From: Mesorhizobium sp.
Lineage (GTDB): Bacteria > Pseudomonadota > Alphaproteobacteria > Rhizobiales > Rhizobiaceae
NCBI RefSeq assembly: GCF_016793485.1
Contig: NZ_JAEULZ010000016.1
Span: 281,837-345,836 of the forward strand
Reading direction: 5' to 3'
DNA length: 64,000 nt
Positions within the stretch are counted from its first letter, which is position 1; every line of letters begins with the position of its first letter. Shown in pieces: positions 1-64,000 of the stretch. Both the position numbers and the translations under genes were made by a program. The notes under the pieces are model-generated. The model did no database searches and was not told the DNA's origin. It saw only the letters and a program-made list of their open reading frames with translations.

Positions 1-129
1 CGGTCGGCCCGGGTGCCGCGCGGCATCTATGCCGTGCGCATCGGCGCGGAGTCGCGCAAGGAGGCCGACAAGATCTGCGACAGGCTGCGTCAGGCGGGCG
101 GTGCCTGCGTGGTCATGCGCAACCGGTAA
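1..129 (+). CDS. SPOR-domain protein, C-terminal 42 residues (partial)
   Basis: The first reading frame is open from the window edge to TAA at 127-129, so this is the tail of a gene that starts upstream. The residues include GIYAVRIGAESRKEADK followed by an RLRQAGG stretch and a Cys. This matches the last strand-helix-strand of a SPOR domain, which binds denuded peptidoglycan glycan strands. In rhizobia such tails often end lytic transglycosylases or other wall enzymes, but the catalytic part is outside the window. It converges with the sensor kinase, whose stop lies 7 bases away. Confidence 0.6.
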   Translation, partial: RSARVPRGIYAVRIGAESRKEADKICDRLRQAGGACVVMRNR

Positions 130-135
130 AGTAGG

Positions 136-2454
136 TCAGGCCGTTCTGGCCATTTCCGCTTCGCCCAGCCAGGTGGCGATCTTGGCGCTCAGCCTGTTTG
201 GCGAGATCGGTTTCGGCAAATAATCGTCCATCCCCGCCTCGATGCACTTTTCGCTGTCGCCTTTCAGCGCATGCGCGGTGACGCCGATGATCGGCGTGCG
301 TTCGCCGGTGCCCTCCTCCGCCTTGCGGATGGCAATGGTCGCCTCGAGCCCGTTAAGCTCCGGCATCGAAACATCCATCAGCACGAGGCGCGGTTTGAAG
401 GCGCGATGCATCTCCACGGCGGTCCGCCCGTTGGGCGCGATCCGGAAACTGAGACCCAACCCCGAAAGGATCTGTGCGAACACCATCTGGTTAACGTCGT
501 TGTCCTCGGCAACCAGTATGTCCAGCTGTGCGGTGCTCGTCGCCAGCTCATTGGCGACTGTCCGTTCCGCCACGAGCGGCACGACATCGGCTGGCTCGCG
601 CGTGAACTCCGAGCGAGCGGTCTGGCTTCGGGCCTTCTGGATTGCGCCCACCACCGTTCCAAGAAGGGCGGCCGAGCGGGCGGGTTTGGTCAGATGCGCT
701 GCGATGCCGTAGTCGACCACCAGACGACTGAAGTCGATCTGGTCTACCGAAGTGAGCAGCACGACCGGGATCGTCGAGGTTCGCGCGTCCGAGGCGATCG
801 CCTTGGCGACATCAGCGCCGCTCATGCCCGGCATCTGGTAGTCGAGCACGACGCAGTCGACCGACGCGCCCAGTTGCGCGGCGCGATCAAGGAAGGCGAG
901 CCCGATTGCTCCGGACTCCGCCGCCGCGCAATCGAAGCCCCAGCTGCGAAGCTGCTCCAGCAGAATCTCGCGGTTGATCGCATTGTCGTCGATAACGAGG
1001 ACGCGCGCGCCCGTCACATCGACAGGAACAGGCGCTTGCGCTTCCGGAGCTTCGTGTATGGGGAGCGAGACAGTGAACCAGAAGGTCGAACCGTGACCGA
1101 ACTCGCTCTCGAGACCGATCTTGCCCCCCATGAGATCGACCAGCCGCGCGGCGATGGCTAACCCCAATCCGGTTCCTTCATGCCTGCGAGTAGAGGAACT
1201 GTCGACCTGTGCGAACTTCTCGAACACGTTTGAGAGCTTGTCGGCCGGGATACCGATGCCGGTGTCCTCGACGCGCACCTTGAGCTGGATGACGCCGGCG
1301 ACCGCTTCGCCCGACACATCGACCAGCACATGGCCCTTCTCGGTGAACTTTACCGCGTTGCCGACCATGTTGGTGATGATCTGCCGGAAGCGCCCGATGT
1401 CGCCAATCATGAAAGCGGGCAGGCGCGGGTCGATGCGCACGATAAGTTCGAGGTTCTTTTCCGCGACGCGCGCCGACATCAGCGCGGCGACATCCTCCAC
1501 CGCCTCGGTCAGCCTGAAGGGCTCGCGATCGAGCGTAAGCTGGCCGGCATTGATCTTCGAGAAATCCAGGATGTCGTTGATGATGGTCATCAGCGCATTG
1601 CCGGACTTGGTAATCACGTCTGTAAACGTCTTCTGTCGCGGCGTCAGGTCGGTTCGCGCGAGAAGCTCCGCCATGCCGAGCACGCCATTCATCGGCGTGC
1701 GGATTTCATGGCTCATATTGGCAAGGAATTCGGATTTGGCGCGGTCCGCCGCCTCGGCGCGGAACAGGGCCTGGGCGGATTGCGCGAATGCCTGCTGGAT
1801 CGCCCTTTCCATCGGACGGAACAGCCACCATGCGACGCCGGTCATGACGATCATCAAAGCCAGCGTGGACCAGCCGAGCAACGCGCCGGCATGGTTTTCC
1901 GCCCGCCTTCGTTCCTGCTCGAAGGCGTTGCGCGCACGCGTCAGCATCGGCTGGGCGAAGAGTTCGCTCTGATTACGGATTTCCCGGTAGGTCGAATCTC
2001 CTACGGACTGCGCGGTGGCCAGGACGCCGAGGTTGCGCACCATGTCGCGCGCGGACCAGAACAGGTCACCGCTGATCGAAGCCGACCGCAGGTCGCTCAA
2101 GGCCGCTGCAGAAAGGCGGCCCTTCAATGCGTCCACGCGTGCGTCAAGATCGTTGATCGCCGCGTCGAGCCGTTCGACATGGCCCCGCGCCGCAGCGGCG
2201 AGCGCCTCGCGCGTGCCGGGCCGCCAGTTGGCCATTGCCTGTCCCGCGAAGGCATCCGCGCGGCGCAGATCCTGCATCAAGCCGGCGAAATTGACCGATA
2301 CCGCATCGACCTCGTGGCGGAACGAGTTCGCGCGATTCATGGAAAATACGATAACGCCGAAGGCGGCAGCGAGAAGAAGCAAGCCCGACAGGTAGCGGAG
2401 CCGTATGGAACGGATAAAGGACGTCTGGCCGGACAAGCGCATTACCCCGAACAT
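136..2454 (-). CDS. Hybrid sensor histidine kinase with two receiver domains
   Basis: A 772-residue inner-membrane hybrid kinase. A transmembrane helix near residues 20-38 and a second near 193-212 flank a periplasmic helical sensor of about 150 residues. The HisKA domain follows ([10 protein letters not shown], phospho-acceptor His249), then an HATPase domain with N-box [13 protein letters not shown] and GTGLGL motifs (about 350-465). Two receiver domains come next: the first with acceptor Asp538 in VVLDYQMPG, the second with Asp694 in [12 protein letters not shown]. No HPt domain or DNA-binding output is present, so phosphate must pass to a separate partner. Met5 (2442) is an alternative start. 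No neighbour reveals the signal. Confidence 0.9.
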
Positions 2455-2520
2455 GTGCGCAGGAGAGAACGGTCCGATTAGGCTGTATTTGAATTAATAT
2501 TTCACGAATGAAGAACTTTG

Positions 2521-3432
2521 TTAGCGCTGACGGTAGGCTATGAAATCTGCCGCTGCGGCAAGCGTTTCCGCTGCATCTCCATAGGGCTCCAGCAACTGCC
2601 GGGCCTGCGAGACAAGCCCTGTGAGCTGCGCCCTTGCCCAGTCGACGCCATGCAATCCGACCAGCGTCGCCTTGCCTGCCCCGGCATCCTTGCCGGTAGC
2701 CTTGCCCATCGTCGCCGCGTCGGCGGTCACATCGAGCAGATCGTCGGCGAGTTGGAAGGCCAGCCCTATGGCGGAGCCGAATTCGGCCAGCCGCTCGCGG
2801 TCGGCGGATGACGCGCCAGCTGCCACCGCACCCGCCTCGCAAGCAAAACGGATCAGCGCGCCGGTCTTCATCGCCTGCAGCGTGATGATGCCGCCCTCGT
2901 CAGGCTGCCGCCGCTCGGCCTCGAGGTCGAGCGCCTGTCCGCCAGCCATGCCGCCGATGCCCGCCGCCCTTGCTAGCGCGAGCACGAGCGAAGCACGACG
3001 CTCAGCCGGAAGCGCCGTAGCGTCGTCTGCGAGAATGTCGAAGGCGAAGGTGAGCAGGCTGTCACCGGCGAGGATTGCGGTCGCTTCGTCGAAAGCCCGA
3101 TGTACCGTCGGACGGCCGCGGCGCAGGTCGTCGTCGTCCATGGCCGGCAGGTCGTCGTGGATCAGCGAATAGCAGTGCACGCATTCCAGCGCAGCCGCTA
3201 TGCGCAGCGCAGCGGCGCGATCGGCACCGAACAGAGCCGCACTTTCTATCACGAGAAACGGACGCAGCCGCTTGCCGCCATTCAGGACGCCGTAGCGCAT
3301 TGCCTCGAGAAGTTTTCCCGGCCGCGCGATCTCGGTCGACAGCAGGCGTCCATCGAGCAATCCGTCGAGAAGCTGCTCGACGGTCCTTGCGCGCAGGTCC
3401 AGAATCTCTTCGAACGCTTCTACGGGCTTCAT
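2521..3432 (-). CDS. ispA: Polyprenyl synthetase, probable farnesyl diphosphate synthase
   Basis: A 303-residue protein when started at the ATG at 3432. The frame stays open upstream to 3591, but that extension would run into the mtgA start and lacks family similarity. Both aspartate-rich motifs of short-chain trans-prenyltransferases are present: DDLPAMDDDD (first, allylic substrate) and DDLLD (second). GGKRLRP, which binds diphosphate, is also present. It would condense IPP with DMAPP/GPP to supply farnesyl diphosphate for quinones, bactoprenol and hopanoids. It is divergent from mtgA, and this pairing is common in rhizobia. The exact chain length of the product cannot be read from sequence alone. 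Confidence 0.88.
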   Translation of the reverse strand: MKPVEAFEEILDLRARTVEQLLDGLLDGRLLSTEIARPGKLLEAMRYGVLNGGKRLRPFLVIESAALFGADRAAALRIAAALECVHCYSLIHDDLPAMDDDDLRRGRPTVHRAFDEATAILAGDSLLTFAFDILADDATALPAERRASLVLALARAAGIGGMAGGQALDLEAERRQPDEGGIITLQAMKTGALIRFACEAGAVAAGASSADRERLAEFGSAIGLAFQLADDLLDVTADAATMGKATGKDAGAGKATLVGLHGVDWARAQLTGLVSQARQLLEPYGDAAETLAAAADFIAYRQR

Positions 3433-3545
3433 CTGCCGACCGTTTACGGCAAAGCGCAATGCGGTCAAGCATCCTGAAAGCGTGAGGCTGCTGTTGCCTA
3501 TCCGCGCACTCGTCATTATGCCAAAAAGGGTATGCAGGTGGATGC

Positions 3546-4298
3546 GTGACCGAAGCGGATAGTCAAACCGAAGGGGAGGGTATGGCGTCACGGCGAACGC
3601 GCGCCTCCTTGGCTGTGTTCTGGAAAGGTGGATGGTTTCGCCGCGTCCTGTTGGTCGCAGTGGCTCTCATGCTGCTGCCCATCGCGCTGACAATTCTCTA
3701 CATCCCGTCCTTCGTGCACCCGATCTCCACGCTGATGGTGAAGGATCTCGTCACCCTGCAGGGTTATGACCGGAAGTGGGTGCCGCTCGAAGAGATCGCG
3801 CCTGTGCTGATGAATTCGGTGGTGATGTCGGAGGATGGGCAGTTCTGCTCGCATTACGGAGTCGACCTCGCCGAACTCAAGCTTGTGATCGACGACGCCA
3901 TTTCGGGCGAGAAGCCAAGGGGCGCCTCGACCATCACCATGCAGACCGTGAAAAACCTCTATCTTTGGCTCCGGCCGTTGGAGACGGCGCGAAAGGTCGT
4001 CGAGCTGCCGCTGGCGATCTATGTGGATCTCGTCATGCCGAAAAGGCGTATCATGGAAATCTACCTCAACATCGCCGAGTGGGGTCCGAACATCTACGGC
4101 ATCGAGGCGGCGGCCCAGCACTATTTCGGCAAGTCGGCCAAGAACCTCACTCCGAGGCAAGCGGCGCTGCTGACCGTCGCGCTGCCCAACCCGATAACAC
4201 GCAACCCGGCCAAGCCGGGACCTGGACTGAGGCGACTTGCCAATGTCATTGAGCGCAGGGCGTCCCGGGCCGGAGGTTATGTCGATTGCCTGCAGTAG
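3546..4298 (+). CDS. mtgA: Monofunctional peptidoglycan glycosyltransferase (GT51)
   Basis: A 250-residue inner-membrane enzyme that polymerises lipid II into glycan strands without a transpeptidase domain. One transmembrane helix lies near residues 33-55. The GT51 motifs follow: [13 protein letters not shown] with the catalytic Glu, [12 protein letters not shown], and [20 protein letters not shown]. Length fits monofunctional MtgA. The start is uncertain. GTG at 3546 has an AGGTGG upstream, and ATG at 3582 has AAGGGGAGGG just before it; both keep the helix and all motifs. Divergent from ispA. Confidence 0.92.
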
Positions 4299-4441
4299 CC
4301 GCTATGTAAAAAGAATCGCGTCGGCACTGGTCAAAACACGCACTTGCGTGTATGGACACGCCACTTTCTGAAGCTATCGGCCCGTAGAGTGGCCCTTTCG
4401 CGAGGGTTGCCGGGCCTTTTACGGATTACTGGAGCACTTCC

Positions 4442-4624
4442 ATGGCTGTGCCAAAAAGAAAAACCTCGCCGTCCAAGCGCGGCATGCGCCGCTCGGCTGA
4501 CGCGCTGAAGGCCCCGACATACATCGAGGATAAGAACTCCGGCGAAATGCGCCGTCCTCACCACATTGATCTCAAGACCGGCATGTATCGCGGCCGTCAC
4601 GTGCTGACGCCCAAGGAGAGCTGA
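4442..4624 (+). CDS. rpmF: 50S ribosomal protein L32 (bL32)
   Basis: A 60-residue basic protein beginning [18 protein letters not shown], the classic bL32 N-terminus, and of the usual family length. It belongs to the large ribosomal subunit. It follows mtgA by 143 bases and is preceded by a GGAG-type ribosome binding site. It ends just before an intrinsic terminator at 4651-4675. Confidence 0.97.
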
Positions 4625-4650
4625 GCCTCCCTTCGATACGCCCGAAACGA

Positions 4651-4675
4651 AACCCGGCTTCTGGCCGGGTTTTTT
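4651..4675 (+). terminator. Intrinsic terminator after rpmF
   Basis: Arms AACCCGGC (4651-4658) and GCCGGGTT (4664-4671) form an 8-bp stem with a 5-nt loop, followed by a T run. Located 27 bases after the rpmF stop. Confidence 0.85.
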
Positions 4676-4703
4676 GTTTCCGGTATATCGCAGCCCGTAA
4701 ACG

Positions 4704-4735
4704 AAAAAGCGCCGCAGGTTTCGCGGCGCTTTTTT
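4704..4735. terminator. Bidirectional terminator between rpmF and ftsH
   Basis: A stem GCGCCGC (4709-4715) / GCGGCGC (4723-4729) is flanked by an A5 run on the left and a T run on the right. The hairpin is therefore followed by U's when read from either strand. It lies between convergent rpmF and ftsH and probably stops both transcripts. Confidence 0.8.
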
Positions 4736-4759
4736 GTTCGTCGGTGCCTATCTGGCTGA

Positions 4760-6697
<1,938 letters not shown>

Positions 6698-6804
6698 CAG
6701 GTGTCCAGTCGGCGCCCGGAAACCGGCGCCTGTCAGAGTGATGTTCAAGTGGCCCTAACATAGGGACCACGCCTTTCATTGCCAAGCGTGACAGCCTGTC
6801 TCGG

Positions 6805-8118
6805 TTAAGCTTTACTCTCAATGTGTCCACGCAAAGGCGGCTCGGGGATTTCCGCTGCGCCGACCAGTTCCGCCACCGCGCGCGCCGGCACGATGTCGAA
6901 GGAGGGCAGGTAGCGCGCCCATGGCGCAACCACCGGAATGGCGAGGCAACCGCTGGCGGGGACAGGCAATGTGGCGGCCGCATGGCGCAATAGGCTTTCA
7001 GGAATCTCGCCTTGCGTGGGTGGCGCGGCGCCCAGGCTGTTCGCTCGACAGGCGTCCCCTGCGGAGATGATGCGGTACCGGCCATCCCAGATCACGCCTT
7101 CCGGTGCCTCCCGACCGGGCAGCCCGCGCAGTTCGCGCGCCAGAAAAACACCCGTCTTGCGAGCATCGACTAGGGCGCCGGCAAGCGTGTCCCTGACAAG
7201 ATTTCCTGCGGACAGCCGGTCGTGGAGCGCCGCGCTGCGTTCGTGGTCGGGCAGTTGCACCGCGCCGCCAGCGACCGCCAGCAGGATCCTCAACGCATAG
7301 ATCGATGCCTCCCGGTTAGCCTCCCGAAAGAAGCCGGTCTCCAATCGCATCAGGCTTGGAGCCGCCTGAGAAACATGCTCACGGATGAGCCTTGCCGCCC
7401 CAAGGCCGGTTTCCTGCCTCTGCAGGGCCGTGGCCCTAGCCAGAATCAACGCATCCTCGATAGCCACGTCTCCGCCCGGACCGGACAGCGCCATGCGTTG
7501 GCGCGGCCGTTCGTAGCGGACATCGACATTGGTCGGATCATCGATCCAGCCTATGCCCCGGTCGGAAAGATAGGTGCGCAGCGCGGCACGCCTTGCCTGG
7601 AGCAGGGGACGCGCAAACCATGTGCTGCCCTCGAAAACCGTCGCCGGCGCGATCCCGGCCAACCCGCGTCGTTCACCAGGGTCGCCGCGGCGCGCCTGCC
7701 GCATCAGCACCGTCTCAGCCTGGTCGTCCGCCGTATGGCCCGTCAACACGAGATCGGTGTTCTCGATCTCCGAGACCTCCGCCAGCAGGGTGTGCCGCGC
7801 CTCACGCGCGGCTTCGGAGATGCCGGTCGCCGGCTTGACGCCAGACCATGTCATGATGCGATGGGGTACGCCCAGCCGTGCGCAGAGCGCCCCGACCCCG
7901 GCGGCTTCCCTGTCCGATCCTTCCCGCAACGCATGGTCGACGGTGACCGCGACAAGCCGCGTCGTCGGTGCGGCGCGATCGACATGAGACTTCAGCAACA
8001 GCAGCAGCGCCGTCGAATCGCTGCCGCCGGAGATGGCGACGATGACGGACTTGCGGGAGGCGATGTCGAAAGGCAAAAAAAGCCCGGAAAATTCAATGCC
8101 TTGCGGCAAGGTCAGCAC
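6805..8118 (-). CDS. tilS: tRNA(Ile) lysidine synthetase
   Basis: A 437-residue cytoplasmic enzyme that converts C34 of the tRNA-Ile CAU anticodon to lysidine, switching it from Met to Ile decoding. The N-terminal PP-loop signature SGGSDSTALLLLL binds ATP, and GHTADDQAETVLMR is typical of the family. A lower-conservation C-terminal tRNA-binding half follows. The start is GTG at 8118; the codon overlaps the end of cpoB by 7 bases, implying translational coupling. Confidence 0.93.
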   Translation of the reverse strand: MLTLPQGIEFSGLFLPFDIASRKSVIVAISGGSDSTALLLLLKSHVDRAAPTTRLVAVTVDHALREGSDREAAGVGALCARLGVPHRIMTWSGVKPATGISEAAREARHTLLAEVSEIENTDLVLTGHTADDQAETVLMRQARRGDPGERRGLAGIAPATVFEGSTWFARPLLQARRAALRTYLSDRGIGWIDDPTNVDVRYERPRQRMALSGPGGDVAIEDALILARATALQRQETGLGAARLIREHVSQAAPSLMRLETGFFREANREASIYALRILLAVAGGAVQLPDHERSAALHDRLSAGNLVRDTLAGALVDARKTGVFLARELRGLPGREAPEGVIWDGRYRIISAGDACRANSLGAAPPTQGEIPESLLRHAAATLPVPASGCLAIPVVAPWARYLPSFDIVPARAVAELVGAAEIPEPPLRGHIESKA

Positions 8119-9281
8119 GCGGCGAGAGCCTGTTCCTGCTTGACCCGTTCCTTGAGCGCCCCTGGCGCGTCTGGATACTTCTTGCCGATCTCGGCGAACG
8201 TCGCGCAGGCAACGTCACGCTGATCGAGGCCGACGAGCGAAACGCCGAGCTTCAACAACATGTCCGGAGCCTTTTTCGAGGACGGAAACTGCTTGTTGGC
8301 GGCGAGGAAGACCTCGGCGGCGTCAAGATACTTCTTTTGGCCCAGCAGCGCTTCGCCCAGCCAGAAATTCGCGTCAGCCGACTTCTGGTCCTGCGGAAAG
8401 CGCGTGATGTGGTCGCGGAAACCCTGCTCGGCGGTGCTGTAGTCGCCCGAAAGGATGAATTCGTAGGAATTGCGGTAAAGCTCGTCGGCATTGTCGGTCG
8501 AGGGCAGCGCCGCGACCTGCGTTTCAGGCGGGGCCGGCGTCGTGTCAGTCGATGCAACACCTGTCGGAGCCGGAAGCGTAGTGGCGCCGCTCACCTCGCC
8601 CGTCGCCTGCACCGATTGCGTCTGGTCGGTCTCGCTGCCGCCCGTCACATTGCCCTTATCGTCGAAGGTGATGGTGCCGAACGTCTTCGGCGGCGCACCG
8701 AGCCCTTCCGCGCCGGCGGCTCCCGAATTCGACCAGGCCGGGTCACCCGTTCCGTTGTCGACGAGGATTTCGGGCTCCATCGGGACGCCGGCCGAACCAT
8801 CCTCCTCGCTGGCGACTTGGCCGGCTGGCGCCGGCGAGGTGGCCTGATTGACCGGAGCCTGGGTGGCCGGCCCGATGGCCGGGGCCGAGGCGACATTGCT
8901 GTCGCTCGGCGCACCGGCATCCGTCTTCTTTTGCTCAAGTTCCTGGAAGCGGAACTCGTTGTCTTCCTGCATCTTCCTGATCTGCTCCTGCATCTGCAGG
9001 ATCTGGAAGTTCAGCTCCTCGATCGTGCCGGAGAGCGAGCGCAATTGCTCTTCCATGGCCGTGACGCGCGGATCGCCCGCCTGCGCGACGGTGATGGAGC
9101 CCGACGGCTGTTCCTTGCTGCCAAAAAGCTTCGGCAGTCCAATCTTCGGAAGGGAAAGGCCGCCTGCATTTTCAGCAGTCTTGAAGGCATCGAAAAGGCC
9201 GGCGCGCTCCGTGGCCTGTGCGACCGCGCCGGTTACCAGAAGGATTGCGAGCGTACCGCTCAGGATCGTTCGAAAATACAT
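8112..9281 (-). CDS. cpoB: Tol-Pal associated periplasmic protein CpoB (YbgF)
   Basis: A periplasmic TolA-interacting protein that coordinates cell-wall synthesis with outer-membrane constriction. A signal peptide starts at MYFRTILSGTLAILLV and ends near AVAQA. A coiled-coil stretch with a Gln-rich part (EEQLRSLSGTIEELNFQ) drives trimerisation in the family. A Pro/Ala/Thr-rich linker leads to C-terminal tetratricopeptide repeats (SYEFILSGDYSTAEQGF onward). The ATG at 9281 is preferred because GGCGAG lies 6 bases upstream; ATGs at 9287 and 9311 and a TTG at 9317 are possible. The linker is longer than in E. coli. A terminator separates it from pal, so it may have its own promoter. Confidence 0.9.
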   Translation of the reverse strand: MYFRTILSGTLAILLVTGAVAQATERAGLFDAFKTAENAGGLSLPKIGLPKLFGSKEQPSGSITVAQAGDPRVTAMEEQLRSLSGTIEELNFQILQMQEQIRKMQEDNEFRFQELEQKKTDAGAPSDSNVASAPAIGPATQAPVNQATSPAPAGQVASEEDGSAGVPMEPEILVDNGTGDPAWSNSGAAGAEGLGAPPKTFGTITFDDKGNVTGGSETDQTQSVQATGEVSGATTLPAPTGVASTDTTPAPPETQVAALPSTDNADELYRNSYEFILSGDYSTAEQGFRDHITRFPQDQKSADANFWLGEALLGQKKYLDAAEVFLAANKQFPSSKKAPDMLLKLGVSLVGLDQRDVACATFAEIGKKYPDAPGALKERVKQEQALAAC

Positions 9282-9383
9282 GGACATCTCGCCATTGGAA
9301 GGAATGTTCATGCGCAATGCGCGTCTCGGCTTTTAGAGCAAATGCGCGACTTCGGCCAAATTTTGTTTTGCCCCATGGATCAC

Positions 9384-9412
9384 AAGAAAAAGGCGGCCCG
9401 AAGGCCGCCTTT
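9384..9412 (-). terminator. Intrinsic terminator after pal
   Basis: AAAGGCGGCC (9389-9398) pairs with GGCCGCCTTT (9403-9412). On the minus strand the loop is TTCG closed by C-G, a very stable tetraloop, and the stem is followed by TTTTTCTTG. It lies 25 bases past the pal stop and ends the tol-pal transcript before cpoB. Confidence 0.82.
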
Positions 9413-9436
9413 GCAACCGAGTGTGGCCTGCCTGCG

Positions 9437-9940
9437 TCAGCTTCCGGCGCCGCTGAGCGTCGTGACCGCGCGGCGGTTCTGCGACCAGCACGAAATGTCG
9501 TCGCAGACGGCGACCGGACGTTCCTTGCCATAGGAGATCGTCTTCATGCGGCTGGCGGTGACGCCCCGGGCAGCAAGGAAGTCGCGAGTAGCGGCCGCGC
9601 GACGTGCGCCAAGCGCAAGGTTGTATTCGCGGGTGCCTCGCTCGTCGGCGTGGCCTTCGATCAGAATTGCGTACTGGCGATACTGGTTGAGCCACTGTGC
9701 CTGGCGGGAGAGGATTCCCTGCGCGTCGGCGCGGATCACCGAACTGTCGGTGTCGAAGAAGATGCGGTCGCCGACATTGACCGTGAAGTCGCGGGCAGAG
9801 CCGGGGGTGGCCGGCCCGCCATTGAGGCCGAGGTCGGCTGCGTTGTTCGGCGTCTTCTTGTTGGCGCAACCGGCGACAGCCAGCGTCAGGAACAACGCCA
9901 CGACGAGCGGATTACGGATTAGTGCTGCGATGCCGCTCAT
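9437..9940 (-). CDS. pal: Peptidoglycan-associated lipoprotein Pal
   Basis: A 167-residue outer-membrane lipoprotein. The signal peptide ends in a lipobox LAVAGC, with the acylated Cys at residue 25. An OmpA-like domain follows, with FFDTDSSVIRADAQ, the motif GHADERGTREYNLALGARRA, and the typical C-terminal SQNRRAV. It anchors the outer membrane to peptidoglycan and is pulled by TolA at the division site. It follows tolB by 234 bases, unusually far for this operon, and ends before a strong terminator. Confidence 0.96.
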   Translation of the reverse strand: MSGIAALIRNPLVVALFLTLAVAGCANKKTPNNAADLGLNGGPATPGSARDFTVNVGDRIFFDTDSSVIRADAQGILSRQAQWLNQYRQYAILIEGHADERGTREYNLALGARRAAATRDFLAARGVTASRMKTISYGKERPVAVCDDISCWSQNRRAVTTLSGAGS

Positions 9941-9998
9941 GCCGGCCTCTCCTTCGCATTCGAGTTAATTCATTGAGCAACCAGTAACCACATTGCGG

Positions 9999-10013
9999 TT
10001 AACCCGGGTTCAA
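9999..10013. promoter_or_regulatory. Near-consensus CtrA box upstream of pal
   Basis: TTAA-N7-TCAA differs by one base from the CtrA consensus TTAA-N7-TTAA. It lies about 60 bases upstream of pal in the 234-base tolB-pal gap, where a pal-specific promoter could sit. The call rests on the motif alone. Confidence 0.3.
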
Positions 10014-10174
10014 GGAATATGGTTAATTCTTGGTAACCGTCGCCCGTCCGCGACTATCTGTCCCCTGTTCGCCAAGTCTCCGCGCTCTCTTGGCGGAAAT
10101 ACGGCACAAACACGACACGCGCGCGGCGATATCGCCTTTGGACGGAGTTTTTATCGATCTCGTGACAGTTTGTT

Positions 10175-11488
10175 CTACTCCAGAAGCGGCGACCACGCAG
10201 GGTCTGAGGCGAAGTTCTGGGTCGGAATCTGCTGTTCGTTGCGACCCGTCAGGTCGATCGAATAGAGGCGCGGTCCGCCCGACCCCGAGCCCTCCTTGAA
10301 GTACATGATGTACCGGCCGTTCGGTGCCCATGTCGGGCCTTCCTGTGAAAAGCCGCTCGACAGGATGCGCTCGCCCGATCCATCGGTCTTCATAACGCCG
10401 ATCTGGAACTCGCCCCCGGATTGTTTGGTGAACGCGATCAGGTCGCCACGCGGCGACCATACGGGGGTCGAATAGCTCCCGCCGCCGAACGAAATTCGGT
10501 TCTGGCCCGAACCGTCGGCGCTCATGACATAAATCTGCGGCTGGCCGCCGCGATCCGACGTGAACACCACCTGGCTGCCATCGGGAGAATAGGAGGGCGA
10601 GGTGTCGATCGCCGCGGAATTGGTCAGGCGCGTCGTCGTGCGACTGCGCAGATCCATGGCGTATATGTTCGAGTTGCCGTCGTCGCGCAGCAGGCTCATG
10701 ATGACCTTCTGGCCGTCCGGCGAAAAACGCGGCGCAAACGTCATGCCCGGAAAATTGCCGACGAGTTCGCGCTGGCCTGTCTCGATCTGCAGCAGATATA
10801 CGCGCGGCTGGCCGCTTTCATAGGACATGTAGGTGATTTCCTGCCGCGTTGGCGAGAAGCGCGGAGTCAGCGTGATCGAGCTTCCGTCCGAGAGATAGCG
10901 GACATTGGCGCCATCCTGGTCCATGATCGCCAGCCGCTTCTTGCGCTGGTTCTTCGAACCGGATTCGTCGATAAACACGACCCGGGTATCGAAATAGCCC
11001 TTCTCGCCGGTAAGGCGTTCGTAGATCGCATCGGCGATGATGTGGGCGACCCGGCGCGAATTGGCCTTGTTGGCGAAAAACTGCTCGCCGATGAGCTGCT
11101 GGCCGGCGAACGTGTCCCACAGCCGGAACTCTGCGCGAAGGCGGCCGTCGCTTTCCTGTGTCACGCGACCTGTGACGAGCGCCTGCGCGTTGATGACCTT
11201 CCAGTCCTCGAAGCGAGGCGCGCCGTCCGGATTTGAAATCTTCTCGATGAACGCGCCCTTGTCGATCGGTGCGAACAGACCGGAACGCTGCAGATCCGCA
11301 GCGATGATACTGGTGATCTCGGCGCCAAGGGCGTCGCTGGACAGGAAATCCGTCACCGCGATCGGCAAGGGCTCGATGTTGCCCTGTGTCACATCGATCT
11401 CGAGCTGCGCTCGGGCAGGCACGATCGCAGCGGCGATTGCCGAGCCGAGAGCGGCCGCGACGAAAATCGCCTTAATCATTGATTTCAT
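10175..11488 (-). CDS. tolB: Tol-Pal periplasmic beta-propeller protein TolB
   Basis: A 437-residue periplasmic protein with a Sec signal peptide ([20 protein letters not shown], cleavage near PARAQ). An N-terminal alpha/beta domain is followed by a WD40-like beta propeller built of repeated SPDGQ / SPDGSQ / SPRGD segments. It shuttles between Pal and TolA. The ATG at 11488 has AGAGG upstream; the longer frame to 11539 would run into tolA. It lies 47 bases downstream of tolA in the tol operon. Confidence 0.95.
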
Positions 11489-11535
11489 GCAAGGGAACCT
11501 CTTGGCTAGAGTCCGGTTGGCATTCCGCTGGGAGC

Positions 11536-12597
11536 TCAAAACATCTCGCTGGGGTCGAAATTGACGATGACGTCAGCCCAAGCGTCGTATTTTTCGGCTG
11601 GGAGAGTATAGGGAGCGCAGCGCGACACGGCACGGCGCGCGGCTTCCGCTGCAGCACGCTCGACGCCGCTTGAGCCGCCGCCGCGAATGACCTCAGGGCT
11701 TCCGTCCAGTGCACCTGAACGATCCAGCTTGAACTGCACCGACACGCGCAAGTTCTGGGCGTCGGCCGCGCCGGCAGGAATACTCCAGCAACGCTGCACC
11801 TGGCCGCGCAGTGCGTCCATCTCGCTCTGCGACAGCTTCTGGCCGCCGGTCGTCCTGTCGCCGCCGAGCGAGGCAGTCTGGTCCGAACGCTTGGCGCCGC
11901 CGCCGGACGCTTTCTCCTTGTTGAGGAGCGCGGCGACCTCGTCGGCGTCGAATTCCTTCTGGTCCGTCTTCGGCTTTGCGGCTGCTTCTTTCGCCGGTTT
12001 CTGTGTGTCTTTCTTCTCCGGGGCCTTCGCCGTCTGCGCCTGCGGAGGCTTCGGCTTGGCTTCAGGCGTCGGAGCCTCGGTCGGCAGCTTCACCGCATCG
12101 GCATCCGTCTCGGCCGCTGCGATGGTTTCCTGCACCGGGTCCGGCTTCACCTCTTGCTTTGGCTGAGGCTCCGGCGTCGCTTCGGTCGCCGGCGCGGCGG
12201 CCGTCGTCGGCTCGGGTTCGACGACAGGCTCCGGCTTGGGCTGGTCGACCGGCTTTGGATCCGGTTTTGGTGCGGATTCAGGCATAGCCGCGGCCTCGAC
12301 CTCCTTCGGCGTCACCTGCGGCGTCGCCTTCTTGTCGGTATCGACCTTGTTCTCGCCGACCTTCTCGGCGTCCGGGATCGTTTCGGTCTTCTCCGTGGGT
12401 TTCGGGGAAGCTTTATCCGCCATGGGCGCTTTTTTATCGCCCTGCTGAATCTGCGTCAGTTGCTCGATGGGAATGATGTCGACTGGCAGCGACTCGACGT
12501 CCAGCACCTCGAACGGCTTCGGCGCCGAAAGCGAGACCAGCCCGAAGCCGAGCACGGCCGCGTGCAGGATGGTGGATGTCGTGAGGCCGGCCTTCAT
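11536..12597 (-). CDS. tolA: Cell-envelope integrity protein TolA
   Basis: A 353-residue inner-membrane protein spanning the periplasm. A single N-terminal helix (about residues 7-25) contacts TolQ and TolR. A long Pro/Lys/Glu/Ala-rich central stalk (about 50-230) has low complexity. A compact TonB-like C-terminal domain contains the segment [17 protein letters not shown] and binds TolB and Pal. Position between tolR and tolB confirms the assignment although sequence in the stalk is poorly conserved. Confidence 0.92.
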
Positions 12598-12649
12598 GCG
12601 CGGACCATGATCCTTCCGGTCAGTCTTGGTGAGAGCCGTCGCGTCATGC

Positions 12650-13108
12650 TCAGCCGTTATCCTGTTCCTGCAGCGTCACAAGGCCGATGCGCGTATAGCC
12701 GGCCGCCTGGATGCGGGCCATCACCTGCATGACGATGCCGTAATTGGTGGTCTTGTCCCCACGCACGTAAATGCGCTCCTCGTAGCCGGTGGTAGCGATG
12801 GCCGCGAGCTTGGGCACCACCTCGTCCAGCGCGATCTCCGTCTCCTGCAGGTAGATCTGCCCGCTCTCGTTGACCGAGATGGTGATCGGCTGAGTCTCCG
12901 GGTTCATCGCATTGGCCTGCGTCTCCGGCAGGTCGATCGGCACGCCGACCGTCAGCAACGGCGCTGCGACCATGAAAATGATCAGCAGCACCAGCATCAC
13001 GTCGACGAATGGCGTTACGTTTATTTCCGAGATGACGCCATGATGACGGCCCCGTCGCCTGTGTCCGCGCCCGCCACGTCCGCCCGCATTGCCTACGGCC
13101 ATTCCCAT
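12650..13108 (-). CDS. tolR: Tol-Pal proton-channel subunit TolR (ExbD family)
   Basis: A 152-residue inner-membrane protein. A Gly/Arg/His-rich cytoplasmic N-terminus precedes INVTPFVDVMLVLLIIFMV, where the Asp within the helix is the proton-pathway residue of ExbD/TolR. The rest is a periplasmic domain. With TolQ it uses the proton gradient to energise TolA. It starts 10 bases after tolQ ends and lies 52 bases before tolA. Confidence 0.95.
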   Translation of the reverse strand: MGMAVGNAGGRGGRGHRRRGRHHGVISEINVTPFVDVMLVLLIIFMVAAPLLTVGVPIDLPETQANAMNPETQPITISVNESGQIYLQETEIALDEVVPKLAAIATTGYEERIYVRGDKTTNYGIVMQVMARIQAAGYTRIGLVTLQEQDNG

Positions 13109-13118
13109 CGATCAGCCC

Positions 13119-13829
13119 TCACGCCTTCTGCGAGACTTTTTCATCGATTTGCCGCGAGAGTATGGCGGAGAACTCGTCCGCGAACCCTTCCATGCGCACG
13201 CCGATCTTGCCCGCATCCGACGAAAGCTTGTTATAGGCGATGACGGCGGGGATGGCGGCGAGCAGGCCGATGGCGGTCGCGAGCAGCGCTTCGGCGATAC
13301 CGGGCGCGACAACCGCGAGGTTTGTCGATTTCGAGCCCGCAATGGCCTGGAAGGAGGTCATGATGCCAACCACGGTTCCGAACAATCCAATGAACGGGGC
13401 GGCCGAGCCGATGGTGGCCAGGAAGCCGAGGCGTCCTTCAAGCTTTTCCATCTCACGCGTCAGCGCGAGGTCCATCGCCTTGTCGATGCGCGTCTGCAGT
13501 CCGAGCGGCGATTTTGCGCCTTTCTCGAAGCTCTTCTTCCATTCGCGCATGGCGGCGACGAAGATCGCGCCCATGCCGGTGGTCTTGCGGTCGGCAAGCG
13601 TCCGGTAGAGCTCCTCAAGCGACTGACCGGACCAGAAAACCTGCTCGAAGCGGTTCAGCGAGCTGCGCATCCGCGAATAGCCGATCACCTTGTCGATGAC
13701 GATCGCCCAGGTCCAGACCGATGCCGCGAGAAGGCCGATCATGACGAGCTTGACGACCCAGCCGGCCTGCGCGAACAGGTACCAGACGGACAGTTGAGCG
13801 CCGGCATCGGCGAGAGGAAGAGTTTCCAT
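13119..13829 (-). CDS. tolQ: Tol-Pal proton-channel subunit TolQ (ExbB family)
   Basis: A 236-residue protein from the ATG at 13829, which has AAGGA upstream; the frame is open to 13970 but the extension is unlike TolQ. There are three transmembrane helices: near residues 20-40, and two later ones around GFLATIGSAAPFIGLFGTV and EALLATAIGLLAAIPAVIAY. The MotA/TolQ/ExbB domain covers the last two. It forms the pentameric motor channel with TolR. First gene of the tolQRAB-pal run; ybgC lies upstream across a 242-base gap. Confidence 0.95.
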   Translation of the reverse strand: METLPLADAGAQLSVWYLFAQAGWVVKLVMIGLLAASVWTWAIVIDKVIGYSRMRSSLNRFEQVFWSGQSLEELYRTLADRKTTGMGAIFVAAMREWKKSFEKGAKSPLGLQTRIDKAMDLALTREMEKLEGRLGFLATIGSAAPFIGLFGTVVGIMTSFQAIAGSKSTNLAVVAPGIAEALLATAIGLLAAIPAVIAYNKLSSDAGKIGVRMEGFADEFSAILSRQIDEKVSQKA

Positions 13830-14026
13830 AAAAGAGGTCCTTAAAGAGTCCGGGCGTGGCTCGCGGCTGGCCCTAGGCGCAAATATCCCGTCATCCGTCC
13901 GCGCGTATACTTTGCGGAAATGCCCCGAAATGCGCCGTTCGACGGCCTTTTCGGGACAAATGTTGGTCAAAGGAAGGCGCGCGGATTCCCACCAATTCTA
14001 ACCATTTCCTTCATGAAGCGGTATGG

Positions 14027-14041
14027 TTAAGGAAACGTTAG
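14027..14041. promoter_or_regulatory. Near-consensus CtrA box upstream of tolQ
   Basis: TTAA-N7-TTAG, one mismatch from the CtrA consensus, about 200 bases upstream of tolQ in the ybgC-tolQ gap. An AACCAT/ATGGTT dyad overlaps the region. Motif evidence only. Confidence 0.3.
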
Positions 14042-14071
14042 GACAACAAACCTGACCTGCGTCAGGAAGCC

Positions 14072-14533
14072 TCAGGCCTCCGGCGGAATGAAAGCTGCGA
14101 TCCATTCGGCCGGAAACCGTTTCGGCCTTCCGTTGGTGTCGATGATTGCCGCCTCGACCTTGGCCCGGATCAGCGTTTCGTCGCCCCGCCTGATCTCCTG
14201 GGCCATGAAGATGCGCGCACCGGATATCCGTTCTGTACGGGTCTCGACGACGAGAACATCGTCCATGCGCGCCGGCCGGACGAAATCGATCTCCATGCGG
14301 CGTACGACCCAGACGATCTGCTCGCCGCGCATGCCTTCCATCAGTTCGGTATGGCGCACGCCGGCGAGCCGCAGGTAGTCCGAGCGCCCCCGTTCCAGGA
14401 ATTCGAGGTAGCGGGCATGATAGACGAGACCCGAAAAGTCGGTGTCGGCGTAGTAGACACGCGCCGGCAGCCGATGCCCGGACGGCGTGAGTTCGCCGGA
14501 CAGCCCGGCAGCGAGTGCCTGTTCCTCGTTCAA
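14072..14533 (-). CDS. ybgC: Acyl-CoA thioesterase YbgC (Tol-Pal associated)
   Basis: A 153-residue hot-dog thioesterase of the 4-hydroxybenzoyl-CoA type. The motif YYADTDFSGLVYHARYLEF carries the catalytic Asp (YADTD). The start is a TTG at 14533, two bases beyond the ruvB stop, with AGGAAGAAG upstream. The open frame to 14614 would overlap ruvB by 80 bases and gives no recognisable sequence, while the TTG start gives the normal family length. Likely translationally coupled to ruvB. YbgC commonly precedes tolQ and is thought to act on phospholipid acyl chains. Confidence 0.88.
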   Translation of the reverse strand: MNEEQALAAGLSGELTPSGHRLPARVYYADTDFSGLVYHARYLEFLERGRSDYLRLAGVRHTELMEGMRGEQIVWVVRRMEIDFVRPARMDDVLVVETRTERISGARIFMAQEIRRGDETLIRAKVEAAIIDTNGRPKRFPAEWIAAFIPPEA

Positions 14534-14534
14534 G

Positions 14535-15575
14535 TCAGTCTTCTTCCTGAAACAGGTTGATTTGCTGCTGTGCCAGATCCTTCGGCGCCTCGAGCCCAAG
14601 ATGCCGCCAGGCATTGGCGGTCAGCACGCGGCCGCGCGGCGTGCGCTGGATGAACCCCTGCTGGATCAGGTAGGGCTCGATGATGTCCTCGATGGCGTCG
14701 CGCGGCTCTGAAAGCCCTGCCGCGATCGTCTCGATGCCGACGGGACCGCCGCCGAAATTGGCCGCGATCATCGACAGGTAACGACGGTCGAGTTGGTCGA
14801 GGCCGAGCGCATCCACCTCCAGCCGTAGCAGTGCCTCATCGGCGACTTTTTTCGTCACCAGTTCGACGCCGGCCACCGAAGCGAAATCGCGCACGCGTCG
14901 GAGCAGGCGGCCGGCAATTCGCGGCGTGCCGCGCGCGCGGCGTGCAATCTCAAGCGCGCCGTCATCGCCGAGCGGCAGGCCAAGGATACGCGCGCCGCGC
15001 CGGACGATCTGCTCCAGTTCCTCGACCGTATAGAAATTCAGCCGCACTGGGATGCCGAAACGATCGCGCAACGGGTTGGTGAGCAGGCCGAGCCGCGTCG
15101 TTGCCGCGACCAGCGTGAACTTCGCGAGGTCGACCTTGACCGAGCGGGCCGCCGGACCTTCACCGATGATGAGGTCGAGTTGGTAGTCCTCCATCGCCGG
15201 ATAAAGGATTTCCTCGACGGCCGGGTTGAGGCGGTGGATCTCGTCGATGAAGAGAACGTCGCGATCCTCCAGATTGGTCAGCAGCGCGGCGAGATCGCCT
15301 GCCTTGGCGATGACCGGGCCGGATGTCGAGCGGAAGTTGACGCCCAATTCCCGCGCCATGATCTGCGCCAGCGTCGTCTTGCCCAGCCCCGGCGGCCCGA
15401 CGAACAGGACGTGATCCAGCGCCTCCCCCCGGCTCCGCGCCGCCTCGATGAAGACCTTTAGATTTGAGCGCGCCGCCGCCTGTCCGACGAACTCGTCGAG
15501 CATCTGCGGCCGCAGCGTTTGATCCGCGTCCTCGCCGCGCTTTTCGGGCGTTATGAGGCGGGGCGCGAGGCTCAC
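14535..15575 (-). CDS. ruvB: Holliday junction branch-migration ATPase RuvB
   Basis: A 346-residue AAA+ hexameric motor that pulls DNA through RuvA-bound Holliday junctions. Walker A is GPPGLGKTT, Walker B is FIDEIHRL, sensor 1 is AATTRLGLL, and the arginine finger lies in PLRDRFG. The C-terminal winged helix contains [17 protein letters not shown]. The start is GTG at 15575, which overlaps the vapC stop in a GTGA junction. ruvB translation therefore now follows a toxin gene rather than ruvA. Confidence 0.97.
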
Positions 15576-15964
15576 GAGAGGAGTTCCATGGAGGGGACGA
15601 GACGAGCGGCTTTCAAGTCAAAAGTCACGGTGTGCGAACAGCCCGCTCGTCTTGCCGAATAAGAAATCAGGTGATCTGCCAGATCGCCATCCTTTGCCTC
15701 AGCGGCAATTGCAGAGAGCGATCCATGATCCTCAAACAAGATTTCCTCGGTATCGAGCAACCTTGATAGAAGTGTCCCTATGTCAGTCCGACTATATCCG
15801 TAGCGTTTTCTCAACACCCAGACCAGCTCTGCAACCACGATCAGGCTGACGAAAGCAGGATCCTCTGATGTTCTTTCTTCCAGAAAAGCGGATGCTTTGA
15901 TGAACTGCGCCTCATCGTCGCGAAGGACAAACCGTAACAATATGTTTGTGTCGACCGCGATCAT
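15572..15964 (-). CDS. vapC: PIN-domain ribonuclease toxin, VapC family
   Basis: A 130-residue PIN domain. It begins [12 protein letters not shown] with the first metal-binding Asp at residue 5. A Glu follows in VVAELVWVL, then acidic residues in DGDLADHLI and a late Asp in TVTFDLKAA. VapC toxins cleave tRNA or rRNA at single sites when freed from antitoxin. It overlaps the upstream antitoxin by 4 bases (ATGA) and the downstream ruvB by 4 bases (GTGA). All the acidic residues are intact, so it is probably functional. Confidence 0.88.
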
Positions 15965-16254
15965 CGCTTTTTGCCAAAGAGTTCATTCCACTCTCGCTTG
16001 ATCCGATCGTCATCTTCCGCAATCGCCTGTCCAATCGCATTATCAAAATCTTCAAGCGTGGCAGGGGCACCCCGGGGGGGCTTGCCAAGAATGCCGGCGA
16101 GGTCCGCAATTTTTTTGTTCTTTGGCAAAGCCACGACTTCACCATTCCTGACCGTGACGAAAAATTTCGTGCCCGGCTTCAGGGACAACTCGTCTCTTAC
16201 TTCTTTGGGGATCGTCAACTGCCCCTTGGAGGTCATCGTCGTGAAAGCGCCCAT
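15961..16254 (-). CDS. vapB: AbrB/MazE-type antitoxin, VapB family
   Basis: A 97-residue protein. An N-terminal swapped-hairpin AbrB DNA-binding fold (TTMTSKGQLTIPKEVRDEL) is followed by an acidic C-terminal tail (EDDDRIKREWNELFG) expected to bury the toxin active site. A ribosome binding site AGGAGT lies 7 bases upstream. A 9-bp inverted repeat directly upstream is a likely autoregulatory operator. The pair sits between ruvA and ruvB. Confidence 0.88.
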   Translation of the reverse strand: MGAFTTMTSKGQLTIPKEVRDELSLKPGTKFFVTVRNGEVVALPKNKKIADLAGILGKPPRGAPATLEDFDNAIGQAIAEDDDRIKREWNELFGKKR

Positions 16255-16273
16255 GACTTACTCCTGTCAAACA

Positions 16274-16299
16274 TTCTTACTAGTTATAAATAGTAAGAA
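16274..16299. promoter_or_regulatory. Probable VapB operator upstream of vapBC
   Basis: TTCTTACTA (16274-16282) and TAGTAAGAA (16291-16299) form a perfect 9-bp inverted repeat with an 8-base AT-rich spacer, 20 bases before the vapB start. This is the usual position for antitoxin-toxin complex binding. The local AT content contrasts with the flanking ruv genes, which suggests the module arrived with its own promoter. Confidence 0.65.
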
Positions 16300-16321
16300 A
16301 GTATCTGCTCAGCAATACCGA

Positions 16322-16942
16322 CTACCGCGCCAGTTCCTTCAACCCCAGCCTGATCAGCTTGGACGAATCCGCCCCCTCGCCCGCGCTCTTCAGCGCAGCG
16401 GCGACCGCGTTCGCAGCGATGTCGCGCGAATAGCCGAGGTTGACCAGCGCCGAGACGGCATCGGCGATGGGGGCGGGCGCAACACCTTCACCTAGTTCCT
16501 GCTTCAACCCGATCGTACCGGACGCGGCGCCTGCAAAAGCCGGCGCCTTGTTCTTCAGCTCGGTGACGATGCGCTCGGCCACCTTCTTGCCGACTCCTGG
16601 CGCGCGGCTGACGGTGGCGATGTCGCGCAGCGCGATCGCATTCGCGAGGTCCGCGGGTGCCAGCGTCGAGAGGATCGCCAGCGCGACCTTGGCGCCGACG
16701 CCCTGCACGTTGTTCATCAGCAGCCGGAACCACTCGCGCTCCAGCGCCGACTCGAAGCCGTAGAGCCGGATCATGTCCTCGCGCACATAGGTCTCGATGA
16801 AGAGTGTGGCGGCCTCGCCGGACCCGGGAAGATGAGCCAGGGTCCGCGACGAGCAGTAGGCGACGTAGCCGACGCCATGTACGTCGATTGTGCAATGATC
16901 CTCGTCGATCTCGTCCAGCGTGCCCCTGAGCTTGCCGATCAT
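16322..16942 (-). CDS. ruvA: Holliday junction-binding protein RuvA
   Basis: A 206-residue tetrameric junction-binding protein starting [13 protein letters not shown], the normal RuvA N-terminus. It has an OB-fold domain, a helix-hairpin-helix region ([11 protein letters not shown], then [14 protein letters not shown]), and a C-terminal UBA-like domain that touches RuvB ([19 protein letters not shown]). ATG at 16942 has GAGGGCGGGG upstream; the longer frame overlaps ruvC. Nineteen bases separate it from ruvC. Confidence 0.96.
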
Positions 16943-16961
16943 TGCCCCGCCCTCAAAACCT

Positions 16962-17474
16962 CTAGGCCACCGCCCGCGCCAGCCGCGCCGCCGGGCTTTG
17001 TATGTGGTGCGCGTGGCAGATGGCGATGGCAAGCGCATCGGCGGCGTGTTCGCTGTCGAAGGACGCTTTCGGCATCAGCACCTTCACCATCATGTGGATC
17101 TGTTGCTTTTCGCCATGGCCGACGCCGATCACCGCCTTCTTCACCGCATTGGGCGCATATTCGGCGACGTCCAGCCCAGCCAGCGCCGGCACCAGCATGG
17201 CGATGCCGCGCGCCTGCCCGAGTTTCAGCGTCGCCACCGCATCCTTGTTGACGAAAGTCTGCTCCACCGCCGCCTCGTCGGGCGCCTGTTGCCCGACGAC
17301 GCCAGCCAGCCCGTCATGAATCTGCCTGAGCCGAATGGCCAGCGCTGCCTTGTCATCCGATTTTATCGTGCCGGCGGCGACGAAGCGCAACGAATTGCCC
17401 AGCGTCTCAACGATGCCCCATCCGGTGCGCCGCAATCCGGGGTCGATGCCAATGATACGAATCGCCTGAGTCAT
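16962..17474 (-). CDS. ruvC: Holliday junction resolvase RuvC
   Basis: A 170-residue endonuclease dimer that nicks Holliday junctions symmetrically. The N-terminal [13 protein letters not shown] holds the first catalytic Asp. A Glu lies in [11 protein letters not shown], and the last acidic residues in [17 protein letters not shown]. First gene of the ruvC-ruvA-(vapBC)-ruvB order. Confidence 0.96.
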
Positions 17475-17600
17475 CGCGGAACCTTTACCTGTCCGCTGGA
17501 GCGATGCCAGAGAAATGTGAACAAAGCAGCAACAGAAGGCGACCCGAGGCCATGATTTCGGGGGAAATCGCCGCAGACGGTTCGGGAGGTGCTTGGCCGC

Positions 17601-18128
17601 TCAGCCGCGCGCAAAGGCCGTGTTCAGGAGCGTGATCTGGTCGGATACCGGGTTGGGGCTGCGCACCGGCGACAGCGGAGTGACGGTGTTCTTGCCGTAG
17701 ATCTCGTCATCCATGCGCCTGACCAGCGCCTGCAGGCTGAGCGAGCGATTGACCAGTTCGACGAAGGCCTCAGGCAATTCACCCCAGCCGCTCGCGTCCG
17801 CATGCGCGGAAGCAGTGTCGAGCCGAACTTTGGCCTTTTCAATGGCAACCTGGTCGCGGCTCATCTCGCCGGAGTTGGCCGCGCGCTGCAGCAGCAGCCA
17901 GGACGCGATCTGCATAAGGCGGGTGGTGAGCCGCATGGATTCGGCTGCATAGAGTGTGGCGGCGAGGCGCGAAAGCTTTTTCGCCTGCGCGCGTCCTTCG
18001 CCGTCGAGATATTCGGCAGCGTTTTCAACCAGCGTCATGCCTTCGTTGTAGAGCGGCTTGAAGGACTGCGAAAATACGCGGCGTTCCGCGAGCTTGATCG
18101 TCTTGCTGTCCATCGACGGCTCGCTCAT
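17601..18128 (-). CDS. rcdA: DUF1465 protein, RcdA-type CtrA degradation adaptor
   Basis: A 175-residue mostly helical protein of the DUF1465 family, whose studied member is Caulobacter RcdA. RcdA works with CpdR and PopA to deliver the cell-cycle regulator CtrA to ClpXP. The N-terminal segment FSQSFKPLYNEGMTLVENA and the helix RLTTRLMQIASWLLLQRA are characteristic. ATG at 18128 is preferred; an ATG at 18146 adds six residues. A perfect CtrA box lies about 120 bases upstream, matching a feedback design. The family assignment is strong; the role is inferred from Caulobacter. Confidence 0.82.
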   Translation of the reverse strand: MSEPSMDSKTIKLAERRVFSQSFKPLYNEGMTLVENAAEYLDGEGRAQAKKLSRLAATLYAAESMRLTTRLMQIASWLLLQRAANSGEMSRDQVAIEKAKVRLDTASAHADASGWGELPEAFVELVNRSLSLQALVRRMDDEIYGKNTVTPLSPVRSPNPVSDQITLLNTAFARG

Positions 18129-18248
18129 GTCCAACTGCCCCTGCACTGCTTCCCGCTCCGGCTGTCCGCTCAGCCGCCAGTCCTATTGACCACCTTCGGA
18201 CCGGCGCAGCGAAAATGCGCCGTCATGCAGAGCAACGCAAGCGTATGT

Positions 18249-18263
18249 TTAATAAAAGGTTAA
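18249..18263. promoter_or_regulatory. Perfect CtrA box upstream of rcdA
   Basis: TTAA (18249-18252), seven bases, TTAA (18260-18263), an exact match to the CtrA full-site consensus. It lies 121 bases upstream of the rcdA start. The site is symmetric and could act in either direction. Confidence 0.6.
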
Positions 18264-18313
18264 CAGTATCGGACGTGGCGAAAGCCGGTGGCAACCTGCG
18301 AAGGTTTTCAGAC

Positions 18314-18343
18314 ATAAAAAAAGAGCCGCGAAAGGGCGGCTCT
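18314..18343 (-). terminator. Intrinsic terminator of the candidate small RNA
   Basis: Stem 18322-18329 / 18336-18343 (8 bp, 6-nt loop) followed on the minus strand by seven T's (18315-18321). Strong Rho-independent form, read in the minus direction. Confidence 0.82.
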
Positions 18344-18414
18344 CAGGAGTTTAACAGGGAGGCGTCAAACGAAGTGGCTCCAGCCACTCGGTAAGAATCC
18401 AGATCACTGGATGC
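18314..18414 (-). ncRNA. Candidate structured small RNA of about 100 nt
   Basis: On the minus strand this segment holds two hairpins, an unpaired linker and an intrinsic terminator. Hairpin 1 is ATCCAG/CTGGAT (18397-18412, 4-nt loop). Hairpin 2 is AGTGGCT/AGCCACT (18373-18388). The linker contains CCTCCC and CTCCT, which look like anti-Shine-Dalgarno motifs. The terminator stem is AGAGCCGC/GCGGCTCT with seven U's. A perfect CtrA box lies just upstream at about -35 relative to the inferred 5' end. It could instead be the 3' UTR of the gene ending at 18483. No RNA family was recognised with certainty. Confidence 0.5.
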
Positions 18415-18436
18415 ACACAGTAAACGCCCGTAAAGC

Positions 18437-18451
18437 TTAACGCCGGGTTAA
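18437..18451. promoter_or_regulatory. Second perfect CtrA box
   Basis: TTAA (18437-18440), CGCCGGG, TTAA (18448-18451), again an exact match to TTAA-N7-TTAA. It lies between the stop of the membrane gene at 18483 and the structured RNA region, where it could drive minus-strand transcription from about 18414. Confidence 0.55.
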
Positions 18452-18482
18452 CCGACGCGCCGGAATCCAACAAAAATTTTCG

Positions 18483-18896
18483 TCATTCCGCCGGGACCTG
18501 ATGTTTGGACGAACCAGGATTTGGCCGCCACAGCGCCGAAAGCGCGATGAAGGCGAACAGGAAAGTACCGGCGAAATAGGCCATGGCCGACACGCCGAGC
18601 AGCGGTTCTATCGACGGATTGCCGCCGTAGAGGATGAAGAGTCCTATGAACATGCCGAGGCTGCTCAGCGCCGCGATCCAGAAGTGAATCTTGGCGAGCA
18701 ACGACGCGCCGGCGGCCGGCACGAGATGGTAGAATACGGCGAAGACCGCTGACATCAACCAGCCCAGCACCATGATGTGCGCGTGGGTCGGCATTTGCGT
18801 ATGGTCCTGCGACATCGCCATCTGGAGACCGAGCGACATGCCAACAAGCGAATAGATGACAGCGATGGTGAAGAAGTTGCGCGCCGTGCCTTTCAT
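18483..18896 (-). CDS. Four-helix membrane protein related to haem-copper oxidase subunit I
   Basis: A 137-residue membrane protein with four predicted helices. MPTHAHIMVLGWLMSAVFAV resembles the CcoN/NorB helix region containing HAH, a haem-ligand-like pattern. The length covers only about a quarter of a real oxidase subunit, with no catalytic copper site. The ATG at 18896 follows a CCCGAGGGGGAACCC-like region with a GGGGG ribosome binding site; upstream frame sequence is not protein-like. Its function is unknown; it may be a stand-alone haem or stress membrane protein. Confidence 0.65.
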   Translation of the reverse strand: MKGTARNFFTIAVIYSLVGMSLGLQMAMSQDHTQMPTHAHIMVLGWLMSAVFAVFYHLVPAAGASLLAKIHFWIAALSSLGMFIGLFILYGGNPSIEPLLGVSAMAYFAGTFLFAFIALSALWRPNPGSSKHQVPAE

Positions 18897-19057
18897 GGGT
18901 TCCCCCTCGGGTTCTGATGATACGTCGCGCACTTCTGTGGCCGGCCCGTATCGGGACAATGTCGCCACAGAAAAAGCGCGATGCACCCAGGATACCTGAG
19001 TCGCGTCGACTTGTGACGGAGAGACTTCTGGCGAAAAAGTGCGCCGCCTGGCGCCGC

Positions 19058-20698
19058 TTATCCGCCTTTGGCCAAGTCGCGCAGCTTGAACTTCTGAATC
19101 TTGCCGGTCGACGTCTTCGGGATTTCGGTGAAGATCACCGCCTTCGGCACCTTGAAGCGCGCCAGCAACCCACGGCAATGCGCTATGATCTCGTCCTCCG
19201 TCGCAGCCGCGCCTGGTTTCAGCTCGACATAGGCGACGGGAACCTCACCCCATTTGTCGTCGTGCCTGGCAACCACGCCGCAGGAAGCGACTGCCTTGTG
19301 CTTGTAGAGCGCGTCCTCCACCTCGATCGAGGAGATGTTCTCGCCGCCGGAGATGATAATGTCCTTGGAGCGGTCCTTCAGCTGGATGTAGCCGTCCGGA
19401 TGCATGACGCCGAGATCGCCCGAATGGAACCAGCCGCCGGCGAAGGCCTCGTCGGTGGCCTTCTTGTTCTTGAGATAGCCTTTCATGACGATATTGCCGC
19501 GGAACATCACTTCGCCGATCGTTTGTCCGTCGGCCGGCGTCTCGGTCATCGTCTCCGGGTCCATCACGGTCAGCCCTTCGAGCGGCGCATAGCGCACGCC
19601 CTGCCGGGCTTTCCGCGCCGTGCGCACATCCTTCTCGAGGCTGTCCCATTCGCCGTGCCATTCGTTGACGACCGCCGGCCCGTAGGTTTCCGTCAGGCCG
19701 TAGAGGTGCGTCACCGCGAAACCCTCATCGGCCATGCCGGCCAACACAGCCTCGGGCGGCGGGGCAGCGGCGGTGTTGAAATTGACCGTCTGCGAGAAGT
19801 CTCGCTTCTCCTCCGGACGGGCATTGATCAGCACGGACATCACGATTGGAGCACCGCAGAGATGCGTCACGCCCTGGTCTGCGATGGCGTCGTAGATCGG
19901 CTTCGGCCGCACCCAGCGCAGGCAGACATGCGTGCCGGCATGGACGGCAAGCGTCCAGGGGAAGCACCAGCCGTTGCAGTGGAACATCGGCAGCGTCCAC
20001 AGATAGACCGCATGCTTGGCCATACCTGCGTGGATCGTGTTGGCGTAAGCCATCAGCGCCGCGCCTCGGTGATGGTAGACGACGCCTTTCGGATTGCCCG
20101 TCGTGCCGGACGTGTAGTTCAGCGACAGCGCATCCCATTCGTCATCGGGCATCGACCAGGCGAAATCTGGATCGCCGGAGGCGATGAAATCCTCATAGTC
20201 GATCGAACCGATGCGCGCTCCCTTGGGATAGGGCGCGTCATCAGGATATTCCGGATCGTCGAAGTCGATGATCAGTGGTTTCGCCTTGGCCAGCGCCAGT
20301 GCCTCGCGCATCACGCCCGAAAACTCGCGATCGACGATCAGCACCTTGGTTTCCGCATGGTCGAGCTGGAAGGCGATTACGGCCGCGTCGAGCCGGGTGT
20401 TCAGCGAATGCAGAACACCCTTGGTCATGGGCACGCCAAAATGCGCTTCCAGCATCGGCGGTGTATTCGACAGCATGACGGTGACCGTATCGCCCTTGCC
20501 TATGCCGCGTTGGGCGAGCGCAGAGGCAAGCTGCAGGGAGCGCTGCCAGAACTGGGCGTAAGACCAACGGCCCGCGCCATGGATGATGGCGGTGTGGTCG
20601 GGATATGTCTTGGCTGTCCGCTCCAGATAGGTGATCGGCGTCAGCGGCTGGAAGTTCGCCGGCTGGCGATCCAGGTCCATTTCATAGGGGTTCGTCAT
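19058..20698 (-). CDS. Acyl-CoA synthetase (AMP-forming), probably medium/long chain
   Basis: A 546-residue ANL-superfamily enzyme that activates a carboxylic acid through an acyl-adenylate to its CoA thioester. The P-loop-like motif is YTSGTTGNPKGVVYHHRGA. A7/A8 motifs HSGDLGVMHPDGY and DRSKDIIISGGENISS follow, with the catalytic lysine motif PKTSTGKIQKFKLRD at the end. The start ATG (20698) has GGGAGGGT immediately upstream. It resembles AlkK-type fatty-acyl or short-chain aryl/acyl ligases; the substrate is not determined by sequence alone. It lies 41 bases downstream of the transporter gene. Confidence 0.85.
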   Translation of the reverse strand: MTNPYEMDLDRQPANFQPLTPITYLERTAKTYPDHTAIIHGAGRWSYAQFWQRSLQLASALAQRGIGKGDTVTVMLSNTPPMLEAHFGVPMTKGVLHSLNTRLDAAVIAFQLDHAETKVLIVDREFSGVMREALALAKAKPLIIDFDDPEYPDDAPYPKGARIGSIDYEDFIASGDPDFAWSMPDDEWDALSLNYTSGTTGNPKGVVYHHRGAALMAYANTIHAGMAKHAVYLWTLPMFHCNGWCFPWTLAVHAGTHVCLRWVRPKPIYDAIADQGVTHLCGAPIVMSVLINARPEEKRDFSQTVNFNTAAAPPPEAVLAGMADEGFAVTHLYGLTETYGPAVVNEWHGEWDSLEKDVRTARKARQGVRYAPLEGLTVMDPETMTETPADGQTIGEVMFRGNIVMKGYLKNKKATDEAFAGGWFHSGDLGVMHPDGYIQLKDRSKDIIISGGENISSIEVEDALYKHKAVASCGVVARHDDKWGEVPVAYVELKPGAAATEDEIIAHCRGLLARFKVPKAVIFTEIPKTSTGKIQKFKLRDLAKGG

Positions 20699-20739
20699 AG
20701 ACCCTCCCGAGGGAACCACAGCGTTCAAGCGGCACAACG

Positions 20740-21513
20740 TCAGTAAAGGATGTCCAGCACGCCATCATAAATCAGCTTCACCGCGATCAGCGCAACAGTA
20801 CAATAGGTGAAGGGATAGAATATCTCCGGCCGCATGCGTCGCACCAGCCAGGCGCCGGCCAGCGTGGCCAGAGGCGCGATCGGCATCAGCACGAGCGAAG
20901 CGGTCAGGTTGGTGGCGTCGAACTGGCCGAGCGCGAAATACGGCACCAGCTTCACGGCGTTGGTCACCGCGAAGAAGATCGCCGCCGTCCCGCTCAACAC
21001 CTTCGGGTCGAGCCGCAGCGGCAGCGCGTACACCTGGAAGGGCGGTCCGCCCACGTGGGCGACGAAGCTGGTAAAGCCGGATACGACACCCCAGAAGGCG
21101 GCCGCGATCCTGTTTGGCGTAGCGCTGTGGCCTCTGCCGTGCCGCAATTGCTGGTAGATCCAGCGCAGCACGAAGACGAACGCCACCGCACCGACGATAA
21201 GCCGTACCATGCCCGCGGTGACAACCGCCGCAGTCAGCCAGCCCGCGCCAATTCCGACCATTGCGCCCGGCATCATCGAAATCAGGACGCTGCGGTCATA
21301 GATCCCGCGCCAGGTCCACACCGAGACGATGTCCATGAGACAGAGTATCGGCAGCAGGATCGCCGCAGCCTGCACGGGGCTCATCACCAGCGCCATCAGC
21401 GGAACGCCGACGAAGCCGACCGCCCCGCCGAACCCGCCCTTGGACAGGCCGACGAGGATGACGGCCGGAACAGCGGCCGCGTAGAACCAGGGATCGGTCA
21501 GGAGTGCGTTCAT
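20740..21513 (-). CDS. TauE/SafE-family membrane transporter
   Basis: A 257-residue protein with about eight hydrophobic segments. Typical TauE/SafE features include GLSKGGFGGAVGFVGVP in the first half and a repeat-like GVVSGFTSFVAHVGGPPF in the second half. Family members export sulfite, sulfoacetate or other organosulfur anions. ATG at 21513 gives the usual length; the longer frame to 21588 overlaps the thiE promoter region. Co-directional with the acyl-CoA synthetase, possibly one transcript. Confidence 0.85.
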   Translation of the reverse strand: MNALLTDPWFYAAAVPAVILVGLSKGGFGGAVGFVGVPLMALVMSPVQAAAILLPILCLMDIVSVWTWRGIYDRSVLISMMPGAMVGIGAGWLTAAVVTAGMVRLIVGAVAFVFVLRWIYQQLRHGRGHSATPNRIAAAFWGVVSGFTSFVAHVGGPPFQVYALPLRLDPKVLSGTAAIFFAVTNAVKLVPYFALGQFDATNLTASLVLMPIAPLATLAGAWLVRRMRPEIFYPFTYCTVALIAVKLIYDGVLDILY

Positions 21514-21656
21514 GGGAAGAATGCGTGCGAGAACCGTCGCATTAGCGCTAAAAGCACGCGAAGGCGAATCGAATGTGCGGCTGTTCAAGCCGGATCGCCT
21601 GATCTATGCCGCATTCCAACCAAACTCGCCCGGCATAGGCCGATTCAGGACTCATC

Positions 21657-22319
21657 ATGACCGACACCACGCCGAACCGCTGCCGCATCGTCCTCATCTC
21701 GCCCGCCGGCGAGAGCGCCGACGTTTTTTCCGAAAGGTTCCGCGCCGCGATCGCTGGCGGCGACATCGCCTCGATCATCCTGCCGTCGCATGGCCTCGAT
21801 GAGGCGGCCTACCAGGCCTTTGCCGAAAAGATCGTGCCGATCGCGCAGGAAGCCGGCATCGCCGCGATCATTGTCGATGACACCCGCATCGCGGGCCGCG
21901 TCAGGGCCGATGGCATCCATATCGAGGGTGGCAAGGCGGTTCTTGCCGAGGCGATCGAAAGCTTCCAGGCGAAGATGGCAGTGGGCGTGGGCGGCGTGAA
22001 GACGCGCGACGACGCGCTGGAGTTGGGCGAGGAAAGGCCGGATTACGTATTCTTCGGCAAGTTCGGCTACGACAATCAGCCTGAGGCGCACCAGCGCAAC
22101 CTTTCGCTTGGCGGTTGGTGGGCGGAGATGGTGGAGATTCCGGGTATCGTCATGGCAGGATCCGACCTCGCTTCCATCGAAACCGTAGCCGCGACGGGCA
22201 CCGATTTCGTCGCGCTTTCGGCCGCCGTGTTCGGCCCTGGCGTTGACCCGAAAGCGGCCATTGTCCGTGCCAACGCGATCCTGGACGCCAGCGCGCCCCG
22301 CTTCGAGACGGTGGCATGA
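21657..22319 (+). CDS. ThiE-like thiamine phosphate synthase family protein
   Basis: A 220-residue TIM-barrel protein of the thiamine phosphate synthase/TenI family. Visible are IIVDDTRIAGRVRADGIHI, the counterpart of the NDR..AhLGVHLG segment, and DYVFFGKFG, the counterpart of DYIGFGPV. The family joins HMP-PP and THZ-P to make thiamine phosphate. The pyrophosphate-binding residues differ from canonical ThiE, and it is not with thi genes, so a TenI-like or degenerate role is possible. Its stop overlaps the Sel1 gene start by 4 bases (ATGA). Confidence 0.65.
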   Translation: MTDTTPNRCRIVLISPAGESADVFSERFRAAIAGGDIASIILPSHGLDEAAYQAFAEKIVPIAQEAGIAAIIVDDTRIAGRVRADGIHIEGGKAVLAEAIESFQAKMAVGVGGVKTRDDALELGEERPDYVFFGKFGYDNQPEAHQRNLSLGGWWAEMVEIPGIVMAGSDLASIETVAATGTDFVALSAAVFGPGVDPKAAIVRANAILDASAPRFETVA

Positions 22320-23323
22320 CGAAGCGCTCTGCCATCGCCCTCCTGCTCGCTCTGCTGACCGTAAGCCCGGTGGCCGGCGCGCAGGCTGAGTCGAAGGCGC
22401 CTGACAAGACGACCACCGGGACCACCGGTGCCCCTGAGGATGCTACAGCCACCGCCGAGCAGCCGGGCGCGGTCGATGAGGAGCGTTTCGGCGGCCCGGC
22501 GGCCGACGCGGCCTACGGAGCCTTCCAGCGCGGCCTCTACATGACGGCGCTCAACCTCGCCAAACCCCGTGCGGAAGCCGGAGACTCTGCTGCACAGACG
22601 CTGGTAGCGGAAATCCTGTCGCGCGGGCTTGGCGTGAAGCGCGATGAGGCCGCCGCCGCAAAATGGTACCAGCTTGCCGCCGAGCAGGGCGTTCCGGAAG
22701 CACAATTCCAGTACGCTCTCCTGCTCATAGACGGCCGGTTCGTGAAAAAGGACCCGAACGGCGCCTATGCCCTGATGCAAGCAGCAGCCGAAGCCGGCAA
22801 CCGCATGGCGCAGTTCAATTTTGCGCAGATGGTCGTCCAGCGCGAGCCCGGTCCCACGGGCATGACGAAGGCCGTCGCCTACTATCAGCGCGCAGCGGAC
22901 GCCGGCCTCGCAGATGCCCAGTATGCGATGTCGCAGGTCTATGCTGCCGGCGTCGGCGGCAAGGCAAAGGATGATGTCCAGGCGCGCAGGTGGCTGCTGC
23001 TCGCGGCGCGTCAGAACTACGACACGGCGCAGGTCGACCTAGCGACGTGGCTCGTCGAGGGTCGCGGCGGCCAGCGCGATCTGAAGGCGGGCTTTGAATG
23101 GATGAAGCGGGCGGCCGAAGGTGGCAACGTCGCCGCGCAGAACCGCCTCGCCAAACTCTACATGGGCGGCATTGGCACGGAGCCGGACGCCATCGAGGCT
23201 GCCGCCTGGTATTTTGTCGCCCGCCGCCGTGGGCTGGTCGATGCGGAAATGCAGGATTTCCTCAACGGCAAGACCGACGAGGAGTTAAAGACAGCTCTGG
23301 AGCGCGCCAACAGGCTGCGCTGA
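22316..23323 (+). CDS. Exported Sel1-repeat protein
   Basis: A 335-residue protein. The first 25 residues form a Sec signal peptide ([20 protein letters not shown]). A Thr/Ala/Glu-rich linker leads into about six Sel1-like repeats of 36 residues: [20 protein letters not shown], then [20 protein letters not shown], and others. Sel1 repeats form alpha-solenoid scaffolds for periplasmic protein-protein contacts. Translationally coupled to the upstream ThiE-like gene. The specific partner is unknown. Confidence 0.85.
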
Positions 23324-23421
23324 TCTTTGCCAGCTTGCGGCGCTTGCCTCTCCCGGCGATTTATGGTCATGGAAGCGCCGAAACGCGCCGGACGCGCGCG
23401 AAAATTCCGGAAATCGAGAGC

Positions 23422-23988
23422 ATGGCCAAGATAAACGGCAACGAAATCCGTCCGGGTACCGTCATCGAACATCAGGGCGGGCTCTGGGTTGCGGTCAAGA
23501 CCAATACCGTGAAGCCCGGCAAGGGCGGCGCCTACAACCAGGTCGAACTGAAGAACCTCGTCACCGGCACCAAGCTCAACGAGCGCTTCCGCTCCGACGA
23601 GAAGGTCGACGAAACGCGGCTCGACCTCAAGGATTTCTCCTTCCTCTACGAACAGGGTGACCAGCTCGTCTTCATGGACACCGAAAGCTACGAGCAGCTC
23701 GAACTGGCGAAGGATTTCGTCGGCGATCGCGCCGCCTTCCTGCAGGACGGCATGATGGTCACCGTACGCCTCTACGGCGAGAAGCCGATTGGCGTGGCGC
23801 TGCCTGATCAGGTTACGCTCGCAATCACAGAGGCCGACCCGGTGGTCAAGGGTCAGACGGCGGCGTCCTCTTACAAGCCGGCTGTGCTGGAGAACGGCAT
23901 CCGCATCCTCGTTCCCCCCTTTATCTCGACAGGCGAACGCGTCATCGTCGACACCAACGAACTCACCTACATCCGTAGGGCGGACTGA
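23422..23988 (+). CDS. efp: Translation elongation factor P
   Basis: A 188-residue protein, exactly the usual EF-P length, beginning [20 protein letters not shown]. Domain I carries KPGKGGA with Lys34, the site that is beta-lysylated in many bacteria. Domains II and III follow, ending in [15 protein letters not shown]. It relieves ribosome stalling at polyproline stretches; the Pro-rich TolA made in this window would be one client type. The upstream frame extension to 23098 overlaps the Sel1 gene and is spurious. Confidence 0.97.
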
Positions 23989-23990
23989 TC

Positions 23991-24785
23991 ATGGCACGCT
24001 CGGCACTCCTCAACGTCATGGTCCAGGCCGCCATGAAGGCCGGCCGCTCGCTCTCGCGCGATTTCGGCGAGGTGCAGAACCTTCAGGTTTCGCTGAAAGG
24101 CCCCGGCGACTATGTCAGTCAAGCCGACCGGAAGGCCGAGGAGATCATCCACGCCGAGCTTTCACGCGCCCGGCCGGGTTACGCCTTCCTGATGGAAGAG
24201 CGCGGCGTCGTGGAGGGCGAGGACGACCAGCATCGCTGGATCGTCGATCCGCTCGACGGCACCACCAACTTCCTGCACGGCATCCCTATCTTCTCGATTT
24301 CCATCGCTCTCGAGCGCCAGGGGCAGATTGTTGCCGGCGTCATCTATAACCCGGCGATGGACGAGCTCTACACCGCCGAGCGCGGTGGCGGCGCGTTCCT
24401 CAACGACCGTCGCCTGCGCGTCTCCGGACGCACCAAGCTGTCGGACTCAGTCATTGGCTGTGGCATCCCGCATCTTGGCCGCGGTCATCACGGTAATTTC
24501 CTGGTCGAACTGCGCAACGTCATGGGCGAGGTCGCCGGCATCCGCCGCCTTGGCTCCGCCGCGCTCGACCTCGCCTATGTCGCGGCCGGCCGCATGGACG
24601 GCTTCTGGGAGCCGGCTCTTGCGCCCTGGGACATGGCCGCCGGCATCCTCCTCATCCGCGAGGCGGGCGGCTTCTGCTCCGACATGGAAGGCGGACAGGA
24701 GATGTTCGACAAGGGCTCCATCGCCGCCGGCAACGAGGCCATCCACAAGACGCTCCTGAAGACGCTGAAGAAGCCGATACGCTGA
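23991..24785 (+). CDS. suhB: Inositol monophosphatase family protein
   Basis: A 264-residue Mg-dependent sugar-phosphate phosphatase. The metal-binding motif IVDPLDGTTNFLHGIP and the second motif WDMAAGILLIREAGG are both intact, as is the early acidic EERG segment. It hydrolyses inositol-1-phosphate or similar sugar phosphates; the E. coli homologue SuhB also helps rRNA antitermination. It starts 2 bases after the efp stop and is probably co-transcribed with it. Confidence 0.9.
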   Translation: MARSALLNVMVQAAMKAGRSLSRDFGEVQNLQVSLKGPGDYVSQADRKAEEIIHAELSRARPGYAFLMEERGVVEGEDDQHRWIVDPLDGTTNFLHGIPIFSISIALERQGQIVAGVIYNPAMDELYTAERGGGAFLNDRRLRVSGRTKLSDSVIGCGIPHLGRGHHGNFLVELRNVMGEVAGIRRLGSAALDLAYVAAGRMDGFWEPALAPWDMAAGILLIREAGGFCSDMEGGQEMFDKGSIAAGNEAIHKTLLKTLKKPIR

Positions 24786-24864
24786 TCTCAACCCGGCCTG
24801 CGGCATCTCGCCCGGGTTGTGACTCCCTGTCCATGGCGCTCATATTGGGTCCCCAGGGATGGCC

Positions 24865-25533
24865 ATGACCGAACCGATGAACCTGCCTTTCAGGGGCCGC
24901 TTACACTATTCCCGCGCGGAGCTGATCGCGGACGGGTTGGTGCATGCCGTCGGCATCGTGCTGGCGATCGCGGCGGGTTCGGCACTCCTGTCGCTTTCGT
25001 TGTTCTATGCAGGGCCGGGTGAATACGCCGCCGCGGTCTTCTACGTTGTCTCGCTGCTCACCGTGCTTTCCGTCTCGCTGGCCTACAATCTCTGGCCGCT
25101 GACCCCGGTCAAATGGGTGCTGCGCCGCTTCGACCACGCGGCGATCTACCTGCTGATTGCCGCAACCTACACCCCCTTCCTCGCGCAACTCGGGCCCGAC
25201 GCCTGGCTGATGATCGCGCTCGTCTGGGGCGGCGCGCTTGCCGGCATGGCGATCAAGCTCTTCCTGCCAGGGCGCTTCGATCGCCTTGCGATCATCTTCT
25301 ATCTCGCGATCGGCTGGAGCGGCATCGTCGTCGCCGGCCCGTTGATGGAGACGCTGCCCCCGGCCACGATGGCCCTCATCCTCGCAGGCGGCGTCGCTTA
25401 TTCCAGCGGCGTGATCTTCTTCATATGGCAGGGCCTGCGCTACCAGAACGCCGTCTGGCACGGCTTCGTGGTCGCTGGCGCGGGCCTGCATTGTGCCGCG
25501 ATCTTCAACTGCCTTGTCGTCGCGCGTCTCTGA
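24865..25533 (+). CDS. Hemolysin III / PAQR-family membrane protein
   Basis: About 222 residues with seven predicted transmembrane helices. The motif YSRAELIADGLVHAVG precedes helix 1, and RFDHAAIYLLIAATYTPF matches the conserved Asp-His and Tyr-Thr-Pro region of the family. Bacterial members are probably zinc-dependent lipid hydrolases rather than toxins. The ATG at 24865 has AGGGA at a normal distance; an ATG at 24859 adds two residues. Confidence 0.87.
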   Translation: MTEPMNLPFRGRLHYSRAELIADGLVHAVGIVLAIAAGSALLSLSLFYAGPGEYAAAVFYVVSLLTVLSVSLAYNLWPLTPVKWVLRRFDHAAIYLLIAATYTPFLAQLGPDAWLMIALVWGGALAGMAIKLFLPGRFDRLAIIFYLAIGWSGIVVAGPLMETLPPATMALILAGGVAYSSGVIFFIWQGLRYQNAVWHGFVVAGAGLHCAAIFNCLVVARL

Positions 25534-25615
25534 AGGCCTTCCGGACTTCCATTTTCGTCATAATTCCGCTTAGAGTCCCGGCCATTGCATCGCCGGGAAC
25601 GGAATCGGGGCGAGA

Positions 25616-26635
25616 ATGGGCATTTTGAGAAGCCTGGGCCTGACAGGCTCGTCGGACGTGATGGACTACGACCCTCACCGGCTCTCCAGCCCGCAGGTGT
25701 TCGTCCTGTCGATGTTGGTATTCCTGGCCATCGTCGCCTTTATCGCGGCGATCCTGACGCGCCAGATCATGGCTGCCTTCGTCACCAATCCCGGCCTGAA
25801 TGGGCTGATCTTCGGCGTCCTGATCGTCGGCATCCTGCTGACCTTCCAGCAGACGGTCCGCCTTTTCCGCGAAGTGCGCTGGGTGAATTCGTTCCGCGCC
25901 GGCTCGGAAGTCACCGACCCCGTGCTGCTCGCGCCGATGAAGGCGTTGCTGTCGCGCTCGTCCTCCATGGCGCTTTCGACCAACTCGATGCGCTCGATCC
26001 TCGATTCCATCGCCAACCGGCTGGATGAAAGCCGCGACATCTCGCGCTATCTCATCGGTCTTCTGGTGTTCCTCGGCCTGCTTGGCACCTTCTGGGGCCT
26101 GCTGGAGACGATCGGCTCGATCAGCGAGACGATCCAGTCGCTCGATCCTGGAACCGGCGACACCAACGCCGTTCTGGACGCGCTGAAGGCAGGTCTTGCA
26201 GCCCCGTTGTCAGGCATGGGCACTGCCTTTTCGTCTTCACTGTTCGGTCTCTCCGGTTCGCTGGTGCTCGGCTTCCTCGACCTGCAGGCCGGCCGCGCCC
26301 AGACCCGCTTCTACACCGAACTCGAAAACTGGCTGTCCTCGGTCACCGACCTGTCGTCCGACATCGTTTCGGTCGACGGGAAGGGTGAGACCTCGGACGA
26401 GATTCGCGCGTTGTCAGAACGCCTGCGCAGCATGCAGGAAGGAGGCGGCTCGAGCCCGCGCGTCGCCACCGCCATGGCCAACCTTGCAGACGGCATCTCC
26501 GGCCTCGTCAAGAACATGCGCTCGGAACAGCAGATCATGCGCGACTGGGTAGAGGCTCAGTCGGAGGAGCAGAAGGCGATGCGGCGTACGCTGGAGCGTT
26601 TGGCCGAGACGCTGAAGAACCAGGAACGCAGCTAG
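25616..26635 (+). CDS. MotA/TolQ/ExbB-like membrane protein of an orphan motor pair
   Basis: A 339-residue membrane protein. Helices occur near residues 30-50 and 60-82, then GLLVFLGLLGTFWGLLETIG (about 147-166) and a fourth at SLFGLSGSLVLGFLDL. The latter pair plus APLSGMGTAFSSSLFG form the MotA/ExbB channel domain. A cytoplasmic C-terminal helical tail of about 100 residues follows. It pairs with the downstream MotB/OmpA-like protein and probably forms a proton-driven stator-like complex. No flagellar gene is nearby. The family is seen in rhizobia without a defined role. Confidence 0.75.
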   Translation: MGILRSLGLTGSSDVMDYDPHRLSSPQVFVLSMLVFLAIVAFIAAILTRQIMAAFVTNPGLNGLIFGVLIVGILLTFQQTVRLFREVRWVNSFRAGSEVTDPVLLAPMKALLSRSSSMALSTNSMRSILDSIANRLDESRDISRYLIGLLVFLGLLGTFWGLLETIGSISETIQSLDPGTGDTNAVLDALKAGLAAPLSGMGTAFSSSLFGLSGSLVLGFLDLQAGRAQTRFYTELENWLSSVTDLSSDIVSVDGKGETSDEIRALSERLRSMQEGGGSSPRVATAMANLADGISGLVKNMRSEQQIMRDWVEAQSEEQKAMRRTLERLAETLKNQERS

Positions 26636-26683
26636 AGCATGATCCCTAAGAGTGGATACCGGTTTTCGGGAAAGATCATGCTC
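26635..26683. repeat. 49-bp dispersed palindrome between the motor-like genes
   Basis: Perfect 10-bp terminal inverted repeats GAGCATGATC and GATCATGCTC enclose an inner GGATACCGGTTTTCGGG-type core. It begins on the last base of the upstream stop codon. Related copies occur at 59203 and 62585, and a second variant at 29823. Likely a rhizobial intergenic palindrome that can fold in mRNA. Confidence 0.75.
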
Positions 26684-26699
26684 AAACTAGGATTCTAAC

Positions 26700-27731
26700 A
26701 TGGCCCTGGCGAAGGGGAGGCGGAGCGCCCGCCACGTCGATTACTGGCCGGGCTTCGTCGATGCGCTCTCGACGCTGCTGCTGGCCATCATGTTCCTGCT
26801 TTCGGTCTTCGTGCTGGCGCAGTTCCTGCTCAGCCGCGAGATCAGCGGCCGCGACCAGGTGCTTGCGCGGCTGAACTCGCAGATCAACGAACTGACGCAG
26901 CTTCTGGCGCTGGAGCAGGGCAACACGCAGGACGCCCAGGACTCGGTCGCGAGCCTGCAGGCGTCGTTGTCCGCTGCCGAAAGCGAGCGCTCCCGCCTGC
27001 AACAGCTTCTCGACCAGGGCGCCGGCGCGGACTCCGAGGCGAATGCCCGCATCGGCACATTGAGCGGCGAACTCGACGCCCAGCGGCAGATCAGCCAGCG
27101 CGCGCTCAGCCAGGTCGAGTTGCTCAATCAGCAAATCCTGGCCCTGCGCAAGCAGATTGCGGCGCTCGAGGATGCCCTCGATGTCTCGGAAGCGCGCGAC
27201 CGCGAATCCAACACCAAGATCGCCGATCTCGGCCGCCGGTTGAACGTCGCGCTGGCGCAGCGCGTACAGGAGCTGAACCGCTATCGTTCCGACTTCTTCG
27301 GCCGGCTGCGCGAAATCCTGTCCGACCGCGAGAACATCCGCATCGTCGGCGACCGCTTTGTTTTCCAGTCAGAGGTGCTGTTCCCGTCGGGCTCGGAGGT
27401 CATAAACCCGGCCGGCCGGGTCGAGATGCAAAAGCTCGCCGAGGCGATCATCGAGTTGCAGCGAGAGATTCCGCCCGAGATCAACTGGGTCCTGCGCGTC
27501 GACGGCCACACCGACAACATCCCCGTATCAGGCAACCGTCGCTGGACAGACAACTGGGAGCTGTCGTCCGCGCGCGCCACTTCTGTGGTCAAGTTCCTGA
27601 TCCAGAACGGCGTCCCGGCAAACCGGCTGGTCGCCGCGGGCTTCGGAGAGTTCCAGCCGCTCGACACGGCCGACACCGCCGCCGCCCGGGCCGCCAACCG
27701 TCGCATCGAGTTGAAGCTGACCGAGCGCTGA
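26700..27731 (+). CDS. MotB-like protein with OmpA peptidoglycan-binding domain
   Basis: A 343-residue protein. One helix near residues 18-42 contains YWPGFVDALSTLLLAIMFLL, with an Asp at the position of the MotB proton-binding residue. A long coiled coil follows (about 50-190). A C-terminal OmpA-like domain carries RVDGHTDNIPVSGNRRWTDN and a late AARAANRRIELKL, as in MotB. It probably anchors the upstream MotA-like channel to peptidoglycan. The coiled coil is much longer than in flagellar MotB. Confidence 0.8.
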   Translation: MALAKGRRSARHVDYWPGFVDALSTLLLAIMFLLSVFVLAQFLLSREISGRDQVLARLNSQINELTQLLALEQGNTQDAQDSVASLQASLSAAESERSRLQQLLDQGAGADSEANARIGTLSGELDAQRQISQRALSQVELLNQQILALRKQIAALEDALDVSEARDRESNTKIADLGRRLNVALAQRVQELNRYRSDFFGRLREILSDRENIRIVGDRFVFQSEVLFPSGSEVINPAGRVEMQKLAEAIIELQREIPPEINWVLRVDGHTDNIPVSGNRRWTDNWELSSARATSVVKFLIQNGVPANRLVAAGFGEFQPLDTADTAAARAANRRIELKLTER

Positions 27732-27752
27732 CGCGCCCGGCCGGCCTCGTGG

Positions 27753-28754
27753 CTACAAGAAGGCGGGAATAACCTCGCGTCCGTAGCCGGCGATGATCTC
27801 TTCTTCCATGCCGCTGTCGAGATAGATGTTGAACTGCGTTACGCCGGCATCCTTCAGCTTGCCGATCTTGGCGATGTGTTCCGCCGGCTCGCCGAGCACG
27901 CAGAAATTCTCGACAACGTCGGGCGTGATGAAGTCGAGATATGGATTGCTGCTCTGGCCGTGCTTGGAATAGTCGTAGCCGCGCCGCTTCTCGATGTAGC
28001 TGGTCAGGCTTTCCGGCACGAGGCTGGTGTCCTTGCCATACTTCTCCACGATGTCGGCGACATGGTTGCCGACCATCGCGGGGAACCACTTCGTCGCTTC
28101 GATCGCCTTGTCCTTGGGACCAAAATAGGCCGGCGCGCAGGACATCGAGCGGAAGCCCGACATGTCGCGCCCCGCCGCCTTGCCGGCGTCCAGGCACTGG
28201 TCCGTGAACCACTTGCACAGGCCAGGCTCCGCGATCTGGAGGACCACGCCGTCGGCATGCTCGCCCGCCGTCTTCAGCGCCAGCGGTCCGTAGGCCGCGA
28301 TCCACGCCGGCATTTCGTGGCCGACGGCCCAGGGAAACTTCACCGGCTCCGGCGACTCGCCGTAGACGACCTCGTCGCCGCGCACCATCGCCTTGGTCTT
28401 GGCGATGAACTCGGCAACGCGAGCCAGCGTCGCCGGCTTGAAGCCCATCACCCTGCGCGAGGAATCGCCGCGCCCGACGCCGAGGTCGAAGCGGCCGCCG
28501 CTCTGCTTCGACAGGGAGCCGAAGATCGAGGCCGCAACCGACCAGTCGCGAACGTCGGGGTTGGTGACCAGCGGGCCGAAGCGCATGTCCTTCGTGTGTT
28601 CCAGGCACATGGCGATGGCCGCGTAGCAGTCGCGCCAGAGAATGTGCGAGTCGTAGAACCAGCAATAGCTGAAGCCGGCATATTCCGCCGCCCGCACCAG
28701 ATAGCGCGCGCGCTCCGGTTCGACGACGCCCTTGAATGTGATCCCGAATTCCAT
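27753..28754 (-). CDS. Luciferase-like F420-dependent oxidoreductase
   Basis: A 333-residue LLM-class TIM-barrel protein starting MEFGITFKGVVEPERARYLV. Motifs include GRFDLGVGRGDSSRRVMGF and a C-terminal GEPAEHIAKIGKL. It resembles the F420-dependent CPS_4043-type group within the luciferase-like superfamily. Family members transfer hydride between F420 and an organic substrate. It is the last gene of the F420 cluster, 35 bases after fgd, with GAAGGGGAG upstream of its start. FMN use cannot be excluded from sequence, but the context strongly favours F420. The substrate is unknown. Confidence 0.75.
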   Translation of the reverse strand: MEFGITFKGVVEPERARYLVRAAEYAGFSYCWFYDSHILWRDCYAAIAMCLEHTKDMRFGPLVTNPDVRDWSVAASIFGSLSKQSGGRFDLGVGRGDSSRRVMGFKPATLARVAEFIAKTKAMVRGDEVVYGESPEPVKFPWAVGHEMPAWIAAYGPLALKTAGEHADGVVLQIAEPGLCKWFTDQCLDAGKAAGRDMSGFRSMSCAPAYFGPKDKAIEATKWFPAMVGNHVADIVEKYGKDTSLVPESLTSYIEKRRGYDYSKHGQSSNPYLDFITPDVVENFCVLGEPAEHIAKIGKLKDAGVTQFNIYLDSGMEEEIIAGYGREVIPAFL

Positions 28755-28789
28755 GTCAGTCTCCCCTTCTTTTCTGATGCCGACCGTGG

Positions 28790-29797
28790 TCAGCCGAATG
28801 CCTTGCGCAGGCGCGGCAGCACCTGCTCCGAATAAAGTTTCAGGAACCGTTTCTGGTCGTGTCCCGGCGCATGGAAGACCAGATGGTTGAAGCCGAGGTC
28901 CACATAGGGCCTGATCTTCTCGACATGCTCGTCCGGATCGGTCGAGACGATCCAGCGCTTCGCCGCGCGCTCGATGGGAAGCGCGTCGGCGAGCTTCTCC
29001 ATCTCGAGGGGATCCTCGACCGACATTTTTTCCTCCGGCGACAGCGAAAGTGCCGCCCAGAAACGCGTGTCCTGCAGCGCCCGCTCGCGGTCCGTGTCGA
29101 ACGACACTTTCATCTCGATCATCCGATCAATCGAGTCGGGCGCGCGGCCCGCGGTTTCAAGTCCCGCAGACACATTGGGCAGCAGCGTCTCGCTGTAAAG
29201 CTCGGGCGCCTTGCCGCTCGTGCAGATGAAGCCGTCGGCGACGCGCCCCGCATATTTTGCGATCTGCGGCCCCGCCCCCGCGACATAGATCAGCACAGGC
29301 TGGTCCGGTCGATCGTAGATCGTCGCGTTCTCGGTCTGGTAGAACTGGCCCTCGAAGCTGACGCGCTCCTCGCTCAGCAGCCTGCGCATCAGGTCGACCG
29401 ACTCGCGCAACCGCGCGAACCGTTCCTTCAGCTCCGGCCACACGACTTTTGTTGCCGGAACCTCGTTGAGGGATTCGCCAGTGCCTATGCCGAGGATCAA
29501 TCGTCCCGGAAACAGCGAGCCCAGCGTCCCGAAGGACTGCGCCACGATTGAGGGATGATAGCGGAAAGTCGGCGTCAGCACGCTCGTGCCCATCATGATG
29601 CGCGACGTCTTCGCGCCTAGTGCTCCGAGCCACGACATGGCAAAAGGCGCATGGCCGCCGGTATGCCGCCAAGGCTGGAAATGGTCGCTGATGAAGACGG
29701 AATCGAAACCGGCCGCCTCGGCCGCCACCGAATTGTCGAGCAGTTCGGACGGGTTGAACTGTTCGGCCGAAGCCTTGTAGCCAAGCTTGAGTTCCAT
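28790..29797 (-). CDS. fgd: F420-dependent glucose-6-phosphate dehydrogenase (FGD-like)
   Basis: A 335-residue protein from the ATG at 29797, preceded by GGGAGAAGG. It begins [14 protein letters not shown] and closely follows the mycobacterial FGD1 sequence recalled from the family. Asp38, His39, Trp43 and Glu108 match the FGD active-site Asp39/His40/Trp44/Glu109. Lys196 (TSGK), Lys257 (PEEKMS) and Arg281 (AAKRW) match the three basic residues that bind the sugar phosphate. It should oxidise glucose-6-phosphate to 6-phosphogluconolactone and reduce F420. Other sugar-6-phosphates, or an alcohol-dehydrogenase role as in FGD paralogues, remain possible. Confidence 0.82.
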
Positions 29798-29822
29798 CGC
29801 GCCTTCTCCCGTATCCTCCAAA

Positions 29823-29866
29823 GCAATTCCAGGAAAAGTGCGTAGCGGTTTTCCGTCCGGAATTGC
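29823..29866. repeat. 44-bp intergenic palindrome between cofCE and fgd
   Basis: Terminal repeats GCAATTCC (29823-29830) and GGAATTGC (29859-29866) enclose AGGAAAAGTG...GCGGTTTTCC. It resembles common rhizobial intergenic palindromes and shares the CGGTTTTC core with the element at 26635. It lies in the only sizeable gap of the F420 operon and could attenuate or stabilise the mRNA. Confidence 0.65.
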
Positions 29867-29881
29867 GTAAAAACAAACTAT

Positions 29882-31246
29882 CTACAGGAACAGTTCCTGT
29901 TCCACCGGCCGCAACACCTGCCGCGCGCTGGCCTCTTGATCGTCTTTCCAATCCAGCCCGCGCACAACAACCACAGGCAGCCCGGCGTCCTTGCCCATCA
30001 GCAGGCCGGCTGCCGCTGCCACCTCGTCGGCAAAAGCCGGCAGCGTCGCCTTCAGCCCGCGGCCATAGGCGTCGGTGCGCGTAGTCCAGTCGACCAGCAC
30101 CGGCACCCCGGCCACGCCGATCGCCACGTTGACGAGACCATTGCGCCACGGCCGCCCGAACGTATCCGATACAATGACGCCAATCGGCCCGCCACAACGC
30201 GCCTCCAGCCCGGCGCGGATCGTCCGCGCACTTGCGTCGGGATCATCAGGCAGGAGCAGCAGCATGCCCTCGCGCCCCGCGCCAAGATTGGATTCGTCGA
30301 TGCCCGCATTGGCGCAGATCCATCCATGCCTGTGCCGCGTGATGAGCAGGCCATCAGGGGGTTGCTTCCTCGCGCGGATTACATCGGTGGATTCGGCGAG
30401 GATCGCCTCGACCTTGCGCGCATCCTTGCCGATCTCGGCGGACAGTTTTTCGGCTGCTTCCGAAGGCGTGAAGTTTGCCATCGGGACAAGTCTTCCCTCG
30501 GCCTTCGAGACGATCTTCTGCGCGACCACCACGATATCGCCGGGCAACAGCCGCATCCCGGCTGCATCGGCCGCCCCCGCGATCACCGCAGCCAGATCGT
30601 CGCCCTGCGCAATCTCGCCGATGCCGGGGATTGCGAGAAGCTGCGCACGCTCTTCCAGCACCGGCAGCCTGATCGCCTCGGCCAGATCCTCGGGCCGGTC
30701 GAGGTCGCGCGACAGGTGAGGCAGCACAAGAACCTCGACGCCGAGCCCGGCCGCTCTTGCAGCCGCCTCATGCGCGGCAGCGGACTGCCGCCCGAAGTGA
30801 AAGCCGATCGCATCCGGCGGCGAGACCAGCAGCGCATTGGTGCCGCCGTCGCGCGACTGCGCGATCACTACCGGGGTTCGCTTGCCTGCCGCCAGCAACG
30901 CCTGCAACTCGCCCCCGACCAGCGTCGGGATATCGGCATGCAGCACCAGCAGCGCATCGGCTCCGATACCGACCGCCCATCCAGCGGCCAGTCCGGCAGC
31001 CGCGTTCAGGTCGCCAGCCTCCGGTTCAGGGATGACGATCGCGCCTCGCGTCGCCGCACGCCCGGCGATCGCAGGCGACCGCGTGACCACCCCCACCGGT
31101 CCGTCGTGCCGATCCGTCAGGAAGGCGAGCGTGTTGTCGAAGAGCAGCATGGCAAGCCCTTCGCGCGCATCGTTCGCCAGCACTGGCCTGAGCCGCGACT
31201 TCGCCTCGGCCGGGTCCTTCATCATGATGACCGCCGCGACCGTCAC
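29882..31246 (-). CDS. cofCE: Fused CofC-CofE: guanylyltransferase and F420 glutamate ligase
   Basis: A 454-residue fusion. Residues 1-195 are CofC-like: KDPAEAKSRLRPVLA near the start is the nucleotide-binding loop, and LLVLHADIPTLVGGEL carries the metal-binding Asp. This part makes the GDP-activated lactate, phosphoenolpyruvate or phosphoglycerate moiety. Residues from about 205 are CofE: GDIVVVAQKIVSKAEGR, then SDTFGRPWRNGLVNVAIG, the metal/GTP-binding signature. CofE adds glutamates to F420-0. No C-terminal FMN domain like that of actinobacterial FbiB is present. Its start overlaps the cofD stop by 4 bases. Confidence 0.88.
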   Translation of the reverse strand: MTVAAVIMMKDPAEAKSRLRPVLANDAREGLAMLLFDNTLAFLTDRHDGPVGVVTRSPAIAGRAATRGAIVIPEPEAGDLNAAAGLAAGWAVGIGADALLVLHADIPTLVGGELQALLAAGKRTPVVIAQSRDGGTNALLVSPPDAIGFHFGRQSAAAHEAAARAAGLGVEVLVLPHLSRDLDRPEDLAEAIRLPVLEERAQLLAIPGIGEIAQGDDLAAVIAGAADAAGMRLLPGDIVVVAQKIVSKAEGRLVPMANFTPSEAAEKLSAEIGKDARKVEAILAESTDVIRARKQPPDGLLITRHRHGWICANAGIDESNLGAGREGMLLLLPDDPDASARTIRAGLEARCGGPIGVIVSDTFGRPWRNGLVNVAIGVAGVPVLVDWTTRTDAYGRGLKATLPAFADEVAAAAGLLMGKDAGLPVVVVRGLDWKDDQEASARQVLRPVEQELFL

Positions 31247-32238
31247 GCGCTGCGACGCTCCCGCGACGGCACGAGCCCTGCCGCGAACTCCAGCACCTCG
31301 CGCGCCAGCCGCTCGGCCCCTTCCGGCCCACCCATCAGGATGTCCATGGAAGCAACGGAAAGCCCAGCCTTCCGCAGCGCTTCGGCATCCTCCGTATCGC
31401 CAGCATCCACGACGAACCCGTCGAGCAGACCGGCATAGCGACCAGCGACTGCACGAGACGTCGCCTCAAGGCCAAGATCCTGCATCAGCCGCGCCAGCGG
31501 TCCCTTTACCGCCTTCCCGCCGATCAACGGCGACACGCCGACGCAGGGCGCAGGGGTCTGCGCGACCGCATCGCGCAGACCTGCAACCGCCAGCATGGGT
31601 TCGATCGACAGCAGCGGGTTGCTGGGCGCAAAAACGATCAGCTCGGCCGCCCCGATTGCCGCCATCGCCTGCGCGGAAGGCCGGGCAGCGTCGGCACCTT
31701 CATAGCGCAATTCGCTGACTTTCGGCCCGCATCGTTTGCCGACGAACCATGGCTGGAAATCCATCCAGCCCTCGTCCGTGTTAAGCTTTGTCCGCAGCCT
31801 GTCGTCTGTCGCCGGCACGATGTTTGTGCGCGTATCGAACCGCTTGGCGGCCTCCACCGTAATCTCTGAAAGACTGTCGCCCTCGGCGAGCCGCCAGCTC
31901 CGCCAGATATGCAGACCGAAATCGGCATCGCCGAGTTTCATCCACGCCGGCGCGCCGAGATCGCGCAGCACGTCGAGCGCCTTCACCGTATCGTCAGCCA
32001 CGCCCCAGCCTTGGCGACGGTTGATGCGATCCGAAAGCGTGTAGAGCAGCGTGTCGATGTCAGGGCACACCCGCAGTCCATAGAACTCCTCGTCGTCGCC
32101 GACATTGGCGATGACCGTCAGCGCACCTTCCGGCAGGGCGCGCGCAAAGCCCTCCGCTATACGCGCACCGCCGACGCCACCGGCGAGAAGCACCACGCTG
32201 CGGAAATCCCCCGCCGATTCCACCTCGGCCATCCTCAT
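31243..32238 (-). CDS. cofD: CofD: 2-phospho-lactate-type transferase for F420
   Basis: A 331-residue enzyme that transfers the GDP-activated phosphoacid to FO, giving (dehydro-)F420-0. The N-terminal VVLLAGGVGGARIAEGFARA is the Rossmann-like signature of the family, and NVGDDEEFYGLRVCPDIDT is the conserved acidic substrate-binding segment. SPLIGGKAVKGP lies in the C-terminal half. The start (32238) overlaps the cofH stop and the end overlaps cofCE, both by 4 bases. Confidence 0.94.
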   Translation of the reverse strand: MRMAEVESAGDFRSVVLLAGGVGGARIAEGFARALPEGALTVIANVGDDEEFYGLRVCPDIDTLLYTLSDRINRRQGWGVADDTVKALDVLRDLGAPAWMKLGDADFGLHIWRSWRLAEGDSLSEITVEAAKRFDTRTNIVPATDDRLRTKLNTDEGWMDFQPWFVGKRCGPKVSELRYEGADAARPSAQAMAAIGAAELIVFAPSNPLLSIEPMLAVAGLRDAVAQTPAPCVGVSPLIGGKAVKGPLARLMQDLGLEATSRAVAGRYAGLLDGFVVDAGDTEDAEALRKAGLSVASMDILMGGPEGAERLAREVLEFAAGLVPSRERRSA

Positions 32239-33506
32239 TCCGCCGCGACCGGATGCGGCGCTGCCCTATCGAGGAACGCCAGCGGATTCGCGCCTTGCCT
32301 GCGGCCGACCAGCGGCGCGATCTCGTCCGGGTCGCGCTCGGAATAATCCGCCACCACCTCATAGAGCGTGTTCCGCTGCACCGGAATTCGTCCCGCCGAG
32401 CGGATGATGCGCACCATCTCGGACGGCGTGATCTCCTGCCCATGCACGGACCCGGCGGCGCGCGAAATGCTTTCGTTCATCAGCGTCCCGCCGAGATCGT
32501 TGACGCCGCAATCGAGCATGAAGCGCGCGGTTTCCGGCCCGAGCTTCACCCAGGACACCTGAATGTTGTCGATGAAGCCGGCGAGCATCAGCCGCGCCAC
32601 TGCGTGCATGCGAACATTCTCCGCCGCCGTCGGACCGGGCCGCGCCTCGGGATGATCGCGGAAAAGCCGCGTCTGCTCATGCACAAAACCAAGCGGCACG
32701 AATTCCGTGAAACCGCCGGTATCCATCTGGATCGAGCGGATGCGATCGATATGCGCGGCCCAATGCGCCGGCCCGTCAATATGGCCGTACATAATCGTCG
32801 ATGTCGTTCGGATGCCGGCCGCATGCGCCGCGCGGATGATCCGCTCCCACTCGTCCGCCGACAGCTTGTTGCGCGTGAGTTGGAGCCGCACCTGCGTATC
32901 GAGGATTTCGGCCGCCGTGCCCGGCATCGAACCAAGCCCGGCCTGCTTCAGCGCCGCCAGATAGTCCTCCAGCGGCATGCGGCTCTTCTTGACGCCATAC
33001 CAGATCTCGAAGGGCGAGAAGGCGTGCACATGCATCTGCGGCACGCGCGTCTTCACCGCGTCCAACAGCCTGAAATAGTGATCGCCATCGATGTCCGGGT
33101 GCAGTCCGCCCTGGATGCAGACTTCGGTGCCGCCGCGCAGCCACGCTTCCTCGGCGCGGTTTGCGACTTCCTCCAGCGACAGAAGTTCCGCGCCCTTCGC
33201 CTCCTTGCGAACGCCGAAGTTGCAGAACTGGCAGGCCATGTAGCAGACGTTGGTGAAGTTGATATTGCGCACCGTGACGAAGGTGACGCGGTCCCCGACG
33301 CGCCGCCGCCTGACCTCATCGGCAGTCGCCACCAGCGCGGCCAGATCGGCTCCCGAAGCCGAGAAAAGCGCCTCGCCTTCTTCCCGCGTGATGATCCGCC
33401 CTTCGAGCGCACGGTCGAGGATGGCGCGGATGTCCTGGCTAGCGTCGCCGAGCGCAATCTCCAGCGGCTGCTTTTCGATCCGGATGATGTCTGCCGCTTC
33501 GGACAT
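32235..33506 (-). CDS. cofH: CofH: FO synthase subunit 2 (radical SAM)
   Basis: A 423-residue radical SAM enzyme. NVCYMACQFCNF holds the Cx3Cx2C iron-sulfur cluster motif. QGGLHPDIDGDHYF and HAFSPFEIWYG are characteristic of CofH and menaquinone MqnE/MqnC relatives. With CofG it joins tyrosine to a ribityl-pyrimidine to make the FO chromophore. CofG directly beside it separates it from menaquinone enzymes. Three bases separate it from cofG. Confidence 0.93.
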   Translation of the reverse strand: MSEAADIIRIEKQPLEIALGDASQDIRAILDRALEGRIITREEGEALFSASGADLAALVATADEVRRRRVGDRVTFVTVRNINFTNVCYMACQFCNFGVRKEAKGAELLSLEEVANRAEEAWLRGGTEVCIQGGLHPDIDGDHYFRLLDAVKTRVPQMHVHAFSPFEIWYGVKKSRMPLEDYLAALKQAGLGSMPGTAAEILDTQVRLQLTRNKLSADEWERIIRAAHAAGIRTTSTIMYGHIDGPAHWAAHIDRIRSIQMDTGGFTEFVPLGFVHEQTRLFRDHPEARPGPTAAENVRMHAVARLMLAGFIDNIQVSWVKLGPETARFMLDCGVNDLGGTLMNESISRAAGSVHGQEITPSEMVRIIRSAGRIPVQRNTLYEVVADYSERDPDEIAPLVGRRQGANPLAFLDRAAPHPVAAE

Positions 33507-33509
33507 GGG

Positions 33510-34661
33510 TCAGGCCACGTACTGGTCGCGCGCAAAACCGTCCGCCCGCGCCATGCCGGCCAGCGTCGCATGCAGCGGTGCGGTTTCGACGCCGAGATGG
33601 GCGGGATAGACAGTCAGCCGTTCGACCAGACGGTACCCCCGCGCCTCGGTGCGGCGCGCCAGTTCGGCCACCGCCGGCCAGGCGCGTTCAGGATTGATGT
33701 GATCTGCGGTCAACGGTGAAATGCCGCCCCAGTCGTTGATTCCGCAGTCGAGATAGCTTTCGAAATCCTGCTCGAGGTTGGGCGGCGCCTGCAGGCTGAT
33801 CGACGGGTCGAGCACCAGCCGCGCCATGGCCAGCGTCCCCTGCATGTCGTCGCGCGACGGCTCCGCCCATTCGGCCATCGCCGTGCCGGGCTTGGCGCGA
33901 AAGTTCTGTACGATCACCTCCTGCACGTGGCCGTAGCGTCGATGCAGTTCGTTGATGGCGACGAGGCTGTCGACCCGTTCGTCCCATGTCTCGCCGATGC
34001 CGATAAGGATGCCCGTCGTAAATGGAACGCCGAGTCGGCCGGCCGCCTCGATAGTGCGCAGCCTCAAGAGCGGTGCCTTGTCCGGGCAGGCATGGTGCGC
34101 CATGCCGGGCTTCATCAACCGTCGGCTGGCATTTTCGAGCATCATGCCCATCGATCCCGAGACTTCGCGCAGCCGCGCGATCTCCTCCTCGTCCAGCGTC
34201 CCGGCGTTGACATGCGGCACGAGCTTCGTCTGGTCCAGCACCAGCTTGCAGGCATCGACGAGATAGTCGACCGTCGATGCATATCCCAGCCGCGTAAGCG
34301 CTGCGCGCGCTTCCTCGTACCGGCGCTCCGGCCGCTCGCCGAGAGAGAACAGCGCTTCCTTGCAGCCGAGCCGCTCGCCGTTCATGGCGACAGCAAGCAC
34401 CTCGTCCAGCGTCATGAAATTGGCGCCGGGATCACTGGGATGCTTGACGAAGGTGCAATAGCCGCACGTATTGCGGCACATGGTGGTCAGCGGGATGAAA
34501 ACCTTCCGCGAATAGCTAACGGCTTTGCCCCAGTGAAGGTCACGCAGGTCGGCCGCCCGCTTCTTCAGCGCCGTGAAAGCGTCGCCCGTCAGGCCCGCGA
34601 AGGCCTTCGCCTCGTCGGCTATGCAAGGATAGACCTGTTCCCCTGAGCGCTCGATCGACAT
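33510..34661 (-). CDS. cofG: CofG: FO synthase subunit 1 (radical SAM)
   Basis: A 383-residue radical SAM enzyme with TMCRNTCGYCTF (Cx3Cx2C). ALFSLGERPERRYEEA and HVQEVIVQNFRAKPGTAM are CofG hallmarks. It completes the deazaflavin ring closure after CofH. In actinobacteria both parts are fused as FbiC; here they are separate, as in archaea and cyanobacteria. It is the first gene of the F420 operon. Two dyads lie just upstream in the divergent promoter region. Confidence 0.94.
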   Translation of the reverse strand: MSIERSGEQVYPCIADEAKAFAGLTGDAFTALKKRAADLRDLHWGKAVSYSRKVFIPLTTMCRNTCGYCTFVKHPSDPGANFMTLDEVLAVAMNGERLGCKEALFSLGERPERRYEEARAALTRLGYASTVDYLVDACKLVLDQTKLVPHVNAGTLDEEEIARLREVSGSMGMMLENASRRLMKPGMAHHACPDKAPLLRLRTIEAAGRLGVPFTTGILIGIGETWDERVDSLVAINELHRRYGHVQEVIVQNFRAKPGTAMAEWAEPSRDDMQGTLAMARLVLDPSISLQAPPNLEQDFESYLDCGINDWGGISPLTADHINPERAWPAVAELARRTEARGYRLVERLTVYPAHLGVETAPLHATLAGMARADGFARDQYVA

Positions 34662-34679
34662 CGTCGGCTTCTTCTCATT

Positions 34680-34713
34680 TCGGTATCTTTACCGATTGGT
34701 CAAATTTTCGACC
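34680..34713. promoter_or_regulatory. Two adjacent dyads in the divergent cofG promoter region
   Basis: TCGGTA-TCTT-TACCGA (34680-34695) is followed at once by GGTC-AAATTTTC-GACC (34698-34713). They lie 20-50 bases upstream of the cofG start, and a minus-strand TTGACC overlaps the second dyad as a possible -35. Likely operator/promoter for the F420 operon, but no regulator gene is adjacent. Confidence 0.4.
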
Positions 34714-34912
34714 GTTTGTGGCGCGGTGTCAATGGACGCCGCGATGGAGAGACCAGCCCTGGGGCTGATAATGGGTTCCAGCCCAATTTATGTCTCTATA
34801 TTGGAGTTTCTCCCTTGGCTTGCGTTGCGCATTGGCCGATTTTGGATATGTCATCGCGATGACAACGGCCGGCTCCCAACGGCGGACTGAAATCAGGAAT
34901 GAGACAGGCGGC

Positions 34913-36142
34913 ATGATAAGCCGACGATGCGTTTTCTTCATCGGGGGCTACGATCCGAAGACGCCAACGGCGTTTTTCCGGCGCCTTTCGCGGGAGATGG
35001 AGCTGTTCGAGACAGTATGGGATGTCCAGACGTCGAGGAGCGACGTTGCGACGCCAGAGGGCGATGTGGGCGTGCTGACCGTCTCGTCCAGTCACCGGAA
35101 GTCGACCCTTCCGGATGACGATGTCTCCGAAAAACCTGCCCTGCCGGTCGAAGACAAGGACTGGCAGGTCACCACGGATTTTTATTTCCTGGGCCTTGAT
35201 TCCATCGTGACCAGGGACGCAGCCCGTCCGCTGCCGGTGCGCCTGTTCCGATACCTCGTCGCCTTCTTCGACTACTGGCTGACAGGAACGGCCTTTTCCT
35301 TCTTCTCCCGCAGCTGGCGCTTCGCGCTCTACTTCCTCTATCCGTTCGTCACGACGCTGTTCCTCTTTCTCGTGGCCCTGCTTGCGTCGTCCGTCGTCTT
35401 GCGCCTTTTCGGCATCGGCAGTTTGGCCCTCGCCACGCTCATCGCACTGGTTGCGCTGTTTCCGCTTCTCGCTACGCTCGGCAAGCGCTGGTCGGTCACC
35501 CACCTGATGGACCTGTGGTCGTTCTCATCAGAATATCTTCGTGGCAAGAGGCCTCAGGCCGAGCGCCTGATGGATCGCTATGCGGCGATCGTCGCGCAGA
35601 CGACCAATGCGCAGCCCTACGATGAGATCGTCTTTGTCGGCCACAGCACCGGCGGCGGGCTGATCCTGGAGATGGCGGCGAGAAGCCTGGTCGCCGACCC
35701 TCAGCTTGCCCGCCGCGATGCCAAGGTCAGCCTGCTGACGCTGGGATCGACCGCGCTGAAGTTCGGGCTTCATCCGGCCGCCAAGGCCTTCAGGGCACGG
35801 GTCCAGACCCTCGTCGACGAACCCGCGCTCGGCTGGTCGGAATTCCAGTGCCTGATCGACGTGATCAACTTCTACGACACCGATCCGGTGATCGAGATGG
35901 GGCTCAGGCCCAGGCAGTCGGGCAGTCCTGCCTTTCCCGTCGTCCGCAGGGTCCACATGCGCGACATGACGGGCGCTTCCAGGTATCGGCGGATCAGACG
36001 GCGATTCTTCCGCATCCACTACCAGTTCATCATGGCCAACGGGCAACGCTACTTCTACGATTTTTTCCATATCTGCTTTGGACCGGCGCCGTTGTCGGCG
36101 ATCACGCCCAATCAGCCGCCCGAAGCAGGAGTTGACCAATGA
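34913..36142 (+). CDS. Membrane-associated alpha/beta hydrolase
   Basis: A 409-residue protein from the ATG at 34913 with AGGCGG upstream. The start region MISRRCVFFIGGYDPKTP resembles the oxyanion strand of serine hydrolases. Two transmembrane helices lie mid-protein (about residues 140-185). A nucleophile elbow GHSTGGGLILEMAA follows at about residue 243, with an Asp in INFYDTDPVIE and a His in RIHYQF as possible triad members. Probably a lipid esterase facing the cytoplasm. It forms an operon with the next two genes, with a 4-base ATGA overlap. Confidence 0.65.
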   Translation: MISRRCVFFIGGYDPKTPTAFFRRLSREMELFETVWDVQTSRSDVATPEGDVGVLTVSSSHRKSTLPDDDVSEKPALPVEDKDWQVTTDFYFLGLDSIVTRDAARPLPVRLFRYLVAFFDYWLTGTAFSFFSRSWRFALYFLYPFVTTLFLFLVALLASSVVLRLFGIGSLALATLIALVALFPLLATLGKRWSVTHLMDLWSFSSEYLRGKRPQAERLMDRYAAIVAQTTNAQPYDEIVFVGHSTGGGLILEMAARSLVADPQLARRDAKVSLLTLGSTALKFGLHPAAKAFRARVQTLVDEPALGWSEFQCLIDVINFYDTDPVIEMGLRPRQSGSPAFPVVRRVHMRDMTGASRYRRIRRRFFRIHYQFIMANGQRYFYDFFHICFGPAPLSAITPNQPPEAGVDQ

Positions 36143-36723
36143 CCGCGACCTTCGCCGCAATCGTCTGGACGCTCGGCCTCGTCGCCTGGTTCGTCATAAG
36201 GCTGCCCTACCAGCGGCGCGCCCGTCGCATCGGCATCTCTGCAACGCAGCGTACGCTGACAGACCGCCTGGCGTTGGCGGCTTCCGGCATCGGACTTGCT
36301 GTAATCCCCGCCTTCTATCTCGCGACAGGCATTCCTGCCGCCGCAGATTATCCGTTCCAGCCGTTGCTGGGCTGGTGCGGGCTGCTCGTGCAGGTGCTTT
36401 TCCTGGCGCTGTTTTACGCCAGCCATCGCCAGCTCGGCCGCAACTGGTCGGTGTCCCTGGAAATTCGCAACGATCACCGTCTGGTCACCGATGGCCTCTA
36501 TCGCTATGTTCGGCACCCGATGTATTCTTCCTTCTGGTTGTGGGCGATTGCCCAGGCCTTTCTCCTGCCGAACTGGGTAGCTGGCCTGTCCGGACTCGTC
36601 GGTGTCGGGATACTTTTTCTTGCACGCGTTGGTGCCGAAGAGGCCATGATGGAAAAGCACTTCGGCGAGCAGTATAGGTCCTACGCCGCCAGGACGGGCC
36701 GTGTTATTCCCCGCATTTTCTGA
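36139..36723 (+). CDS. Isoprenylcysteine/phospholipid-type membrane methyltransferase
   Basis: A 194-residue protein with about five helices. The C-terminal RHPMYSSFWLWAIAQAFLL and GAEEAMMEKHFGEQYRSYAA are the ICMT/PEMT signature, in which the RHP and E-Y residues bind S-adenosylmethionine. Such enzymes methylate lipids or small hydrophobic acceptors in the membrane. It is translationally coupled to the upstream hydrolase. The acceptor is unknown. Confidence 0.8.
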   Translation: MTATFAAIVWTLGLVAWFVIRLPYQRRARRIGISATQRTLTDRLALAASGIGLAVIPAFYLATGIPAAADYPFQPLLGWCGLLVQVLFLALFYASHRQLGRNWSVSLEIRNDHRLVTDGLYRYVRHPMYSSFWLWAIAQAFLLPNWVAGLSGLVGVGILFLARVGAEEAMMEKHFGEQYRSYAARTGRVIPRIF

Positions 36724-36748
36724 CTTTCTGACCGGAGACATCCCCCCA

Positions 36749-37381
36749 ATGTTTGCCAGATTTGACCCAGTTGGCCGCTGGAAGGCCCGGACGGGCATCC
36801 TGCTGCGCGCCGGCCTGCTTCTGCTCGCGCTTTTGATTCCCGCCCAGGTGCATGCAGCAACGTCCGCCGACGTCTATATCCTGCGCGGCGGCTTCGGTGT
36901 TTTCTCGACTGGCCTCGACAAGCTCAGGAAGCAGTTGAAGCAGAGCGGCGTCGATACCGTGTTGATCAGTCACGAGGCCTGGCGCTCGGTTGCACGGAAG
37001 ATCGCCGCCAACCAAGCCAGGAACGGGCGGCAGCCCGTGGTCCTCATCGGCCATTCCCTCGGCGCAAACAACACGGTGCTGATCGCCAACGAATTGAAGA
37101 AGAAGGGCGTGCAGGTCGACCTGATCGTCAGCTACGCCTCGACCGCGCCGATGACGGTGCCCTCCAACGTGCGCAACGTCCTGAACTTCTATTTCAGCTC
37201 AGGCGGCTGGGGCGGGCTGTTCACGGGCGGGAGCGGCTTTTCCGGGTCGCTCAACAACCAGGACATGAAGGGTCAGTCAGGCATGAACCATTTCAATGTC
37301 GACGACGATCCTAACCTGCGCAACCAGGTCGTAAGCACCGTTCTCCGGTACGTCTCGCCAGCTGCCGCGCAGAGCAATTAG
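36749..37381 (+). CDS. Exported lipase-like alpha/beta hydrolase
   Basis: A 210-residue protein from the ATG at 36749. A signal sequence (GILLRAGLLLLALLIPAQVH, cut near AQVHAATS) exports it. VVLIGHSLGANNTVLIANEL holds the nucleophile Ser in GHSLG. A His in SGMNHFNVDDDP near the end is a plausible triad member. Short for a lipase. It is the third gene of the hydrolase-methyltransferase operon, 25 bases after it. Confidence 0.65.
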   Translation: MFARFDPVGRWKARTGILLRAGLLLLALLIPAQVHAATSADVYILRGGFGVFSTGLDKLRKQLKQSGVDTVLISHEAWRSVARKIAANQARNGRQPVVLIGHSLGANNTVLIANELKKKGVQVDLIVSYASTAPMTVPSNVRNVLNFYFSSGGWGGLFTGGSGFSGSLNNQDMKGQSGMNHFNVDDDPNLRNQVVSTVLRYVSPAAAQSN

Positions 37382-37391
37382 GCGTCTGCCC

Positions 37392-37411
37392 GGCCGGGAT
37401 GCCTCCCGGCC
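37392..37411. terminator. GC-rich hairpin between convergent genes
   Basis: GGCCGGGA (37392-37399) and TCCCGGCC (37404-37411) with a TGCC loop. There is no T run, so termination would be weak; the convergent position is the main support. Confidence 0.35.
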
Positions 37412-37423
37412 CATCGCCTGCCA

Positions 37424-38764
37424 TCACGCCTTCAAAAGCAGATGCTCGCGCTCCCATGCGGTGACGACATTGTCGAACGCCTCCAGTTCGCGCTGTTTTA
37501 CGCGCAGGAATGTCTGGAAGAAGTCGTTACCGACGATGGCCCGCACCGGCTCGCAGGCGATGAAGCGGTCGAGCGCCTGCGGCATGGAGCCGGGCAGGGT
37601 GGTTTGCGCCCGATAGACATTGCCCGACGCTTCCGGCCTTCGCTCCAGTTTTTCTTCCATGCCGAGCCAGCCGGCGATCAGCGTCGCGGCGATCGCCAGA
37701 TAGGGATTGGCGTCGGCTCCGGGAAGCCGGTTCTCGACGCGCCGCGCCTCAGGTCCGGCCTTCGGCACCCGCAGTCCGCATGAGCGGTTATCCTGCGACC
37801 ACTCGACATTTGCCGGTGCACTGTGGTTCGGCCGCACGCGCCGATAGGAGTTCACGTTCGGGGCAATCAGCGGCATGGTCTCGGGGACATATTTCTGCAA
37901 CCCGCCCATGAAGTGCGAAAACCGCGCCGTGTCGGCCCCGTCCTCGCCCGCAAAGACATTGCGCCCATCCTGGTCAACCAGCGAGACATGCAGGTGCATG
38001 GCGCTGCCGGCCTGTTCGTCCATGGGTTTCGCCATGAAGGTGATGTTCATGCCGTGTTCGATCGCCGCCTTCCGGGCGACGCGCTTGAACAGCACGACCT
38101 GGTCGCAGAGCTCCAGCGGGTCGCCATGCAGCAGGTTCACCTCGAGCTGGCCCGAACCCGTCTCGTGGCTCAGCGTATCCAGCGCAATGCCCATCTTCGC
38201 ACAGCGCTCGTAGATCCGGCGCATGACCGGATCGTACAGTTCCAGCGCTTCCATCCCGTAGGGATTCTGCGAGCTCTCCTGCCTTCCGTCGGCGGTAACC
38301 GGCGTCACGACCGGGTCGCGCGGGTCCGGATTCGGCGCAGTTACGTAGAATTCGAGTTCCGGCGCGACGACCGCGCGCCAGCCCTTTTCCGCATAGAGCG
38401 CCATCACCGATTTCAGCAGCACGCGCGGCAGCGCGCTCCACGGGCTGTCGGCGGGATAACAGGCGTCGGCCAACACCCAGGCTCGGCTTGGCTGATCCGG
38501 CGCGACCCGCAGCGTTGTCATGTCGGGGGCAAGCACCATGTCGGGATCGCCATAGGCAAAACCCTCGTCCACTGACCCCGAATAGCGGCCATCCGCGCAC
38601 ACCAGCAACGCACTCGTCGGCAGATAGAGCGTTGCGCCGTCCAGCGCCTTCAGGAACTTCGCGGCCGGAAGCACCTTGCCTCGCAGCACGCCGTTCATGT
38701 CGGGGACGAGGCATTCCACCTCGGCTATTGCGTGTCTTTCGATCCAGCCGGCGGCGTCATCCAT
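37424..38764 (-). CDS. Glutamine synthetase-like gamma-glutamyl ligase (PuuA type)
   Basis: About 446 residues. ECLVPDMNGVLRGKVLPA is the N-terminal beta-grasp of the non-GlnA ligases. LEFYVT, SGQLEVNL, NSYRRVRPNHSAPANVEWS and NRSCGLRVP are catalytic-domain motifs. Such enzymes gamma-glutamylate amines such as putrescine as the first step of their degradation. The adjacent aldehyde dehydrogenase and Pot transporter support an amine substrate. ATG at 38764 fits family length; upstream Met codons exist to 38839. Confidence 0.82.
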   Translation of the reverse strand: MDDAAGWIERHAIAEVECLVPDMNGVLRGKVLPAAKFLKALDGATLYLPTSALLVCADGRYSGSVDEGFAYGDPDMVLAPDMTTLRVAPDQPSRAWVLADACYPADSPWSALPRVLLKSVMALYAEKGWRAVVAPELEFYVTAPNPDPRDPVVTPVTADGRQESSQNPYGMEALELYDPVMRRIYERCAKMGIALDTLSHETGSGQLEVNLLHGDPLELCDQVVLFKRVARKAAIEHGMNITFMAKPMDEQAGSAMHLHVSLVDQDGRNVFAGEDGADTARFSHFMGGLQKYVPETMPLIAPNVNSYRRVRPNHSAPANVEWSQDNRSCGLRVPKAGPEARRVENRLPGADANPYLAIAATLIAGWLGMEEKLERRPEASGNVYRAQTTLPGSMPQALDRFIACEPVRAIVGNDFFQTFLRVKQRELEAFDNVVTAWEREHLLLKA

Positions 38765-38781
38765 TCTGGATGGCCTGTTTG

Positions 38782-40293
38782 TCAGACATGCTTGCGTCCT
38801 CCCGCCCTGCGGAACCATTCGTCCGGATAGGGATACCACCAGTCCTGCACGACCGGCTTGTGGTCGATGATCACCATCTTCGTCCGGCGAAAGGCGTCAA
38901 GCCCCTGCCGGCCAAGTTCGCGCCCGATGCCGGATGCCTTCCAGCCGCCGAACGGCAGCGCGTCATTGTCGATCAGCGGGTTGTTGACCCACACCATGCC
39001 CGCTTCGAGTCGCTCGGCGGCTTCGTGCGCCTCGGCGAGGTCCTTGGTGAAGATCGACGCGCCAAGTCCGAACGGGCTGTCATTCGCGAGCTTGATCGCC
39101 TCGTCGAAATCCCTGACACGACAGATCGCCGCCACCGGCCCGAAACATTCCTCGCGGCAGATCGCCATGTCCGGGGTCACGCCCGTCAGGATCGTCGGCT
39201 CGTAGAACCAGCCGGTGTTGTGCGCGGGCGGAATGCGTCCGCCGGTCACCGCCGTGGCCCCATTTGCGATGGCATCATCCACTAGCCGCATCACCTTGGC
39301 GCGCGCTGCCTCGCTGACCAGCGGCCCGATCTCCGTCTCATCCATGCCGTTGCCGATGCGAAGCGCCCGGGTCTTCTGGACAAACAAATCGACGAATTCG
39401 TCATGCACGGACTCGACCACGAAGAACCGCTCGGCTGACGTGCAGACCTGTCCCGACAGATGGAATGCCGCCGTCACGCTGCCCGCCGCCGCAACCTCCA
39501 GCGGCGCATGCGCCGAAACGATCAGCGGGTCGCTGCCGCCAGCCTCGATCACGCAGGGCTTGGTCCGCTCGGCGCAAGCCACCGCGACGCGCCGCCCCGC
39601 CGCCACCGATCCCGTAAACGCCACCGCATGCGTCCGCTTCGATTCCACCAATGCCTTGCCGACATTCGCACCGCCGGGCAGGCAGGACACCAGCCCCTCC
39701 GGCAGCGAACGGAAAACCGCCATGTAGTCTAGCGTGGAGAGCGTCGTCGCTTCGGCCGGCTTGATGATGCAGGCATTGCCGGCCGCCAGCGACGCCGCCA
39801 CCGTCCAGCACATCAGCAGGATCGGGAAGTTGTAGGGCATGATGTGCACGGACACGCCGTAGGGCTCGTAACGCGCATACTGGAACGAGCCGGCCTGGGT
39901 CGTGCCTGCGATCTTGCCCGCTTCGTCGCGCGCCATCTCGGCATAGTAGCGGAAGATCGGCGCGCAATTGGCGATCTCTCCGATCGCCTCCGGATAGGGT
40001 TTGCCCATCTCGCGCACCATCAGTTCGGCACAGCGCGTGAAGTCGGCCGCCTCGATGGCGTTAGCGACCGCATGCAAATGCTTTGCCCGCGTCTTGGCGT
40101 CTAGCGCCTTCCAGCGCTTCTGCGCCTCCGTCGCGGCGGTGAGCGCCGCATCGATCTCCGCCTCGGTCGCCTCCGCGATGGCGCCGGCAGTGCCAAGTGT
40201 CGCGGGGTCGATGACGGGCCGCGCAAGTCCTGCCATGTCCCGATAGGTGGGGTTGATGAAATAGGCGGGGCGATCCGCCGAGAAGCTGCTCAT
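38782..40293 (-). CDS. NAD(P)-dependent aldehyde dehydrogenase
   Basis: A 503-residue ALDH-superfamily enzyme. MPYNFPILLMCWTVAASLA is the cofactor-domain signature and AFTGSVAAGRRVA is the Rossmann loop. The catalytic Glu segment is EAGGSDPLIV (ALDH usually has ELGG). The catalytic Cys lies in LSGQVCTSAERFFV. It would oxidise an aldehyde, for example gamma-glutamylaminobutyraldehyde, to the acid. The ATG at 40293 has TTAGGATC upstream. It starts 12 bases after the cupin gene stop. Confidence 0.88.
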   Translation of the reverse strand: MSSFSADRPAYFINPTYRDMAGLARPVIDPATLGTAGAIAEATEAEIDAALTAATEAQKRWKALDAKTRAKHLHAVANAIEAADFTRCAELMVREMGKPYPEAIGEIANCAPIFRYYAEMARDEAGKIAGTTQAGSFQYARYEPYGVSVHIMPYNFPILLMCWTVAASLAAGNACIIKPAEATTLSTLDYMAVFRSLPEGLVSCLPGGANVGKALVESKRTHAVAFTGSVAAGRRVAVACAERTKPCVIEAGGSDPLIVSAHAPLEVAAAGSVTAAFHLSGQVCTSAERFFVVESVHDEFVDLFVQKTRALRIGNGMDETEIGPLVSEAARAKVMRLVDDAIANGATAVTGGRIPPAHNTGWFYEPTILTGVTPDMAICREECFGPVAAICRVRDFDEAIKLANDSPFGLGASIFTKDLAEAHEAAERLEAGMVWVNNPLIDNDALPFGGWKASGIGRELGRQGLDAFRRTKMVIIDHKPVVQDWWYPYPDEWFRRAGGRKHV

Positions 40294-40304
40294 GATCCTA
40301 ACCA

Positions 40305-41030
40305 TCACCGGATCATGTAAACCTTCTTGATTGTCTCATGCACGGTGCACACGCCCTTCCAGTCCTGCGGGAAGAAGGCCGCCGTATCCGGCACGATCTC
40401 GATCACTTCTCCGCTCTCGTGCACATAGGTGCAGCGTCCTTCGAGGAAGTGGCAGAACTCGTCGCGCGTCACATGGCATTCCCACTTGCCCGGCGTGCAG
40501 ACCCACAGGCCGCATTCGGAACGGCCTTCCGGTCCCTTGTGGATTACCCGGCCCGACGTCCGGGACTCGCCCTCGATCATGGTCGGGATCACGCCCCAGT
40601 CCACAAGGTCGGTCTGCTCGAGCGGCTTCCTCATCAGTGGTGTCGTCGTCATTGTCTTTTCCTTATGAGCCGGCTCATCCTCGGCCAGAATATACGTGTT
40701 TCGGATAGCCTCATGGACGGTGCATTCGCCGGTCCAGCCGGCCGGGAACATCACCGCAGTACCGGCGTCCACCTCGATGACCTCGCCGCCGTCCTCGCGA
40801 TACGTCGCGCTCCCCGCCACGAAATGGCAGAGTTCGTCGCGCGGGATCGACAGCCGCCAGCGCCCCTCGGTGCAGACCCAGATGCCGACTTCCGGCCGGT
40901 TGCCCGGCCCCTTGTGCACGAGCCTGCCCGTCGAGCGCGACACGCCCTCGATTGCATCCGCCTGCACGCCCCAGTCGACAAGGTCGGTGCGGGTCGAGGC
41001 CTCGTAGAGATGCGGCGCGGACGAAGTCAC
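40305..41030 (-). CDS. Tandem cupin protein (two DUF861-type domains)
   Basis: A 241-residue protein made of two homologous cupins of about 115 residues. Each begins TDLVDWGV, then has GR(L/V)(V/I)HKGP, CHF(V/L)xG and a closing ECTVHEAIRN or VCTVHETIKK segment. DUF861 cupins are often small-molecule enzymes or sensors. The start is a GTG at 41030 overlapping the glycosyltransferase stop (GTGA). An internal ATG at 40652 has AAGGA 8 bases upstream, so the second cupin may also be made alone. Sequence upstream of 41030 in this frame is not protein-like. Confidence 0.75.
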   Translation of the reverse strand: MTSSAPHLYEASTRTDLVDWGVQADAIEGVSRSTGRLVHKGPGNRPEVGIWVCTEGRWRLSIPRDELCHFVAGSATYREDGGEVIEVDAGTAVMFPAGWTGECTVHEAIRNTYILAEDEPAHKEKTMTTTPLMRKPLEQTDLVDWGVIPTMIEGESRTSGRVIHKGPEGRSECGLWVCTPGKWECHVTRDEFCHFLEGRCTYVHESGEVIEIVPDTAAFFPQDWKGVCTVHETIKKVYMIR

Positions 41031-42301
41031 AGCAGCTTTTCCAGCAAGCCCGCGGCCTTCTCCGGACCGTTCTGCGCCTGCATGTGCTTCGACGTCGCCG
41101 CAAGCTTCGCCTGTATCGCCGGATCGCCGATGCAGGCGTCGAGCTTGGCGATCAGTTCCGCCTCCGTCCAGTCGTAGCGCGGCATCTTGAAGCCGTGTCC
41201 GGTCTCCTGCACGCGCGTGGCGTTGTCGTGGCCGTCCCACACATAAGGCATGATGATAGCCGGCTTGCCGAAGAACAGGCATTCGGTGAACGAGTTGTTG
41301 CCGCCATGGTGGATCACGGCATCGACCTGCGGGATGACCGAAGGCTGCGGGAACCAGCCATCGATGATCACATTGCCGGGCACGTCAGAATACTGGTCCT
41401 TGTATCCCCCGACATTGACCAGAGCGCGATACTTCGACTTCCCGATTGCCGCGATGATCCTCTTCAGCAACTCCGTATCGCCCGCGCCGAGCGAACCGAA
41501 CGACACATAGACCAGCGGCCCGTCATTATTCTTGGCGAAGGTCGGGACATCGTAGGCCGCCTCCTTGCGCACGCATCCCTCAAGATACTGGAACTGCTTG
41601 GGGTCCAGCGGAATATCGCGCTTGAACTTCACGCTCTCGGGATAGAGTAGCAGGTTGAGATGCGGCGACGCCTCGAAGAACTGGCCAATCGGATAGGGCG
41701 CTTCGTTGGTCGACTTCAGGAATTCGTTGAAGTCGTCGTGGATCGGCTTGATCACCTCGTTGAAGCGGTCGCGATAAGCCTTGTGGCCGGCATGGTCGTT
41801 CTCGCCGCAACCCGAAAGATGCGGCGGGATGCCCTCGTCCTCGATTTCATTTTCCGAGCAGGAGATGATGCGCACCCACGGCACGCCATATTGCTTGATC
41901 GCCGGGAACAGGATGACATTGTCGACGCAGATCACGTCCGGCTTGATCTTGGCCAGCACGCCGGGCAGGTCCTTCTGCGCCCATTTCGCGCTGTCGACGA
42001 TCGCCGTCCAGCAATCCTTCACGTAGTTGTCGATCTGGTCGTAGGGCGATTTCGCGAAGTTCGGGATGTGGCCGTTGATAAAATCCTCCCAGAATTTCGC
42101 CATCACCTCGGGCGGCATCGGCTCGGAAAGGTTCACCGGATGCGCCTCGAAGCCGTAGCCTTTGTAGACATCCACGAAGCCCGGATCGGAGAGGAAGACA
42201 GCCTTGTGCCCGCGCGCCTGCACAGCCTGCGCGATGCCGACCGAATTGAGCGCAGGCCCGTAGGCGGCCTCCGGGAAGAATGCGATTGTTTTCTGGGTCA
42301 T
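41027..42301 (-). CDS. UGT-type (GT1-like) glycosyltransferase, first paralogue
   Basis: A 424-residue GT-B protein. The N-terminal Rossmann part begins TIAFFPEAAYGPALNSVGIA. The donor-binding C-terminal part carries GPLVYVSFGSLGAGD and VDAVIHHGGNNSFTECLFFG, the macrolide-glycosyltransferase-like HHGG..T/S..E motif. It would use a nucleotide sugar to modify a small molecule. It sits between potA and the cupin gene, which is an odd place for such an enzyme. GGAGGC precedes the ATG at 42301. Confidence 0.8.
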   Translation of the reverse strand: MTQKTIAFFPEAAYGPALNSVGIAQAVQARGHKAVFLSDPGFVDVYKGYGFEAHPVNLSEPMPPEVMAKFWEDFINGHIPNFAKSPYDQIDNYVKDCWTAIVDSAKWAQKDLPGVLAKIKPDVICVDNVILFPAIKQYGVPWVRIISCSENEIEDEGIPPHLSGCGENDHAGHKAYRDRFNEVIKPIHDDFNEFLKSTNEAPYPIGQFFEASPHLNLLLYPESVKFKRDIPLDPKQFQYLEGCVRKEAAYDVPTFAKNNDGPLVYVSFGSLGAGDTELLKRIIAAIGKSKYRALVNVGGYKDQYSDVPGNVIIDGWFPQPSVIPQVDAVIHHGGNNSFTECLFFGKPAIIMPYVWDGHDNATRVQETGHGFKMPRYDWTEAELIAKLDACIGDPAIQAKLAATSKHMQAQNGPEKAAGLLEKLL

Positions 42302-42315
42302 GGAAGCCTCCGGTC

Positions 42316-43383
42316 TCAATGTCTGAAGATGCGTGTGTCGGCTGCCGACCAGCCGAGGTCCACCGTGTCGCCGACTGCAAGCGGCCGGCGGTCGGCGGTA
42401 TCCGCGGTCACGCGAATGAGGAAGGGTTTGTCGGCCAGCGGGGTCTTGACGTGAAGCTGCAGATCGAGCCCGTGATAGGCCAGGGCCACGACCCGCCCGC
42501 TCGTCCGGTTCGCGATATCATCGGCCGGGAACAGCACGATTCGTTCCGGTCGCACCGCCGCGATCGCCGCCGCGTCGTTTGCGATTTCGTCAGGTAGCGA
42601 ACCGGTAATAAGCGACCCGTCGCGCGCCTTGACGCCCTGCCCGGATACGCTGCCCTCGGCGAAATTCATCACGCCGATGAAGCCCGCCACGAACGCATCC
42701 GCGGGATGCTCGTAGACCGTATGCGGTGTGTCGCATTGCAGCAGCCGGCCGTCTTTCAGCACCGCCATGCGGTCGGCCATGACCAGCGCTTCCTCCTGGT
42801 CGTGCGTCACCACGATGAAGGTGATGCCGACCTCGTGCTGCAGGCGCTTCAGTTCGATCTGCATGTCGCCGCGCAGCTTCTTGTCGAGCGCGCCCAGCGG
42901 CTCATCCAGCAGCAGCACGCGCGGCCGCTTGATCAGCGCACGCGCCAGCGCCACGCGCTGCTTCTGGCCGCCCGAAAGCTGGTCCGGCTTGCGGTCGGCG
43001 AGCCCGCCGAGCTGCGTGGTCACCAGCATCTCATCGACTCGTGAGCGGATTTCGGAACCCGGCCTGCCCTCCATCTCCAGCCCGTATGAAATGTTGGCGC
43101 GCACGCTCATATGCGGGAACAGCGCATAGGACTGGAACATCAGGTTGACCGGCCGGCGGTTCGGCGGCGTGCGCGAGACGTCCGCGCCGTCGAGCAGGAT
43201 GCGCCCGCGCGTCGGCGTCTCGAAGCCGGCCAGCATGCGCAGCAGCGTGGTCTTGCCACATCCCGAGGGTCCGAGCAGCGCGAAGAACTCGTTCTCGCGG
43301 ATGGACAGCGACACGTCGTCGACGGCCGTCAGCGGGCCGAACTTCTTCGAGACGCCCTCGATCTCCAGCACGTCCCGGCTCAT
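42316..43383 (-). CDS. potA: Polyamine-type ABC transporter ATP-binding protein
   Basis: A 355-residue ATPase. Walker A GPSGCGKTT, signature LSGGQKQRVALARAL, Walker B LLLDEPLGALD, and a C-terminal TOBE domain with CDTPHTVYEHPADAFVAGFIG. It powers uptake with PotB, PotC and PotD. The ATG at 43383 overlaps the potC stop by 4 bases; the open frame extending to 44046 is antisense-like shadow of potC. The TOBE domain may tune activity. Confidence 0.93.
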   Translation of the reverse strand: MSRDVLEIEGVSKKFGPLTAVDDVSLSIRENEFFALLGPSGCGKTTLLRMLAGFETPTRGRILLDGADVSRTPPNRRPVNLMFQSYALFPHMSVRANISYGLEMEGRPGSEIRSRVDEMLVTTQLGGLADRKPDQLSGGQKQRVALARALIKRPRVLLLDEPLGALDKKLRGDMQIELKRLQHEVGITFIVVTHDQEEALVMADRMAVLKDGRLLQCDTPHTVYEHPADAFVAGFIGVMNFAEGSVSGQGVKARDGSLITGSLPDEIANDAAAIAAVRPERIVLFPADDIANRTSGRVVALAYHGLDLQLHVKTPLADKPFLIRVTADTADRRPLAVGDTVDLGWSAADTRIFRH

Positions 43384-44174
43384 TGCCCCACCATCCCCTT
43401 GTTCAGCCTCTGCGAGATGGCGAGCGCGATGACGCTGACCGCCATGACGATGGTGGCCAGCGCGTTGATCTCCGGCGTGATGCCGAAGCGGATCATCGAA
43501 TAGATCTGCATCGGCAGCGTCGTCGACGAACGTCCCGCGCCGGCCGTGAAGAAGGCGATGATGAACTCGTCCACCGACAGCGTGAAGGCGAGCAGTGCGC
43601 CCGCCACCACGGCTGGCAGGATGACCGGCAGCGTCACCCGCCTGAATGTCGTAAAGCCTGACGCGCCAAGGTCGGCGGAAGCCTCGGTGATCGACCAGTC
43701 GAAGCTTTTCAGCCGCGCCCGGACCACGGCGCAGACGAAGGCGAGGTTGAACACGACATGCGCCATCACGATCGTGTGCAGGCCCATCGTCACGTTGAGC
43801 ATCGAGAAGAAGGAGAGCAGCGCCACAGCCAGCACGATGTCCGGGATAATCATCGGCGCGAACACCAGCGCCTCCAGCACCGTCCCGCGCCGTCGCCGCG
43901 TCTCGACGCCGATCGCCAGCAGCGTGCCGAGCACGGTCGCGATTGCCGTGGACGCGACCGCCACGATCAGCGTGTTCAGCGCCGCGTGGAGAATGTCCGC
44001 GTTCGAGGCCAGAGACACATACCATTTCGTCGAGAAGCCCGACCACACGGTGGGTAGCCCGCCCTCATTGAAGGAAAGCGCCACCAGCACGGCGATCGGG
44101 ATGTACAGGAAGGCGAAGACGAGCACGAGCACCGTCGTGCCGCTGCGCCGCGCAGTCGCGGAACGTTCCGCCAT
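43380..44174 (-). CDS. potC: Polyamine-type ABC transporter permease PotC
   Basis: A 264-residue inner-membrane permease with six helices. The EAA loop SITEASADLGASGFTTFRRV contacts the ATPase. The ATG at 44174 has GGGAGGAAGC upstream and overlaps the potB stop (TGATG); GTG at 44177 is an alternative. Confidence 0.92.
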   Translation of the reverse strand: MAERSATARRSGTTVLVLVFAFLYIPIAVLVALSFNEGGLPTVWSGFSTKWYVSLASNADILHAALNTLIVAVASTAIATVLGTLLAIGVETRRRRGTVLEALVFAPMIIPDIVLAVALLSFFSMLNVTMGLHTIVMAHVVFNLAFVCAVVRARLKSFDWSITEASADLGASGFTTFRRVTLPVILPAVVAGALLAFTLSVDEFIIAFFTAGAGRSSTTLPMQIYSMIRFGITPEINALATIVMAVSVIALAISQRLNKGMVGQ

Positions 44175-45040
44175 CACGCTTCCTCCCGGGCCTGCGCGGT
44201 GCGCGTCGAGGCGCGATCCGCCGCATAGCCCTGCACCAGCAGGAGCAGCATCATGATCGCGATCAGCACGGCCGCGAGCGCCGCGCCGAAGGGCCAGTCG
44301 TTGGCGGTCAGGAACTGGTCGTAGACGAGGTTGCCGATCATCTGGAAGCGCCCGCCGCCAAGCAGCGCCGGCGTCACGAAATTGCCGATCGACAATACGA
44401 AGACGAACACCGCGCCTGCCGCGATGCCGGGCAGCGTCAGCGGCAGGATGATGCGGCGGAAGGTGGTGACGGCCGAGCCGCCAAGGTCGCGCGAGGCTTC
44501 GGCGAGTTCTGGATTCAGCCGCGACAGCGGCGCGTAGCAGGCGAGGATGACGAAGGGCAGGTAGTTATAGACCAGCCCGGCGATGACCGCGCCCTCGGTG
44601 TAGAGCATGGACGGCGGCTCGCCCGTATAGCCGAACCAGCGCAGCACCTGTGTCACCAGTCCCTCGCGGTTGAGCAGCACGATCCAGGCATAGGTGCGGA
44701 TCAGGTAGTTCGACCAGAACGGCAGCACCGCGAAGAACAGCAGCACCGGCTGCAGCGAGCGCCGGCACGAGGCGATGGCGTAGGCCGCAGCGTAACCGAT
44801 GACGACCGCGATCAGCGTCGCGGTTCCGGCGATGCGCGCCGACCGCAGGAAGATGCCCGCGTAGAGCGGGTCGAAGACCTTGGCGAAATTCTCCAGCGTG
44901 AAGGTGTAGTCGACGCCGCCATAGATTCCGCGCTGGAAGAAGGCCAGAGCCAGCACCAGCCCACACGGCACGACCATCAGGCCGATCAGCCATGCCAGCG
45001 CCGGCGCCATGAGGAAGGCGGGACGGGAGTTGGTCGTCAC
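44174..45040 (-). CDS. potB: Polyamine-type ABC transporter permease PotB
   Basis: A 288-residue permease with six helices; the EAA loop is ELAEASRDLGGSAVTTFRRI. The preferred start is GTG at 45040 (TTNSRPAFLMAPALAW follows). Continuing upstream to 45127 would translate into the large inverted repeat, which is unlikely. It is separated from potD by 252 bases that contain this repeat. Confidence 0.9.
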   Translation of the reverse strand: MTTNSRPAFLMAPALAWLIGLMVVPCGLVLALAFFQRGIYGGVDYTFTLENFAKVFDPLYAGIFLRSARIAGTATLIAVVIGYAAAYAIASCRRSLQPVLLFFAVLPFWSNYLIRTYAWIVLLNREGLVTQVLRWFGYTGEPPSMLYTEGAVIAGLVYNYLPFVILACYAPLSRLNPELAEASRDLGGSAVTTFRRIILPLTLPGIAAGAVFVFVLSIGNFVTPALLGGGRFQMIGNLVYDQFLTANDWPFGAALAAVLIAIMMLLLLVQGYAADRASTRTAQAREEA

Positions 45041-45091
45041 GACACGCCGGCAGTTTGCGTGGAGAGACTGGCGAGGCTTGTTGCCCTTTCG

Positions 45092-45250
45092 CGCCCCCCT
45101 CTGTCCTGCCGTACATCTCCCCCACATGGGGGGAGATCAGCCGTCACAAGCGGATCTGCCAATTGCCCACGCCGCAATGCGCGCGGCGTCCTCGAAGCCA
45201 GCCAATCTCCCCCCATGTGGGGGAGATGTACGGCAGGACAGAGGGGGGCG
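45092..45250. repeat. Perfect 46-bp inverted repeat between potD and potB
   Basis: The left arm 45092-45137 and right arm 45205-45250 are exact reverse complements over 46 bases, with a 67-base spacer. Each arm contains a smaller palindrome ATCTCCCCCC.ATG.TGGGGGAGAT. A related single copy occurs at 63692-63722. In mRNA it would form a very stable stem that could protect potD transcripts and reduce read-through into potBCA. No transposase or target duplication is visible. Confidence 0.9.
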
Positions 45251-45292
45251 ACATAGAGCACGTCCGTCAACCGCTAGCTGAATGGCGAGCGC

Positions 45293-46351
45293 CTACTGCG
45301 CCGCCTTGATCTCGCTGACGATGCGCGAGTATTCGCGCTGCGCCTCGCCGACATCGCGCAGCACCTCGTACTTGGTCAGTTCGCCGACAGGCATCGCCAT
45401 GTTCGGATAGCTGGCCGACAGTTCGGCCGGCAGGCTGTCCATCGCCGCCTTGTTCGGCACCTTGTAGAGGATGTTCTCCGCCGCCCAGGCGTGGTTCTTG
45501 CCGTCCAGCATGAAGTTGATGAACTGGAAGGCCGCGTCCTTGTTCTCCGAGGCCTTCATGACGACCATCGTATCCACCCAGAGGTCGGAACCTTCCTTCG
45601 GGATCACATACTTGATGTCCTTGTTGTCGGTGATGCCGTAGTTGCACCAGCCGTCCCAGGCCTGCACCATCACTGCCTCGCCGGACACCAGCTTGGAATA
45701 GAAGGTCGTGTCGTCATAGGCGAGCAGCGTCTTCTTGGCATCGATCAGCGTGTTCTTCACCTGCTCCATCTTCGCTGGGTCCGTTTCGTTGACCGAGAAG
45801 CCGTCAGCGAGTTGGCCGGCGGCCAGCAGCCAGCGGTCGGTCGCCAGCATCGTGGTCTTGCCCTTCACGGCGTCCGACGGCTTCAGCAGGTCGTTCCACG
45901 ACGTCGGCTCGGCCGTCACGATATCGGACCGGTAGCAGAGGCCGGTCGTGCCCCAGGTGTAGGGCACCGAAAACGTGTTGCCGGGATCGTAGGCGAGAGC
46001 GGCCGCCTCAGGATAGAGATTGGCCAGGTTCGGCACCTTCGAGGCGTCGATCGTTTCGGCCAGTCCCATCTTCTGCAGCACTTCGGCGAAGGGCGAGGAG
46101 ACGAACACGACGTCGTAGCCCTTGCCGCCCGAGGCGATCAGCTTGCCCATGATCTCTTCGTTGGTGGCGTGCTTGACGATCTCGCCGGTGTTGCCGGTCG
46201 CAGCCTTGAACGCGTCCATGGCGTCGGGCGCCATGTAGCCGTCCCAGTTGGAGATGACGAGGTTGGCGGCGCTTGCCGTCGAGGCCATGGCCGCGAGCGT
46301 CAGGCCGAGCAGGATGGGGCGCGCGCCCGCACGGTTATTCGTGATCTTCAT
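45293..46351 (-). CDS. potD: Polyamine-type periplasmic substrate-binding protein
   Basis: A 352-residue exported protein. The Sec signal peptide (GARPILLGLTLAAMASTASA) is cut before ANLVISNWDGYMAPD, the normal PotD/PotF mature start. AYDPGNTFSVPYTWGTTGL and QAWDGWCNYGI are family segments lining the binding cleft. It delivers the ligand to PotBC. Its distance from potB and its own promoter suggest higher expression. The ligand could be a polyamine or a larger modified amine. Confidence 0.92.
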   Translation of the reverse strand: MKITNNRAGARPILLGLTLAAMASTASAANLVISNWDGYMAPDAMDAFKAATGNTGEIVKHATNEEIMGKLIASGGKGYDVVFVSSPFAEVLQKMGLAETIDASKVPNLANLYPEAAALAYDPGNTFSVPYTWGTTGLCYRSDIVTAEPTSWNDLLKPSDAVKGKTTMLATDRWLLAAGQLADGFSVNETDPAKMEQVKNTLIDAKKTLLAYDDTTFYSKLVSGEAVMVQAWDGWCNYGITDNKDIKYVIPKEGSDLWVDTMVVMKASENKDAAFQFINFMLDGKNHAWAAENILYKVPNKAAMDSLPAELSASYPNMAMPVGELTKYEVLRDVGEAQREYSRIVSEIKAAQ

Positions 46352-46474
46352 TGCAGACTCCCATTGTCCGAGTATCGGATTGTCCCAGTACAGCTTCCGC
46401 TTTCTAACGGCGCGCGACGAGTGGCCCGCACAGCACGTCAGATGTTCCCCGGCTTTTCGCCGATTTTCGCAACA

Positions 46475-46501
46475 GTATTATTGAAACAAAAAGAACGTCA
46501 A
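46475..46501 (-). promoter_or_regulatory. Candidate sigma-70 promoter of potD
   Basis: On the minus strand TTGACG (46501-46496) and TAATAC (46480-46475) are separated by 15 bases; shifting the -10 to ATACTG gives 17. It lies 124 bases upstream of potD in the divergent region shared with the GntR gene. Confidence 0.4.
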
Positions 46502-46540
46502 TCCATAATCGGCATCTTCGGCGTCCCAGGTAGCCATTCG

Positions 46541-47482
46541 ATGCAGACCGTTCCCAAGCGACCCCGTTCGAACCATCTGGATCTCGCCCAGCGTATCCTC
46601 GACGCGGTGCGCCAAGGCGGCTTCCGGTTAGGAGACCGCCTGCCGGAGCAGCAGGTCGCCACGCTCTGCAATGTTTCCCGCACACCAGTGCGCGCCGCCC
46701 TGCACCTTCTATCCGAGCAGGGCGTTGTCGTGTGGGAAAAGGCGACGGGCTTCACGTTGGCCGTCGATCCCGCCGCTACCCTCGGGGCCGCCGCGGAGCT
46801 ACCCAGCGCCGACGAAGACAGGCTTGCGGACTCAATCCTACGCGACCGCGCCGCCCGCCGACTGGACGGCACTGTTACGGCGGCCGGCTTGTCCCGACGG
46901 TACCGAAAGGAAAAACGAACGGTACTAAAGTCTCTAAAAATACTGGAAGCGGAAAACTGGCTCGAGAAGGCGCCAGGCCAATCATGGCTTTTCCGCCCCG
47001 CGCAAGAAGGTCCCGAAGCGATCGCCGAAAGCTATGACTACCGCTTGCTGCTCGAACCGGCCTCGCTTCTGGAGCCGGGCTTCCGCGCCGACGAGACGCA
47101 GTCGAGCGCACTGCGCCTGGGCATGGAGGCCCAGCTTGCCTCGCCTGAATCCGCCTTCGACATCCGCGAGTTCCAGCGTCTCGATCTTGCCTTCCACGGC
47201 ATGGTCGCGCGCGGCGCGGCGAACCGTTTTGTTGGCCAGTCTCTTGCCGATCACCTGCGACTGCGCCGCTTGCCCGGCATGCTCCACGGCGTCAACGTCT
47301 TTCGCCTCAAGCAGTCGACACGCGAGCATCTCGCCATCCTCGACCAGATCGAAGCCGGGCAGTTTGAAGCTGCGGCCGATCTGATGCGCCTGCACCTGCG
47401 GTTGTCGCGTAGCCAGCGGCCACAGGCCGCAAGCCGCGGCGCGCCGGTTCTCCCCGCTGCCGCCGAAAGGCGCGGTCGATGA
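46541..47482 (+). CDS. GntR-family regulator with two winged-helix domains
   Basis: A 313-residue regulator. The first winged helix (about residues 12-75) has QRILDAVRQGGFRLGDRLPE and QQVATLCNVSRTPVRAALHL. A second helix-turn-helix-like region follows (about 95-150: LSRRYRKEKRTVLKSLKILE). An FCD-like helical ligand domain forms the C-terminal half. Divergent from potD and overlapping the second glycosyltransferase by 4 bases, so it probably controls the whole pot/glycosyltransferase cluster. The long frame upstream (from 45491) is a shadow of potD. Confidence 0.82.
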   Translation: MQTVPKRPRSNHLDLAQRILDAVRQGGFRLGDRLPEQQVATLCNVSRTPVRAALHLLSEQGVVVWEKATGFTLAVDPAATLGAAAELPSADEDRLADSILRDRAARRLDGTVTAAGLSRRYRKEKRTVLKSLKILEAENWLEKAPGQSWLFRPAQEGPEAIAESYDYRLLLEPASLLEPGFRADETQSSALRLGMEAQLASPESAFDIREFQRLDLAFHGMVARGAANRFVGQSLADHLRLRRLPGMLHGVNVFRLKQSTREHLAILDQIEAGQFEAAADLMRLHLRLSRSQRPQAASRGAPVLPAAAERRGR

Positions 47483-48753
47483 CGGCGCGCTCCGGCCCGA
47501 TCATCGCGCTCTTCCCTGAGGCCAGCTTTGGCGCAGCGCTCAACTGCGTCGGCATCGCGCAGGTCTTGCGAGAACGCGGCGCGCGTCCGGTCTTCATCTG
47601 CCATCCCGGCTTCACCGGACTGTTCGCCGACTACGGCTTTGCCGAACACCACCTCTCACTCCCGGGGAAGGAGGCGAGGCCCGACACCTGGCAGGATTTC
47701 GTCCGCCGCCACTTGCCGCATTTCAACCTGTCGCCGCTTGAACAGCTCGACACCTATGTCGCTCCGACATGGGAAGCGATCGTCGATACGGCGATCGACG
47801 CCGAGCCCGGTTTGAACGCCCTGCTCGCGCGCCTGAAGCCGGACGCGGTTGTCCTCGACAACGTCATCATGTTCCCGACGCTCGCGACGTCAGGCATTCC
47901 GTGGGTACGCGTCGTCTCCTGCGCCGAGACCGAACTGCCCGACGCGAACGTGCCGCCATATCTGTCCGGACTCGCAGCCGAGGACGCCGGCCGCGCCGAT
48001 TTCGAGCGACGCTATCTCGCCGCCGTCGCCCCGGCGCACGAGCGTTTCAACCGCTTCCGCGCCTCCGTCGGCCTGCCGGCACTGCCATCAAGCGAATTCC
48101 TCGAACCCTCGCCATGGCTGAATCTGCTGCTGACCCCGGACATCGTCAAACGACACCGCACCCGGCCGCTGGACCCCAGGAAATTCATCTATCTGGAAGG
48201 CTGCGTCCGTAGCGAGGGTCCGTTCGAGCCGCCGGAGTTTCCTGATGGCAAGGGGCCGCTTGTCTATCTCGGCTTCGGCAGCCTGGGCGCCGGCGACGTC
48301 GCGCTCATCGAACGCATGATATCGGTTTTTGCGACGTTCCCCGCGCGGTTCATCGTCAATGTCGGCGGCTTCCGCGACGCCTATCGGGCGGTGCCGGACA
48401 ATGTCTATCTCGACAGCTGGTTTCCGCAGCCTTCGGTCGTCGCGCAATGCAATCTCTTCATCCATCACGGCGGCAACAACAGTTTTTGCGAGGCGCTCTA
48501 TTTCGGCGTCCCCTCGCTGGTGGTGCCCTACTGTTGGGACGGCCACGATAATGCGCAGCGCGCCGTCGAGGCCGGTGTAGGCCTCCGGCTCGATCGCGCA
48601 AAATGGACGGAGCGTGAGCTCGTTTCCGCCATGTCGACGCTGCTTGGCGACGCCTCCATGCGCCGGCGTCTCAAGGAGAATTCCGCGACCATGTCAGCTA
48701 ATCCCGGCACTGTGCGCGCCGCCGACGCCGTGCTGGCGCTTGTCGGCCGCTAA
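47479..48753 (+). CDS. UGT-type (GT1-like) glycosyltransferase, second paralogue
   Basis: A 424-residue protein, the same length as the paralogue at 41027-42301 and clearly homologous along its length. The N-terminus is PIIALFPEASFGAALNCVGI. The C-terminal donor site contains GPLVYLGFGSLGAGDVAL and CNLFIHHGGNNSFCEALYFG. Both paralogues share the GRFDEH-less HHGGNNSF motif, which differs from the classic HHGGxGT. Translationally coupled to the GntR regulator (ATGA). The pair may act as two steps, or as a heteromer, on one acceptor. Confidence 0.8.
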   Translation: MTARSGPIIALFPEASFGAALNCVGIAQVLRERGARPVFICHPGFTGLFADYGFAEHHLSLPGKEARPDTWQDFVRRHLPHFNLSPLEQLDTYVAPTWEAIVDTAIDAEPGLNALLARLKPDAVVLDNVIMFPTLATSGIPWVRVVSCAETELPDANVPPYLSGLAAEDAGRADFERRYLAAVAPAHERFNRFRASVGLPALPSSEFLEPSPWLNLLLTPDIVKRHRTRPLDPRKFIYLEGCVRSEGPFEPPEFPDGKGPLVYLGFGSLGAGDVALIERMISVFATFPARFIVNVGGFRDAYRAVPDNVYLDSWFPQPSVVAQCNLFIHHGGNNSFCEALYFGVPSLVVPYCWDGHDNAQRAVEAGVGLRLDRAKWTERELVSAMSTLLGDASMRRRLKENSATMSANPGTVRAADAVLALVGR

Positions 48754-48870
48754 TTGATCGCCGACCACCTTTGTTAAAATTCTTCCGACTTTTGCTGCAC
48801 TGCGGCATAAGTCCCCTATGCCATCGCCACAATTGTGCTAGGATCAGGCGTCGATGGACTGGAGGCAAGC

Positions 48871-49113
48871 ATGAGCATAAGCGACAAGCTGGACCGCATT
48901 CGTCAACGTGCCCACGCCATCTGGGAAAGCCTCGGGCGCCCGGACGGACAGGATCGCGAGCACTGGGATCAGGCGACCAAGGAAATCGACGCCGCAGATG
49001 CAGTGGCGAAGAAAAAGCCTGCCGCGAAGGCGGCGCCCAAGGCGAAACCCGCCGCGAAGGCTCCCGCACCGGCCAAGAAGCCTGCTGCCAAGGCGAAACC
49101 GGCAAAGAAGTAA
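48871..49113 (+). CDS. Small DUF2934 protein with Lys/Ala-rich histone-like tail
   Basis: An 80-residue protein from the ATG at 48871, which has GGAGG 5 bases upstream. Residues 1-45 match DUF2934: RIRQRAHAIWESLGRP, then DREHWDQATKEID. The last 35 residues are Lys/Ala/Pro repeats (AKKKPAAKAAPKAKPAAKA) like histone H1 tails, so nucleic-acid binding is likely. It converges with ligD at 9 bases distance. Confidence 0.8.
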   Translation: MSISDKLDRIRQRAHAIWESLGRPDGQDREHWDQATKEIDAADAVAKKKPAAKAAPKAKPAAKAPAPAKKPAAKAKPAKK

Positions 49114-49122
49114 CCGCCGCCC

Positions 49123-51675
49123 TTATCGCTTCAACGGTTTTGCCGCCTTGAAGAAGTCGGCCCAGGGGTCGGGGCGCTTCAACGCTTCCTCGAGCGCCTT
49201 CGATCCGATTGCGAAATCAGCGGGACCTATCCCGTCCCGCACCATCTCGAACGTCACTGGCACCGCCACCGTCGCGTTCGCCTTACCACGCGACGACCAC
49301 GGCGCCACCGCCGTAGACCCGCGTCCATTGCGCAGATAATCGACAAAGACCCGCCCCTGCCGCGCTTTCTTCGAAAGCACCGACGTATAGCGCCCGGGAT
49401 CGGATTGCTGCATCGCCTTGGCGAAATCATGCGCAAAGGTTTTGACCGTCTCCCAGTCGGCCTTCGGTTTCAGCGGCACGACGACATGGAAGCCCTTGCC
49501 GCCCGTCGTCTTGACGAAACTCGGCAGGCCGAGATGGTCCAGCCGGTCCTTCACGTCGAGCGTCGCCGCGCGCACGTCCTCGACACCAAGCCCCTCGTCG
49601 GGATCGAGGTCGAACACGATTAGGTCGGGCGTATCGATCGCCTCCAGCGTCGAACCCCAGACATGGATCTCCACCACGCCAAACTGTACCAGCGCCGCCA
49701 ACCCATCGAAGTCGCGGATGGACAATAGCTCCTCGCCATCTTCCGGGTCAGCAGTGCGGATGATCGCCTCATGCATGCCCTTGGACGCATGCTTCTGGAA
49801 GAAGCGCTGCCCGTCGATCCCGTCGGGCGCACGCACCAGGGCCAGCGGCCGGTTGACGACGAAGCGCTCCATCAGCGGCCAGGCCTGTTCGTAATAGTCG
49901 AGCAGTCCCTGCTTGCTCAGGCCTTTCTTGCTCGGGCCTCCCTGCGGCCACAACAGCTTGTCGGGGCTGGTCAGCGTCACGGACATGGCCTTGCTCCTGT
50001 TAGCGACGGGTTTTCGCGCCGCCGGCGTCTTGCGCCGCGCCGTCGTCTTCGTCCCCTTGCCATCGGCGTCGTCAGCCTCCACCGCCCGCTCGGCCATGTC
50101 GCCCGTCTCTGCGACGATCTCCGCCGCCGACTTGTCCTCGCGCAGGCCCTGGAAAGATGCCTGCCGCAGCAGGCCGTCACTGGTCCAGCTCCGGAACTCC
50201 ACCTCGGCGACCAGTTCCGGCTTCACCCATACGATTTCGCGATCCTTTGCCGCCTCCCCCGAAACCGACGGCTTCTTCGCCCGGATCATGTCCAGCCGCT
50301 TCTTCAATTCGTTGGTGATCGTGCCTGCAAAGCCAGTGCCGACACGGCCGCCATACTGCAGCTTTCCTTGCCTGTGATAGCCCACTGCCAGCGAGCGCAA
50401 CCCGCGTCCCGCCGCCGTCGACGGCACGTAGCCAAGGATCACGAACTCCTGCCGCAGCGTGCATTTCGTCTTGACCCAGTCGTGGCTGCGGCCGCTTTCG
50501 TATGGTGCATCCGCGCGCTTGGAGATGACCCCCTCCAACCCCATGCGGCAGGCATGCGCCAGCATGGTCCGCCCCGGTTCGGAAAAATCCTCGCTGAACT
50601 GCACCGGCGAGCGGTTCGACGGCGCGCCCACAAGCGCTTGAAGCTTCGCCTTCCGTTCGGCAAGCGGCAGACCGCGCAAATCCTTGCCGTCCAACCACAG
50701 CAGGTCGAACACGTAATAAAGCAACCGCTCGCCCCGGCCTGACGAAAGCGCCTCCTGCAGCGCCGAGAAAGACGCGATCCCCTTGTCGGACAGCACGACG
50801 ATCTCGCCGTCCAGAACCGCGTCGTCGCAATCGAGCGCGGCGAGCGCCTTCGCGATCTGCGTCCCGAAACGTGATGTCCAGTCGAGCCCCTTGCGCGTGA
50901 ACAGCGTCACCGCGCCATCGGAAACCTGTGCCTGAATCCGGTAGCCGTCGAACTTGATCTCGTGCACCCACGCATCGCCCTCCGGCGGGCTCGTCCGCAG
51001 CGTCGCCAGTTGCGGCTCGATGAAACCGGGCATCGGTCCGCATTTCCTGCGGGTCTTCCGCGCCGGAGCAGCGGCAGTCTTGCGGGCCGCCATCTTGCGT
51101 GGCGGCTTGCCCGCCTTCACCTCTTCCACCGTGCGGCCGGATTTCACCGAGCGTGGCTTGTCCTCGAGGATATCCGCGCCGGGCCGCGCAAAGGCGTCGT
51201 CCGCCTTGATCAACAGCCAGTTGTCGCGCTTCTCGCCCGGCTTCGGCTTCAGCCGTACCAAGTCCCAAACGCCATGCAGCTTTTCCCCGGCGAGCTCGAA
51301 GCGCAAATGCCCTTTCCTGAGACCCCAGTCGGGGTCGAACTCCGGCGTCCACCGCCCTTCGTCCCAGACGATCACCGTGCCGGCGCCGTAACCCTCGGGA
51401 ATGATCCCCTCGAAACTGCGATAGTCGAGCGGGTGATCCTCGACATGGACCGCCAGCCGCTTGTCGGCATGGTCGAGGCTCGGGCCGCGCGTGACCGCCC
51501 AACTCCACAGCACGCCGTCGTGCTCAAGCCTCAGGTCATAGTGCAGGCGTCGCGCATCGTGCTTGTGCACGACGAACACGCCGCCCGCGCCAGCCTTTGC
51601 TGATTTCGCATCGCCCTTCGGTTCCGGCGTTCGCCTGAAATTGCGCTTGGAGCGGTAGGTGTCGAGCTTATCCAT
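49123..51675 (-). CDS. ligD: ATP-dependent DNA ligase D (NHEJ)
   Basis: An 850-residue multidomain repair enzyme with order phosphoesterase, ligase, polymerase. The phosphoesterase part (about 30-180) has HDARRLHYDLRLEHDG with His39, His45 and Asp47. The ligase domain has EIKFDGYR with adenylated Lys241 and an OB fold near residue 440-520. The C-terminal primase-polymerase domain (about 565-850) contains TPDLIVFDLDPDEGLGVEDV with catalytic aspartates. With Ku it joins double-strand ends. It follows ku by 20 bases. Confidence 0.96.
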   Translation of the reverse strand: MDKLDTYRSKRNFRRTPEPKGDAKSAKAGAGGVFVVHKHDARRLHYDLRLEHDGVLWSWAVTRGPSLDHADKRLAVHVEDHPLDYRSFEGIIPEGYGAGTVIVWDEGRWTPEFDPDWGLRKGHLRFELAGEKLHGVWDLVRLKPKPGEKRDNWLLIKADDAFARPGADILEDKPRSVKSGRTVEEVKAGKPPRKMAARKTAAAPARKTRRKCGPMPGFIEPQLATLRTSPPEGDAWVHEIKFDGYRIQAQVSDGAVTLFTRKGLDWTSRFGTQIAKALAALDCDDAVLDGEIVVLSDKGIASFSALQEALSSGRGERLLYYVFDLLWLDGKDLRGLPLAERKAKLQALVGAPSNRSPVQFSEDFSEPGRTMLAHACRMGLEGVISKRADAPYESGRSHDWVKTKCTLRQEFVILGYVPSTAAGRGLRSLAVGYHRQGKLQYGGRVGTGFAGTITNELKKRLDMIRAKKPSVSGEAAKDREIVWVKPELVAEVEFRSWTSDGLLRQASFQGLREDKSAAEIVAETGDMAERAVEADDADGKGTKTTARRKTPAARKPVANRSKAMSVTLTSPDKLLWPQGGPSKKGLSKQGLLDYYEQAWPLMERFVVNRPLALVRAPDGIDGQRFFQKHASKGMHEAIIRTADPEDGEELLSIRDFDGLAALVQFGVVEIHVWGSTLEAIDTPDLIVFDLDPDEGLGVEDVRAATLDVKDRLDHLGLPSFVKTTGGKGFHVVVPLKPKADWETVKTFAHDFAKAMQQSDPGRYTSVLSKKARQGRVFVDYLRNGRGSTAVAPWSSRGKANATVAVPVTFEMVRDGIGPADFAIGSKALEEALKRPDPWADFFKAAKPLKR

Positions 51676-51695
51676 CCGGCCGCTGCGCGATCCGC

Positions 51696-52577
51696 CTACG
51701 ACTTGCCCTTGCCGGGCGGCCGCCGGCCGGGCGTGGATTTGGACGCTGGCTTCTTCGGCGATGGTTCGTCGTCATCGCCCTTCTTCTTGTCGCCCGAGGC
51801 GAGGCTCTTCTTCAGCGCATCGAAGAGGTTGATGACGTTCGACGGCTGTTCCTCGTCGTCGTCCTTGCGGATCGGCGCCTTCTTGCCGCTTTTCTTCTTC
51901 GACTTGATGAAGTCGAGCACCGCCTTCTCGTAGCGATCCTCGAAGGTGGAGGGCTCGAACTTGCCCTTCTTCTTTTCGATCACGCGCATCGCGAGGTCGA
52001 GCAGGTCGGGATCGATCTTGATCTTGTCCTGCTTGTCATAGGCCTCGTCGGCCGTGCGGATCGTGTCGTTGTAGCGCAGCGTTGTCAAAAGCATGCCCTT
52101 GCCGAACGGCTCGATCAGGCAGGGCCGCTCGCGCTGGTAGAGCACGATGCGCGCGAGGCCGGCCATCTTCCGGTTCTCCAGCGCCTGCCGGATAACGGCG
52201 AATGCTTCCTCAGACACCTTGTCGCCAGGAGTGAGGTAATAGGGCTTCTCGATGTAGATCGGATCGACATCGGCCTTGGCGACGAAGCTCTCCAGGTTGA
52301 GCGTATGCGAGGACTCGATCTGGACGTTCTCGATGTCCTCGTCCTCGATCAGCAGGAACTCGTCCTTATCGACCTCGTAGCCCCGTACCTCGTCCTTCTT
52401 GGTGACGGGCTTCCCGCTCTGCTGGTCGAGATATTGCCGCCGAACCGCATTTCCTGTCTTGCGATTCAGCGTGCGGAAGGAAACCTTTTCGGCTGCCGTC
52501 GTCGCGCCGGAAAGCTCCACCGCGCAGGTGACAAGCGATAGCTTCAGATAGCCTTTCCAGACGGGTCGCGGCGCCAT
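51696..52577 (-). CDS. ku: Ku-family DNA end-binding protein
   Basis: A 293-residue homodimeric ring protein that binds double-strand ends and recruits LigD. The start MAPRPVWKGYLKLSLVTCAV is typical. The core includes YYLTPGDKVSEEAFAVIRQA. The C-terminus is a long Lys/Asp/Pro-rich tail (about 225-293), which in other Ku proteins aids DNA threading. Predicted to be co-transcribed with ligD. Confidence 0.96.
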   Translation of the reverse strand: MAPRPVWKGYLKLSLVTCAVELSGATTAAEKVSFRTLNRKTGNAVRRQYLDQQSGKPVTKKDEVRGYEVDKDEFLLIEDEDIENVQIESSHTLNLESFVAKADVDPIYIEKPYYLTPGDKVSEEAFAVIRQALENRKMAGLARIVLYQRERPCLIEPFGKGMLLTTLRYNDTIRTADEAYDKQDKIKIDPDLLDLAMRVIEKKKGKFEPSTFEDRYEKAVLDFIKSKKKSGKKAPIRKDDDEEQPSNVINLFDALKKSLASGDKKKGDDDEPSPKKPASKSTPGRRPPGKGKS

Positions 52578-52802
52578 GATCGATTCACTCCATGCCGCAT
52601 CAGCTTACGTCCGCTCGCACCGGACGGAAAGACGGACGCGCCAAGGCACGCCGTGGACGGCGCACTGTCCTGACAAATGCAGCCAGAACCGGTTGGTTCC
52701 GCCGACGTCCCGGTAAATCCTGGCCAATCAGTCACCGACGATTTCACTCGCAGGCGGACTTGCTCTAAAGTTCGAAGCTTCACACCATGGGAGGAAACAT
52801 CG

Positions 52803-53576
52803 GTGACCGCATCGACAACGCCAAGCTTCGACCTGACCGGCAAGGTCGTTCTCGTCACTGGCGCCTCGCGCGGTCTCGGCCGCGCTGCGGCACTCGCCTG
52901 CGCCGGAGCCGGCGCGGACCTGGTTGTCGGCGTGCGCAAGGCGGCGGACGGCGAGGAACTTGTCGCCGAGATCGAGAAGCGCGGCCGCCGCGCGCTCGCC
53001 GTTGGCATGGACCTCTCCGACCTATCCACTGTCCGTTCCGCCGTATCGGCCGCGCATGACCGCTTCGGCCGCATCGACGTGCTGGTCAACAATGTCGGGA
53101 TTGGCCCGATGAACCTGGCCGTCGACGTCACCGAGGAGGATTTCGACTACACCGTCGACATCAACCTGAAGGGCACCTTCTTCACCACCCAGACGGTCGG
53201 CAAACTGATGATCGCCCAGAAGTCTGGCCGCATCATCAACATGAGTTCGCAGGCCGGCACGGTCACGCTGCGCGCCGAGTCGATCTATTGCATGTCCAAG
53301 GCCGCCATCAACCATCTCACCCGCTGCCTCGCCGCCGAATGGGCCGAGCACGGCATCACGGTCAACTCCATCGCGCCGACCTTCATCCACACCGACGGCA
53401 CCAAGCCCGCCTTGTCGGACCCCGCCTTCCACCGGCAAGTTCTGAACCACATCCCGCTTGGCCGCATCGGCGACCCCATCGACGTCGCCGGCACGGTGGT
53501 CTTCCTCGCCTCCCCCGCCGCAGCCCTCATCACCGGCGCGAACATCCTGGTCGACGGAGGCTGGTCGGTCGCCTGA
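52803..53576 (+). CDS. SDR-family oxidoreductase
   Basis: A 257-residue short-chain dehydrogenase. TGASRGLGRAAALACAG binds NAD(P). NNVGIGP is the structural NNAG equivalent. The catalytic Ser, Tyr and Lys lie in INMSSQAGTVTL and ESIYCMSKAAIN. The start is GTG at 52803 with GGGAGG upstream. It precedes the DUF1254 genes, but there is a 149-base gap, so co-transcription is uncertain. The substrate, probably a hydroxy/keto compound or gluconate-like sugar acid, is unknown. Confidence 0.9.
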   Translation: MTASTTPSFDLTGKVVLVTGASRGLGRAAALACAGAGADLVVGVRKAADGEELVAEIEKRGRRALAVGMDLSDLSTVRSAVSAAHDRFGRIDVLVNNVGIGPMNLAVDVTEEDFDYTVDINLKGTFFTTQTVGKLMIAQKSGRIINMSSQAGTVTLRAESIYCMSKAAINHLTRCLAAEWAEHGITVNSIAPTFIHTDGTKPALSDPAFHRQVLNHIPLGRIGDPIDVAGTVVFLASPAAALITGANILVDGGWSVA

Positions 53577-53725
53577 ACGCCAGTCGTCGAACCGACGCGA
53601 CTGCTTACGGCCCCGGATTTCACAAGGCCTTCCGCCTTTCCGCGACCTTGCCCGCATGGCAGATATGCTGCATCCTGAGGAAGACGCGCGATCAGGACCG
53701 CTGGCGGTCGCCGCAGGAGGATCCC

Positions 53726-55135
53726 ATGAGGCTACTGATGTTGGCCGTCGCTGCGATCACCTTCGGTCTGGCACAAGCCCATGCCCAGGATCTAAGCCCT
53801 GCCGGCCTTGAACGACGAGCAACAGATCGAGCTGCCGTAGAGGCGGTGATCTGGGGAATGCCCGCGGTCAATACCGACTTGATGCTTCAGGCGATGCTGT
53901 CGAGCACCGCCGCCAGGGAGAACGAGATCGTATACTGGTCGCGGCCGGTGAACTGGAAGAACCAGACGCTGACGCCCAACCCGGATTCGATCTACCTGAT
54001 GTCCTTCTGGAATGTGAAGGACGGACCTCTGGTGGTGGAGATTCCTCCGGCCGACGTAGGCTCGATTGCTGGCAATATCGTCACCGCTTGGCAGATGCCG
54101 CTTGAGGATACCGGCCCGTATGGGGCCGACGAAGGCAAGGGCGGCAAATACCTTATCCTTCCGCCCGGCTACCAGGGCGAGAAGCCCGATGGCTATTTCG
54201 TCCTGCAGTCCGACACATTCACTGGCTTCGCGCTTCTTCGCTCCAACCTGAAAAGCCACAGCGACGCCGACATAGAGAAGTCGGTGGCGTACGGAAAGCG
54301 CATCAAGGTGTATCCGCTGTCCCAGGCGGCAAGTCCCGGCGAGACGAAATTCACCGATGCGTATGACGTGATGTTCGATTCTACCATCCCCTACGACTCG
54401 CGTTTCTTCGAAGGTCTCGACCGTGTCGTACAGAAAGAGCCTTGGCTGGACCGCGACCGTGTGATGATCGACCGGTTGAAGGCGCTCGGCATCGAGAAGG
54501 GCAAGGCGTTTCAGCCCGATCAGCAGATGCGCGATGTAATGGATATGGGAGCGAAGGAAGCGCACTCGCTGCTTTCGGCCCGCTATGACCGCGGCTTCCC
54601 CGTGATCAACGAGGGGATTGGGTGGTTCCCGGCAGCCATGGCCGAGATGGTGAAGGCGGCGAGCAGCGGTTATGCCGATCCGAAAGAATATCCCGTCGAC
54701 ATCCGCGGCGTGACCTACACGCTCGGTTTCACCGGCATCAAGCGGATCGGCACGGCGCAATTCTATCTGATGGCCAACAAGGACAAGGATGGCAAGGCAT
54801 TCGACGGTGCAGCCAGCTATCGCCTGACGGTACCGGCCGACGCACCGGTGAAGCAGTATTGGTCGGTGACGGTCTATGACCGTGAGACGCATGCGCTGGT
54901 CAAGAACGTCGACAAGGCAAGCGTCGCATCGACGACGACCGGCGTGACAAGCAACGCCGACGGCTCGGTCGATGTCTTCTTCGGCCCGGCAGCGCCTGAA
55001 GGCAAGGAAGCCAACTGGGTACCGACAGACCCGCAGCGCGAATTCGAGCTGTTGTTCAGGCTTTATGGGCCCGAGAAGCCGCTGTTCGAAAAGACGTGGA
55101 AGCTGCCGGATGTTGAGAAGCTGGCGGCGCAATAG
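53726..55135 (+). CDS. Exported DUF1254/DUF1214 protein, Sec type
   Basis: A 469-residue protein with a Sec signal peptide (MRLLMLAVAAITFGLAQAHA). The DUF1254 domain (WGMPAVNTDLMLQAM, then PNPDSIYLMSFWNVKDGP) comes first. The DUF1214 domain with KQYWSVTVYDRETHALVKN follows. The family is of unknown function, and is sometimes linked to hydrolysis or adhesion. ATG at 53726 has GCAGGAGGATCCC upstream. A second paralogue follows 33 bases later. Confidence 0.85.
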   Translation: MRLLMLAVAAITFGLAQAHAQDLSPAGLERRATDRAAVEAVIWGMPAVNTDLMLQAMLSSTAARENEIVYWSRPVNWKNQTLTPNPDSIYLMSFWNVKDGPLVVEIPPADVGSIAGNIVTAWQMPLEDTGPYGADEGKGGKYLILPPGYQGEKPDGYFVLQSDTFTGFALLRSNLKSHSDADIEKSVAYGKRIKVYPLSQAASPGETKFTDAYDVMFDSTIPYDSRFFEGLDRVVQKEPWLDRDRVMIDRLKALGIEKGKAFQPDQQMRDVMDMGAKEAHSLLSARYDRGFPVINEGIGWFPAAMAEMVKAASSGYADPKEYPVDIRGVTYTLGFTGIKRIGTAQFYLMANKDKDGKAFDGAASYRLTVPADAPVKQYWSVTVYDRETHALVKNVDKASVASTTTGVTSNADGSVDVFFGPAAPEGKEANWVPTDPQREFELLFRLYGPEKPLFEKTWKLPDVEKLAAQ

Positions 55136-55168
55136 TATCCGCAGGATATGCCAGACAGGAGGAACGCC

Positions 55169-56689
55169 ATGACGATCGACGCTGCCCTGAACCGACGCGA
55201 CATGTTGCTCGCCGGCGTAGCACTCGCCGCGGCCTCAGCGGTTGACATGAGCGGCGCAGCCTCCAAGGCCGAGGCTGCGGAGCTCAATCCGCAGCCGCTG
55301 CCACCATCGCCGGACTGGGCGCGCGCGCTTCCCGACGGGCCGGACACGCGCGTGAAGATCACCGAGGAGTATGCCAAGCTCGTTGCGCGCGACGCCTATT
55401 TCTGGGCGTGGCCGATGGTCAATATCTTCAACCGGCGGCAGGCCTTCAAGGATACGCCGGAGCCGATGATGTCGGGGCCGGCGCCGATCGCACCACTCAA
55501 TCGTCTGGGGATGCTGACTGACTACATCGAGCCGGAAGAACGTCTCGTCGCCTGCCCCAACCAGGACGTGGTCTATGGAGCCGGCTCGCTGGGGCTGGAT
55601 GTGTCGCCCGTGGTGGTTCAGGTGCCGGATTTCGGCGACCGGTTCTGGGTTTATCAGATGGTCGATCTGCGCACCGACAGCTTCGTCCAGCTCGGCAAGA
55701 TGTACGGCACGACGCCAGGCTTCTATTTGCTCGTCGGGCCGGACTGGAACGGTGATATCCCGAAGGGCATTACGTCCGTTTTCCGATCGCGAACCAACAC
55801 CGGTTTCGTGGCGCCTCGCGTCTTCCAGGACGATACGCCGGAAGACAAGAAGGCGATCCAGGACGTGCTGCAATGGATCACGATGTATCCGCTGGCCGAC
55901 TACGACGGCACGATGAAGCGGACGGATTGGAGCAACATTCCGAAGGTTCCTGCGTCCGCTACAGGCGATGCCGAGTCAAAGTGGGTATTTCCTGAGAAGT
56001 TCTTCGACGAACTTCCGGCCGTCCTGGCCGATGCCCCACCTCTACCCGGCGAGGAATCCCGCTATGGCCAGATCCACGCGCTGCTGGAAGCGATCAAGCG
56101 TCAGCCCGAGCTCAAGCCACTGCTTATCCAGGCTGTGACAGAGGTGGAAGAACAGATCGTGACGCCATTGTTTCAGTTCCGCAACTGGGGACAGCAGCTG
56201 CCGCACAACTGGAGCACGATTTCAAACGAAGCGGCCTTCGGCACGGACTACTTCACGCGGACGGCGGCGGCGAAATCGAACATCCTCGTAAACTCACCCA
56301 ACGAGACGAAATATTTTTACCAGGACCTCGATGTCACGGGTGCGCGGCTCAACGGCGCGAACCGCTACTCCGTCACCTTCGCGAAGGATCAGACACCGCC
56401 GGTCAATGGGTTCTGGTCCCTGACGCTCTACAACGAGCATCACTTCTTCTCTCCGAACGACATCAAGCGGTATTCGCTCGGGACAAAGAACAAGAGCCTG
56501 AAGCCGGCTGCCGACGGCTCGCTGACGATCTATGTACAGGCCGATCGGCCAAGCGACCCGATCGAGCTGGCAAACTGGTTGCCCGCACCCAAGGACAGCG
56601 ATTTCACGCTGTACATTCGATCCTACTGGCCCAAGCCGGAAATCACCGACGGATCATGGACGCCGCCGCAAGTCCAACGTCTAGGATAA
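55169..56689 (+). CDS. Exported DUF1254/DUF1214 protein, Tat-like signal
   Basis: A 506-residue paralogue of the preceding gene. It starts MTIDAALNRRDMLLAGVAL, a twin-arginine-type signal with the RR-x-M-L-L pattern. DUF1254 motifs include AWPMVNIFNRRQAFKD and NQDVVYGAGSLGLD. DUF1214 motifs include PVNGFWSLTLYNEHHFF. AGGAGGAACGCC precedes the ATG at 55169. The pair was probably generated by duplication but is exported by different routes. Ends before a strong terminator. Confidence 0.83.
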   Translation: MTIDAALNRRDMLLAGVALAAASAVDMSGAASKAEAAELNPQPLPPSPDWARALPDGPDTRVKITEEYAKLVARDAYFWAWPMVNIFNRRQAFKDTPEPMMSGPAPIAPLNRLGMLTDYIEPEERLVACPNQDVVYGAGSLGLDVSPVVVQVPDFGDRFWVYQMVDLRTDSFVQLGKMYGTTPGFYLLVGPDWNGDIPKGITSVFRSRTNTGFVAPRVFQDDTPEDKKAIQDVLQWITMYPLADYDGTMKRTDWSNIPKVPASATGDAESKWVFPEKFFDELPAVLADAPPLPGEESRYGQIHALLEAIKRQPELKPLLIQAVTEVEEQIVTPLFQFRNWGQQLPHNWSTISNEAAFGTDYFTRTAAAKSNILVNSPNETKYFYQDLDVTGARLNGANRYSVTFAKDQTPPVNGFWSLTLYNEHHFFSPNDIKRYSLGTKNKSLKPAADGSLTIYVQADRPSDPIELANWLPAPKDSDFTLYIRSYWPKPEITDGSWTPPQVQRLG

Positions 56690-56719
56690 TTGCTGGAAGG
56701 CGAACCAGCCGGTTACACG

Positions 56720-56752
56720 AAAATCCCAATGACATCTGTCATTGGGATTTTT
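56720..56752. terminator. Bidirectional terminator after the DUF1254 genes
   Basis: A 14-bp perfect stem AAATCCCAATGACA / TGTCATTGGGATTT (56721-56750) with flanking A and T runs, so it can terminate on both strands. It separates the convergent DUF1254 and Gfo/Idh genes. Confidence 0.85.
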
Positions 56753-56788
56753 GTTTGGCCAGCTTTGCAAATTCCAGGCGCTCGCGTC

Positions 56789-57976
56789 CTAGAGCTTCGT
56801 CCAGGCGCCGTTCTTCTTCGACGATTTCACGCAGGCCTCGACGAAGGCCACGCCCTCCACGCCGTCCTGCACGGTCGGGTAGATGACCTCCTTCGGTGGC
56901 TTGCTGCCCTTCCGGCGCGCCGCGCGGATGGCTCGGGCCGCTTCCTGGTAAATGTTGGCAAAACCTTCGAGGTAGCCTTCCGGGTGACCGGGCGGGACAC
57001 GCGTCAGCCGGGCTGCGACCTGCGTCGACCCGGCCCCGCCGCGCGTGATCAGTTGCTTGGGCTGCCCGAACGGCGTGTACCAGAGGTAGTTGGGGTCCGC
57101 CTGCACCCATTCGATGCCGCCCTTGGTGCCGTAGACGCGCAGCTTCAGGCCGTTCTCGTGGCCCGGCGCGACTTGGCTTGCCCAGATCATGCCCTTGGCC
57201 GCAGGCGTCTTGCCGACCGCCTTGAAGCGCAGCAGCACATTCAGATTGTCGTCCACCAGACGACCTGGCACGAAGGCATCGAGATCAGCCGAGAGCTCGG
57301 CAAGTTCCAGCCCCGAGACGAAGCGAGCGAGATTGTAGGCATGCGTGCCGATGTCGCCCGACGCGCCGCCGACGCCGGACTGCTTCGGATCGGTGCGCCA
57401 TAGCGCCTGCTTCGAGCCCGCGGCGGCGGCGTCCTCGGTCAGCCAGTCCTGGGGGTATTCGGCCTGTACGACGCGGATATCGCCGAGCACGCCTCTCGCC
57501 ACCATGTCGCGCGCCTGCCTGACCATCGGGTAGGCAGTGTAGTTGTGCGTGAGGACAAAAACCTTGCCCGACTTCTCGACCAGCGCGGCGAGCTTCTTCG
57601 CGTCAGCGAGGCTGGACGTCAGCGGCTTGTCGCAGATGACGTGGATGCCGGCGTCAAGGAACGCCTTGGCCGCCGGAAAATGCACGTTGTTCGGCGTCAC
57701 GATCGCCACCGCTTCGATACCGTCGGGACGCTTCGCCTCCGCCTTGGCCATCTCTGCGTAGCTGCCATAGCTGCGCGACGGGTCGAGCCCGAGTTCTGCG
57801 GCCGAAGCCTTTGCCCGTTCCGGGTTGGACGACAGCGCGCCCGCCACCAGTTCGAACTCGCCATCCATGCGTGCCGCCAGCCTGTGCACCGCGCCGATGA
57901 ACGCGCCCTGGCCGCCGCCGACCATGCCGTAACGGATCGGGCCCTGCCCCGATTCAACCTGCCTGCCGCTGACCAT
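56789..57976 (-). CDS. Gfo/Idh/MocA-family NAD(P)-dependent dehydrogenase
   Basis: A 395-residue oxidoreductase. The N-terminal Rossmann motif is YGMVGGGQGAFIGAVHRLA, and IHVICDKPLTSSLADAKKL holds the catalytic Asp-Lys-Pro (EKP in the family). GGASGDIGTHAYNLARFV contains the catalytic His region. It acts on a cyclitol or sugar and works with the isomerase genes nearby. The ATG at 57976 has GAGGAGGAACGG upstream. It is the downstream gene of an operon with the TIM-barrel protein at 58094. Confidence 0.88.
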   Translation of the reverse strand: MVSGRQVESGQGPIRYGMVGGGQGAFIGAVHRLAARMDGEFELVAGALSSNPERAKASAAELGLDPSRSYGSYAEMAKAEAKRPDGIEAVAIVTPNNVHFPAAKAFLDAGIHVICDKPLTSSLADAKKLAALVEKSGKVFVLTHNYTAYPMVRQARDMVARGVLGDIRVVQAEYPQDWLTEDAAAAGSKQALWRTDPKQSGVGGASGDIGTHAYNLARFVSGLELAELSADLDAFVPGRLVDDNLNVLLRFKAVGKTPAAKGMIWASQVAPGHENGLKLRVYGTKGGIEWVQADPNYLWYTPFGQPKQLITRGGAGSTQVAARLTRVPPGHPEGYLEGFANIYQEAARAIRAARRKGSKPPKEVIYPTVQDGVEGVAFVEACVKSSKKNGAWTKL

Positions 57977-58093
57977 CCGTTCCTCCTCGTTACCTGTTCG
58001 TCGCTGAAATCCGCACCGTCACCGGAGCGGATTCCAGACCGTTTTTGCAAGCACCATTTTGACCGCAATCGCGAGAACCAACCGCGATACGCC

Positions 58094-59149
58094 TCAGATG
58101 CCCATCATGGCGCGCAGAAGCTTCTTGTCCGTCGCGCCGCCGGCGAAGTCGTCGAATGCCTTCTCGGTCACGCGAATGATGTGGCTGGCGATGAAGGGCG
58201 CGCCTTCTGCCGCGCCATCCTCGGGATGCTTCAGGCAGCATTCCCATTCGAGCACGGCCCACGAGTCGTAGTCGTACTGCGCCAGCTTGGAGAAGATGCC
58301 GCCGAAATCGACCTGCCCGTCGCCGAGCGAGCGGAAGCGGCCTGCGCGGTTGATCCAGCCCTGGTAGCCCGAATAGACGCCCTGGCGGCCGTCCGGGTTG
58401 AACTCGGCGTCCTTCACGTGAAACGCCTTGATGCGCTCGTGATAGATGTCGATGAAGGCGAGATAGTCGAGCTGCTGCAGCAGGAAGTGCGAAGGGTCGT
58501 AGTTGATGTTGGCCCGCGCATGGCCGCCCACCGCATCGAGGAACATCTCGAAGGTCGCGCCGTCGAAAAGGTCCTCGCCGGGATGGATCTCGTAGCCGAC
58601 GTCCACGCCAACATCGTCATAGGCGTCGAGGATCGGCTTCCAGCGCTTGCCGAGTTCGGCGAACGCTTCCTCGATCAGCCCGGCCGGCCGCTGCGGCCAC
58701 GGATAGAGATAAGGGAACGCCAGCGCGCCGGAGAAGGTCACGCAGGTATCAAGACCGAGGTTGCGCGACGCCTTGGCGCCGAACTTCATCTGCTCGACCG
58801 CCCATTTCTGGCGCGCCTTCGGATTGTTGTGCACCGAGGCTGGCGCAAAGCCGTCGAACTGGCTGTCATAGGCCGGGTTCACGGCGACGAGCTGGCCCTG
58901 CAGGTGGGTCGACAGTTCCGTGATCTCGACACCGGCGTCGGCGCAGATGCCCTTGACCTCGTCGCAATAGGTTTTCGAGCTCGCCGCCTTCTTGAGATCG
59001 AACAGCCTTCCGTCCCAGGTCGGGATCTGCACGCCCTTGTAGCCGAGACCGGCCGCCCATTTGGTGATGTCAGGCAGCGAATTGAACGGCGCGGCGTCGC
59101 CCGCGAACTGCGCCAGGAATATTGCGGGACCCTTCATAGTCTTAGGCAC
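58094..59149 (-). CDS. TIM-barrel sugar phosphate isomerase/epimerase-like protein
   Basis: A 351-residue xylose-isomerase-like barrel. Metal-ligand segments include YEIHPGEDLFDGATFEMF, YDPSHFLLQQLDYLAFI and FHVKDAEFNPDGRQG, and a final Glu is in SWAVLEWECCLKHPEDG. The start is GTG at 59149 with GGAGG upstream. It would interconvert keto-sugars or similar polyols. It sits beside the dehydrogenase and divergent from the second TIM-barrel gene, with operator-like sites in between. Confidence 0.85.
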   Translation of the reverse strand: MPKTMKGPAIFLAQFAGDAAPFNSLPDITKWAAGLGYKGVQIPTWDGRLFDLKKAASSKTYCDEVKGICADAGVEITELSTHLQGQLVAVNPAYDSQFDGFAPASVHNNPKARQKWAVEQMKFGAKASRNLGLDTCVTFSGALAFPYLYPWPQRPAGLIEEAFAELGKRWKPILDAYDDVGVDVGYEIHPGEDLFDGATFEMFLDAVGGHARANINYDPSHFLLQQLDYLAFIDIYHERIKAFHVKDAEFNPDGRQGVYSGYQGWINRAGRFRSLGDGQVDFGGIFSKLAQYDYDSWAVLEWECCLKHPEDGAAEGAPFIASHIIRVTEKAFDDFAGGATDKKLLRAMMGI

Positions 59150-59202
59150 GAAAATCCTCCCTCGTTCCGGCCTTCGCGGCCAGCTTCGACCTTCATTCTA
59201 AA

Positions 59203-59236
59203 AGCATCATCCCGGAAAGGGGAACGGCTTTTCGGA
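59203..59236. repeat. Partial copy of the dispersed palindrome
   Basis: Reads AGCATCATCCCGGAAAGG, then AACGGCTTTTCGG, resembling the left and middle parts of the element at 26635 (AGCATGATC...CCGGTTTTCGG) without a matching right end. Confidence 0.5.
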
Positions 59237-59360
59237 AACCTCCCGCTCGTAGCGGGCGCAATGGCCGGCGGCGCCACCCCCGGACCGCCGGCCATCAGCC
59301 TTACCCCACGATGACGAGGCCACCCACAAACTTACGGCCCATCGTGTTCGCCGCCCAATC

Positions 59361-59371
59361 TGGTATTACCA
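59361..59371. promoter_or_regulatory. GntR/FadR-type operator copy 1
   Basis: TGGTATTACCA fits TGGTNNNACCA, a form of the FadR-subfamily consensus TNGTNNNACNA. A near copy with one mismatch, TGGTCAAGCCA, follows at 59384-59394. The likely binder is the GntR/FCD regulator encoded at 61872. Confidence 0.5.
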
Positions 59372-59540
59372 AATTTACCCGTCTGGTCAAGCCAGCCAAG
59401 CGAACCCGCGCCATTCGGCGAAAATTTCGAACTCCGTAATAATTCAAATATGTTCAACCACTTAAGCTATTTCAGAGCAATCCGCCTAGTGCCGCTTGCC
59501 GTTCGATTTTTTTTATTATAGAGGTCGAGTAAGCTTGAAT

Positions 59541-59551
59541 TGGTCGAACCA
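59541..59551. promoter_or_regulatory. GntR/FadR-type operator copy 2
   Basis: TGGTCGAACCA is a second exact match to TGGTNNNACCA, 105 bases upstream of the epimerase start at 59646. Two matches in one promoter region make a specific operator more likely. Confidence 0.5.
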
Positions 59552-59645
59552 GATTGCGCTTGTGACGCGACAAGGTTCCCAAAGAGGGCTGAAGCGGCAA
59601 TAACGTCCGCGCAACTGCGGACACGAATTTCAGGGAGAGAGACAC

Positions 59646-60548
59646 ATGCACCTTTCAACGCACAACTGGATGCGAGCCGAGCCGCTGGAGGTCACCCTCA
59701 AGCGCATCAAGAAGTTCGGTTATGAATCCATCGAGATTTCCGGCGAGCCGGAGATCTACAAGGTCCCGGAGACGCGTGCGCTGCTCAAGCAGTATGGCAT
59801 CCGCTGCTGGGGCGCCGTCACGCTGATGCTGGGTGAGCGCAACCTCGCGGCGAAGGACCAGGGCCAGCGCGAGCGCTCCGTCAAATACGTCAAGGACGTT
59901 CTGACCATGGTGAGCGAACTCGAAGGCGAGATCATCACGCTCGTTCCCGGCACTGTCGGCAAGGTCGTTCCTGATGGCACCGTGGAGGAAGAGTGGAAGT
60001 GGCTGGTCGACGCCACGCGCGAGTGCTTCACTCACGCCAAGAAAGTCGGCGTGAAAATCGCGATCGAGCCGCTCAACCGCTTCGAAACCTATATCTTCAA
60101 CCGCGGCGAGCAGGCTCTGGCGCTTGCCGACGCAGTCAGCCCGGAATGCGGCGTCTGCCTCGACGCCTACCACATCCACATGGAGGAGTTCGACGTCGAG
60201 GAAGCGATCCGCAAGGCCGGCAAGCGCCTGTTCGACTTCCACGTCGCCGACAACAACCGTTTCGCCGCCGGCCTCGGCACGATCGACTGGCCGAAGATCA
60301 TCGGCATCCTGAACGACATCGGCTACAAGGGCGCGGTCACCAACGAGTTCGTCGCCCCTGTCGATCGTACGCCGGCTAATCGTTATCCTGATATGGTCGA
60401 GCGCAATCCGGTCGATATCTCGCCCGAGCAGCTGAAGTTCATCCAGGACCACGGCTCCAGCGTGCTGACTGAGAAGTTCTACACCGACCAGATGCGCATC
60501 ACCGCCGAGACGATCCTGCCGCTGATCGGCAAGAAGATGCCGGCCTGA
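59646..60548 (+). CDS. Sugar isomerase/epimerase (ketose 3-epimerase-like TIM barrel)
   Basis: A 300-residue xylose-isomerase-like barrel. IAIEPLNRFETYIFNRGEQA and VCLDAYHIHMEEFDVEEAI carry Glu, Asp and His metal ligands, FDFHVADNNRFAAGLG a further His, and AVTNEFVAPVDRTP the last Glu. This set matches D-tagatose/D-psicose 3-epimerase relatives. GGGAGAGACAC lies upstream of the ATG. It heads an operon with the dehydratase-like gene. Confidence 0.87.
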   Translation: MHLSTHNWMRAEPLEVTLKRIKKFGYESIEISGEPEIYKVPETRALLKQYGIRCWGAVTLMLGERNLAAKDQGQRERSVKYVKDVLTMVSELEGEIITLVPGTVGKVVPDGTVEEEWKWLVDATRECFTHAKKVGVKIAIEPLNRFETYIFNRGEQALALADAVSPECGVCLDAYHIHMEEFDVEEAIRKAGKRLFDFHVADNNRFAAGLGTIDWPKIIGILNDIGYKGAVTNEFVAPVDRTPANRYPDMVERNPVDISPEQLKFIQDHGSSVLTEKFYTDQMRITAETILPLIGKKMPA

Positions 60549-60601
60549 TCGCTGCGACTGTATAGCACCGGTCGACAGCGACCGTCGGGGCAAGGAGAAC
60601 C

Positions 60602-61771
60602 ATGCGCATCAAGAGCGTCAAGGCCTGGTGGGTCCGCATTCCCATCGAGGCGAGCCGGCAGCACCGCAGCGACTTCGGTCAGGTGCAGACCTTTGACGCG
60701 GCTATCCTGCGCATCGAAACCGACGATGGACTCGTCGGCTGGGGCGAGGGCAAGAACGCCGCAGGCAGCGCCGGCGACTACGGCGCCCTCGTCCACATGC
60801 TCAACCGCGAGATCGGGCCGCAATTGATCGGCCTGAACGCGGGCGACATCGGCGTCATCTGGGAGATGCTCTACAACGGCGTCCGCTCCGGCCTCGCCGT
60901 CAGGGAAGGCCACGCCATGCCGCAGATGTCGCGGCGCGGCCTCACCGTCGCCGCCATCAGCGCGGTGGACATCGCGCTGTGGGACATCCTCGGCAAGTCG
61001 CTGAACCTGCCCGTCTGGCAATTGCTGGGCGGGCGCAAGCTCGACCGCATGCCGGCCTATGCGTCGGGCGGCTGGGCGTCGGCCGACAAGGTCGGCGAGC
61101 AGCTCAATTCCTATATCGAGAAGGGGGGCTTCAAGGCGCTCAAGATGCGCGTCGGCGCCATGGACGGCGCGCCGCACGTCTCGGCCGCCCGCGTGAAGGC
61201 CGCGCGTGAGGCGATCGGTCCCGACGTCGAGCTCGCCGTCGACGCGCACGGCACCTACACCGTGGCCGACGCCAGGCGCTTCATGCACATGGTCGAGGAC
61301 TGCAACCTCGCCTGGTTCGAGGAGCCTGTCATCGCCGACGACAAATCCGGCATGGCCGAAGTGCGCGCCGCCGCCAACGTGCCGATATCGGCCGGCGAGA
61401 GCGAATCGACGCGCTACGCCTTCCGCGATCTGGCGGTGCTCAAGGCCGCAGACATCTTCCAGCCCGATCCCGCCTTCTGCGGCGGCATTTCGGAAGCCAT
61501 GAAGATCGGCACGATCGCCAGCGCCTTCAACCTCCGGCTTGCGCCGCATCTTTGGGCCGGCGCGCCTTGCTTCTTCGCTGGCCTGCACATCTGCGCGGCC
61601 TCGCCGGCCAGCTTCACCGTCGAATATTCGCTCGGCGCCAATCCGATGATCCACGACCTCGTCGAGGACCGCATCGAGGTCAGCGACGGCCTGATCGCCA
61701 TTCCGGAAAAACCGGGTCTCGGCTTCACCATCTCGGAGAAATTTCTGGAGGCGCACGCGCAGGCCGTCTAG
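60602..61771 (+). CDS. Enolase-superfamily enzyme, mandelate racemase subgroup
   Basis: A 389-residue protein, probably a sugar-acid dehydratase or racemase. Metal ligands Asp214 (VDAHGTY), Glu240 (WFEEPV) and Glu266 (ISAGESES) are all present. The barrel-end Asp289 (FQPDPAF) and His316 (LAPHLW) form the MR-type His-Asp dyad. The opposite-face base motif reads KMR (Lys181-x-Arg183) rather than the usual KxK. It lies 53 bases downstream of the epimerase. Confidence 0.87.
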   Translation: MRIKSVKAWWVRIPIEASRQHRSDFGQVQTFDAAILRIETDDGLVGWGEGKNAAGSAGDYGALVHMLNREIGPQLIGLNAGDIGVIWEMLYNGVRSGLAVREGHAMPQMSRRGLTVAAISAVDIALWDILGKSLNLPVWQLLGGRKLDRMPAYASGGWASADKVGEQLNSYIEKGGFKALKMRVGAMDGAPHVSAARVKAAREAIGPDVELAVDAHGTYTVADARRFMHMVEDCNLAWFEEPVIADDKSGMAEVRAAANVPISAGESESTRYAFRDLAVLKAADIFQPDPAFCGGISEAMKIGTIASAFNLRLAPHLWAGAPCFFAGLHICAASPASFTVEYSLGANPMIHDLVEDRIEVSDGLIAIPEKPGLGFTISEKFLEAHAQAV

Positions 61772-61871
61772 GAGGTTGAACGCGCACCGGGTTGGATTCG
61801 CAGGTGCACGAAAAGAGTACGACGGGCGGCGGCCATCTGGTGCAGGCCCGCTCCAGGGTCAGGACCTGAGC

Positions 61872-62585
61872 ATGAAGGAAAACAACCTGCTGGCGGAACT
61901 CGCCGCCTACCTGTTCTCGGCCTCCAACGGGGATACCGGGCGCACGCCGTCGGAGCGGGAGCTTGCTGACCATTTCTCAGTCAGCCGCGGCCAGATCCGC
62001 GAGGCGCTGGCGATTCTCGAGGCGATGCGCATCGTCGAGCGGCGTGCGAAATCCGGCATTTACCTGACGACCAGGCAGGCGAGCGTCGACGCTATGGCGC
62101 TGTTCGCCAAGGCCGGCGTTCCGCTGGACCCTGTCCAGATCTACGAGACGGTGGAACTGCGCAAGATTCACGAGATCAAGGCTGCAGAACTCGCCTGTTC
62201 GCGCGCGACCGAAGAGAACTACGAACGCCTGCGCGAGATCCTGCGTGAGTCCGAGCTTCGCCTCGCCGCCGGCGAAGGCATTGCCAAGGAGGACCGCGAC
62301 TTTCACCTCGAAATCGTGCGCGCCACCAAGAACAGCGTCTTTCACCGCGTCTGCAGCGTCTACTACGTGATGGGCGAGCAGCGCCTGCCGATCTACTTCC
62401 AGGACCCGGAGCGCGGCCGCAAGTCGCATGCCGAGCACATTCAGATCTACGATGCGCTGCTGAAGCGTGACGGCAATCTGGCGCAAGCGCTGATGAGTGC
62501 GCATCTCCAGGGCGTGGAAAGCTATTGGAAGGGTCTCATCCAGGGCGGTCCACAGGAAGCGGGCAAGACGCTGGAGCGGGTCTGA
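61872..62585 (+). CDS. GntR-family regulator with FCD domain
   Basis: A 237-residue FadR-type regulator. The winged helix covers about residues 5-70 (TPSERELADHFSVSRGQIRE, then ALAILEAMRIVERR). The FCD helical domain that binds acidic ligands and metal fills the rest, with DRDFHLEIVRATKNSVFHRV carrying His and Asp ligands. ATG at 61872; the frame extends to 61776 without support. It likely represses the sugar operons through the TGGTNNNACCA sites at 59361 and 59541. Confidence 0.88.
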   Translation: MKENNLLAELAAYLFSASNGDTGRTPSERELADHFSVSRGQIREALAILEAMRIVERRAKSGIYLTTRQASVDAMALFAKAGVPLDPVQIYETVELRKIHEIKAAELACSRATEENYERLREILRESELRLAAGEGIAKEDRDFHLEIVRATKNSVFHRVCSVYYVMGEQRLPIYFQDPERGRKSHAEHIQIYDALLKRDGNLAQALMSAHLQGVESYWKGLIQGGPQEAGKTLERV

Positions 62586-62632
62586 GGCATGATCCCTCCA
62601 AGTGATCGCCAGTTTTCGGATTAGATCGTGGC
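62585..62632. repeat. Degenerate copy of the dispersed palindrome
   Basis: Reads GGCATGATCCCTCCAAGTG, a core CCAGTTTTCGGA, and ends ATCGTGGCC, so it is a diverged copy of the 26635 element. Its right end contains the GTG used as the start of the next gene. Confidence 0.6.
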
Positions 62633-63608
62633 CGCCGCCGTCATCTTCTCGACCCATCCGCTGCACCCGCGGCCGACCGCCATGCTTGCCGACCATGGCG
62701 ATCTCGTTATCGCTTCCGCCATCGACCCGGTTACGCTCGCCGACGAAGCGCGCGACGCCGATATCGTCATCGTGCGCGCCAATCTCCCGCCCGTCCTGTT
62801 CGAACGCGCGCCGAAACTGCGCGCCGCGATCCGCCATGGCGCCGGGCTGGACATGATCCCGATCGACGCCGCAACCAAGGCTGGCGTGCTTGTCGCCAAC
62901 GTGCCCGGGGCCAACGCCCGCACGGTCGCCGAGCATGTTCTCTGGACATCGATGGCTCTGCTCAGGAAGTTCCGTCGCGTCGACCGCGATGTCAGGCAGA
63001 AAGGCTGGCTCGCCGGGCGCGATCACGCCAACGACGGCAACGATCTGTCGGGTCGCGCGATCGGCATCGTTGGCTTTGGCGCGGTCGGTCGCAACGTCGC
63101 CGCCATGGCCGCGAACGGCTTCGGCCTCGACGTCATCGTCAACAGCCGGAGCGCACGGGATTTGCCGGCTTATGTTCGCTTCGCGTCGATCGACGAACTG
63201 GTGGCCGAAAGCGATATCGTCGTGCTTTGCTGTCCGTTGACACCGGAGACGACGGGACTAATCAACCGCGAACGCATCGCCCGCATGAAGCCCGGCGCGC
63301 TATTGATCAACGTCTCGCGCGGACCTGTCGTCGATGATGAAGCCCTGATCGATGCCCTGTCGTCGGGACATCTCTCAGGCGCGGCCCTCGACGTCTTCGT
63401 CACCCAGCCTCTTCCCGTCGATCACGCCTATTTCGACTTCGACAACATCATCATCACACCGCACATGGCCGGCATCACCGAGGAGAGCATGATGCGCATG
63501 GGCATCGGCGCTGCCGAGGAAGCCGTCCGCGTGCTTGCCGGCAACCTTCCGGTGAACCTCCGCAATCCCGAAGTGATCGACCACTACCGCCGCCGCTTTC
63601 CAAGCTAG
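62628..63608 (+). CDS. D-2-hydroxyacid dehydrogenase family protein
   Basis: A 326-residue NAD(P)-dependent dehydrogenase. The Rossmann motif is GIVGFGAVGRNVAAMAANG, the catalytic Arg is in NVSRGPVVDDEAL, and the His is in IITPHMAGITEES. The position of the catalytic Glu reads FVTQPLP, so Glu is replaced by Gln, which may mark a subfamily. The start is GTG at 62628 inside a repeat, with no good ribosome binding site; a downstream Met at residue 19 (62682) is another choice. It probably oxidises a hydroxyacid from the upstream pathway. Confidence 0.82.
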   Translation: MAAAVIFSTHPLHPRPTAMLADHGDLVIASAIDPVTLADEARDADIVIVRANLPPVLFERAPKLRAAIRHGAGLDMIPIDAATKAGVLVANVPGANARTVAEHVLWTSMALLRKFRRVDRDVRQKGWLAGRDHANDGNDLSGRAIGIVGFGAVGRNVAAMAANGFGLDVIVNSRSARDLPAYVRFASIDELVAESDIVVLCCPLTPETTGLINRERIARMKPGALLINVSRGPVVDDEALIDALSSGHLSGAALDVFVTQPLPVDHAYFDFDNIIITPHMAGITEESMMRMGIGAAEEAVRVLAGNLPVNLRNPEVIDHYRRRFPS

Positions 63609-63691
63609 GCACAGCGCGGGAGCGGGGTTGCCTCGCGAGATGAACTATAGCGCAGAGCACGGAAATGCGGCCGCTGCCATCGCCGTTAGCC

Positions 63692-63722
63692 TGATCTCCC
63701 CCCCAATGTGGGGGGAGATATC
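63692..63722. repeat. Short palindrome of the pot-repeat family
   Basis: ATCTCCCCCC (63694-63703) and GGGGGGAGAT (63710-63719) around AATGT. It is the same palindrome that lies within each arm of the 45092-45250 repeat. Confidence 0.75.
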
Positions 63723-63756
63723 AGGCGAACGGAGTGGGGCGCTGTCCCGCAATGTC

Positions 63757-63901
63757 GTCATCCCGGGACGCGCAGCGGACCCGGGATCCAGAGTGACGAC
63801 GGTGGAGCGAAATGCGCGACCTTGGCCGATCGGCTTGGCGCAATCTGAAATAAGGGGCGGCGACCTGGATTCCGGGTTCCGCTGCGCGGCCCCGGAATGA
63901 C
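63757..63901. repeat. Imperfect inverted repeat of a CCGGG-rich element
   Basis: The left copy (63757-63791) begins GTCATCCCGGGACGCGCAGC; the right copy (63865-63901) is its imperfect reverse complement starting CTGGATTCCGGGTTCCGCTG. Two oppositely oriented copies of a common rhizobial intergenic element. Confidence 0.7.
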
Positions 63902-64000
63902 GGCGAGATGAGCTAGAGCGTCAGACGTGAATAGTTTTTCGCAACTGGAAACGCATGCCACTGAAATCGCTCGGCTTTCGATTTTCCGTTGGCAACTGGA

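Follow-up and report, generated by a model that had tools for sequence, protein, structure and literature searches.

What might a Rhizobiaceae-type bacterium do with reduced coenzyme F420? The question is raised by six open reading frames on the minus strand of a 64-kb stretch of DNA, analysed as a whole and referred to here as the window, which belongs to a 5.21-Mb draft genome of 52 contigs. According to the relevant part of a 2021 FEMS review, the role of F420 in bacteria outside the Actinobacteria had had no experimental test (PMC8498797). The initial annotation regarded the use of reduced F420 in this bacterium as unknown; a specific candidate use, pyrimidine reduction by the TIGR03842-family protein of the operon, can now be proposed, and it is the reading towards which we lean.

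The six-gene operon and its linker chemistry

Gene identities were assigned by comparing NCBIfam profile scores with family cut-offs, and all six operon genes score above them (Table 1); chance is excluded as the source of the six family matches. The cluster spans positions 27753-34661, exactly the limits given in the initial annotation, and its claim of 3-4 base junctions agrees with the coordinates: cofG and cofH are separated by a 3-base gap (33510/33506), and 4-base overlaps join cofH to cofD (32235/32238) and cofD to cofCE (31243/31246). The gaps from cofCE to fgd and from fgd to the LLM gene are 60 and 35 bases. The reading of the locus as a tight operon for the predicted synthesis, reduction and probable use of F420 in a Rhizobiaceae-type genome is, thus far, upheld.

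Table 1. Genes of the F420 operon in window coordinates, with profile scores and family cut-offs in bits
Gene	Predicted product	Position	Strand	Evidence
cofG	FO synthase subunit 1, radical SAM	33510..34661	-	TIGR03550, 455 (cut-off 213)
cofH	FO synthase subunit 2, radical SAM	32235..33506	-	TIGR03551, 499 (cut-off 374)
cofD	attachment of phospho-acid linker to FO	31243..32238	-	TIGR01819, 296 (cut-off 257)
cofC-cofE	fusion protein	29882..31246	-	TIGR03552, 146 (cut-off 105); TIGR01916, 272 (cut-off 181)
fgd	FGD	28790..29821	-	TIGR03554, 513.8 (cut-off 420); best PDB match FGD1 3b4y, E 7e-145
LLM gene	TIGR03842-family LLM oxidoreductase, likely F420H2 consumer	27753..28754	-	TIGR03842, 467.6 (cut-off 295.45)

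The Cys motifs of CofG and CofH lie within CRNTCGYC and CYMACQFC, respectively, and cofD is present as a single copy in the genome. The fused CofC-CofE protein has 454 residues, with a guanylyltransferase domain at approximately 1-197 (TIGR03552 match at 5-194) and an F420-0:glutamate ligase domain at approximately 198-454 (TIGR01916 match at 202-453); cofC and cofE likewise form one ORF in the six closest loci (L002-L007). By this protein, the nearest named relatives are Rhizobiaceae MAGs, Mesorhizobium, Corticibacterium and Oryzicola. The listed start of fgd is a TTG, and an ATG at 29797 agrees better with the family alignment.

All five Cof activities (CofG, CofH, CofD, CofC and CofE) are represented above cut-offs, and the operon genes cover the steps to FO, linker and glutamate tail. 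The earlier statement that every known step is present holds for these three, but no DF420-0 reductase was recognised, and the CofC domain appears to be of the 2-PL/PEP type. The domain has Gly where Mycetohabitans CofC has Ser162, as do all 44 aligned CofC rows (two organisms being entered twice), whereas Ser or Thr at this position marks the 3PG-F420 route in the part of the source study that treats this residue (PMC8764529). Because Gly replaces Ser162, the 3-phosphoglycerate route is unlikely for the window protein. The acids left as linker source are 2-phospholactate and PEP.

The PEP route requires a DF420-0 reductase, either FbiE or the C-terminal domain of FbiB. None was recognisable in the window's own genome by PF00881 and FbiB profile searches: its single PF00881 (nitroreductase-family) gene is nearest to the NAD(P)H nitroreductase model PRK10828, at 103 bits, below the cut-off of 183, and the FbiB profile, run without a known standalone FbiE as control, matched cofE alone and gave no score for the C-terminal half. 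When the FbiB reductase half was run, again without that control, on the order's 39 cofE-bearing genomes, no strong match was obtained (61 bits at best); the profile also matches 13 of 14 control genomes, and some matches in the order could still be FbiE. Four of the 38 cofE-positive genomes searched have no PF00881 gene, and all four, including one of the importer genomes described below, carry TIGR03842.

FGD is the only recognised candidate for F420 reduction in the window's genome, and no candidate F420H2 consumer other than the TIGR03842 protein was recognised within PF00296, the fold that was covered, because no F420:NADPH reductase (TIGR01915) was found in that genome (control matched in 7/14) and the other PF00296 proteins pass no F420-family cut-off. 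Seven PF00296 matches occur there, two of them operon proteins. Six were scanned, the seventh (L051) being an adjoining piece in another frame, and the two operon proteins alone passed an F420-family cut-off; L047 and L049 exceed the cut-offs of LLM models whose names do not refer to F420, L048 exceeds none, and L050 comes closest to a model of the FMN type, though far below that model's cut-off. Within FGD, we take His40, Glu109, Lys198, Lys259 and Arg283 to be important residues.

Distribution and history of F420 genes in the order

Among 297 genomes of the window's order, cofE was found in 40, of which 39 are above the cut-off; the remaining one, G171, carries a broken cofE and is not counted among the 39. 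FGD exceeds its cut-off in 13 of the 297 and TIGR03842 in 24, the latter spread over seven families, and nine genomes have both. Every FGD genome (13/13) and every TIGR03842 genome (24/24; hypergeometric 2e-25, relatedness ignored) is cofE-positive. TIGR03842 and cofE share a contig in 22 of the 24, and TIGR03842 is missing from 15 of the 39 cofE-positive genomes. Plasmid-borne cof genes occur in Leisingera, Paracoccus, Variovorax, Agrobacterium and Sinorhizobium. At these frequencies of cofE and FGD, F420 genes cannot be called rare in the order, and the initial annotation's view of such an operon with an FGD homologue as unusual was too strong; predicted alphaproteobacterial F420 producers already encode Fgd in the relevant part of the FEMS review (PMC8498797). 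The new element here is the proposed pyrimidine link of TIGR03842.

The six-gene order recurs in four of the six closest loci (L002, L003, L006 and L007), in which none of nine genes flanking the window operon was matched at 1e-8. In the remaining two, from Mesorhizobium (L004 and L005), the genes after the cof block encode another LLM and an F420:NADPH reductase. The CofE tree places the window with Mesorhizobium, Oryzicola and Corticibacterium (7 rows, support 95), apart from the CofE of importer genomes (8 rows, 100) and from Fno-linked CofE (15 rows, 99), and groups G071 and G231 with genomes that have no TIGR03842. The LLM tree joins the window to the importer genomes, which are without FO synthase, and Mesorhizobium, the neighbour in the CofE tree, lacks TIGR03842 next to the operon. 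The third tree, of FGD, is weaker. The idea that the operon moved as a block fits the five near relatives, among which the block is constant, but at greater depth the CofE and LLM trees disagree. The operon looks like a composite of separate pieces which, once joined, was passed on by descent or transferred whole among close relatives.

NCBI lists TIGR03842 only as a hypothetical equivalog. Its tree contains two clades: clade 1 holds the window, L002, L003, L006, L007 and eight order genomes (13 rows; SH-aLRT 100), with FGD present throughout, and clade 2 has 18 rows, with an F420:NADPH reductase adjoining the LLM in all 14 clade 2 order loci examined (the G231 LLM locus not among them) and in plasmid loci.

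The eight order genomes of clade 1 carry FGD, cofE, a putative F420-0 ABC importer and TIGR03842; FGD is noted as lying elsewhere in the genome for G242 alone. The binding protein of the L092 importer is of the TIGR03868 type (424 bits, cut-off 392), and its permease (436, cut-off 437) and ATPase (331, cut-off 372) fall below their cut-offs, yet the TIGR03868/69/73 models are the best for them; the binding proteins of the other seven genomes are 66-91% identical to that of L092. FO synthase gave no match at all in these eight genomes and is present in the other 31 of the 39 (Fisher 2e-8), G103 having one half only and G134 a fragment at a contig end, and no CofD or CofC was found in the surroundings of cofE, to which that search was limited. 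The retention of TIGR03842 in genomes without F420 synthesis argues that it is an F420 client, rather than a maturation enzyme.

TIGR03842 in pyrimidine gene clusters

Neighbourhoods of up to 60 kb round cofE and the LLM gene were read for most of the 39 genomes (30 kb in G088, 5 kb in G103, 11 kb in G134 and 44-51 kb in a few others; more sequence in G071 and G231). Of the 24 TIGR03842 genomes, 11 have both a dihydropyrimidinase (TIGR02033, 605 bits against a cut-off of 393 for the one protein scanned) and a hydantoinase/carbamoylase-family amidase at distances of 8.7-20.6 kb from the LLM gene, and no dihydropyrimidinase occurs in the neighbourhoods, up to 60 kb, of the 15 cofE-positive genomes that have no TIGR03842. 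The associated Fisher value of 0.0015 overstates independence, because only three families supply the 11 genomes (eight from f44, two from f22 and one from f51). A TetR protein like the RutR-like protein of Leisingera is found in 10 of the 11, MMSDH in eight and an AptA-type omega-aminotransferase in four; aminotransferase and MMSDH suit the onward fate of beta-alanine and beta-aminoisobutyrate. The genome G084 has, on one strand, omega-aminotransferase, MMSDH, amidase, dihydropyrimidinase, four ABC transporter genes, cofG-H-D-C-E, fno and the LLM gene.

Plasmids of Leisingera, from another order, carry hydA, amidase, aminotransferase and PntAB genes divergent from cofG-H-D-C-E-npdG-TIGR03842, followed by the RutR-like gene; PntAB could supply NADPH to the F420 reductase. 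The regulator scores 198 bits, below the RutR cut-off of 368, and the amidase also matches models named for allantoate amidohydrolase. In G071 and G231 the LLM gene lies apart from cofE and the dihydropyrimidinase-like genes are only 27-29% identical, and no hydA was found in the 17 kb of P. alcaliphilus that was read. The place beside dihydropyrimidinase and amidase is held by TIGR03842 in those 11 order genomes and in 10 Leisingera plasmids, but not in the window clade: its 13 rows gave no match to either enzyme in the stretches covered (the 64-kb window, 60 kb per genome in the eight importer genomes, and 21 kb at L002, L003, L006 and L007). In the part of the window's genome that was read, 464 kb (9%), there was no dihydropyrimidinase, amidase, PreT or PreA, and one MMSDH-like gene (60%).

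Related clusters have PreT and PreA in this place. Qingshengfaniella and Roseinatronobacter plasmids carry preT-preA, TetR, amidase, hydA and four ABC transporter genes; their preT, recognised from a match with E. coli PreT, bears only the annotation NAD(P)-dependent oxidoreductase. Shinella likewise has preT, preA, TetR, amidase and dihydropyrimidinase. A tally by hand, made from full lists of the plasmid records (50 with dihydropyrimidinase at 1e-120, 60 with preA at 1e-80 and 13 with TIGR03842 at 1e-40), placed preA within 12 kb of dihydropyrimidinase in 37 of the 50, TIGR03842 in 10, neither in three and both in none, so that TIGR03842 and preA exclude one another on these records. The 10 belong to two Leisingera species, the tally covering plasmids and not Leisingera chromosomes, and the three records with neither adjoin an N-carbamoyl-D-amino-acid hydrolase. 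No PreT or PreA turned up in the order neighbourhoods when an alphaproteobacterial query was used at 1e-8. With the E. coli query a single weak hit to PreT appeared (L178, 1.7e-9), and its genome has no TIGR03842.

Proposed function, alternatives and known systems

These data are consistent with a model in which CofG and CofH make FO, CofD and the CofC domain attach the phospho-acid linker, and the CofE domain adds glutamates. FGD would reduce F420 with glucose-6-phosphate, and the F420H2 would be spent by the TIGR03842 enzyme, in a hydride transfer to the C5=C6 double bond of uracil, thymine or a close pyrimidine; the dihydropyrimidine would then be opened by dihydropyrimidinase and an N-carbamoyl-amidase. 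Gene context suggests both substrate and reaction, and we consider it somewhat better than an even bet that TIGR03842 is an F420H2-dependent pyrimidine reductase replacing PreTA. The window LLM is 67-72% identical to the pyrimidine-linked clade, and from this identity of about 70% we infer that it may share the reaction. A broader proposal, which we regard as evenly poised, is that TIGR03842 forms a third electron-donor class beside NAD(P)H and ferredoxin, an F420H2:uracil/thymine oxidoreductase for which, essentially for one step, alphaproteobacteria keep an F420 operon or an F420-0 importer, the window holding the glucose-6-phosphate-driven version.

The module could be as described while the FGD-linked window clade takes another substrate, for example a nucleoside-derived or N-heterocyclic one, the Fno-linked clade alone being the pyrimidine enzyme. 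The split into two clades, one accompanied by FGD and the other by F420:NADPH reductase, speaks for this, as do the lack of dihydropyrimidinase near the window clade in the stretches covered and 13 fixed differences between the clades; position 62 is Leu in 13/13 clade 1 rows and in 2/18 of clade 2. However, 153 of 333 positions are invariant over both clades, Thr at position 6 gives no clean split (13/13 window-clade rows and 4/18 others), and the importer clusters have a nucleoside hydrolase approximately 6 kb away in 5/8 (nearest to RihC, below the RihC cut-off) and, in 3/8, a Bmp-type binding protein at a distance of 1.2 kb. A separate substrate is possible, though on the doubtful side. 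We consider it very unlikely that TIGR03842 is the missing DF420-0 reductase, acting in FbiE's stead: the low scores of the FbiB C-terminal half, the four genomes lacking PF00881 and the closeness of the gene to cofE in 22/24 would suit such a role, but TIGR03842 is absent from the 15 cofE-positive genomes, is retained in eight without FO synthase that seemingly import F420-0 (unless DF420-0 is imported), and would leave the pyrimidine gene context unexplained.

The AF2 model of the window LLM is nearest to Mer, the F420-dependent methylene-H4MPT reductase, and to other F420 enzymes. Mer is the closest solved fold, and its pterin-site substrate positions B, C and D are similar in TIGR03842 (Trp, Gln and Asp in 31/31 rows). 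A Mer-like methylene-tetrahydropterin reductase feeding one-carbon metabolism is nevertheless barely credible, as the catalytic Glu6 of Mer is Thr in the window protein and Thr or Cys in 31/31 rows, the window protein scores 118 bits on the Mer model TIGR03555 (cut-off 349), and the genome already has two MTHFR-family genes; in the part of the Mer study dealing with this residue, E6Q keeps 0.4% activity (PMC11094777). An operon that is silent, or that makes F420 only in traces for no specific client, is similarly hard to favour and, in our view, improbable: two alphaproteobacteria gave F420 only in traces in the tests covered by the relevant part of the FEMS review (PMC8498797), but reading frames are open in five related six-gene loci, and all order genomes with TIGR03842 or FGD above cut-off carry cofE.

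If pyrimidine reduction by TIGR03842 is true, F420 in aerobic Alphaproteobacteria gains a defined and easily assayed job, a hypothetical equivalog gains a function, and uracil and thymine breakdown acquires a low-potential electron donor.

The window FGD is above the equivalog cut-off and matches mycobacterial FGD1 along its full length, but is encoded inside the cof operon. Importers of the putative F420-0 ABC transporter families TIGR03868/69/73 lie between cofE and TIGR03842 in the order genomes without FO synthase, whereas the window has no such transporter. In Chloroflexota, the relevant part of one report proposes from gene neighbourhood that a putative F420-dependent luciferase-family reductase replaces YgfK/UacX in reductive urate clusters (PMC12507026); the likeness is an F420-type LLM proposed for a reductive pathway with a hydantoinase (HyuA), and the differences are a purine-intermediate substrate, another phylum and an LLM described there as F420-type rather than as TIGR03842. 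With the NAD-dependent PreT/PreA pathway (E. coli preTA, alphaproteobacterial preA-hydA), the TIGR03842 clusters share dihydropyrimidinase, amidase, ABC transporter, RutR-like regulator and pathway slot; they differ in that neither PreT nor PreA was seen close to TIGR03842 in the stretches covered, and in that the first reduction would fall to an F420H2-dependent LLM accompanied by a cofactor operon of its own.

Genes flanking the operon

Immediately past the 3′ end of the F420 operon, on the opposite strand, lies a pair of genes encoding a weakly ZorA-similar protein (20 bits, against a cut-off of 100) and an OmpA-domain peptidoglycan-binding protein (PRK09039). At a threshold of 0.001, the 450-residue ORF upstream of cofG matched neither Pfam nor NCBIfam families. 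Further along, positions 37424-48753 hold a glutamine-synthetase-like gene, an aldehyde dehydrogenase gene and ABC genes resembling those for polyamine uptake; genes here were named by eye from ORF lists, with the family test confined to the glutamine-synthetase-like gene. Elsewhere in the same genome, L050 and L051 seem to be a single luciferase-like (LLM) family gene split over two adjoining frames.

Features outside the operon
Feature	Location	Strand	Remark
Weakly ZorA-similar ORF, then PRK09039	window 25616-27731	+	
450-residue ORF	window 34790-36142	+	divergent from cofG
Glycosyltransferase-like ORF	window 41027-42319		the two alike; by eye from ORF lists
Glycosyltransferase-like ORF	window 47479-48753		
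L050/L051, LLM-family	G000 contig C13, 142537-143285		
Putative importer loci L092, L108, L110, L116, L121, L125, L126, L127	genomes G005, G154, G179, G222, G242, G259, G261, G291		

F420 genes in other genomes

In eight genomes of the same order, a putative F420-0 importer sits between cofE and the TIGR03842 gene. No FO synthase was found in these eight, which likely follow a lifestyle of F420 salvage. Plasmid-borne cofE and npdG occur in Sinorhizobium meliloti R11 (pSymA, L162) and Agrobacterium rubi (L161), two rhizobia-group species whose plasmids were both typed as conjugative.

Chloroflexota loci

In Chloroflexota loci L013, L015, L025, L029, L030 and L038, cofE has LLM genes in its vicinity, along with a gene resembling PreA at 27-35% identity; these loci perhaps represent the reductive urate cluster described in PMC12507026.
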